Positions 1-39,634 of a DNA stretch of 39,634 nt are shown here, one piece after another. The translations under genes were made by a program, and so were the position numbers. The stretch is from Propionibacteriaceae bacterium (GTDB taxonomy: Bacteria > Actinomycetota > Actinomycetes > Propionibacteriales > Propionibacteriaceae). Within the stretch, counting starts at the first letter, position 1; each line of letters starts with the position of its first letter. The stretch spans positions 1 to 39,634 of the forward strand of contig JAIRXC010000097.1 in NCBI GenBank assembly GCA_031268515.1, written 5' to 3'. The notes under the pieces were generated by a model. The model did not search any database, was not told the origin of the DNA, and saw nothing but the letters and a program-made list of their open reading frames with translations.

Positions 1-11
1 CCACCGCCGCC

Positions 12-731
12 GTGACCGCCCTGGGAGAAGCTCTCGTAGCGGCCAGCGACCGGCCCAGCGTCGGCGTCGGCGTCGGCACCCCCGGCCTGGTCGGCCCGGA
101 CGGCGCGGTCCGCGCCGCTCACAATTTAGATTGGCACCGGCTGCCTCTCCGCCAGCTCTTGGCCGACGCTCTCGGCCAGGCTGTCGAGGTCGCCAACGAC
201 GCCAACTTGGCCGCCATCGCCGAGGACCGCTTCGGCGACGGCCCCGAAGACCTCATCAGGGTTCAAATCTCCCGTGGCGGCGGGGCCGGCCTCTTGATCG
301 GCGGCGCCCCCCTCGTCGGCTCTTCGAGCGCGGCCGGCGAGATCGGCCACGTCGTCATCGACCCAGACGGCCAGCCTTGCCGCTGTGGCAAAGCTGGCTG
401 CCTAGAGACCTGGGTCGCGGCGCCGGCTCTGAGACGGCGCATCGCCGCCGCCGAAGCCGAACGTGACGCCATCTTGGCCGAAGCCGGGCGGGCCCTCGGC
501 TTGGCTCTCGCGCCAGTGGTCGGCTTGCTCGACCTGACCGAAGTCATCGTCGGCGGACCGGCCGACCTCATCACCGGCTCCTTCCTGGAAGCCAGCCAGA
601 CCATCATCCACGACCGCACCCGTATCGACGCCCGCCGGCCGGTCGTCTTGCGGGCGTCGGCCCTCGGCCCGGACGCCGTCATACTCGGCGCCGCGGCCCT
701 CGTCCTGAGACGCCGCCTCGGCATCCACTGA
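12..731 (+). CDS. ROK family protein (regulator/sugar kinase-like), probably truncated at the 5' end by the window edge
   Basis: Contains GVGTPGLVG, AAGEIGHVVIDPDGQPCRCGKAGCLETW (ROK zinc motif CxCGxxGCxE). The ORF starts 12 nt from the window edge and lacks the N-terminal part. Confidence 0.85.
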   Translation: MTALGEALVAASDRPSVGVGVGTPGLVGPDGAVRAAHNLDWHRLPLRQLLADALGQAVEVANDANLAAIAEDRFGDGPEDLIRVQISRGGGAGLLIGGAPLVGSSSAAGEIGHVVIDPDGQPCRCGKAGCLETWVAAPALRRRIAAAEAERDAILAEAGRALGLALAPVVGLLDLTEVIVGGPADLITGSFLEASQTIIHDRTRIDARRPVVLRASALGPDAVILGAAALVLRRRLGIH

Positions 732-838
732 CCACCCTGACCGCACTGCGAACCGACAACTCAAGAATCCGAAAATCCAACACACCGAGCCCCCAAGCGG
801 CCTGGCCGCCAACAGCAAACGGACTAAAGCCCCTGATT

Positions 839-857
839 CCGGCGCCCTAGGCGCCGG
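839..857. promoter_or_regulatory. Perfect inverted repeat CCGGCGCC-CTA-GGCGCCGG upstream of the solute-binding protein gene (candidate operator or RNA hairpin)
   Basis: 8-bp perfect arms with a 3-nt spacer, 64 nt upstream of the start codon at 922. Confidence 0.35.
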
Positions 858-921
858 CGCCCTTCCGCCAAACCGGCGGACACAACCCCCGAAGAAGAAA
901 CACCCATCTGAAAGGAAACCC

Positions 922-2313
922 ATGAAGCGAATCGTGGCCTTGGCCGCCTTGGCGACGGCCGGCGCCCTCGCCTTGGCTGGCTGCGGCAACAGCGGCGGCG
1001 ACACTGCGGCGACAGACACCCCCAGCTCGAGCGCAACCTCTGACAATACGACCTCCTTGGCGACCGCCACGATCATCGCCCCCGGTTGGGCGCACTGGTC
1101 GATCGGCGACCTCGTCCAAAAGGACGGCAAAGACGTCCGCGAGTGGAATGACGCCACCTTCGGCGTCTATCCGCTGCCCGGCAACGACGGCAAACCCGCC
1201 CCGGTCTTCGCCGGCGGCTCCAACATCGGCATCTCGGCCGCTTCGCCCAACCAGGCCGGCGCCCGCGAGCTCATGCGGCTGATCTTCTCCGCCGACTACC
1301 AGCAGCTGCTGGGCAAGAACGGCCTCGGCCCGGCCAACTCTGACTACGTCAGCTCGCTCGGCACGGACGAGTTCGCCAAGGCCCTGATCGATTCGGCTTC
1401 GAACTCCAAGCTGACCCCGGCGGCGCCGGGCTGGGCCACGGTCGAGGCCTCCGGCAAACTGGAAGAGTTCTTCTCTAAGGTCGCCGACGGCGGCGACGTG
1501 GCCGCCTTGGCCGCCGAGTACGACGCCGTCTTCACGCCCTTGCTGAACGGCAAGACCTCCAGCGGCAACCTGCCCGATCCGGTCACGGACCCCGGCGACG
1601 CCAGCGGCCAGAACATCACCCTCTGGCTCATCGGCGCCGACACTCCGGACGAGGCCCGCACCTGGCTGAAAGAGGCCTACGCCGCCAAGACCGGCGGCAC
1701 GTTGACCATCGAGGAGCAGACCTGGGGCGACATCGTCACCAAGCTGACCACCTCGCTGCCCGACGCCAACAACACTCCTGACGTGACGGAGATCGGCAAC
1801 ACTCAGTCCCCGACCTTCACGAACGTCGGCGCTTTCGCCGACATCACGGACATGTACGAGGAGCTGGGCGGCTCGAAGCTGCTTCAGAGCTTCGTCGACG
1901 TGGGCGCTGTCGACGGCAAGAACTACACGCTGCCTTACTACTTCGGCTCCCGCTACATCTTCTACCGCAAAGACATCTACGCGGCCGCCGGCGTCAGCGT
2001 TCCCACGACCCTGACCGAGTTCAATGAGGCCGTCGTCACGATCACCGAAAAGAACCCCAACGGCATTGATGACTTCTCCGGCTTCTTCTTGGGCGGCCAG
2101 GATTGGCGTAATGGCATTTCGTGGATCTTCGCGAACGGCGGCGACCTGGCCAAGTTCGCCAACGGCGAATGGACGTCGACCTTGTCCGACCCCAACACGA
2201 TCAAAGGCCTAGAGCAATTGCAGACTCTCTTTGAGAAGGCTTCGAAGGCTCCGAACACGGCCAAAGATGAGAGCCCCTGGCTCTACATCAACGACTCAGA
2301 CGTCATTTCCTAA
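922..2313 (+). CDS. Sugar ABC transporter substrate-binding lipoprotein with apparently permuted lobe order
   Basis: Lipobox LALAGC; AAAGGAAA RBS just upstream; DasA/MalE-like motifs APGW...VYPLPGNDGKPAPVFAGGSNIGIS (normally C-terminal) precede ITLWLIGADTP...DVTEIGNTQSPTF...YTLPYYFGSRYIFYRKDIYAAAGV (normally N-terminal). Confidence 0.85.
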   Translation: MKRIVALAALATAGALALAGCGNSGGDTAATDTPSSSATSDNTTSLATATIIAPGWAHWSIGDLVQKDGKDVREWNDATFGVYPLPGNDGKPAPVFAGGSNIGISAASPNQAGARELMRLIFSADYQQLLGKNGLGPANSDYVSSLGTDEFAKALIDSASNSKLTPAAPGWATVEASGKLEEFFSKVADGGDVAALAAEYDAVFTPLLNGKTSSGNLPDPVTDPGDASGQNITLWLIGADTPDEARTWLKEAYAAKTGGTLTIEEQTWGDIVTKLTTSLPDANNTPDVTEIGNTQSPTFTNVGAFADITDMYEELGGSKLLQSFVDVGAVDGKNYTLPYYFGSRYIFYRKDIYAAAGVSVPTTLTEFNEAVVTITEKNPNGIDDFSGFFLGGQDWRNGISWIFANGGDLAKFANGEWTSTLSDPNTIKGLEQLQTLFEKASKAPNTAKDESPWLYINDSDVIS

Positions 2314-2600
2314 AAGAGCCCAGCTAGGCTGCCGGCGCCGCTCCCCCAGCGGCCCGGCGGCCGGCGGCCCTCTCAGCGTCGAAAGACACGGCCGGGGCCG
2401 CTCCCAGCGACCTAGCCCCCGTCCCGGCCAGCGGCGGACAGGTCTGACAAGCCGGCAGACCGCTCCCCTGGCGGCCTGGCCTCTGTGCTCCTCTTCGGCC
2501 CCCTTTCCGCAAGCGCTTCCCCATCGGGCAGGCTTTTCTTTTGGCCGCCGGCCGCGCCTCGCTCCACGTTCCCTGACCGCCACCTGACCGGAGGAAAGCC

Positions 2601-3602
2601 ATGTCCGAAGACACAGACGCCAAGGTCCGGCCCGAGCCCGCCGCGAAGAGCCGACAGCACGCCGGCGCCGTCGCCGAACCAGATGAAGTTCTTTCTCCCG
2701 CGCCCACCGCGCCACGCCGCCGGCGCGTCACCTGGACGCCCTATGTCCTTCTCGTACCCGCCGTCGTCATCTTGCTGGCCGCCTTGGCCTACCCCGTCGG
2801 CTGGCAGCTGGTCACCTCAACCCAGCAATTCGGCTTGGCTCAACAGTTCCACGTGCCGCCGGACTTCGTCGGCGCCGCCAACTACCTGACCTTGTTGGCG
2901 GACCCCCAGGTCTGGACCGTGGTCGCCCGCTCCCTCGCCTTCTGCCTGGTCAACGCGATTCTCACGGTCCTCATCGGCGTCGGCTTGGCCATGCTCATGA
3001 ACGCAGTCGGCAGGCTGCCCCGGCTGATCTTGCAGATCGCCTTGCTGCTGGCTTGGGCCATGCCGGTGGTCGCCTCGATGACGGTTTTCGTCTGGCTTTT
3101 CAATTGGCACACCGGCGTCGTCAACTGGCTTTTGACCCGGCTCGGCTTCGACTATGTCAACCACAACTGGTTGGCCAGCCCGCTCAGCTTCTATTTCGTC
3201 GCCACCGTCATCGTCGTTTGGATGTCCGTGCCGTTCGTCTCCTTCTCCGTCTACGCCGGCTTGACTCAGATTTCGGGCGAGGTGCTGGAGGCCGCCCAGT
3301 TGGACGGGGCTGGCGGCTGGCGCCGTTTCGCCAATATCACTTTGCCTATGATCCGGCCCGTCCTCATGATCGTCTTGCTTTTGCAAATCATCTGGGATCT
3401 GCGGGTCTTCACTCAGATCAAATTGCTCCAAGACGCCGGCGCCCCAATCGCCTCGACCGACTTGCTCGGCACCTACATCTACCGACTCGGCGTCGCCTCA
3501 TCCGACTTCGGCATGGCCGCCGCCATGAGCGTCTTCGTCCTCATCTTGACGATTCTGGTGTCGGCGCCCTACGTCCGCTCGCTCATCAAGGAGGACAACT
3601 GA
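2601..3602 (+). CDS. Carbohydrate ABC transporter permease (MalF-like)
   Basis: Multiple TM segments and the EAA-loop motif EAAQLDGAGGWRRFANITLPMIRPV. Confidence 0.93.
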   Translation: MSEDTDAKVRPEPAAKSRQHAGAVAEPDEVLSPAPTAPRRRRVTWTPYVLLVPAVVILLAALAYPVGWQLVTSTQQFGLAQQFHVPPDFVGAANYLTLLADPQVWTVVARSLAFCLVNAILTVLIGVGLAMLMNAVGRLPRLILQIALLLAWAMPVVASMTVFVWLFNWHTGVVNWLLTRLGFDYVNHNWLASPLSFYFVATVIVVWMSVPFVSFSVYAGLTQISGEVLEAAQLDGAGGWRRFANITLPMIRPVLMIVLLLQIIWDLRVFTQIKLLQDAGAPIASTDLLGTYIYRLGVASSDFGMAAAMSVFVLILTILVSAPYVRSLIKEDN

Positions 3603-3603
3603 C

Positions 3604-4464
3604 ATGGCCACTGCCACCACCGCGCCGGCTGCCGCCTTCCGCCCGGGCCGCCTGCTGGCCACCGCCGCTGCCATCGTTGTCGCCTTGATCTGGGTGTTCC
3701 CGGTCTATTGGATGGTCAACTCATCGTTGCTGCCCAACGTCATCCTGACATCGGCCACGCCTCGTTTCGTACCGACCGGCTTTATCGACAACTACGTCGC
3801 CGTCATCAAAAGCGGCGGCTTCCTGAACGCTTTGGGCACCAGCTTGCTTGTCACATTGATCGCCGTCGCCGCCTGTCTTTTGTTCGCCTTCTGCGCGGCC
3901 TTGGCGATCTCGCGCTATAAGTTCAAGGGCCGTACGAGCTTCGTCCTGACCATCTTGTTCATCCAGATGCTGCCGGCAGAAGGTTTGTTCGTCGCTCAAT
4001 ACAAGCTGTTGTCATCAGCCGACCTGCTCAACAATGCCGGCGGCTTGGCCGTTCTCTACACCGCCGCCGTCGTCCCCTTCACAATCTGGATGCTGCGCGG
4101 CTTCGTCGCCGGAGTGCCAGCCGACCTGGAAGAAGCCGCCATGGTCGACGGCTGTTCACGCGGCCAAGCTTTCTTCCGCATCACCTTCCCACTGCTGGCC
4201 CCAGGCCTGGTCGCCTCTGGCGTCTACGCCTTTTTGCAGGCTTGGAACGAGTTCACGATCGCCCTCGTCATCATGCAAAAGGAAAATTCCCATACGCTGC
4301 CGCTGTGGCTGCGCAGCTTCCTCATGCAATCGAACAGCCGGGCCACGGACTGGGGCCAGGTGATGGCCGCCTCTACGCTGGTGGCCGTGCCGGTCATCAT
4401 TTTCTTCCTCATCGTCCAGGGCCGTCTGACTTCGGGCCTGGTGGCCGGCGCGGTCAAAGGCTGA
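3604..4464 (+). CDS. Carbohydrate ABC transporter permease (MalG-like)
   Basis: EEAAMVDGCSRGQAFFRITFPLLAPG EAA motif; TM segments; 1 nt after the upstream permease stop. Confidence 0.93.
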   Translation: MATATTAPAAAFRPGRLLATAAAIVVALIWVFPVYWMVNSSLLPNVILTSATPRFVPTGFIDNYVAVIKSGGFLNALGTSLLVTLIAVAACLLFAFCAALAISRYKFKGRTSFVLTILFIQMLPAEGLFVAQYKLLSSADLLNNAGGLAVLYTAAVVPFTIWMLRGFVAGVPADLEEAAMVDGCSRGQAFFRITFPLLAPGLVASGVYAFLQAWNEFTIALVIMQKENSHTLPLWLRSFLMQSNSRATDWGQVMAASTLVAVPVIIFFLIVQGRLTSGLVAGAVKG

Positions 4465-4468
4465 CGCG

Positions 4469-5407
4469 GTGGCCGTTTCGACCCCGCGCCCGTCTCTGCC
4501 CTCGTCCGCCGCACGTGGCCTCCACCTCGGCCTCGACATCGGCGGCACCAAGACTCAAGCTGTCATTGTCAACGCCCGGTTGGCCACCTTGGCTGAGGCT
4601 TCCGCGCCGACCAGGCCCGGCCCGGAGGGGGTCCTCGCCACCATCGACGAGGTGACCGGGTTGCTCGGCGCCAATCTCACCCGCTTCGCCTCAATCGGCG
4701 TCGGCATCCCCGGCCTGGTCGACTTCCGGACCGGCCGGGTCCGCCAAGCCGTCAACGTCGGGCTGCGTGATCTCGATCTGGCGGCCGCCTTGGCTGCCCG
4801 GACAACCTGCCCGGTCCGGGTCGACAACGATGTCAAAGCGACCGCTCTGGGGGCGGCCTACGCCCTGCCGGGAGCCGGCGGCGACCTCGTCTATCTCAAT
4901 GTCGGCACCGGCATCGCTTTAGCCGCCGTCGTCGATGGCCGCTTGTTGCGGGGCCACGACAACGCCGCCGGCGAGATCGGCCACCTGGCCGTCGACCCGG
5001 GCGGCGACCTTTGCCCCTGCGGCCAGCGGGGTTGCTTGGAGACCTTGGCGGCCGGTTGGTCGGTCTCGCAGCGGTTGGCCCAGGCTGGCCTCGACCTGGC
5101 CAGCTTGGCGGACGACCCGGCGCCGGCGGCCGTGTCGGAGCGCCGCCGGCTGCTGCGCGGGCTGTCCCTGGCGGCCAGCCTGGCCGCCCTCAGCTTCGAC
5201 CCGGCGACGATCCTTTTCGGCGGCGGCGTCATCACGACGGCGGTCGGTTTGGTCGAAAAGGTGGCGGCCCACCTGGCCGAACAAGAGGCCGGTTCGTCCT
5301 TCCTGGCCCACCTGGGGTTGAGCCGGCGGGTCGTCCAAGCCCCGGCCGGCTTGCCCATCGCCGCCATCGGCGCCGCCGCTTTGGGCTTTGCCGAAAGCGT
5401 TGGCTAG
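4469..5407 (+). CDS. ROK family sugar kinase/transcriptional regulator
   Basis: GLDIGGTKTQAVIV, GIPGLVDFRTG, NVGTGIALA, AAGEIGHLAVDPGGDLCPCGQRGCLETLAAG; GTG start 4469. Confidence 0.9.
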   Translation: MAVSTPRPSLPSSAARGLHLGLDIGGTKTQAVIVNARLATLAEASAPTRPGPEGVLATIDEVTGLLGANLTRFASIGVGIPGLVDFRTGRVRQAVNVGLRDLDLAAALAARTTCPVRVDNDVKATALGAAYALPGAGGDLVYLNVGTGIALAAVVDGRLLRGHDNAAGEIGHLAVDPGGDLCPCGQRGCLETLAAGWSVSQRLAQAGLDLASLADDPAPAAVSERRRLLRGLSLAASLAALSFDPATILFGGGVITTAVGLVEKVAAHLAEQEAGSSFLAHLGLSRRVVQAPAGLPIAAIGAAALGFAESVG

Positions 5408-5537
5408 GAAAGCAGAGATTACCGTAACTGTCCGGCCTCGCCAGCCTTAGCAAAGCGCTGCTGAAGTTGACATTCAATGAAAGCGAGTGAACTCATGCGC
5501 CGTCCCCCTGTTTGATCTCCCAATGCCCCTGTCGGTC

Positions 5538-6130
5538 CTAACCGACCCGAAGTATGAAGCCTGCATCGCGGAGCTTCTGAATTTCCCTTGAAACCGTCCT
5601 TGGAGATAGGCCTGTCGTTTTGGACAGTTGCGGTTGCGTTGCTGCCGGAGCGGCAGCAACAGCAGCAAGGACCCGTTCAGTATTGGTGAGTTCATCATTA
5701 TCATCGCCACGACCATCGCCATGTGGCGATGATGTCTGTCCGCTGGCGAGGATCGGGAAGCTGACGCTGACCTCCCGCGACTTGGCCTGAAACACCGGCA
5801 GCGGCCTACCCTCCGCACGACAGGCCTCCTCGATCTTCTCGATGCCCCGCCCCCAAGTCTCAATCTGACCCGAACGGAAAAAGGCGTTAGCGATAGCAGC
5901 GTTACGAGGCTGTGACCGATGCTGCCCCAACAAGTCCGCGAGAGTCCACTCCTCCGGGAGACCACCATCGTTGTAGATGATGACCTCATCAGGCAAGATT
6001 TTAATCTGAATCGGAACACCAGTGCTGTAGTCGCGGTGAACAATAGCATTCAAGACTGCTTCCCGCATAGCTGCTTGGGGCACCGGGAAGTTCTCAACCC
6101 GCTGGATGCCCTCATAGGTGATATACGCCC
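5538..6130 (-). pseudogene. 5'-truncated remnant of an AlbA_2/HATPase_c_4-type (RecG-like, putative transcriptional regulator) ATP-binding protein
   Basis: Conserved REAVLNAIVHRDYSTGVPIQIKI...VIIYNDGGLPE...RNAAIANAFFRSGQIETWGRGIEKIEEAC and a C-terminal winged-helix (TQPQLSKTTGLSPRTVSREIQKLRDAGFI). Homologous sequence (RAYITYEGIQRVENFPVPQ) continues upstream of the first ATG and then meets an in-frame stop; the N-terminal AlbA_2 half is absent. Confidence 0.7.
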
Positions 6131-6266
6131 GAAAATACGCAGACTACAACCCGGCACTAACACATCTGCCAGGGGCCGAGCCGAGGTCCCGTTGGGGGAC
6201 GCTGTTGGAACACGGGGCTTCCGAGAAGCCGGGAGACTGAACGGCCTTGGAGACCGCCTATAAACC

Positions 6267-6326
6267 GTTGACGCGGCCCGGAGTCCCCGTTTCCTTAAAA
6301 GAATTGGGGACGCGAGCCGCGTCAAC
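6267..6326. repeat. 60-nt imperfect palindrome/long hairpin (possible mdh terminator or intergenic palindromic element)
   Basis: Outer arms GTTGACGCGGC (6267-6277) / GCCGCGTCAAC (6316-6326); inner arms GTCCCC (6283-6288) / GGGGAC (6306-6311). Lies just past the mdh stop. No clear U-tract. Confidence 0.6.
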
Positions 6327-6343
6327 GTGATTGCTTGATTAGG

Positions 6344-7333
6344 TCAGATCAGGCCGAGGGCCGCGACGGCTTGCCGTTCGTCGAGCAACTCAGCCACCGA
6401 AGCGTCGATCTTGGCGCGGGAGAAGGGATCGATGTCAAGGCCTTGGACGATCTCGTAGGAGCCGTCAGCCGTCGTCACCGGGAAGGACGAGACAAGGCCC
6501 TCGGGAACGCCGTAGGAGCCGTCGGAGCTGACAGCCATGGAGACCCAGTCGTCGGCCGGCGTGCCGAGCAGCCAGTCACGCATCGCCTCGATGGTGGCGT
6601 TGGCGGCCGAAGCGGCCGAACTGGAGCCGCGGGCGTCGATGATGGCGGCGCCGCGCTTGGCCACCGTAGGGATGAACGTGTCCTCCAGCCAGGCCTGGTC
6701 GCCGATCGCCGCGGCCGCGTTCTGGCCGTTGACGAGGGCGTGGAAAAGGTCGGGATATTGCGTCGAGGAGTGGTTGCCCCAGATCGTCATGTGGCTGACG
6801 GCGCTGACGGGGACGCCCAGTTTGGCCGCCACCTGCTGGATCGACCGATTGTGGTCGAGACGGGTCAAGGCGCTGAAGCGCTCCTGTGGGATGTCGGGGG
6901 CGTTGCGCATGGCGATGAGGGCATTCGTGTTGGCCGGATTGCCCGTCACGCAAATGTGAATGTCATCGGCGGCGGCTTCGGCCAGAGCCTTGCCCTGGGC
7001 CGTGAAGATGGCGCCGTTGGCGCTCAGAAGGTCGCCGCGTTCCATGCCGGCGGTGCGGGGACGGGCGCCGACGAGCAGGGCGACGTTGGCGCCGGCGAAG
7101 ACCTTGCGGGCGTCATCGCCGATCTCGACCTTGCTGAGCAGGGGGAAGGCGCAGTCTTCGAGTTCCATGACGACGCCTTCGAGGGCCTTGAGGGCCGGGG
7201 TGATCTCCAAAAGCCGCAGTTCGACGGGCTGGTCCGGACCGAGCAGCGCGCCGCTGGCGATGCGGAAGAGGAGGCTGTAACAGATCTGGCCGGCCGCTCC
7301 GGTGACGGCCACTTTGACAGGGGTTTGAGTCAT
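6344..7333 (-). CDS. mdh: Malate dehydrogenase
   Basis: [83 protein letters not shown]. Confidence 0.97.
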
Positions 7334-7610
7334 GCTGGGCGTGCTCCTTGTGTCAGGCTCCTACAATTGATCCAAACGCTAGCACCGAAGAGCGCTTCCA
7401 GGCACCCTCGCCTCTGCGGCTGCCCCGGCGGCAGTGACAGCGAGGACCGTTAACAAGTTACATTCAAGATTGTTCCGACCTCCTGGCGGCGCTGAAAACT
7501 TCCCGCTGGCAGCCGCACTAAAACAAGCGGCATACAGGCAACTTCGTATGCTAAGACCGCATCTTGCTGAATCTAACTTTCCAACGGCGCGGCCGCTATG
7601 GCAATGGTCC

Positions 7611-7781
7611 GGCGCTTCCAACAGCAGGCTCCCCCAACAGGGGCGATGGCGCTCATGACGCGCCACGTGTGGCGGCGGCTCGACGCTTCCAACAGCGGGC
7701 TCCCCGATCTAAACGAAGAATGTTTAGCGGTGCGGCGTGGGATGGCGCCGTCCCGCCGCTTTCAACGGCGGGTTCGCCGGA
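7611..7781. repeat. Short intergenic direct repeats, core CGCTTCCAACAGCRGGCTCCCC, with degenerate copies
   Basis: Copies begin near 7613 and 7684, with a degenerate copy near 7757 (CGCTTTCAACGGCGGGTTCGCC); spacing about 71-73 nt. A related inverted copy (GTTGGGGGACGCTGTTGGAA) is at 6191-6210. Confidence 0.5.
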
Positions 7782-7784
7782 CTG

Positions 7785-8210
7785 TCAGCCTGACGGCGGG
7801 ACGACGGCGGCGATGACGACGAGAGCGGCGCCGAGGAGGAGGTAGAAGAAGCCGTCGAAGGCTTTGCCTCGGATCGCGAGGATGCCGGGGTTGCGCAGGC
7901 TCAGGCGTAGCACGCCGGCCAGGAGGACTGCGGCCCCGACGGCATAGCCGCCGACGCGCCAGTGCCCCCAGGCGATGAGGCCGATCCCGGTGGCTGTGAA
8001 CAAGACGCAGAGCGCCCATGGCCACTGGCGGCGCAGTTGGCCGGCCAAGCCGGGACGGTCCTGGAGCCGCAAGCGGCCGGGAGGCGTCTGCGAGGCGGGC
8101 TCGGCGAGATCAGCCTGAGAGACGGGACCAGCCTGAGAGACGGGACCAGGTTGGGGAACGGGACCGGGCTGGGAAACGGGATCGGGCTGGAAAGCGGGCG
8201 GGTTGGTCAC
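7785..8210 (-). CDS. DUF3017-family membrane protein
   Basis: Three hydrophobic segments with [57 protein letters not shown]; position next to folD is typical in actinobacteria. Confidence 0.75.
8112..8190. repeat. Degenerate 18-bp tandem repeat encoding the N-terminal SQPGPV-type repeats of the DUF3017 protein
   Basis: Consecutive CTGAGAGACGGGACCAGC-like units; protein reads [25 protein letters not shown]. Confidence 0.65.
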
Positions 8211-9061
8211 AAGCGGAGCAGCCCTTCGGCGCGTTCGACGACGTTGGCGAGCAGCATGGCCCGAGTCATGGGGCCGACGCCGCCTGGGGTCGGGGCGACC
8301 AGCGAGGCGGTCTCCCAGACGCTGGGGCTGAGGTCGCCGGCCAGGCCTTTGTCCGTACGGCTGACGCCCACGTCGATGGCGACGGCGCCAGGTTTCAGCA
8401 TGTCGCCCCGGATGAGGCCGGGCGAGCCCGCCGCGGCGACGACGATGTCAGCCCGGCGCGTGCAGGCGGCCAGGTCCCGCGTGCCCGTATGGCAAAGCGT
8501 GACAGTCGCGTTCTCGGTCCGACGCGTCAGGAGAAGGCCGAGGGGCCGGCCCACCGTGGCGCCCCGGCCGACCACGCAGACCTCGGCCCCAGCCAGAGGG
8601 ACGTCGTAGCGGCGGAGGAGTTCGACGATGCCCCGCGGCGTGCAAGGCAACGGACCCGGTAATCCCAACACGAGTTTGCCAAGGTTGACCGGGTGGAGGC
8701 CGTCGGCGTCCTTGTCCGGATCGACCAGCGACAGCGCCCAAGCGTCGCTGAGGTGGCGGGGCAGGGGCAGTTGGACTATGAAGCCGACGCAGGCTGGATC
8801 GGCGTTGAGGCTGGCCACAGCCTCTTCGACCTGGGCGGCGCTGGCCTCGGCGGGCAAGTCGAGCCGGATCGAGTCGATGCCGGCCTCGGCGCAGTCTCGT
8901 TGCTTGCCGGCGACGTAGGAACGGCTGGCCGGGTCGTCTCCGACGAGGATGACGCCGAGGCCGCAGGCGCCGCCGCGGCCACGCAAAGCCGCGACCCGGT
9001 CCTTGAGATCGGCCCGGATGGCGGCGGCGGCGGCTTTGCCGTCGATCTTGGCAGCGGCCAC
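8207..9061 (-). CDS. folD: Bifunctional methylenetetrahydrofolate dehydrogenase/methenyltetrahydrofolate cyclohydrolase
   Basis: [82 protein letters not shown]. Overlaps the DUF3017 start by 4 bp. Confidence 0.97.
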
Positions 9062-9480
9062 GGGCGGTCCTCCTCATCACGATCACGGCTGTCGCGCTGG
9101 GCGACTGTTGCGGCCGCCCATTCTACGAGTTTGTCCGGCCAGTTCCTCCCAAAGCCCCGGCGCCTAGCTGGCGCCGCCGCCGGACCCCGCCCGCCCGCGA
9201 TCAGCCGGAACCGGGTTGACAGACTTGCCGAGTTCTGAGGTCGGACTCCGGCCCGCCCGTGATCGCCCAGTCCCCAAGACGGTCCCGGCCCGCGCGTACC
9301 GCCTGGTCAAGTCTGCAGCTGTGGCAGGGACGCCGCGACTGGTCCCGGCCGCCGCGCCTGATGCCGGGGAACGCGCCGAGCCCAGCGCCTGACTCCGGCC
9401 TACGGACGACCGCCGGGAAAGGCCAGCGGTTCGATTCCGCATGTAAGGCCTGGCCTCGGCCCGCACTCGACCGCCTCGGG

Positions 9481-9562
9481 GATTGGGACAGGCTCGGGGC
9501 CTCGGAGGCCTGACCCCCAGGGATTGGGATGGACTCGGGGCATTGGAGGCATGCCCCTGGTC
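9481..9562. repeat. Imperfect 41-bp tandem duplication in an intergenic region
   Basis: GATTGGGACAGGCTCGGGGCCTCGGAGGCCTGACCCCC (9481) followed by GATTGGGATGGACTCGGGGCATTGGAGGCATGCCCCTGG (9522). Confidence 0.6.
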
Positions 9563-9809
9563 CGAGCGCGCCCCAAAAAGCGTTTCGGCCCGGGCGAGGC
9601 CGGCCGCGGCGCCAGAACCTGTTATATGCGTCGCCAAACCTCGCCCTGCACATTTAATTGCCACTGCTTTAGCAGCGACTTCAAATAGTTTTCTCACAGC
9701 TTTTTTATGCCTGGCCACTTGCGTCTAAACCAGGTAGCCAGCATCATGAGCTGCGACGCCGGGCGGTGAAAATAAGGTCGCTAACCGAGCGGGATGACGG
9801 GGGACCAAC

Positions 9810-11087
9810 GTGAACGTCTACAAAGTCGAAGCTTTTGATGTCTGGAATTTCCTGTTCAGCCTTGCCCACTGTCCCCAGATGGTGCGCTGGCGCGGCGATT
9901 TCGACGGCTTCATCGACCTGGACACGCTGGGCCAAGCGGTCGAGGCCTCCTACAAAGCCATGCCGCTGATCGCCGCCCGCTTCGTCGACGGTTTGCTACG
10001 GCCGGCCTGGCGGCCACGGACAGTCGCCTTGGACGAGGTCCTCCAATTGGTCGAGCGGCCCGCCGAACCGGAGGCGGCGGCGCAAGCGGCCTTGGCCGTC
10101 GACGTCGACATCGCCCAGGGGCCGCAGCTGCGCCTGACGGTCATCCGCCAAGACGACCACGACACGCTCTGCGCCGTCGTCAACCACATGTTGTGCGACG
10201 GCGTCGGTTTCAAGGACTACCTGGCCGAACTCAGCCGCCTCTACAGCCAGATCGCCGCCGGCCGCCAGCCCGACCCGTTGCCGCCGCTGCCGCGGGGCAT
10301 CGGCCCGGTCGCCGCCCGCTACACACCCTCCGAACGCCTCCACATCGCCCTCGGCCGGATGGAGCAATTCAACCGCCAGGCCATCGACGCGGCCGGCGCG
10401 GTCTCCTTCGAGCGGCCGGACGGTCCAGACCAGTTCATTGTCAAGACGGTGCCGGCGGCGGTTTTCGAGCCGGCCCGTCTCGGCGCCAAAGCCCTCGGCG
10501 GCACGGTCAACGACCTGCTCATGGCCGCCTTCGCGCGAGCCTGGTGCGCCGAGACCGGCGCCTGCCGTATGGCCTTGCCCTCGACCGTCGACCTGCGCGC
10601 CTTCTTGCCGCCTGGCCAACGGCCAGCCCTGGCTCACCTGGCCGGCAACTGCATGGTCGCCTTGGAGATTCCGCCGGGACAGCCGCTGGCCGACACGCTG
10701 CAGCAAGTCAGCTCGCAGATGGCGGTGCACAAACAAGGCATCGCGCCGTTGCGGACCGCCCTCAAATGGCCGATCGCCACGACCACCTGCCCCTACCCGC
10801 TACTCAAGCGCAACTACGGCAGTTTTCTCAACCTGCCCGGTGTCTCCTTCTCCAACATCGGCGTCATCGACCCCGAAAAGATCGCCTTCGCCGGCCTCGC
10901 CCTTACCGCCTCCCACCTCTGCACGGCGGTCAAACCGCCGCCGTATTTCCAGCTGGTCGCCACCTCCTTCCAAGGTTCGCTGACCTTGTCGGCCAACCTG
11001 CGCGGCGACGGGCAAGCGGCAGTTTTGGCCCTACGGGTCTTCCAGGCCATGGCCGACGAGTTCGCGACGCTAAAACCGCCCAGCTGA
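9810..11087 (+). CDS. Stand-alone condensation-domain-like/acyltransferase-superfamily protein
   Basis: CAVVNHMLCDGVGFKDYLAELSRLY resembles the HHxxxDG motif (first His replaced by Asn); VNDLLMAAFARAW and SFSNIGVID resemble conserved C-domain regions; no carrier-protein or adenylation domain nearby. Confidence 0.65.
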   Translation: MNVYKVEAFDVWNFLFSLAHCPQMVRWRGDFDGFIDLDTLGQAVEASYKAMPLIAARFVDGLLRPAWRPRTVALDEVLQLVERPAEPEAAAQAALAVDVDIAQGPQLRLTVIRQDDHDTLCAVVNHMLCDGVGFKDYLAELSRLYSQIAAGRQPDPLPPLPRGIGPVAARYTPSERLHIALGRMEQFNRQAIDAAGAVSFERPDGPDQFIVKTVPAAVFEPARLGAKALGGTVNDLLMAAFARAWCAETGACRMALPSTVDLRAFLPPGQRPALAHLAGNCMVALEIPPGQPLADTLQQVSSQMAVHKQGIAPLRTALKWPIATTTCPYPLLKRNYGSFLNLPGVSFSNIGVIDPEKIAFAGLALTASHLCTAVKPPPYFQLVATSFQGSLTLSANLRGDGQAAVLALRVFQAMADEFATLKPPS

Positions 11088-11218
11088 CAAGGCTGCGGCA
11101 ACTGGCCTACGCAGCCTGGGCCCGGGCTCCCGCGGGCTGGCCCAATCGAGCAAGCACGGGGCCTTTGGCCCGCCTGGAAGCACCGGGCCAGGACCCCTGT
11201 GAAACGGGCCGGGGCGGT

Positions 11219-12769
11219 TCAGTGGAAGAAATGGCGCGTGCCGGTGAAATACAATGCCACGCCCGCCGCCGCACAGGCCGCGATCGTCTCGTCGTCGCGG
11301 ATCGAGCCGCCCGGCTCGACGATGGCCCTGACGCCGGCGGCGATGAGGATGGCAGGACCGTCGGCGAAGGGGAAGAAGGCGTCCGAGGCGGCCAGCGCCC
11401 CCAGAGCGCGGCCGCCGGCCCGCTCGACCGCCAACCGGCAAGCGTCGACCCGGTTGACCTGGCCCATGCCGACGCCGACCGAAGCGCCGTCTGAAGCCAA
11501 CAAGATGGCGTTCGACTTGACCGACCGGCAGGCCCGCCAAGCGAAGGCGAGGTCGGCTAGTTGGGCGGCGTCAACCGCCGGGCCGGCCTCAAGGGTCCAA
11601 GCGGCGGGGTCGTCGCCGGGCGCGTCGACCGCGTCGGAGTCTTGGACGAGGAGGCCGCCAGAAAGGAAACGGCGCTCGCGGCGGCGAGGGTAGGGGCCGG
11701 CTTGGAGCAGACGCAGGTTTTTCTTGGCGCTAAGAAGAGCGAGAGCGTCGGGATCGTAGGCCGGGGCGACGACGACCTCCGTGAAGATCGGCCGGATCTG
11801 CTCAGCCAAGGCCAAGGTGACAGGACGGTTGGCCGCGATGACGCCGCCGTACGCGGAAACGGGGTCGCAGGCGTGGGCTTTGCGGTGGGCTTCGGCGATG
11901 TCCGCGCCGACGGCGATGCCGCAGGGATTGGCGTGTTTGACGACGGCGACGGCGGGGGCGGCGAAATCGTAGGCGGCGCGGTAGGCGGCGTCGGCGTCAG
12001 TGTAGTTGTTGTACGACATTGGTTTGCCGCCCAGTTGGGCCGCCTGGGCCAGGCCGCCGGCGTCGGAGCCGGTGTAGAGGGCGGCCCGCTGGTGGGCGTT
12101 CTCGCCGTAACGCAACTCAGCCTGCCGATGCCAAGCGCCGCCGAGCCAGACGGGGAAGGCGGCGTCGTCGGAGCCGGCGGCCTCGGTCAGCCAGGTCGCG
12201 ACCTGGACGTCGTAACCAGCGGTGTGTTGGAAGGCGGCGGCGGCCAAGGCCCGGCGTTCGGCCAGACTGTAGCCGCCGGCGGCCAACGCGGCCCGCAGGC
12301 CGCCGTATTGTCCCGGCGATGTCACAACCGCCAAACAGGCGTGGTTCTTGGCGGCGGCCCGGACCATGGCGGGGCCGCCGATGTCGATCTGCTCGACGCA
12401 GTCGTCGAAGCCGGCCCCGGCGGCGACGGTTTGGGCGAAGGGATAGAGATTGGAGATGACAAGATCGAAAGGTTCGATGCCGAGGCTGGCCAACTGATCG
12501 CTGTGGGAGGCGAGCCGCCGATCGGCCAACAGCCCGGCGTGGACGGCCGGATGGAGGGTCTTGACGCGCCCGTCTAGGCACTCCGGGAAGCCGGTCAGTT
12601 CGGACACCTCGGTGACAAGGCAGCCGGCGGCGCGCAGGACGGCGGCAGTGCTGCCAGTCGAAACCAAGGCGACCCCGGCGGCGGCCAGCTCTTGGCCCAG
12701 TTCAGCCAAGCCAGTCTTGTCGTAGACACTGACAAGAGCGCGTTTCAAGGGGATACGGTCGGCCATCAT
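11219..12769 (-). CDS. purH: Bifunctional AICAR formyltransferase/IMP cyclohydrolase
   Basis: [101 protein letters not shown]. Start at 12769 overlaps the purN stop (ATGA); the ORF track starts further upstream. Confidence 0.96.
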
Positions 12770-13416
12770 CGCCTTTCGGTCGTGTAAGCGGTCTGGAAAG
12801 AGGTAGCGGGGGCGGCTGGTCCGGCGGCGGGCCGCGGCCAAGTCCGCAGCGTCTCGATGAGGAGGCGGCGTTCTTCGACCTTGACGCGCTCATGCAAGCT
12901 GGCTTCATCGTCGCCGGGTTCGACCGGCACCGCCGCCTGAGCCAGGATCGGTCCGGTGTCGATCCCCTCGTCGACGAGGAAAATCGTGCAACCGGTGACC
13001 TTGACGCCGTGGGCGAGGGCGTCCCGGACCCCGTGCTGGCCGGGGAAGGCCGGCAACAAAGCGGGGTGGGTGTTGATGAAACGCCCGCCGAAACGGCCCA
13101 GGAAAACCGGGCCGACCAGGCGCATGAAACCGGCCGAGACGACCAGGTCAGGCTCACAGGCGGCGACCCGTTCCGTCAAGGACCGATCCCAGGCGGCCCG
13201 GTCGTCTCCGGCGGCCAGCGGCAAGGTGAAAACCGGCAGTCCGGCGGCTTCGGCCAGGGCCAAGCCGGCGGCCGGCCGGTCGGCGCCGACGGCGGCCACT
13301 TCGACGTCGAGGCTGCCGTCGGCGACAGCGGCCAAGACGGCTTGCAGAAGACTGCCGGCGCCTGAGATGAGGACCACGACTTTGAGTCGCGTGACAGATG
13401 CCGGCACGGCGGCCAT
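12766..13416 (-). CDS. purN: Phosphoribosylglycinamide formyltransferase
   Basis: [68 protein letters not shown]. Start chosen at the internal Met of the ORF. Confidence 0.93.
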
Positions 13417-13622
13417 CCTAACCTGGCCGTAGGAGGTTGCCGCAGTCCAGCAGCCGGCGGACGCCGCGGCAAACAAGCTGGCCAGAGAACGCCGCCGGCG
13501 GCTCTGGAAATTTGAATACGCGCGGTGTCCGCCAAGCTGAGGCGCGGCAGACCGGCCTTTGACGCTTCGCCTAGGATGGGCAGGTCCCTGCGGCGCCCCT
13601 CGGTTCGAGCCGGCGGGCGCTT

Positions 13623-15263
13623 GTGGAACACCGGACGGAGCGTGTCGTGGAACGTACCCCTGTCCCTGGCGGCCGCCTCACCGCCTCGTCAGGAAACTCT
13701 GATTGGTCAACGGCCGCGCGCGAGCGTCCCCGCGCCGGCCAAAGCTCCGCCCGAAGGCCAGGCGGGGCGCGGCGGGCCGCCGGCCCCGAGTCCCGGGTCG
13801 GCCGTGTCGGCTACGGCGGGGCGCTCGGCTGGACCGTCGCCGGCGCCTACGTGCCCGGCCTCGGCCTCATCCGGGCTGGCCGTCGTGTCGCCGGCGTTCT
13901 CGCCCTCGCCCTCGCCGCCGCCGCCGCGGCCGCCGCCGTCTACCTCGTCCTCCACCCTCAAACCGCCCTCGCTTACGCCGCCTCGCCTCGTTTCCTCCGC
14001 TGGGCCGCCATGGCCTGCGTCGTCCTCGCCTTCGCCTGGGGCGCCCTCGCCGTCGTGACATACTGGTTGCTTTCGCCCCGCCATCTCAGCGCGCTCCAGC
14101 GCCTGACAGCCGGACTCGTCATCGCGGCGCTCGTCTTCAGCGTCTCGGCCCCGCTGTCCGTGGCCGCCCGCTACGCCGTCTCCCAGGCCAACCTCGTCTC
14201 CACCGTCTTCGCAGGCGAAGACGAGCCGGTCAGCGTGACCGCGCCGACCTTCAGCCCCGGCACGGCCACCGACCCGTGGGCCAACACGGACCGTGTCAAC
14301 ATCCTCTTCCTCGGCTATGACCGCGGCATGGGCCGCGACGAAGACGAGGGCGGGCTGACCGACTCGATCATGGTCGCGAGCATCGACGCGAAAACCGGCG
14401 GCACGGTTTTGACCTCCCTGCCCCGCAACACCGCCCGTATGCCATTCCCCGCCGATTCCCCCTTGTCAGAAGCTTTTCCCTACGGCTGGTACAACGGTTA
14501 TGACTCGGACGACCTCGAGTGGATGCTCAACACGATGTACCGGAATCTGCCCGCCCTCGTGGACCCAGACATCATCGGACCGACCCGGGACCTGGGCGCC
14601 GACGCCCTCAAGTTGTCGGTAGGGGAAGCGTTGGGGCTGCACATCGACTACTACGTCCTCGTCAACATCGACGGCGCCATCGACCTTGTCGACGCCATCG
14701 GCGGCATCACGGTCAACGTCAACAAGCAACTGCCCTTGGACGGGGGATATTACCTGGAGCCGGGCCCTGACCAGCACCTCAACGGCTGGGACGCCATCCA
14801 ATACGCCCGGACCCGCAAAGCCGACGACGATTACCACCGGATGGCCCGCCAACGCTGCGTCATCAATGCTGTCATCAAGCAATCCGATTTTGCGACGCTG
14901 CTGACCCGCTACGAGGCGGTGGCGGCGGCCGGTTCGAACCTCATCCGGACCGATGTGCCGGCGACGATGCTGCCGGCCCTCCTCCAGTTGGCGCTGCGAG
15001 TCAAAAACGGGACGATCACGAGCTTGCAATTCGGCGGCCAAGGCGACTTTGAATTCGACTCTTCCAACCCGGATTTCCAGATGATGCGGCAACGGATGAG
15101 CGACGCTGTCGCCGCGGCGGCGGCTCCCGCCGACCCCGGCAGCGGAACCACGGAGGCGGGCGAAGGCCAACCAGAAGATCCGGCGGACCCCGGCCAAAAC
15201 CCCCCGCCTTCAGCCGGCGAAGCGGTCAACCTGGACGACGCCTGTGCTTACAACCCGGAATAG
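13623..15263 (+). CDS. LytR-CpsA-Psr (LCP) family cell-wall polymer ligase-like protein
   Basis: N-terminal TM segments, NILFLGYDRGMGRDEDEGGLTDSIMVASID, VLTSLPRNT, YYVLVNIDGAIDLVDAIGGITVNV, GWDAIQYARTRKADDDYHRMARQRCVI. Confidence 0.93.
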   Translation: MEHRTERVVERTPVPGGRLTASSGNSDWSTAARERPRAGQSSARRPGGARRAAGPESRVGRVGYGGALGWTVAGAYVPGLGLIRAGRRVAGVLALALAAAAAAAAVYLVLHPQTALAYAASPRFLRWAAMACVVLAFAWGALAVVTYWLLSPRHLSALQRLTAGLVIAALVFSVSAPLSVAARYAVSQANLVSTVFAGEDEPVSVTAPTFSPGTATDPWANTDRVNILFLGYDRGMGRDEDEGGLTDSIMVASIDAKTGGTVLTSLPRNTARMPFPADSPLSEAFPYGWYNGYDSDDLEWMLNTMYRNLPALVDPDIIGPTRDLGADALKLSVGEALGLHIDYYVLVNIDGAIDLVDAIGGITVNVNKQLPLDGGYYLEPGPDQHLNGWDAIQYARTRKADDDYHRMARQRCVINAVIKQSDFATLLTRYEAVAAAGSNLIRTDVPATMLPALLQLALRVKNGTITSLQFGGQGDFEFDSSNPDFQMMRQRMSDAVAAAAAPADPGSGTTEAGEGQPEDPADPGQNPPPSAGEAVNLDDACAYNPE

Positions 15264-15425
15264 GCGTTTGCAAAACGGCGTGGAGCTGAGCGGTCCGGCG
15301 GAGAGCTGGGCGACCCCGCGTAGGCCAAGCACGGCAAACATGCTCACGCCTGGTTGCGCGCAACTGCGCCGAGCCATGGCAGTAGCCGCTCCCCCGACCC
15401 AACCAAATCGCAATCGGTGGGGCGA

Positions 15426-15872
15426 TTAGCCGTCAAGCGGCAGCAGAACGAACGCGGGGTGACGGCTCAGAGGCCTGACCGTACGGTAATCCTGGTCTGT
15501 CGCCACCAGCAGGTTGGTCTCGAGGCGGCCTGCCGCCACCACGTTCATCGCGTCAGCTAAGTCAAGCGAGTCCCGCTTGCGCCGTTTGCGCGCGACCAGG
15601 CCTTGGTACTGGGCGGCCAATTCCCGCGCCGCCGAATAATCCGCCGCCACGGGGTTGAACAGTTCATAGAACCCGCCGGCCACATCGCCCAGGAAGTCGT
15701 CCGCCGCAGAGCGCAAGCCGTAAGAGACGAGCACATGGTGCACCTCCGTCACAACCAAGGGCGTGATGTACACGGCGGCGCCCGCCTCAAGGACTTCGCG
15801 GAAGGCGACATGGCCCGGTTCCGCCTCGTTGAGCGCGGCGATAATCCCGCCGGAGTCCGCGAGCAACCTCAT
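15426..15872 (-). CDS. PIN-domain toxin (VapC-like)
   Basis: MRLLADSGGIIAALNEAEPGH, VVTEVHHVLVS, DSLDLADAMNVVAAGRLETNLLVATDQDYRTV acidic PIN motifs; overlaps the antitoxin stop. Confidence 0.85.
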   Translation of the reverse strand: MRLLADSGGIIAALNEAEPGHVAFREVLEAGAAVYITPLVVTEVHHVLVSYGLRSAADDFLGDVAGGFYELFNPVAADYSAARELAAQYQGLVARKRRKRDSLDLADAMNVVAAGRLETNLLVATDQDYRTVRPLSRHPAFVLLPLDG

Positions 15873-16093
15873 TCGCCCAACGTTTCCAGCAACTCATCCA
15901 TCTTGCCCACCAACCCCGGAGCGTTGAATCCGGCCTGCATGGCGGGACGCCGGCGCAGATGGTCGTGGACAACCTGGGTCGCGCCGTCCCGCAGCAGGTC
16001 CGCCAGCGAGCGCCCAGTCAGAGCCGAAACCCGGTCCAAATCTGTCTTGAGCTCATCGTCTAAGTAGACGCTGGTCTTTATCATGCCACCCAT
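15869..16093 (-). CDS. Ribbon-helix-helix antitoxin (VapB-like)
   Basis: MIKTSVYLDDELKTDLDRVSALTGRSLADLLRDGATQVV (RHH pattern); 4-bp overlap with the PIN gene. Confidence 0.82.
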   Translation of the reverse strand: MGGMIKTSVYLDDELKTDLDRVSALTGRSLADLLRDGATQVVHDHLRRRPAMQAGFNAPGLVGKMDELLETLGE

Positions 16094-16207
16094 TGTGCCC
16101 TACATGCGGCTGCGTGCTCGGCCGGGGGAAAGCGGAGCATCCTTGGCGACTGCCCGTGCCGCGGGCTTGGCCAGTCAAGCCCGGTTCTCCGGTCCGACGG
16201 AGCCTCC

Positions 16208-16867
16208 TCAGGGTTTCGCCGCGGGCGGCTCCGTCATCACCTTGAAGTCGCTTTGAAGGTTGTGCAGCCCGTTCCAGGCCAGATTGACCAGGTGGGAAGC
16301 CACTTCTCGCTTCGGCAGTTCGGGGTTGTCCAGCCACCATTGGCCGGTCATCGCCACGAGGCCGGTCAGCGCTTGGGCGTACAACAACGCCGCCTTGGGA
16401 TCGATGTGCCGGGATGTGAAAACGGGGATGAGCAGGCCTTCGACCCGGACGATGACGTCGTTGAGGATGCTGGCGAAACCGCCGCCGCCGCTTTCCGAGG
16501 TGTCCCGCATGATGATCTGGAAGCCTTCGGGGCAAGACTCGATGTAGTCGAGCAGGGCCAGCGTGCCGAGTTCGAGCAGCCGGCGGGAACCGGCCCGGGG
16601 AGTTTGGATGGCGTCGCGGATAGCCGTCAAGAGCGTGTGGACCTCGCGGTCGACGACGACGTCGTAGAGGCCTTCTTTACCTGAGAAATGCTCGTAGACG
16701 ACTGGTTTGCTGACCCCGGCCCGGGTGGCGATCTCCTCGATGCTCGTCCCGTCGAAGCCTTTCTCGGCGAAACAAGCGCGGGCGACCGTGACCAATTGGT
16801 CGCGCCTTTCCGCGCCCGTCATGCGGACGCGCGGTCGGCGGATTGGTTCGGCTTCGGTTTCAGTCAT
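16208..16867 (-). CDS. TetR/AcrR family transcriptional regulator
   Basis: RRDQLVTVARACFAEKGFDGTSIEEIATRAGVSKPVVYEHFSGKEGLYDVVVDREV. Confidence 0.95.
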   Translation of the reverse strand: MTETEAEPIRRPRVRMTGAERRDQLVTVARACFAEKGFDGTSIEEIATRAGVSKPVVYEHFSGKEGLYDVVVDREVHTLLTAIRDAIQTPRAGSRRLLELGTLALLDYIESCPEGFQIIMRDTSESGGGGFASILNDVIVRVEGLLIPVFTSRHIDPKAALLYAQALTGLVAMTGQWWLDNPELPKREVASHLVNLAWNGLHNLQSDFKVMTEPPAAKP

Positions 16868-17101
16868 CGCGGCTTAAGTCTTTCACGCCCGGGCGGAGCC
16901 GCGGCAAGTCCCGGTCCCAGCGCCAGCCTGCCGGCAGCCCGGCGCTGTCCGACGCCCTCATGCCTACGACCGGAGGGGGCGGCATGGCCGATCGGCTCTC
17001 CCAGGCGCCCCGGCCCCCTCATGCCTACGCCCGGAAGCCAACAGCTTCGCCGGTCGTCGTCCGCGAGCGACGGCAACTGGGCGCCGGGGGCGCAATGGCG
17101 C

Positions 17102-17761
17102 TCAATAGGGCCATTGGTTGGAGTATGACTGTCCTTGACTGGCGCGCCAGGCGCTAGTAATGCGATCTATCAGATTGTCAACCTCGGAGGAGGGCCGATT
17201 GTCCGGAAAGGACCGGTCGGCTCGCCGATGAGCACCGCGGGCAGACTCAGCGCGGCGCATCGCGTCAGCCATGTGGCCAGCCAAGACTCCGAAGGCCACG
17301 CCATCTTTCCGGTAGAGCAGCCAGACTTTTGACAACGCCTCTTCGACTGACTTTTGATCACAGCCAGGATTCATGAAGTCGGCGAAGTGCCACAGCAACC
17401 ACAGCTCAAAGGAAGGGTTCGACAGAGCGATGTGGATTTTCTGATACCGCTCGGCCGTCTGCAGAGCCTGGCACACCTTCTCGGTGCGTCCATCCCAATC
17501 GAAGACAACCCACACCTCGTCAAACGCTGGATCAATGCCGCGCGCGTGGTCGCCCCTTTGGAGTCTCCTGGCCTCCTCGACCAGCGACACGGGATCAGGG
17601 TGTTGGCCAGACGTGGCTTTCACGACGACAGCGCGGCTTCGGAGACGTTCCCGCACGAATGCGAAATAGCTGGACTCGGTCTTTCCTTCACACACTATGA
17701 GGAACCGCCGGTGAGGCGTCAGAGACGGGCGACGGCGCTTACCGCGCGAGGAGCGGTCCAT
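17102..17761 (-). CDS. RloB-like (AbiLii-like, TOPRIM-related) protein
   Basis: FLIVCEGKTESSYFAFVRERLRSRAVVVK, DEVWVVFDWDGRTEKVCQAL, IALSNPSFELWLLWHF. Start at 17761 overlaps the upstream ATPase stop by 4 bp (ATGA). Confidence 0.85.
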   Translation of the reverse strand: MDRSSRGKRRRPSLTPHRRFLIVCEGKTESSYFAFVRERLRSRAVVVKATSGQHPDPVSLVEEARRLQRGDHARGIDPAFDEVWVVFDWDGRTEKVCQALQTAERYQKIHIALSNPSFELWLLWHFADFMNPGCDQKSVEEALSKVWLLYRKDGVAFGVLAGHMADAMRRAESARGAHRRADRSFPDNRPSSEVDNLIDRITSAWRASQGQSYSNQWPY

Positions 17762-19131
17762 CAGCGGCCACCGCCAGATGGAACCGCGGGGGGCGGCCCT
17801 GGCCAACTGGACAAGAGCGGCAAGCCGCCAAAGCGTCCGAGAAGGTATGACTTCTCGGTGTCCGCCGTCCCGCGGGGGCGGTAGTCCGAAAGGGCAATCA
17901 GCTCGGTGGCGCCCTCCGCGTTCTTCTCTGTGAACCACACTTGATCGCGGTCCAAAGCGAAACCATCGCCGCCATAGTTGCCTAGCAGACTCACGTCGTG
18001 TGTTGTGAATATGATTTGCGCACCCTTGGGATTGGTGACGCTCGACTGGAACAGGCTGACCACCGCCCGGACCAGCAGGGGATGCAGGCTGGAATCAATC
18101 TCGTCAACCAGCCAGACGCCCCCGCTGCTCAACGCGTGGTCAATCTGACCCGCCATCGAATACAAGATCATCGTGCCAGTCGACTCAGCAGCCCAAGGCA
18201 GAGTGACAAGGTCAGGCTGTCCGACCGACCGCAGGTGGCTCAACTTGGGTCGGCGCTGCTGTTCAATCACTGCGGCCCGAAGCCGCGCCAACGTCTCCGG
18301 GTCGTTGGGAATGGGCGGCTCGTCTGGCTCTGCCTGCACGAAAGTGAGTTGGTCTACGGGCGGGAGTTTGTCGGGCAATCGAAACTCGACGCCGCCGACG
18401 CCCGTGTCGGCGCGCCGTAGGAATTCGACGAGCCAGGCCATGAACGCCGGATCGCGGTTGGCGCGTTGCGTCGTGAGGAATTGGCACTCGTCCCACCGCC
18501 GCGGGTCAGGAGTGAAAATAGGGCTGAGCGTAAGGCGAAACCAGTCGTACACACCGGTTAGGCTCTCGTGGTTGTCGCGGGCCGCCACCGATAAGAATAA
18601 TGTGTTGTCACGAGTCGCCTCCACAAGGGACCGCTTGTGACCTGGCACATACGGTGACACCTTGATGTGCGGCCGCCCAGCCGCGTCGCGGCTGCGCCGG
18701 AACAAGGTGCGCGTGGCACGGCGGCCACCAGTTGGCTGGTTGACCCGCAGCTCCTCCGTGTCAACAACGCCATCCAAGAGGGAAAAAGCGTATGTGTAAT
18801 CTCGGTCCTCCTGACGGAACTTGATTTCCGTTGCGAACGGTTCGGCGAGCGAGGAGTCATCCAGCAGGAACGGGTATGTGGGCAACGGCACGCCGGGTTC
18901 CATGACGGCCGATCTGCGGATAATGCTTCGGACATAGTCCAGGGCTGACAGAACCGTCGACTTGCCTGAAGCATTGGCGCCGTAGATGGCGGCCACCGGG
19001 GTCAGGTCTCCCCCAGCCAGTCCGCCTTCGACTTCAAGCCGGGACTTGGCCCCTGCGCCGCTGCGCCACATCACCAGCTCTTGCGCAGTTCTCACTGAGA
19101 GAAAGTTGGCGACTTTAAAGCTGATAAGCAC
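17761..19131 (-). CDS. RloA-like AAA_15 family ATPase (AbiLi-like)
   Basis: FKVANFLSVRTAQELVM, Walker A IYGANASGKSTVLSAL, GVWLVDEIDSSLHPLLVRAVVSLF (Walker B), AQIIFTTHDVSLLG (H-loop). Confidence 0.88.
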   Translation of the reverse strand: MLISFKVANFLSVRTAQELVMWRSGAGAKSRLEVEGGLAGGDLTPVAAIYGANASGKSTVLSALDYVRSIIRRSAVMEPGVPLPTYPFLLDDSSLAEPFATEIKFRQEDRDYTYAFSLLDGVVDTEELRVNQPTGGRRATRTLFRRSRDAAGRPHIKVSPYVPGHKRSLVEATRDNTLFLSVAARDNHESLTGVYDWFRLTLSPIFTPDPRRWDECQFLTTQRANRDPAFMAWLVEFLRRADTGVGGVEFRLPDKLPPVDQLTFVQAEPDEPPIPNDPETLARLRAAVIEQQRRPKLSHLRSVGQPDLVTLPWAAESTGTMILYSMAGQIDHALSSGGVWLVDEIDSSLHPLLVRAVVSLFQSSVTNPKGAQIIFTTHDVSLLGNYGGDGFALDRDQVWFTEKNAEGATELIALSDYRPRGTADTEKSYLLGRFGGLPLLSSWPGPPPAVPSGGGR

Positions 19132-19240
19132 TGTCTCCTCCTGACCGGGTCAACTGACGAGATAAGCTAGTCTGTGCGTAATCATGACACAGAATCCCCA
19201 AGAACTGCTCAGATAGCTAGCGATGTAGACTTGCTTTTCT

Positions 19241-21838
19241 ATGACAGCGACAGCGTCCGGCCCGGCTACACCGTCGGAGGATCTTCCCGGCGCGCCGGCC
19301 GGCGGCGCGGCGGCTCCGGCGGCGACTGGCCCGGACGTAGGGGCAGCGGCGAGCGGCAACTTTTCGGCTCCCGCGCAGCCCGCGGCGGACACGGCGGCGC
19401 GGCCCCCTGTCCGCCTTGAGTCGGTCGATGTCGTGGACAACCCCGCCAGCCGCATCCGCTATCCCGCCGACCTCCTCGGCATCATCGTCTGCGCCGTCGC
19501 CATGGCGCTCGTCTGCGTCCTCGTCGTCATCGCCCACAACACGACCCAGGGGCTGACCGAAGACGTCCGCGCCTTCGCCACCTTGCTCCAACGCATCTTG
19601 TTCATTCCCATCGCGCTTTTGCAAACCATCCTCGCCCTATTCCCGCCCATCGCCGTCGGCGTCGACCTGCTCTGGCGCCGCCACGGCGGCCTTCTCCTAC
19701 AGGGCCTCGGAGCCGCCCTCGTCGCCTACGCCGGCAACGGCGTCATCGCCATCTTGTTGTCAGATTTCGCCTCCGACGCCCTCTTGAGCGGGCTCGTCAA
19801 CCTCCGCTCGCCGACGCTGCCCACGATGCCCGGCCAGGTCGCCGCCGTCACGGCCCTCTTGACGGCCGCCGCCGAGCCGGCCCGCCGCCGTTTGGCCACG
19901 TGGTCATGGACGCTCCTTTGGATCACGGTCGGCGTGCTCGTCATCATGTCGTCCGCCACGCTGCCAGGCATGGGCCTCAGCCTCCTGACGGGCGCCCTCG
20001 TCGGCCTCGCCACCCGCTACAGCCTCGGCGTCGCCTCCGAACGCGCCTACGGCCGTGGCCTCATCGCCGGCATCCGCCGGGCCGGCTTCGACCCGGCCCG
20101 CCTCAACCGGTCGTCCCTCGTCAACCTCGACGGCCCCGCTTCGAGGCGGCCCCGCTCCCAGGCGCCGCAGTTTTTCGCCGACCACCGTCTCTACACGATG
20201 ACGACGACCGCCGGTCAGGCCTACGACGTCATCGTCCTCGACGGCGACCGCCAACTCCTCGGCCTGCTCAGCCGTTGGTGGCGCCACCTGCGCTCCCGCG
20301 CCATCTCCGCCCGCTCGGTGACGTCGTTGCGGCAGTCGGCCGAGCGGGCGGCTCTCCTGACCTACGCGGTGCGGGCGGCGGGCGTGCGGGCGCCGGAGGT
20401 GCTCGCGATCACCGAAGCCGAGGACTCCATGATCTTCGTCCGCGAGCCCATACCTCCCTCGGACACCCTGGCCGCCCTCGCCCCCGACGACCTCGACGAC
20501 GGCCTCCTAGGCGACATGTGGGCGGAGTTGCTCAAGGCCAACCGGGCCGGCATCGTCCACCGGGCCTTGACAGACCAGGTTTTCCGGGTCGAAACCCAAG
20601 CCGACGGGTCGCGGCGGCTGTGGCTGCTCGGCTGGGAAACCGGCGACGTCGCCAGCTCCGACCTCGCCTTGCGTATCGATTTGACTCAGCTTTTGGCGCT
20701 CCTCGCCCTCAAGGTCGGCCCAGCCCGAGCCGTGGCGTCGGCGGCGGCGGCCCTCAGCCCGGCCGACCTCAAAGCCCTCGGCCCCCTGTTGCAAACCCCG
20801 GCTCTGCCGGCTCGGACCCGCGCCCAGATGCGAGACGACAAGACGCTCTTGTCACAGCTGCGAGAGGGGCTGGTCGAGCAGGCTCCCGAAACCGAAGTCG
20901 CCCAACAGCAAATCGTCCGCGTCGGCGCCCGTACGGTCATCACCTGGCTGCTCACGGCGATCGCCTTGTTCATCGTTTTGACGAGCTTCAACCTCAACGC
21001 CGTGAGCGACGCTTTGGGCAGGAGCGACTGGCGGTGGGCGTTGGCGGCGTTCGGCCTCGGCCTCGTCGGCGTGTTCGGCGCCGCTCTCATCCTCGTCGCC
21101 TTCGCGCCGGTCCGGATCGGCCTCGCGGCGGCTTGGGCGACCCAATTGGCGGCTTCCTACGTCGCCGTCTCCGTCCCCGCCGGCATCGGCACGGCCGGCG
21201 TCAACCTCCGCGTCCTCACGAAACGGGGCGTCTCAACTTCCCTGGCCACGGCCACGGCCGCTCTCATCCAGGTCTCTCAGATCGGCGCGACCGCCCTCGC
21301 GCTCGTCGTCTTGACACTTGTCACGGGGGCGAACCAGGCGGTTCCCTTCCAACTCACGCCGGCTATTTTGGCTGTCATCGCGGCGCTGGCCGTCGCCGGG
21401 GGCGTGGTCTTCGCCTTGCCTAGGCCGCGGACCTGGCTCCTCGACCGGGTCCGGCCGACGTTGGAACGGACCTGGCCGCGTCTCGTCGAGTTGGTCTCCA
21501 ACCCAGGCCGCCTGGCTCTCGGTTTGAGCGGCAATCTCATCATGCTGCTCGGCTATGCGGCGGCTTTCCAGGCCGCTCTCATGTCCTTCGGCCAGGACCT
21601 CTCCTTGGTTTCCAGTTCCGTGGCCTACCTGCTCGGCAACTCGGCCGGTTCGGCCGCCCCGACCCCAGGCGGCATGGGCGCCATCGAGGCGGCGGAGATG
21701 GCGGCCCTCGGCGCCGCGGGCGTCAACGCGGGCGTCGCCGCCTCGGTCGTGGTGGTCTTCCGGCTGGCGACCTTCTGGGTGCGCATCCCCTTGGGCTGGC
21801 TCATGATGCGGGCGTTAGAACGCCGCGCCGTGCTGTGA
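19241..21838 (+). CDS. Lysylphosphatidylglycerol synthase TM-region/flippase-like (MprF/YbhN-type) membrane protein with a central degenerate kinase-like segment
   Basis: Many TM segments, C-terminal SYVAVSVPAGIGTAGVNLRVLTKRGVSTSLATATAALIQVSQ and GNSAGSAAPTPGGMGAIEAAEMAAL. Central LLGLLSRWWRHLRSRAISARS...EHAA-like segment resembles the kinase-like domain of actinobacterial homologs. Confidence 0.82.
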   Translation: MTATASGPATPSEDLPGAPAGGAAAPAATGPDVGAAASGNFSAPAQPAADTAARPPVRLESVDVVDNPASRIRYPADLLGIIVCAVAMALVCVLVVIAHNTTQGLTEDVRAFATLLQRILFIPIALLQTILALFPPIAVGVDLLWRRHGGLLLQGLGAALVAYAGNGVIAILLSDFASDALLSGLVNLRSPTLPTMPGQVAAVTALLTAAAEPARRRLATWSWTLLWITVGVLVIMSSATLPGMGLSLLTGALVGLATRYSLGVASERAYGRGLIAGIRRAGFDPARLNRSSLVNLDGPASRRPRSQAPQFFADHRLYTMTTTAGQAYDVIVLDGDRQLLGLLSRWWRHLRSRAISARSVTSLRQSAERAALLTYAVRAAGVRAPEVLAITEAEDSMIFVREPIPPSDTLAALAPDDLDDGLLGDMWAELLKANRAGIVHRALTDQVFRVETQADGSRRLWLLGWETGDVASSDLALRIDLTQLLALLALKVGPARAVASAAAALSPADLKALGPLLQTPALPARTRAQMRDDKTLLSQLREGLVEQAPETEVAQQQIVRVGARTVITWLLTAIALFIVLTSFNLNAVSDALGRSDWRWALAAFGLGLVGVFGAALILVAFAPVRIGLAAAWATQLAASYVAVSVPAGIGTAGVNLRVLTKRGVSTSLATATAALIQVSQIGATALALVVLTLVTGANQAVPFQLTPAILAVIAALAVAGGVVFALPRPRTWLLDRVRPTLERTWPRLVELVSNPGRLALGLSGNLIMLLGYAAAFQAALMSFGQDLSLVSSSVAYLLGNSAGSAAPTPGGMGAIEAAEMAALGAAGVNAGVAASVVVVFRLATFWVRIPLGWLMMRALERRAVL

Positions 21839-21951
21839 GCCGTACGGCCATGGCTGACCGGGAAGGCCACCCGGCAAGCACTGCTCGGTGCCGCCAACAG
21901 CCGTGCTGTGGCGCGGCCGGCCGCGGCTGACCGGGAAGACTTCGCCTTGTC

Positions 21952-22968
21952 TCAAGAAACCTTTAAATAGCCGGCTAGGCGCGCGAAATCTTCGATCCCC
22001 AGGGTTTCGCCGCGGGCTTCCGGGGAGATTCCCGCCGCCGCCAGGGCCGAACGCAGCCGGTCCGCCTCGTAGCGGTCCGCCAGGGCTGAACGCAGCATCT
22101 TGCGGCGGCGGGCGAAAGCGGCGTCGACAAGGGCGAAAACTTCTTGCCGGCTGGCCGGAGAGGCCGGCGGGTCACGGCGAGTCAGGCGGACAAGGCCCGA
22201 TTCGACGTTGGGTTTAGGCCAAAAGACGCTGGCTGGGACGGTTCCGGCGCGGGCCGCGGCGGCGTGCCAGGCCAGCTTGGCCGAAGGGATGCCGTAGACC
22301 TTGGAGCCGGGGGGCGCGGCCAGGCGGTCGGCCACTTCGAGTTGGACCATGACGAGCCCGCCTGTCAGCGTCGGCCAGGCGGCGAGGGCGTGGAGGAGGG
22401 CGGGGACGGCGACGTTGTAGGGGAGGTTGGCGACCAGACAGGTCGGCGGCGGCCCCGGCAGAGCCGTGATCGCCAAGGCGTCCGCCTCGACTGCCCAGAG
22501 CGGGCCGTCCGCGCCGGTCCAGGCGCCGTCGTAGGCGTCCTCTCGGGGTCCGCTGAAACTGTCGCGGGGAAAGCCGCCAGAGCCGCCCGGCCCGGGAAGA
22601 CCGCCGGAATCGTCCGGCCCAGGAAAGCCGCCGCTTGGAAGCGGGCCGGCAAGGCCTAGTTCCGCCATTGTCTGGGGCAGCCGGCGGGCCAGCGCCGGCT
22701 CGACCTCTACGGCGACGACGCGGGCGCCGGCCGCGAGCAGGCCGGCGGTCAGAGAGCCCAGGCCGGGGCCGATCTCCAGCACCGTGTCATCCGGGCCGAC
22801 GCCCGCGGCTTCGACAATCCGGCGCACCGTGTTGGCGTCTATGACGAAGTTCTGGCCCCGCCGTTTGCTCGGCCGCAACTGGAGTTCGGCGGCCAGGCGG
22901 CGTACGGACGAGGGGTCCAGCAAGGCCGTCACCGGGGGCCGGCCGTCGCGTCGGCCGACGAGTGACAT
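21952..22968 (-). CDS. rsmA: 16S rRNA (adenine1518-N6/adenine1519-N6)-dimethyltransferase
   Basis: [83 protein letters not shown]. Confidence 0.95.
22552..22632. repeat. 27-bp tandem repeat (x3, imperfect) inside rsmA
   Basis: Encodes [27 protein letters not shown] within a Gly/Pro-rich insertion. Confidence 0.75.
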
Positions 22969-23876
22969 CCCTCGCTGGTTGGCGCGTGGCCTCCCGTATC
23001 AGCTGTCGTGTCGTCGCCCCAGGGACCGCCGAAGGCGGCGGTGGCGTTGTCAGCCAGGAGGCGCGCCGTCCAGGCCAGATCCCAGCCTCGCAGTTGGGCG
23101 ATGCAGCGGACGGTGTGGGGAAGGAGGTACGGGGAGTTGGGGCGGCCGCGGGCGGGCACGGGAGTGAGGTAGGGGGCGTCCGTTTCGACCAGGAGTTGCT
23201 CTGGCGGCGTCACGGCCAGAGCCTCCCGTAGGAAAGCGTTGGCTTTGTAGGTGATGACGCCGGGAAAACTCAACCAGTCGCCGCGGGCGACACAGCGGCG
23301 GGCGTGGTCGGCGTCGCCGGAGAAACAATGCATCACGACGCGGTCGGGGCGGGCCGAGCCGGCCAGGACGTCGAGGACGTCGGCGTGGGCGTCGCGGTCG
23401 TGGATGACGAGAGCAAGGCCACAGGCGGCGGCCAGTTCGATGTGGGCCGCGAAAGCGTCGCGTTGGCGGGCCTGGCCTGCCGGGTCAGTCGTGCGGAAAT
23501 AGTCAAGGCCGGTTTCCCCGATGGCCCGGACGTGAGGACCCGCGGCGGCCAGCCTTCCGATCGCCGCCAGCCCCTCGGCCAGCCGCTCGGGGTGGCGGGC
23601 GACCTCGTTGGGGTGAAGGGCGACGGCGGCCACGACGGCGGGTTGGCGGGCCGCGAACTGGACAGCCCAAGCCGAGTCCGCCGCGTCGCAGCCGACCTGG
23701 ACGAAGCGGGTCACGCCAACGGCCGCCGCGGCGGCGAGGGCGTCTTCCGGGGCCAGGCCGGAACGCTCGGCTGTGGCGTCAAAGTGGGTGTGGGAGTCCG
23801 TGGCCGGGGCCGGCAGGGGCGTCGGCGGCTCGGGCAAACCAAGCCCGGCCAAAAGTTCGCCCAAGGGCACAGTCAT
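22929..23876 (-). CDS. tatD: TatD family metal-dependent hydrolase/DNase
   Basis: [81 protein letters not shown]. Confidence 0.94.
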
Positions 23877-24028
23877 GGGCGGCACCGTATCACAACGCCG
23901 CATCACAACGTCGCAGCGATGATCATCCGCTCAAGACAGTATAAGTTTGCCAAACGGGGAGCCGCAGCCAGCTGGCAGACGTGAGGGCAGTGCCGCGAGA
24001 CAGCTTGCCCAAGGCAGCTCAGGTTTGC

Positions 24029-24883
24029 CTACGGGGAGCGGCGGGCCACGAGGGCCGCGTAAAGCTCTTTGCGGTCCGCGCCCCGGCGTTTGGCGACTTC
24101 AGCGGCCGCCGCCGATGGTTTGACGCCGGTTGCCATGAGAGCTTCGGCCTCGGCTGCGAGGTCCGCCGCCGCAGCGGGGAGCGGCGGGTCGGCTCCGGCC
24201 ACGACGACCGTGACCTCCCCTCGCACCTCGCCGGCGGCCCAAGTTGCGAGGTCTGCCAAAGGACCGCGGACAACTTCTTCGTGGCGTTTCGTCAGCTCCC
24301 GGCAGACCGCGCCTGGCCGGTCGGAGCCGAAGGCTTCGACCAGGGCGGCGAGAAAGGCGGCCAACCGGTGCGGAGCCTCAAAAAACACCATTGTCCGTTG
24401 CTCTTCCGCCAGCTCGGCCAAACGGGCGGCCCGCGGCCCCGGCTTGCGGGGCAGAAAACCCTCGAAACAGAACCGGTCGCTCGGCAGTCCGGAGACGGCC
24501 AAGGCGGTCAAAACGGCGGAGGGACCGGGCACAGCGCCAACGCGGGCGCCGACGGCGAGAGCGGCTTGGACAGCCCGATAGCCAGGATCTGAGACCAATG
24601 GCATCCCCGCGTCTGTCACGAGGACGACCGTGCCGCCGGCCGCCAGAGCCGCCGCCAAATCACCGGCCCGGGCGGATTCGTTGCCTTCGAAATAAGAGAT
24701 GACGGGGGCAGCGGGCGCGATGCCCAGCCGGGCCGTCAAGGCTCGGAAACGGCGGGTGTCTTCGGCCGCGATGAGGTCGGCGCTTAGGAGGGCCTCAAGA
24801 AGGGCCGGGGAAGCGTCGCGGCGGTCCCCGATCGGGGTCCCGGCGAGGATGAGCTGCCCCGGCCCGGCGTCCGCCTCCGCCAT
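24029..24883 (-). CDS. rsmI: 16S rRNA (cytidine1402-2'-O)-methyltransferase
   Basis: LILAGTPIGDRRDASPALLEALLSADLIAAEDTRRFRAL, VVLVTDAGMPLVSDPGYRAVQAAL, VPGPSAVLTALAVSGLPSDRFCFEGFLPRK, FFEAPHRLAAFLAAL, CRELTKRHEEVVRG. Confidence 0.96.
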   Translation of the reverse strand: MAEADAGPGQLILAGTPIGDRRDASPALLEALLSADLIAAEDTRRFRALTARLGIAPAAPVISYFEGNESARAGDLAAALAAGGTVVLVTDAGMPLVSDPGYRAVQAALAVGARVGAVPGPSAVLTALAVSGLPSDRFCFEGFLPRKPGPRAARLAELAEEQRTMVFFEAPHRLAAFLAALVEAFGSDRPGAVCRELTKRHEEVVRGPLADLATWAAGEVRGEVTVVVAGADPPLPAAAADLAAEAEALMATGVKPSAAAAEVAKRRGADRKELYAALVARRSP

Positions 24884-25051
24884 GGATCCCCCCCTGTCGT
24901 AGCCTGTGCTTCGGTCCGCTGTCTGGCGCGGCCGCCGGCGCCCGCTGTGCGGGCAGCCATCGGTTTAGGGTAGCTGTCAGCGGTGCCGCGGCCTTCTGCG
25001 GCACTTGGAGGGGCGCCTAAATAGACCAGGCGGCCTTCCGGACCATGAGGT

Positions 25052-27193
25052 ATGGTGACCGCTGTGCCTTCGACCCTGCTGTTCTCGGCTGTGGTGCCGA
25101 TGTACAACGTCGAGGCTTATCTTCCCGACCTTCTCGAATCGCTTGACCGGCAAATCCTCGGCGATTACGCCCTCGAATGTGTTTTCGTGGACGACGGCTC
25201 GACCGATGACAGCGCAGACCTTGTGGCCGCCTGGTTGGAGTCCTCACCCAGCCCGGCGGCGGCAGGCGGGCGGCTCATCCGCCAAGCCAACCAGGGGGTC
25301 AGCGCAGCCCGCAACACAGGGTTAGCCGCCGCGACGGGCGACTGGGTGACATTCCCCGACCCGGATGATTTTTTAGACGATGGCTATTTCGCGGCCGTGG
25401 CCCGGCACTTAGCCCAATCCGCCGGTTTTCCGCTTACTCTCTTGGCCACGAACATCGTCTTTTTCCGTGAAATGACTGGAACATTTGAAGACAGCCACGG
25501 CCTCAAGGACAAGTTCGCCCGCGGCCCCCGCAACGTCCGTCTAGCTGACGACCCCGAGGCAATCCAATGTTCCATGGCCGCCGCTTTCATCCCCCGTACG
25601 CTGTTGTCGGCATCCGGCGTCCAACTCACGTCCGACCACCACGCTTCGGAAGACGCACATGCCATCGTCCGCGTGCTGCTGGCCCAAACTGATCCTGCGA
25701 TCGCCTTGGTCCCGGCGGCACGCTACTACTACCGTCGCCGCGCCGCCGGCAACTCGGCCACCCAAACCTACAGACTGCGCCGTGAGAGCTTCATCGACCG
25801 CTTCGCCGACTACGTGCCGATCGCCCGCGCCGCCAGCCAGAGGCCAGACGGGCTCCCCCGCTGGTTCGCCAACCATCTTCTCTACGAGTTGGCGTGGCCG
25901 TATCTCAAGGAACTCGACCCCGCTCGCCGCGCTCTCCTGTCTCCCGCCGACAAAACCGAATTCCTCCAAATCAGCGCCGACCTTTGCTCTTTCATCGAGC
26001 CACGCTGGATCCGCACCTACAGTTTCGCCGCTTTGACCGGCGAGCTGCGCAGCCTTTTCCTCGCCTTCCGGGGCGAACCGTTAGATGACCAGCCGGTCTG
26101 GGCCGAAGCCTGGGATCAGCGCCGCCGCCAGGTCCTCCTGCGCTACCTCTACGCCGGCCCGCCGCCGAGTGAGGACCTCCGTGTGGGCGGGCGGCTGGCC
26201 GAGCCCGCCGCCGCCAAGGTGGCCGCACTCGATTATTTCGGCCAGACGACCCTGTGGGAACGGCGGCTCTGGGTCTGCCTTGACGGCGACATCAGCATTG
26301 CCCTTGACGGACGGCAGCGAGAGTTGCGTTTCGGCTTGGCTGGCCGGACTGGCGCCATCGGCGGGCCCGGACCGGCCGGAGTCAGCCCAGACCTCCGCGC
26401 CGCCGCCAGTGTCAGCGCCGCGGCTGTCGAAGCTTATTTCTCGGCCCCGCGGGCAGCTGAGAGAACCGTGCCGTTGCGGCGGCCGCCGGCCCTGCCCCGC
26501 TCTAGCTTCGCCGACCAGGCCAAACTCCTCGCCCGCCAGGCTGGTTTGGAGGCCTACACCGTACTCAATCAACGTTTCCCCCAGCAATTTGGCGTCCACA
26601 TTCCAACGGCCGCCCTCGGCTGGGGGCCCGTCTTCCGCAATTGGCCGCGGCGGCTGGCCGTGGAATCTCCGGCCGCCCGCCACCGCTATGGCCAAGCTTG
26701 GGTTTTCGCGGACCGCGCCCGGTCGGCGGGCGGGCCGGCCGAGGCTTTCTACGCCCACCTGAGCCGAACCCGCTCCAACCTGGACTGTTATTTCGTCCTT
26801 GACCCGGACACGCCCGACTGGGAACGGCTGACCAAACGAGGGTTCCAACTCGTCCCTTTCCGCTCAACCGATCACCTGTCTTTGTTTCGACAGGCTGACC
26901 GCGTCATCGTGTCGGGGCTCGACGAGTCTCTTTTGCGTCCCGCTCCCTACGCTGATTACCCGTTCCCGCTCAGCCGTTCAGGCTTGTTGACGCTGTTGTT
27001 CCCCGACCTCGGGAACGCCGATCTGGCCGCCCGGCTCAACCAGTGGGACATCGACCAGGTGGTTTGCCGGGAAGGACAGGACTGGGAGGCGTTGACGGCG
27101 GACGGGACAGCCTGCAAGCTGACGGCGAATGAAGTCGTGCCAACCCAGCTGGGCGCTTGGGACCAGGTGCAGGCCAAGTTGGCGGAAATGTGA
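25052..27193 (+). CDS. GT2 glycosyltransferase fused to a shortened/degenerate CDP-glycerol glycerophosphotransferase (TagF-like) region
   Basis: N-terminal GT2 motif FSAVVPMYNVEAYLPDLLESLDRQ...CVFVDDGSTDDS. C-terminal part aligns collinearly with the paralog at 32089-34896 (PRRLAVES, YFVL...DWERL, FRSTDHL, PAPYADYPFPL) but ends halfway through the TagF domain. Confidence 0.85.
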   Translation: MVTAVPSTLLFSAVVPMYNVEAYLPDLLESLDRQILGDYALECVFVDDGSTDDSADLVAAWLESSPSPAAAGGRLIRQANQGVSAARNTGLAAATGDWVTFPDPDDFLDDGYFAAVARHLAQSAGFPLTLLATNIVFFREMTGTFEDSHGLKDKFARGPRNVRLADDPEAIQCSMAAAFIPRTLLSASGVQLTSDHHASEDAHAIVRVLLAQTDPAIALVPAARYYYRRRAAGNSATQTYRLRRESFIDRFADYVPIARAASQRPDGLPRWFANHLLYELAWPYLKELDPARRALLSPADKTEFLQISADLCSFIEPRWIRTYSFAALTGELRSLFLAFRGEPLDDQPVWAEAWDQRRRQVLLRYLYAGPPPSEDLRVGGRLAEPAAAKVAALDYFGQTTLWERRLWVCLDGDISIALDGRQRELRFGLAGRTGAIGGPGPAGVSPDLRAAASVSAAAVEAYFSAPRAAERTVPLRRPPALPRSSFADQAKLLARQAGLEAYTVLNQRFPQQFGVHIPTAALGWGPVFRNWPRRLAVESPAARHRYGQAWVFADRARSAGGPAEAFYAHLSRTRSNLDCYFVLDPDTPDWERLTKRGFQLVPFRSTDHLSLFRQADRVIVSGLDESLLRPAPYADYPFPLSRSGLLTLLFPDLGNADLAARLNQWDIDQVVCREGQDWEALTADGTACKLTANEVVPTQLGAWDQVQAKLAEM

Positions 27194-27246
27194 ACAGCGG
27201 CCGGCGCGCCATCGGCTGCCCGGCCCCTGGCGTAAGGGCTTGGGCC

Positions 27247-28662
27247 ATGCGTGGGAGAAACCTAATTGCCGCCAGCGCCGCTTTTTGCCTCGCCACCGTC
27301 CTCATCGCGGGACCGGCGGCGCCTCTCCCTGCGGCTCAGGCCGACCCGGACGCCCCAAGCCTCCCATTGGTCGAGGTTCCGGTCCTAGGGCTTGGCCAAG
27401 ACACCGGCTATCCCAGCGTGCAAGGCGGCGGCACTGACGGCGTCCACGGTTACGCCGTCCTCCTCCGGCGGACAGCGGACGGCGACGTGACCCGCCTTCT
27501 GCGTTACACGCTGCCGAGCGGCGACTCTCCCGCCGACGCCGCCGCTGTCAAGGCTCTCGACTACCCGCTGCAAGAGCCAGGCGACGTCATGAATTGGCTA
27601 GGCCACGGCAATGACATCGCCTACGACCCTTTCCGCGACCGCCTCGTACTGACTCTTTTCGGCGGCACAAATGATGTGGCCGAAAAACCGGACAACCACC
27701 GCCGCCTCGTCGGTTTTGTGGATCCGGTTGACCTGCGGCCTCAACCAGACGCCGTGACAGGCGAAGCGGTCCGCGAACTCGCCGCCAACGCTTTTTCTTT
27801 GTGCTACGAGCCCTCGCGCCAGATTTTCGCGGCCCAACGTTCCACGAAGCTTGATTTTTATAACAACGATTTTTCTCCCGTCAAAGTCGGCAAAGGCAAG
27901 AGCCTAGCCATCGGGACTTTGGAGGGCACGGCGCAAGGCATCGACTGTGATAGCGACTACATTTACATTCTCCGTTGGCTGCCCGACGACGACACGACAC
28001 GAATACACGTTTTTAATTGGCAAGGCACCCTCATGGCCACCTACGAAGGCGGCGACGGCGAGGCTGAGCACATCTTTCACAACCCTGTCGACGGTTCCTT
28101 TTATCTAGGCGTTGACACCCCTGGCCAAGGCGGCGAGTTGCGCCGCCTTGAGGACTTTCACGTGACAGTGTCTTTCGACCCCAACGGAGGCAGCGGCGAA
28201 ATGGTTTCGACCGGCTGGTTAACCGGGCTGGCCATCACGGTGCCAACGAACCAGTTCACGTTCTCGGACCATCGTTTCAGCGGCTGGCGCTTGATACGCG
28301 ACGAGGATGGGGACGTCCAATATCGTGATCCTCAAACTGCCAGCAACACCGGCTTCTACAAGATCGGCAAGGGGCCGGCGGGCTGGGAGCCCGCTCTCTA
28401 CGGCGACGCGGACAGTATTGTCGTGCCCGGCGGCTGCGGCGGCGTCACTCTTCGGGCCCAGTGGGGCAGCGTTCCTGCTCCGGCGCCGTCTCCGACCTCA
28501 GCTCCCCCGCCGGCTGCTGAACCGGCCGCGCCAAGGTCCCCTTCAGGCCCGCTCATCGCCAGCGGTCTTATCTTCCTCAGCGTCTTGCTGGCGGTCGGAG
28601 TGTCCATTGCGGTTGTCAGACACCGGCGGCCGCAAGCCAAACCTCAACGAGACCTACCCTAA
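27247..28662 (+). CDS. Secreted, C-terminally membrane-anchored surface protein with propeller-like repeats and an InlB B-repeat-like segment
   Basis: Signal peptide at Met 27247; blades-like YDPFRDRLVLTLFGG, YEPSRQIFAAQ; VTVSFDPNGGSGEMVS...FSGWRL (Listeria/Bacteroides-type repeat); Pro/Ala linker; C-terminal TM and basic tail RHRRPQAKPQ. Confidence 0.65.
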   Translation: MRGRNLIAASAAFCLATVLIAGPAAPLPAAQADPDAPSLPLVEVPVLGLGQDTGYPSVQGGGTDGVHGYAVLLRRTADGDVTRLLRYTLPSGDSPADAAAVKALDYPLQEPGDVMNWLGHGNDIAYDPFRDRLVLTLFGGTNDVAEKPDNHRRLVGFVDPVDLRPQPDAVTGEAVRELAANAFSLCYEPSRQIFAAQRSTKLDFYNNDFSPVKVGKGKSLAIGTLEGTAQGIDCDSDYIYILRWLPDDDTTRIHVFNWQGTLMATYEGGDGEAEHIFHNPVDGSFYLGVDTPGQGGELRRLEDFHVTVSFDPNGGSGEMVSTGWLTGLAITVPTNQFTFSDHRFSGWRLIRDEDGDVQYRDPQTASNTGFYKIGKGPAGWEPALYGDADSIVVPGGCGGVTLRAQWGSVPAPAPSPTSAPPPAAEPAAPRSPSGPLIASGLIFLSVLLAVGVSIAVVRHRRPQAKPQRDLP

Positions 28663-28690
28663 CTCTTCGCCGGCCGGCTGCTTCCGGCGC

Positions 28691-31600
28691 TCACAGGCCC
28701 GTTTCGGCGATCAGCCGAGCCGCCAGCCGAGCCGCCGCGGCACCATCGTCGAAGGGTGCCACCTTTTGGCGCAGGGCCGCGGCTCTGCCGCGCCAGCGGT
28801 CCGGCTCGTCCAGCGCGGCGTGGATAGCAGCAGGCAAGCCGTCGGCGTGTTCGGCCCGGGGCCCGGCCAGTGAATCCTCGTACGGCCACAGCGGGGGCAT
28901 GTCAGCGAAGAATCTTTTCTCGTCTGGCGTGAAATAGGCCATGGGAAGGCCCGTCAAAAGATAGTCGAAGCGTATGGAGGAATAATCGAAGAGCCCGATG
29001 TCAGACGCCAGAATCAAATCGTTGACATCAGGGTAGCCGGTGGCGTCGATGATTCCGGGGGCGGCGAGGGCTTTGGCAGCAGCCCGCCGGTTCGACGGGT
29101 GGGCGCGGAAAATCATGACATAGTCTCCGCCCAGTTGGCGGAGCAGTCGGCTGGGGTCGAAGAAGGACACCAAGGGGGCCCGCCAGGGGTCTGTGGTGGC
29201 GTAGCCGCGCCAGGTCGGTGCGTAAAGAATGGCCCGTTGGTCCGGGCGGATGCCGAAACACTGCCGCAATTCTTCCCGCAATCCCGCCGGCGGGTCAACC
29301 AGCCTGTCGTTCCGAGGCGCGCCGATCTCCCAGAAATCAGCGCGTACGGGCGTGTATTCTCGGTAAAGCCGTGTCGCCAAGGGAGATGGCGACACGAGGA
29401 CGTCCCAAAGCTGCATACGCTCGAGGTTCTGTTTAATTTTCAGGTCGCTGTAGCCGTTTTTCCGCCACCAGGCCACGCCCATCATTTTGAAGGGGTGCCC
29501 GTGATAAGTCTGGACGACGGTCTGGCCGGACCGGGGAGTGAAATAAGCGGGCAGTTCGTGGTTGACGCACACAACGGCGCTACTTCTAAGCGTTTCGTAG
29601 TATTCGGACGTTCCGATGATCACGGACCTTTGCCCCCGCGGTACGCGTACGCTTCCAGACTGAATGCCCCAGACGATCTGCTCCGCCCGCCCCATCTCGG
29701 CCAACCGCCGGGCCAAAGCCAACTGGCTGTCATCGACCGCGTCCCCCGCCAAGCACTGCGTATAGATAACCGGCTTAAGCGGCGGCCGGCTTGCACGATA
29801 GGCGGTTTGGAGGGCACGTTGCGCATGAGGCAGCCGCACGGTGGGGTCGCCGTCGGTCGTCAGGCGGAACCGCAGGCGGCCCGGCAAAGATGGCGCGGCG
29901 AAAAATAGCCGCAGCCGTCCGCGCCCGACGGGCTTGTCCGCCAAGTGCCACAACGGCTCTTCCGCCACTGTGATGGGCAGCGGCAAGTCGGAGCAGACCA
30001 GGGGGGGGCGGACTAGGACCCGCAGTTCATAGAGGCCTGCGGCGGCTAAGGGGACTCGCCAAGCCGGACCCTGTTTGAGCCTGGGGTCAAAAACAGCAGC
30101 GATCTGGCCGTCGGGGCGGCCACGCAGCGTTGCCCGCAAGGTGTTCTGTTCCCCGACAAAGGCCATCTTCAAATCACCGGCGCGCCGGGCACCGACGCGG
30201 AACACAAACTCGATGGCCTCGTCGCGGACGTCCAGGGCGGTCAGATGAGCCGACCAACCAGCCATCGGCAAGGTGTGAGACGGTGCCCGGCCGGCAGTCA
30301 GAGCGCGCGTGGTTTTGAAGGCCCGGACGACGACGCCACGACCTTCCGAGTGGCGGGCGCGTAAAACAATGCCATCGTCGCGGAGGACGAGGTCGTGGCG
30401 CGGGTTGACCCGTTCGCCGCCCCAGGCGGTTTGGACAGGTCCGCGAGCCGTGATCCCGCCGGCTTGGAATTCGAGGTTGAGATCCCAGGCCAGTGACCGT
30501 CGCCGGGAGCGGCGGAGGGCGTCGGTCAGGCCTTGGATTGGGAAAGACAGTTCGAAGCCGCAGTCGGCGTAGTCGAGTTGGAAATGCCCGCCAGCTTCCG
30601 CGGCCGCCGCCGACTTCGCCCGCCGGACCGCCGCCGGTAAAGATGGTCCGCCCCGGCGGCCAGCGAGGCGGGCCTCGAGCCGGGAGTTTGGGTCGCGGAC
30701 CGATCCGACGTAAGCGGCTCCCCGGATGAGCAGCCGGTTTCCGGTCTCGTCCCATTTGACGGCCTCTACGCCGCTCGCGGGCACGAGCTGCGACTGACTG
30801 GGACATCGGGTTCGGGGCGCTCCGGCGGTCTCGAGGTCAAGGGACCAATAGGGCACGGCACCGGCCAAGCCGCCCGCCGGGTCAGCCTCGAAAACCCACT
30901 CTTTAAAGTAAAGGCCGCGGGCGGCGACGAAGGACAAGGCCGTTTCAAAGGTCGAATTGAGAATGATGTCGTGGAGTCGCCGGGCCTGGACGGGGACTCG
31001 CTCTTGGTAGGTTTGGCTGTCCAGTTCGGCCAGCGCCCAAGCCAGAAAATCGCGGGCGATCTCGAAATACGCCGGGTGCCCGCCGCCGATCTCTCCGAGA
31101 GTCAGTTGGTTGGTCGCCAAAATCTGGGCCAACCGCTCTGTCCGTTCCCGTTCTAGGCCTTCTGCCTGGAGATAGTCGAGAGTCGTCCGAAAGGCTTCCG
31201 TCCTGCTGCGCAGGCTGTCTGGTTGGCCGAGGAGCTGAGTGGCAGCGTCCCGCGTGCCCCGGCGTCGCCAACGCAAAGCCGGACGGGTCAAAATGTCGAA
31301 AGCGTTGGCTTTCGCGAAGGCCCGTGCCGCTAGAAGCTGGTCTTCGAAACGAACGCCTTCTGGCTGCGGTCCGACCTGCTCCATGTAGAAATCACGACGA
31401 TAGACCCGCGCACACATCAAGGCGTTAACCATGATGTCCGGAAATTGCCTCAGCGTGGCTCGCCGGCGAAGGCGGCGATGAGCTGCTGTGATATATTCAG
31501 GTGGGGCGCTGTCTTGCCCGTCCGTCAAAATCGTGTACGGCGCGACAGCGAAATCTGAACCAGTTCTCAGCAAAGACAGGAGAGCGTTTCGATAATGCCC

Positions 31601-32029
31601 AGGATAGACCACGTCGTCGGAGTCGAAGAAAGCGATATATTTACCCGTCGCCTGGGCTGCCCCGATATTGCGGGCGGCTCCCGGCCCGCGGTTGGGCTGC
31701 CGGAGGGCGAGGAAGCGGCGGTCCGCCGCGGCGAAGGCTTCGGCGATCTCGGCGGTCGCGTCGGTCGAACCGTCGTCGACGACGATGACTTGAAACCGGG
31801 GCCATTTCTGCCGGCGGAGGCTGTCGAGGCAGGCTGCGATATAATCTTCCGTGTTGTACGCTGCAATGACGACTGACAGCCGCGGCATCCCTGGATAGAT
31901 CGGCATCCGAACGCCTGAGCGGCTCTGCAGGATCGCCTGCCAGGTTGAATCCGACAAGACAGCCTTTAAACGCAAGGCAACAGCTTTGCGCAGCCGTCGG
32001 TAGGTGTTTCGCACCGACTCTCCCCCCAA
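28691..32029 (-). CDS. Bifunctional GT2 glycosyltransferase/CDP-glycerol:glycerophosphate glycerophosphotransferase-like protein
   Basis: LSVVIAAYNTEDYIAACLDSLRRQ...VIVVDDGSTDATAE; C-terminal QTYHGHPFKMMG, ILYAPTWRGYA, FRAHPSN, DLILASDIGLFDYSSIRFDYLLTGLPMAYF. Confidence 0.92.
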   Translation of the reverse strand: MGGESVRNTYRRLRKAVALRLKAVLSDSTWQAILQSRSGVRMPIYPGMPRLSVVIAAYNTEDYIAACLDSLRRQKWPRFQVIVVDDGSTDATAEIAEAFAAADRRFLALRQPNRGPGAARNIGAAQATGKYIAFFDSDDVVYPGHYRNALLSLLRTGSDFAVAPYTILTDGQDSAPPEYITAAHRRLRRRATLRQFPDIMVNALMCARVYRRDFYMEQVGPQPEGVRFEDQLLAARAFAKANAFDILTRPALRWRRRGTRDAATQLLGQPDSLRSRTEAFRTTLDYLQAEGLERERTERLAQILATNQLTLGEIGGGHPAYFEIARDFLAWALAELDSQTYQERVPVQARRLHDIILNSTFETALSFVAARGLYFKEWVFEADPAGGLAGAVPYWSLDLETAGAPRTRCPSQSQLVPASGVEAVKWDETGNRLLIRGAAYVGSVRDPNSRLEARLAGRRGGPSLPAAVRRAKSAAAAEAGGHFQLDYADCGFELSFPIQGLTDALRRSRRRSLAWDLNLEFQAGGITARGPVQTAWGGERVNPRHDLVLRDDGIVLRARHSEGRGVVVRAFKTTRALTAGRAPSHTLPMAGWSAHLTALDVRDEAIEFVFRVGARRAGDLKMAFVGEQNTLRATLRGRPDGQIAAVFDPRLKQGPAWRVPLAAAGLYELRVLVRPPLVCSDLPLPITVAEEPLWHLADKPVGRGRLRLFFAAPSLPGRLRFRLTTDGDPTVRLPHAQRALQTAYRASRPPLKPVIYTQCLAGDAVDDSQLALARRLAEMGRAEQIVWGIQSGSVRVPRGQRSVIIGTSEYYETLRSSAVVCVNHELPAYFTPRSGQTVVQTYHGHPFKMMGVAWWRKNGYSDLKIKQNLERMQLWDVLVSPSPLATRLYREYTPVRADFWEIGAPRNDRLVDPPAGLREELRQCFGIRPDQRAILYAPTWRGYATTDPWRAPLVSFFDPSRLLRQLGGDYVMIFRAHPSNRRAAAKALAAPGIIDATGYPDVNDLILASDIGLFDYSSIRFDYLLTGLPMAYFTPDEKRFFADMPPLWPYEDSLAGPRAEHADGLPAAIHAALDEPDRWRGRAAALRQKVAPFDDGAAAARLAARLIAETGL

Positions 32030-32088
32030 CTTTTCGCCGGATCAGACCTGGATTCTCCCATTGCGCCTGCCCACAGCCAAGTTCAGCG

Positions 32089-34896
32089 TTAAAAACCGAG
32101 AGCTGGTCGCCACTGTGAATTCGCTTTCGCACCTGGCCCGCTGCCGTCAGGCGGCCGGTCCAAGGCGGCAATGGCCGCGACCGCGCGCTCACAGCAGCTG
32201 CCGTCGCGGACCGGGAACAAGTTGTCACTGCGGCTCCGCCAAACCGCAGCCGAGGCTTCATCGCGGCCTGAGCCAAGCAGGTGCCCAAGCGCCTCGACCG
32301 CCTCGTCGACCGTGCCGGTGACGGGGCCGAAGCCGTCGTCGTCGTAGGAGAAATAACCTGGCGTGTAAGTGTGGCGGCCCGAAAAGAACTCCGATTTGTC
32401 AAATTGAAAATAAACGACGTCAGCGCCAGCATAGGCGGCGTCGAAGGCCAAGGAAGAATAATCTGTCACCAGCACCCGCGTGACGGCCAAGAGCTCTTGG
32501 ACGTCGGAGTCCAGATGCGTCCTGACTTCCACGGCGGCGGGAACGGGCAGACGACTAAGCAGACTTGCCATATTAGGGTGAGGCAAGAAGACAATCCGAA
32601 GGCCGGCTTGCTCGGCCATCTGGCGTAACCGTGTGTCTTCCAGCAAGGCCAGCCATTCGCGCGTCCAGCGGTTGGAGGCAGCACCGGCCGACTGACCGTT
32701 TTTCTCTCCAGCGGCAAAGCTGTGCCGCCAGGTTGGGGCGGCCAACAGAATCTGATCAGCCCCGCTGGCTGCTTCCCGCAGACGCCTCAAACGGTCGAAA
32801 CGGGGCAAGCCGGTCAGGCAGACCTCTTTGGTCGTCAAGGCATATGGCGTTCTGTCGCCAGTGAAAGCGGCGTATTCCGGGACGGTGGAAGCGATCACTT
32901 GGGCTATTTCCCAACGATTGAACAACACTGACACGTTGTCTTTTGTGATACCATGCTGCAGAAACGTGAAGGAGCCACGCAAGGCGAGCGGGAAGGGATA
33001 GCGTTCATACGGCGCTGGGGCCAAATTGTCGGGGTCGGCGTGGGATGACACGACATGGGCGGCTTGGCGCACGAGAGCCAGATGCCGGGTCGAACGGAAG
33101 GAGACAAGGTGGACTCCTTTGGCTCGTAGACGGTCCCAATCCGGCGATTCACGCTGGAGGACGAAGTAGGCCCGAACCTCACGGTGGTGTTCGCGGAGAT
33201 GGTCAAAGAGCCGTTCGGCGTTGTCGTGCGCTTGGTCGGCGCGGTCCAGGAGGACCCAGGCCCGGCGATAGCGCAGGCGCGCCAGCAAAGACTCGACGGC
33301 GAGGCGGCGCGGCCACGCGCGCATGAGGCCGCCCCAATGCGATGTGGCCGATGGGATGTCGACGCCGAAGCGGTCCGGCCAGCGGGTGTTGAGGAAACGA
33401 TAGAGTCGAAGTCCACTTTGTCGGACCCAGATTTTGGCGTGAGAGCGCAACCCTCGCCTGGGCAAGGCAGGTGGGCGGGGCAAAGGCATGGTCGATTCCA
33501 GAGGCTGGCGGGCCGCGAAATGAGTCATGATCTCAGCCGGGGTGAGCGTCGTCGGCTCTCCTTTCTGGCGGAGCCCATCCGGACCGAAGCCTCCCAACGG
33601 TCCGGATCGGCCTTGTCGGCCGAGGCGAAGCCGCCTGGCCTGGCCGTTTGTGTTGACCGTTAGCGGACCCGTCAGATCGATCCATAACCGCCGCTCCCAC
33701 AAGGCCGTCTGCCCGAAATAGTCGAGGGCGACAGTTTTCCGGTGGCGAGGCTGGACTGCTTGGCCGCCCATTTCAACGTATTCGACCGGTGTGGCCTGCA
33801 CGGTGGCATAGCGGGCGAGGACTTGGCCTTGGCCAGGATCGTAAGCTTCGATCCAGACCGGGAGGTCAGTGAGCGTATCGCCGCGTAAGGCAAGGAAAAG
33901 GCAGCGCAATTCCCCGGTCAGATCCGGCAGGGAATAGGACCGTATCCAATCAGTCTCCAGGTGTTCGCAGATTTCGGCCGTCAATTTGACGAAGAGGATT
34001 TTGTCAGCGGGCGTCAAGGCGGTGCTGCGCTGTTGAAAGCGCCGTTCGGCGGCGTAAAGCCAGGTCAGTTCGTAGAGAAGCTGGCAGCCAACCCAACGGG
34101 GCAATCGGCCTCGTTCAGCGGCCACGGCCCGGACCAGGGGCAGATACCCTTCCGCCAGGCGGTCGATGTAGGCGGAACGGCGGTGTCTGTAGTTTTGCGT
34201 GGCCGAATCGCCGGCTGCGCGCCGGCGATAGTAATAGCGGGCGTCTGGGACCAAGCCGACGACAGGGTCGGGGTCGGCCAAGAGGAGCTGCAAGGCGAAG
34301 AGCGAGTCTTCTGAGGCCCGCGCTTCGTCGGGGAAGCGGAGCCCCGTTCGTTCCAAGGCGGCCCGCGGGGCGAAGGCCGAGGCCATGGACATTTGCACGG
34401 TCTCCGGCTCGTCGCTCAGCCGGACGTTACGCCGGCCGCTAGCAAATTTATGTTTTAAAGCGTGGGTGTCGGCGTAGGAGCCGTCAGCCTCGTGGAAGAA
34501 GACCAAGTTTGCGCAGACGAGGTCCGGCGGCCGGTTGGCCGAGGCGTCGATGTGCGCGGCCACGGAGCGAAAATAGCCGGGGTCGAGGAAGTCGTCTGAA
34601 TCGGGGAAGGTAACCCACTCGCCTGTTGCGGCCGCTAGGCCGGCGTTACGGGCCGCGCTCACGCCGCGGTTAAATTGGCGGATGATCTGGCCGGTCAGGG
34701 TTCCCTGCGCCTTCCGGTCGCGAAGCCACGTCTCGGCCAGATCCCCGCTCCGGTCGGTTGACCCGTCGTCGACGATGACGCATTCCAGCTCGTAACCCCC
34801 CGGCAGTTGGCGGTCGATCGAGTCCAACAGACTGCCGAGGTAGGCCTCGACGTTGTGAAGCGGGATGACGAGCGAGAACAGCACGGACCCGAGCAT
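32089..34896 (-). CDS. Bifunctional GT2 glycosyltransferase/CDP-glycerol:glycerophosphate glycerophosphotransferase-like protein
   Basis: LVIPLHNVEAYLGSLLDSIDRQ...CVIVDDGSTDRS; C-terminal FTFLQHGITKDNVS, LLAAPTWRHSF, VFLPHPNM, RVLVTDYSSLAFDAAYAGADVVYFQFDK. Confidence 0.93.
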   Translation of the reverse strand: MLGSVLFSLVIPLHNVEAYLGSLLDSIDRQLPGGYELECVIVDDGSTDRSGDLAETWLRDRKAQGTLTGQIIRQFNRGVSAARNAGLAAATGEWVTFPDSDDFLDPGYFRSVAAHIDASANRPPDLVCANLVFFHEADGSYADTHALKHKFASGRRNVRLSDEPETVQMSMASAFAPRAALERTGLRFPDEARASEDSLFALQLLLADPDPVVGLVPDARYYYRRRAAGDSATQNYRHRRSAYIDRLAEGYLPLVRAVAAERGRLPRWVGCQLLYELTWLYAAERRFQQRSTALTPADKILFVKLTAEICEHLETDWIRSYSLPDLTGELRCLFLALRGDTLTDLPVWIEAYDPGQGQVLARYATVQATPVEYVEMGGQAVQPRHRKTVALDYFGQTALWERRLWIDLTGPLTVNTNGQARRLRLGRQGRSGPLGGFGPDGLRQKGEPTTLTPAEIMTHFAARQPLESTMPLPRPPALPRRGLRSHAKIWVRQSGLRLYRFLNTRWPDRFGVDIPSATSHWGGLMRAWPRRLAVESLLARLRYRRAWVLLDRADQAHDNAERLFDHLREHHREVRAYFVLQRESPDWDRLRAKGVHLVSFRSTRHLALVRQAAHVVSSHADPDNLAPAPYERYPFPLALRGSFTFLQHGITKDNVSVLFNRWEIAQVIASTVPEYAAFTGDRTPYALTTKEVCLTGLPRFDRLRRLREAASGADQILLAAPTWRHSFAAGEKNGQSAGAASNRWTREWLALLEDTRLRQMAEQAGLRIVFLPHPNMASLLSRLPVPAAVEVRTHLDSDVQELLAVTRVLVTDYSSLAFDAAYAGADVVYFQFDKSEFFSGRHTYTPGYFSYDDDGFGPVTGTVDEAVEALGHLLGSGRDEASAAVWRSRSDNLFPVRDGSCCERAVAAIAALDRPPDGSGPGAKANSQWRPALGF

Positions 34897-34983
34897 AGGC
34901 GGCGGAGCCAGGGCTTACGGCCTCGACGCCTCTTGTTGAAGCGCTGTCTCCCGTAGCTTTAGTGCTCACGCTAGGGTGGAGGA

Positions 34984-36420
34984 ATGACGTTGAAGCGGCT
35001 TCTCGTCCGAGGTGGCAAGACCCCTGAGTGTGTTCTGTCCCCGGAAGCGACGCTGGCTTACATGCCGTCGGCCGTCTTCGGGTCAAACTCCGGCAATCTC
35101 CTTTTCAGTCATTCCGTCATGCGCGCCTTGGCCGTGCCCGACGCCAAAGTCGTGGCGGACGCCTTCGCCCTCCAACTCTCAGACGAGGCTGACCTGGCCG
35201 GCCGTGTCAACGAACAGTTCGACGCCGTCATCCTCCCCTTGGCGAATGCCTTCCGTTCCGATTTTCTTCCTCAGCTCAACCGGTTGACGACTTTGATTGA
35301 CTCGCTGACCATCCCCATCGTCATCGTCGGAGTCGGCTGCCAGATCCCCAGGGGTGTCACCCCTGCCACCGCCGCAACCGGCAACTCCAAAGTGGCTGCC
35401 GCTGTCACCGCTTTCATGAGGGCTGCTTTGGAACGCTCAACTAGGGTTGGGGTGCGTGGCGAGATCACTCGCGCCTACCTTCAGGCCCTTGGCTTTGGCG
35501 ACAGCGCCGTCGAAGTCATCGGCTGCCCTTCTCTTTATGACAAAGGTCCAGATCTGCGAGTCGAACGACGGTCTGACCGTTTAACAAAAGACTCTCTGCT
35601 AACTTTCAACACAGCTTTTAGCGTCCCCGGGGCGGGGACATTCGTTCAGCGCGTCATGCGCCACTATCCCCGCTCTGAATACGTCGGCCAACTGCACACG
35701 GAATTAGCTCTCCTTCTCTGGGGAGAATCCATTCCGAGAGTTGATCGGCGTCTCGTCTCTCATCCTGGCCATCAGCTCTATCGCGAGGACCGGGTCCGCT
35801 TCTTTATCGACCCGCTGACCTGGACCCGCTATTTCGAGTCACGTGAATTTTCCGTCGGCACCCGCATCCACGGAACCATGGCGGCCGTCCTGGGAGGCGC
35901 GCCCGCCGTGATATTCGACTGGGACTCTAGGACCACCGAACTGGCCGACTACCACCAGTTACCGCACCAGACGATCCGCTCACTCGACGAAGCCAGAGGC
36001 CTCGCTCAGATTTACGAGGAGCTTGACCTTGGCCCGCTCAACCGGGCGGTTTCTGAGAATTTCCGCCGCTACACGGCTTTCCTTGAAGCCAATGGGCTCC
36101 GCCACATCTGGCAGCCTGGACGAGCTAACCCTGATTATTCCCGTCGGATCGAGAAAGCACCTTACCCGCCGGCCGTCGGATCGATCTACGGCGATTCCCG
36201 CGATCAAATCCTTGACCGTCTCCGTTGGCTCCGCCAAGGACCAAACACCGACAAAACCCGAAGCTATAGCGCTTATGCGCCGACTTTCTCGGAAAAATCC
36301 GCTTGCCAACTAACGCATGACCATCTAAGCCAAATAACGGAAGAGATCGCCTCCCTCCGGCGCGAGGTCGCGGCCCTTAAAGCAGACACACCTCACTCAG
36401 AGTCTCTTGCCAAAACATGA
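34984..36420 (+). CDS. Polysaccharide pyruvyl transferase family protein (copy 1)
   Basis: GNLLFSHSVMRAL, PIVIVGVGCQ, VGVRGEITRAYLQALGFGDSAVEVIGCPSLY, FSVGTRIHGTMAAVLGGAPAVIFDWDSRTTELADYHQLP. Confidence 0.82.
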   Translation: MTLKRLLVRGGKTPECVLSPEATLAYMPSAVFGSNSGNLLFSHSVMRALAVPDAKVVADAFALQLSDEADLAGRVNEQFDAVILPLANAFRSDFLPQLNRLTTLIDSLTIPIVIVGVGCQIPRGVTPATAATGNSKVAAAVTAFMRAALERSTRVGVRGEITRAYLQALGFGDSAVEVIGCPSLYDKGPDLRVERRSDRLTKDSLLTFNTAFSVPGAGTFVQRVMRHYPRSEYVGQLHTELALLLWGESIPRVDRRLVSHPGHQLYREDRVRFFIDPLTWTRYFESREFSVGTRIHGTMAAVLGGAPAVIFDWDSRTTELADYHQLPHQTIRSLDEARGLAQIYEELDLGPLNRAVSENFRRYTAFLEANGLRHIWQPGRANPDYSRRIEKAPYPPAVGSIYGDSRDQILDRLRWLRQGPNTDKTRSYSAYAPTFSEKSACQLTHDHLSQITEEIASLRREVAALKADTPHSESLAKT

Positions 36421-36454
36421 CAACCCGCACCAGATTGATCTCCTCGAAGCAGCC

Positions 36455-37420
36455 GTGTTGACCGTGTCACCTCTCGTCTCCATCCTCCTACCCGCCTATA
36501 ACGTGGCCCCCTGGATTTCGACGTGTCTTGACAGCCTGCTGGCTCAGGACTTCATCGATTTTGAAATCATCATCGTTGATGATGGCTCAACAGATGGGAC
36601 GTCTGGAATCATCCAGAATTACGCGGCCGCAGATAATCGCATTCGTGCCTTCAGCCAACCCAACGAGGGAGTGGGCGTCGCTCGCAACAGCGCCATTGAC
36701 CACGCCGCCGGCCGCTACATTGCCTTCGTAGATCCAGATGACCTCGTCTCTCCCGATCTTCTGTCGAGTATCGTGTCGCGCGCCGAAACTGTTGCCGCCG
36801 ATATTGTGGCATTTCCATTTCAATCTTTTCACGAAAGCCCTTCGGGGAACATCATGACATCATCAACGGGATTGCGTGTGAATCTCTTGCCGCCGCATGA
36901 ACCTTTCAGCCGACGTGATCTTCCAGAAGCCGTGCTACTTTTCAGCGCACCACACGTTTGGCAGCATCTCTTTTCACGGAGCTTGCTAGATCGCCACGAT
37001 TTACGCTTCGCCTCTTACCCTGCTTCGAGCGACGTGCCGTTTACTTTCACGGCTTTGGCTCTCGCGGAACGTATCACCACAGTCCGGCGGCCACTCTACC
37101 TCTATCGCGTTCGTGAGGGCTCGATTCAACGGTCAGATGACCGTGACCCGCTCGAATTCATGGAAGCATTTATAGCTTTGAAGCGCAGCCTCGAAGACCG
37201 CGGCGTCATGGACGATGTGCGAGTCTCCTACAACTCACAAATGATTCGTCGCTTTAACCATGAGGCCAGCAAGTATCCCACAGGAGATTTTCGCCGTAAA
37301 ACTGTGCTAAGGCATTTGCGTGAACGAGGGTTCGCCGACACTGGCATTGCCAATCTAAGAAGGACTGATGTTTCCACACACGCCCTCTGGAGGAAATACC
37401 TGGACCTCCGCCAACAATAG
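36455..37420 (+). CDS. GT2 family glycosyltransferase
   Basis: VSILLPAYNVAPWISTCLDSLLAQDFIDFEIIIVDDGSTDGTSGIIQNYA...GVGVARNSAIDHAAGRYIAFVDPDDLV. GTG start assumed; an upstream TTG (36407) is possible. Confidence 0.93.
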   Translation: MLTVSPLVSILLPAYNVAPWISTCLDSLLAQDFIDFEIIIVDDGSTDGTSGIIQNYAAADNRIRAFSQPNEGVGVARNSAIDHAAGRYIAFVDPDDLVSPDLLSSIVSRAETVAADIVAFPFQSFHESPSGNIMTSSTGLRVNLLPPHEPFSRRDLPEAVLLFSAPHVWQHLFSRSLLDRHDLRFASYPASSDVPFTFTALALAERITTVRRPLYLYRVREGSIQRSDDRDPLEFMEAFIALKRSLEDRGVMDDVRVSYNSQMIRRFNHEASKYPTGDFRRKTVLRHLRERGFADTGIANLRRTDVSTHALWRKYLDLRQQ

Positions 37421-37446
37421 TTATAGCTTCACTGCGGCAGCTATAA
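37421..37446. terminator. Inverted repeat TTATAGCT-N10-AGCTATAA directly after the GT2 stop codon (possible terminator hairpin)
   Basis: 8-bp perfect arms; a second hairpin GCAAGCTT-CACCTT-AAGCTTGC follows at 37513-37534. No strong U-tract after either. Confidence 0.4.
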
Positions 37447-37579
37447 TTCGCTGAGAGCGCCGAAACTGCTTGAAGCCCGTCTCTCGCGGAGCACAGCGTA
37501 AGCGGCTTAAGGGCAAGCTTCACCTTAAGCTTGCTCCCATCTCGTTGAGTTTTCACTAACTGCTAGCTAAGATGTTCGA

Positions 37580-39001
37580 GTGACATTAAACCGCATCCTA
37601 GTCCGCGGCGCCAAGACGCCTGACTGCGTCATCTCTCCTGAAGCGACGTTGGGCTATAGACCGGCAGCCGCCTTCGGGACAAATTCTGGCAACCTTCTCT
37701 TTAGCCATTCCGTCATGCGTGCCCTGACCGTGCCCGACGCCAAAGTCGTGGCTGACGCCTTCGCCCTGCAACTCCCAACCAAAGTTGACCTAGCCAGTCT
37801 GGTCAATGAACAGTTCGACGCAGTTGTTCTACCTATGGCGAACGCTTTCCGGTCTTCTTTCCTCCCTCATCTCAACCTTCTGACTAACCTGATCAACTCA
37901 CTAACCATTCCCGTCATCGTTGTGGGCGTAGGTTGCCAGTTCTCCGATGGAACCGACCCTGTCTATGCCGCCTCTCACGATCCCGAGGGAGCAGCTTCTG
38001 TCACCGCCTTCATGAAGGCTGTCTTGAACCGTTCAAGTAAAGTTGGAGTGCGTGGTGATATCACACGTGCCTACCTTCAAGCCCTTGGTTTCGGTGACAG
38101 TGACGTTGAAGTCATCGGCTGCCCCTCGATCTATGACAAGGGCCCAGATCTGCGAGTTGAGCGACGAATCGATCATTTGACGAAAGATTCACTGCTGTCA
38201 TTCAATATGACCTCTGGTATCCCTGGAGCGGGAGCGTTCGTTCAGCGCGTCATGCGCCAGTACCCCCGCTCTGAATACGTCGGCCAGTTAAAGACCGAAT
38301 TAGCTCTCCTCCTTTGGGGAGAATCCATTCCTAGAGTTGACCGCCGTCTAGTCTCCCATCCGGGCCACCCGCTCTATCGTGAGGATCGGGTCCGCTTTTT
38401 CATCGACCAGCCGACCTGGACACGTTACTTCGAGTCACGGGAATTCTCCGTCGGCACCCGCATCCATGGCACTATCTCTGCTGTTTTAGGGGGCGCGTCC
38501 GCCGTAATATTCGACTGGGATTCCAGGACCACTGAGCTGGCCGATTATCACCAGCTGCCACGCCAAACAATCCATTCGCTCGATGAAATCACTGACCTTG
38601 CCAAGGTTTACGAGAGGCTTGACCTCGGCCCGCTCAACCGAGCAGTTACCGAGAATTTCCGTCGCTACACGACTTTCCTTGAAGCCAATGGGCTCCGCCA
38701 TATCTGGCAGCCTGGACAAGCTAACCCTGATTATTCCCGTCGGATCGAGAAAGCTCTTTACCCGCCTGCTGTCGGATCGATCTACGGCAGCTCCCGCGAT
38801 CAAATTCTCGACCGTCTCCGTTGGCTTCGCCAAGGACCAAACACCGATAAATTCCGCAGCTATGACGCCTACACTCCGCCTTTTCCCGGAGAATCGGCCC
38901 GCCAACCTGACAAAACGACACGGGAAATAATCGTGCTCCGCCGTGAGATCGCGTCTCTTAAGAAGCGTGTCACCATCCTAGAGTCACCCAGCAACAGCTA
39001 A
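37580..39001 (+). CDS. Polysaccharide pyruvyl transferase family protein (copy 2, paralog of 34984-36420)
   Basis: Collinear with copy 1 over nearly the full length; GTG start; FSVGTRIHGTISAVLGGASAVIFDWDSRTTELADYHQLP. Confidence 0.82.
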   Translation: MTLNRILVRGAKTPDCVISPEATLGYRPAAAFGTNSGNLLFSHSVMRALTVPDAKVVADAFALQLPTKVDLASLVNEQFDAVVLPMANAFRSSFLPHLNLLTNLINSLTIPVIVVGVGCQFSDGTDPVYAASHDPEGAASVTAFMKAVLNRSSKVGVRGDITRAYLQALGFGDSDVEVIGCPSIYDKGPDLRVERRIDHLTKDSLLSFNMTSGIPGAGAFVQRVMRQYPRSEYVGQLKTELALLLWGESIPRVDRRLVSHPGHPLYREDRVRFFIDQPTWTRYFESREFSVGTRIHGTISAVLGGASAVIFDWDSRTTELADYHQLPRQTIHSLDEITDLAKVYERLDLGPLNRAVTENFRRYTTFLEANGLRHIWQPGQANPDYSRRIEKALYPPAVGSIYGSSRDQILDRLRWLRQGPNTDKFRSYDAYTPPFPGESARQPDKTTREIIVLRREIASLKKRVTILESPSNS

Positions 39002-39034
39002 AACGAAGCTCTCTTGACGCAAGGAAACATGGTT

Positions 39035-39634
39035 TTAACCGACCGCGTTTCCCGCTGTCACGCCCATTTGGACAACCGTCCACCCGGCAGCTCGCCACCT
39101 ATCTGCCTCCAGGCAATTGCGTCCGTCAAAGACTAGCTGTCTTCGCGCCAGCGCAGCCATCCGGCCCGGGTCGCAGTTGCGGAATTCCGACCATTCTGTC
39201 ACCACCGCCAACGCGTCGGCTCCGATGACAGCCTCCGTCGCCGACTCTGAGCTGTCTGTCCCCAGAGCAGTCCGGATAATCTCCGCTGAAACGGCTGGAT
39301 CATAAACTCGAACCTCGGCTCCCAGTTCTATCAACCGTCGGGCCACAGCCAAGGCCGGCGAATCCCTGACATCGTCGCTGTCTGGTTTGAAAGCGGCTCC
39401 CCACACCCCGATCCGCTTCCCGTGGACATCGCCGCCTAGCGAACTTATTATCTGGGAGATAAACCGGCTGCGCTGGCCCAGGTTAACCCGGTCGATTTCA
39501 CGTAAGAAGGTGAAAACTTCTCCCACCCCTAATTCCTCGGCCCGGCTGATCAATCCCCGAATATCCTTGGGCAGACAGCCACCGCCATAACCCAAACCAG
39601 CCCTCAAAAACTTGGGGCCTATCCTATCATCCAA
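39035..39634 (-). CDS. UDP-glucose 6-dehydrogenase (C-terminal part; 5' end runs off the window)
   Basis: GLGYGGGCLPKDIRGLISRAEELGV (catalytic Cys motif), GKRIGVWGAAFKPDSDDVRDSPALAVARRLIELGAEVRVYDP, LAVVTEWSEFR. Confidence 0.95.
   Translation of the reverse strand: MDDRIGPKFLRAGLGYGGGCLPKDIRGLISRAEELGVGEVFTFLREIDRVNLGQRSRFISQIISSLGGDVHGKRIGVWGAAFKPDSDDVRDSPALAVARRLIELGAEVRVYDPAVSAEIIRTALGTDSSESATEAVIGADALAVVTEWSEFRNCDPGRMAALARRQLVFDGRNCLEADRWRAAGWTVVQMGVTAGNAVG

Follow-up and report, generated by a model that had tools for sequence, protein, structure and literature searches.

We found that the open reading frame at positions 922–2313 of the window (the whole 39,634-nucleotide stretch of Propionibacteriaceae DNA analysed here) quite likely codes for a family-1 (MalE-like) sugar-binding lipoprotein that has undergone natural circular permutation and serves a CUT1-type ABC importer. 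Its product runs from a signal peptide through the lipobox cysteine and a linker into what is normally the C-terminal half, and from there through a second linker into the N-terminal half and the stop codon (Table 1). The frame is intact over 463 codons (463 amino acids), with neither frameshift nor internal stop, and a ribosome-binding-like GAAAGGAAA lies immediately 5′ of its ATG. A first-pass annotation of this DNA had proposed a reversed order of halves within one intact ORF; half-by-half tblastn searches and mapping onto MalE and PF01547 bore this out, and the coordinates, signal peptide, lipobox (LALAGC), two linkers and both halves proved to be as described there. The start of the C-terminal half had to be moved: the half itself stood, and its homology begins around position 1048 (TTSLAT) rather than at 1066. 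Homology supports circular permutation within one uninterrupted ORF, in that both parts, each present once, are homologous to one protein, their order is exchanged, the old termini are joined in frame and the new termini lie in a loop.

Both halves are homologous to family-1 solute-binding proteins (SBP_bac_1, MalE-like), which likewise belong to sugar importer operons with two permeases. These proteins are read N-terminal half first, whereas the order here is reversed. The Pfam profiles PF01547 (81.1 bits; cut-off 26) and PF13416 (78.8 bits; cut-off 27) each matched in two stretches, but not in the colinear N-to-C order of the profiles, the C-terminal half (residues 43–211) standing ahead of the N-terminal half (residues 232–463). 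The assignment of the halves is independent of close relatives: residues 77–170 match residues 265–361 of the E. coli-type MalE precursor, and residues 242–440 match positions 5–209 of PF01547. The best solved binding proteins also align to the window protein in two reversed blocks. Beta-glucosides and beta-1,2-glucooligosaccharides are the ligands of the nearest solved structures (for example a beta-glycoside-binding protein, 7c63–7c71, and a beta-1,2-glucooligosaccharide-binding protein, 5ysb–5ysf), which at ~20% identity do not fix the substrate.

To compare the order with that in relatives, the two halves were used as separate tblastn queries, and relatives carrying both were counted. After removal of duplicates, the N-terminal half preceded the C-terminal half in 59 distinct fetched loci, and the opposite order was seen in the window gene only. 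The C-terminal half is as much as 87% identical to the relatives' second half, and the N-terminal half up to 79–80% identical to their first, both matching one orthologous group at ~80% identity overall. Homologs with the same order, to which the first-pass annotation had pointed as a check, did not turn up in ~1,070 genomes (19 members of the genus, 199 of the family, plus samples drawn from the order and the class), leaving the window gene alone in its reversed state. Nor did any other sequence in these genomes match continuously across the join; among the matches listed, each ends there and covers one half. A plasmid collection yielded no permuted relative covering most of the query, and one match from Nonomuraea comprised two pieces at 32% identity that may be joined in either order. 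A separate ancestry of the two halves was considered and set aside, as separate trees placed the window gene with neither firm support nor firm conflict.

The relatives also explain what each join consists of. In these, signal peptide and cysteine are followed by a short linker (ending, for example, in GQNITLWL) and a first half with a YINDSD-like end; a variable loop then ends in a TSLAAATIMAPGW-like motif, and the second half closes with LLN, about two further residues and the stop. In the window gene, by comparison, the linker after the cysteine passes into TTSLATATIIAPGW, so that J1 joins the old N-terminal linker to the old inter-half loop. At J2 the old C-terminus is fused in frame to the old N-terminal linker, with LLNGK continuing into TSSGNLPDPVTDPGDASGQNITLWL, and at the far end YINDSDVIS runs into TAA (J3). 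One cut thus falls in the linker after the lipobox, another in the variable loop and the third at the C-terminal end. An internal start giving two polypeptides was rejected: near J2 there is no in-frame ATG, and a single chain is therefore expected. Four in-frame GTG/TTG codons occur between positions 1498 and 1702, each without an obvious ribosome-binding sequence.

Table 1 Features of the permuted gene and its operon in the window
Feature	Position	Strand	Basis
ROK-family protein, 3′ part (regulator or kinase), cut by contig start	12..731	+	PF00480 from profile position 54
Lipoprotein signal peptide MKRIVALAALATAGALALAG	922..981	+	Sequence; relatives with equal signal peptide type
Lipobox Cys (LALAGC), predicted lipid anchor	982..984	+	Sequence; Cys invariant in 37 relatives
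Linker A, J1 near its end at ~1036–1056	985..1047	+	Compared with linkers and loops of relatives
C-terminal half, family-1 solute-binding protein, TTSLATATIIAPGW...FTPLLNGK, first in order	1048..1554	+	tblastn; MalE
Linker B TSSGNLPDPVTDPGDASGQN, contains J2	1555..1614	+	Compared with ends and starts of relatives
N-terminal half, ITLWLIGADTP...YINDSDVIS, last in order	1615..2310	+	tblastn; PF01547 positions 5–209
TAA stop and J3 (old loop to downstream DNA)	2311..2313	+	Sequence
First sugar ABC permease, MalF/UgpA-like	2601..3602	+	PF00528; NCBIfam UgpA/GlcT/MalF below cut-offs
Second sugar ABC permease, MalG-like	3604..4464	+	PF00528; NCBIfam MalG/GlcU below cut-offs
ROK-family sugar kinase-like protein	4469..5407	+	PF00480; similar gene downstream in many relatives

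The gene occupies the operon slot of its normally ordered orthologues, between a ROK-family gene that is a conserved upstream neighbour in relatives and two linked CUT1-type permease genes that hold the same position there. The gap to the first permease gene, 287 nt, is at the long end; in relatives, estimated gaps are mostly <170 nt and reach up to 241 nt. We found no second, normally ordered copy in the assembled genome, a 2.5-Mb assembly in 220 contigs. Its nearest kin include Propionibacteriaceae MAGs and, from this and the fragmentation, we infer that the source genome is itself a MAG.

Further loci of the window lie apart from this operon. An AAA_21 ATPase gene and an adjacent RloB-like gene (17105–19131, minus strand) match the PADLOC AbiLi and AbiLii models and probably form an AbiL-type anti-phage abortive infection system. 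A cell-surface polymer cluster (25052–39001) holds, besides glycosyl transferase family 2 genes, two polysaccharide pyruvyl transferase genes and two that encode CDP-glycerol glycerophosphotransferases with glycosyl transferase domains. At 9810–11494 (plus strand), two long overlapping frames of 425 and 433 amino acids, neither with a Pfam or PADLOC match, may be no more than non-coding frames in GC-rich DNA. At 21955–22968 (minus strand), the match to rRNA adenine dimethylase (KsgA-like) is split into two stretches, the better one aligning residues 178–335 with profile positions 103–261; this split points to an insertion or to an extended N-terminus.

The first-pass annotation had spoken of an exchanged order of lobes and had placed the new termini in the crossover region; both points needed revision. 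In the family-1 fold of maltose-binding protein, each lobe is made of both sequence halves. The exchanged pieces are therefore sequence halves rather than structural lobes. In an AF2 model of a normally ordered orthologue (pLDDT 89), which matches solved family-1 folds over its whole chain, the loop that was cut is a beta-hairpin (strands 271–275 and 284–289), and the model places the new termini at the tip of this variable hairpin between the halves. By MalE numbering and the general structure of maltose-binding protein, this point falls within the C-terminal domain and outside the hinge. The permuted protein itself modelled poorly, at pLDDT 45 and pTM 0.37, from a shallow, 15-row split alignment; in deeper split alignments the rows of the N-half were misplaced, so that the protein could be folded with 15 rows only.

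Several signs of constraint accompany this architecture. The window gene has kept 67 of the 68 residues invariant in relatives, the exception being a change from I to L. Pairwise dN/dS with near relatives is ~0.25, similar to the values among the relatives themselves, and the terminal branch of the gene stands at 0.2 (0.21 for a relative from the genus). Read along the branch, these values point to constraint over a span that includes time both before and after the permutation, and they may predate a very recent event. We consider the permutation probably genuine and recent and the gene probably functional.

An assembler could, in principle, have misordered pieces of 1.4 kb of a gene that is truly in normal order, a caveat that the first-pass annotation had already raised and rightly so. 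The permuted order is carried by one MAG among the genomes searched, in an assembly of many contigs; no independent sequence with the same junctions turned up, nor did a scan of viral contigs with a J2 word give one, and each of the three breakpoints sits in linker-like sequence of simple composition. We nevertheless regard such an error as unlikely. It would need three separate joins (J1–J3), with no shared word of at least 15 bases at any of them, in sequence that is free of N. Each 21-mer tested at a junction, too, occurs just once in the genome, even when up to 2 mismatches are allowed. Retention of the ORF carries little weight by itself, because ~25–29% of random swaps preserve the reading frame in this GC-rich DNA. 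By contrast, among random three-breakpoint swaps in two relatives, just 5e-6 to 1e-5 kept both the frame and all boundaries, as the observed joins do; these figures are rough, coming from 1–2 events in 200,000. Most other examined genes on the contig, moreover, fit their families in expected length and order.

Even less probable, in our view, is a real rearrangement with a non-functional product, in a gene seen in decay very shortly after it was rearranged. No relative shares the order, as would be the case for a recent event, and the conservation of the gene could be a legacy of the time before the rearrangement. Yet the boundaries are those that a folded protein needs, whereas a random break usually destroys the fold; the signal peptide and the stop are both present and the frame between them is uninterrupted, the invariant residues have been kept, and a normal copy that would relieve selection was not found in the genome. 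A functional permuted gene accordingly remains our preferred reading, and its role is most likely that of its orthologues: a putative sugar-binding protein, anchored by a lipid, that supplies the importer encoded next to it. If so, the chain would fold to the same two-lobed binding protein and bind the orthologues' sugar, probably an oligosaccharide or glycoside, which would then pass to the permeases encoded downstream. Provided that the fold is kept, the lipid tether would shift from the first strand to a hairpin in the other domain.

How the swap arose was ascribed by the first-pass annotation to tandem duplication followed by partial loss, the classical model of circular permutation (PMC3320104). 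While the permutation itself is upheld by homology, this route was not demonstrated. The same annotation had seen each half once and no leftover C-lobe in the 287 nt before the permease gene, and indeed, protein and DNA comparisons against shuffles detected no C-half remnant in this interval. The total of 463 amino acids likewise lies within the length range of normal relatives. Because no remnant of a duplicate was detected and the length resembles that of unpermuted relatives, a direct swap of two neighbouring blocks accounts for the data as well as duplication and loss. In such an exchange, for example, the mature-domain DNA would have been excised and reinserted after being cut at a different point; alternatively, a tandem duplication would since have been fully trimmed. 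Searching for microhomology at the joins, we obtained longest common words of 6–8 bases between junction windows, the level of random windows. A repeat-mediated mechanism was therefore dropped, and with word overlaps at chance level neither duplication and loss nor direct exchange is demonstrated. We tentatively raise the possibility that a recent, functional permutation, in the same slot and still ~80% identical to its normal orthologues, came about by a one-step exchange of adjacent blocks rather than by duplication and gradual trimming.

Natural permutation has precedent among binding proteins. TpMglB-2 (Tp0684) of Treponema pallidum, a cluster Bc protein, is naturally permuted and serves an ABC importer as its lipid-anchored sugar-binding protein. 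D-glucose is its ligand and alters its shape, and the authors of that study also considered a tethering effect (PMC4990184). The window protein would resemble it in being a naturally permuted, lipid-anchored sugar binder of such an importer. TpMglB-2 differs, however, in its Type I/cluster B fold, and in that the first three N-lobe strands have moved to the end. It also belongs to a lineage distributed among treponemes and Gram-positives; identity in the permuted part is 13%. Membership of the window protein in cluster Bc was considered and rejected, as its Pfam matches are PF01547 and PF13416 only and the solved structures closest to it are those of family-1 sugar binders. Glycine-betaine-binding and molybdate-binding proteins and CysB are related by circular permutation as well (CPSARST family; PMC2395249), yet at <24% identity, whereas permuted and normal proteins are ~80% identical here. 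In the engineered permutant cpGltI, which works in a glutamate sensor, ligand binding was kept after the termini were moved (PMC6335823); cpGltI is a laboratory construct rather than a natural gene. For family-1 binding proteins, our searches, which covered open-licence papers, brought up no description of a natural permutation.

Natural permutation of binding proteins is thus already known from other clusters, and what looks unusual in the present case is its recent, clean appearance. The natural permutations cited above have diverged to the point where most of their sequence trail is lost. Here, a permuted gene can be set beside normal orthologues that are ~80% identical and share its operon slot, with three precise joins between old and new order. 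If the permutation is confirmed, its steps, its fitness cost and the move of the tether to the other domain would become directly testable in a well-understood type of transporter.
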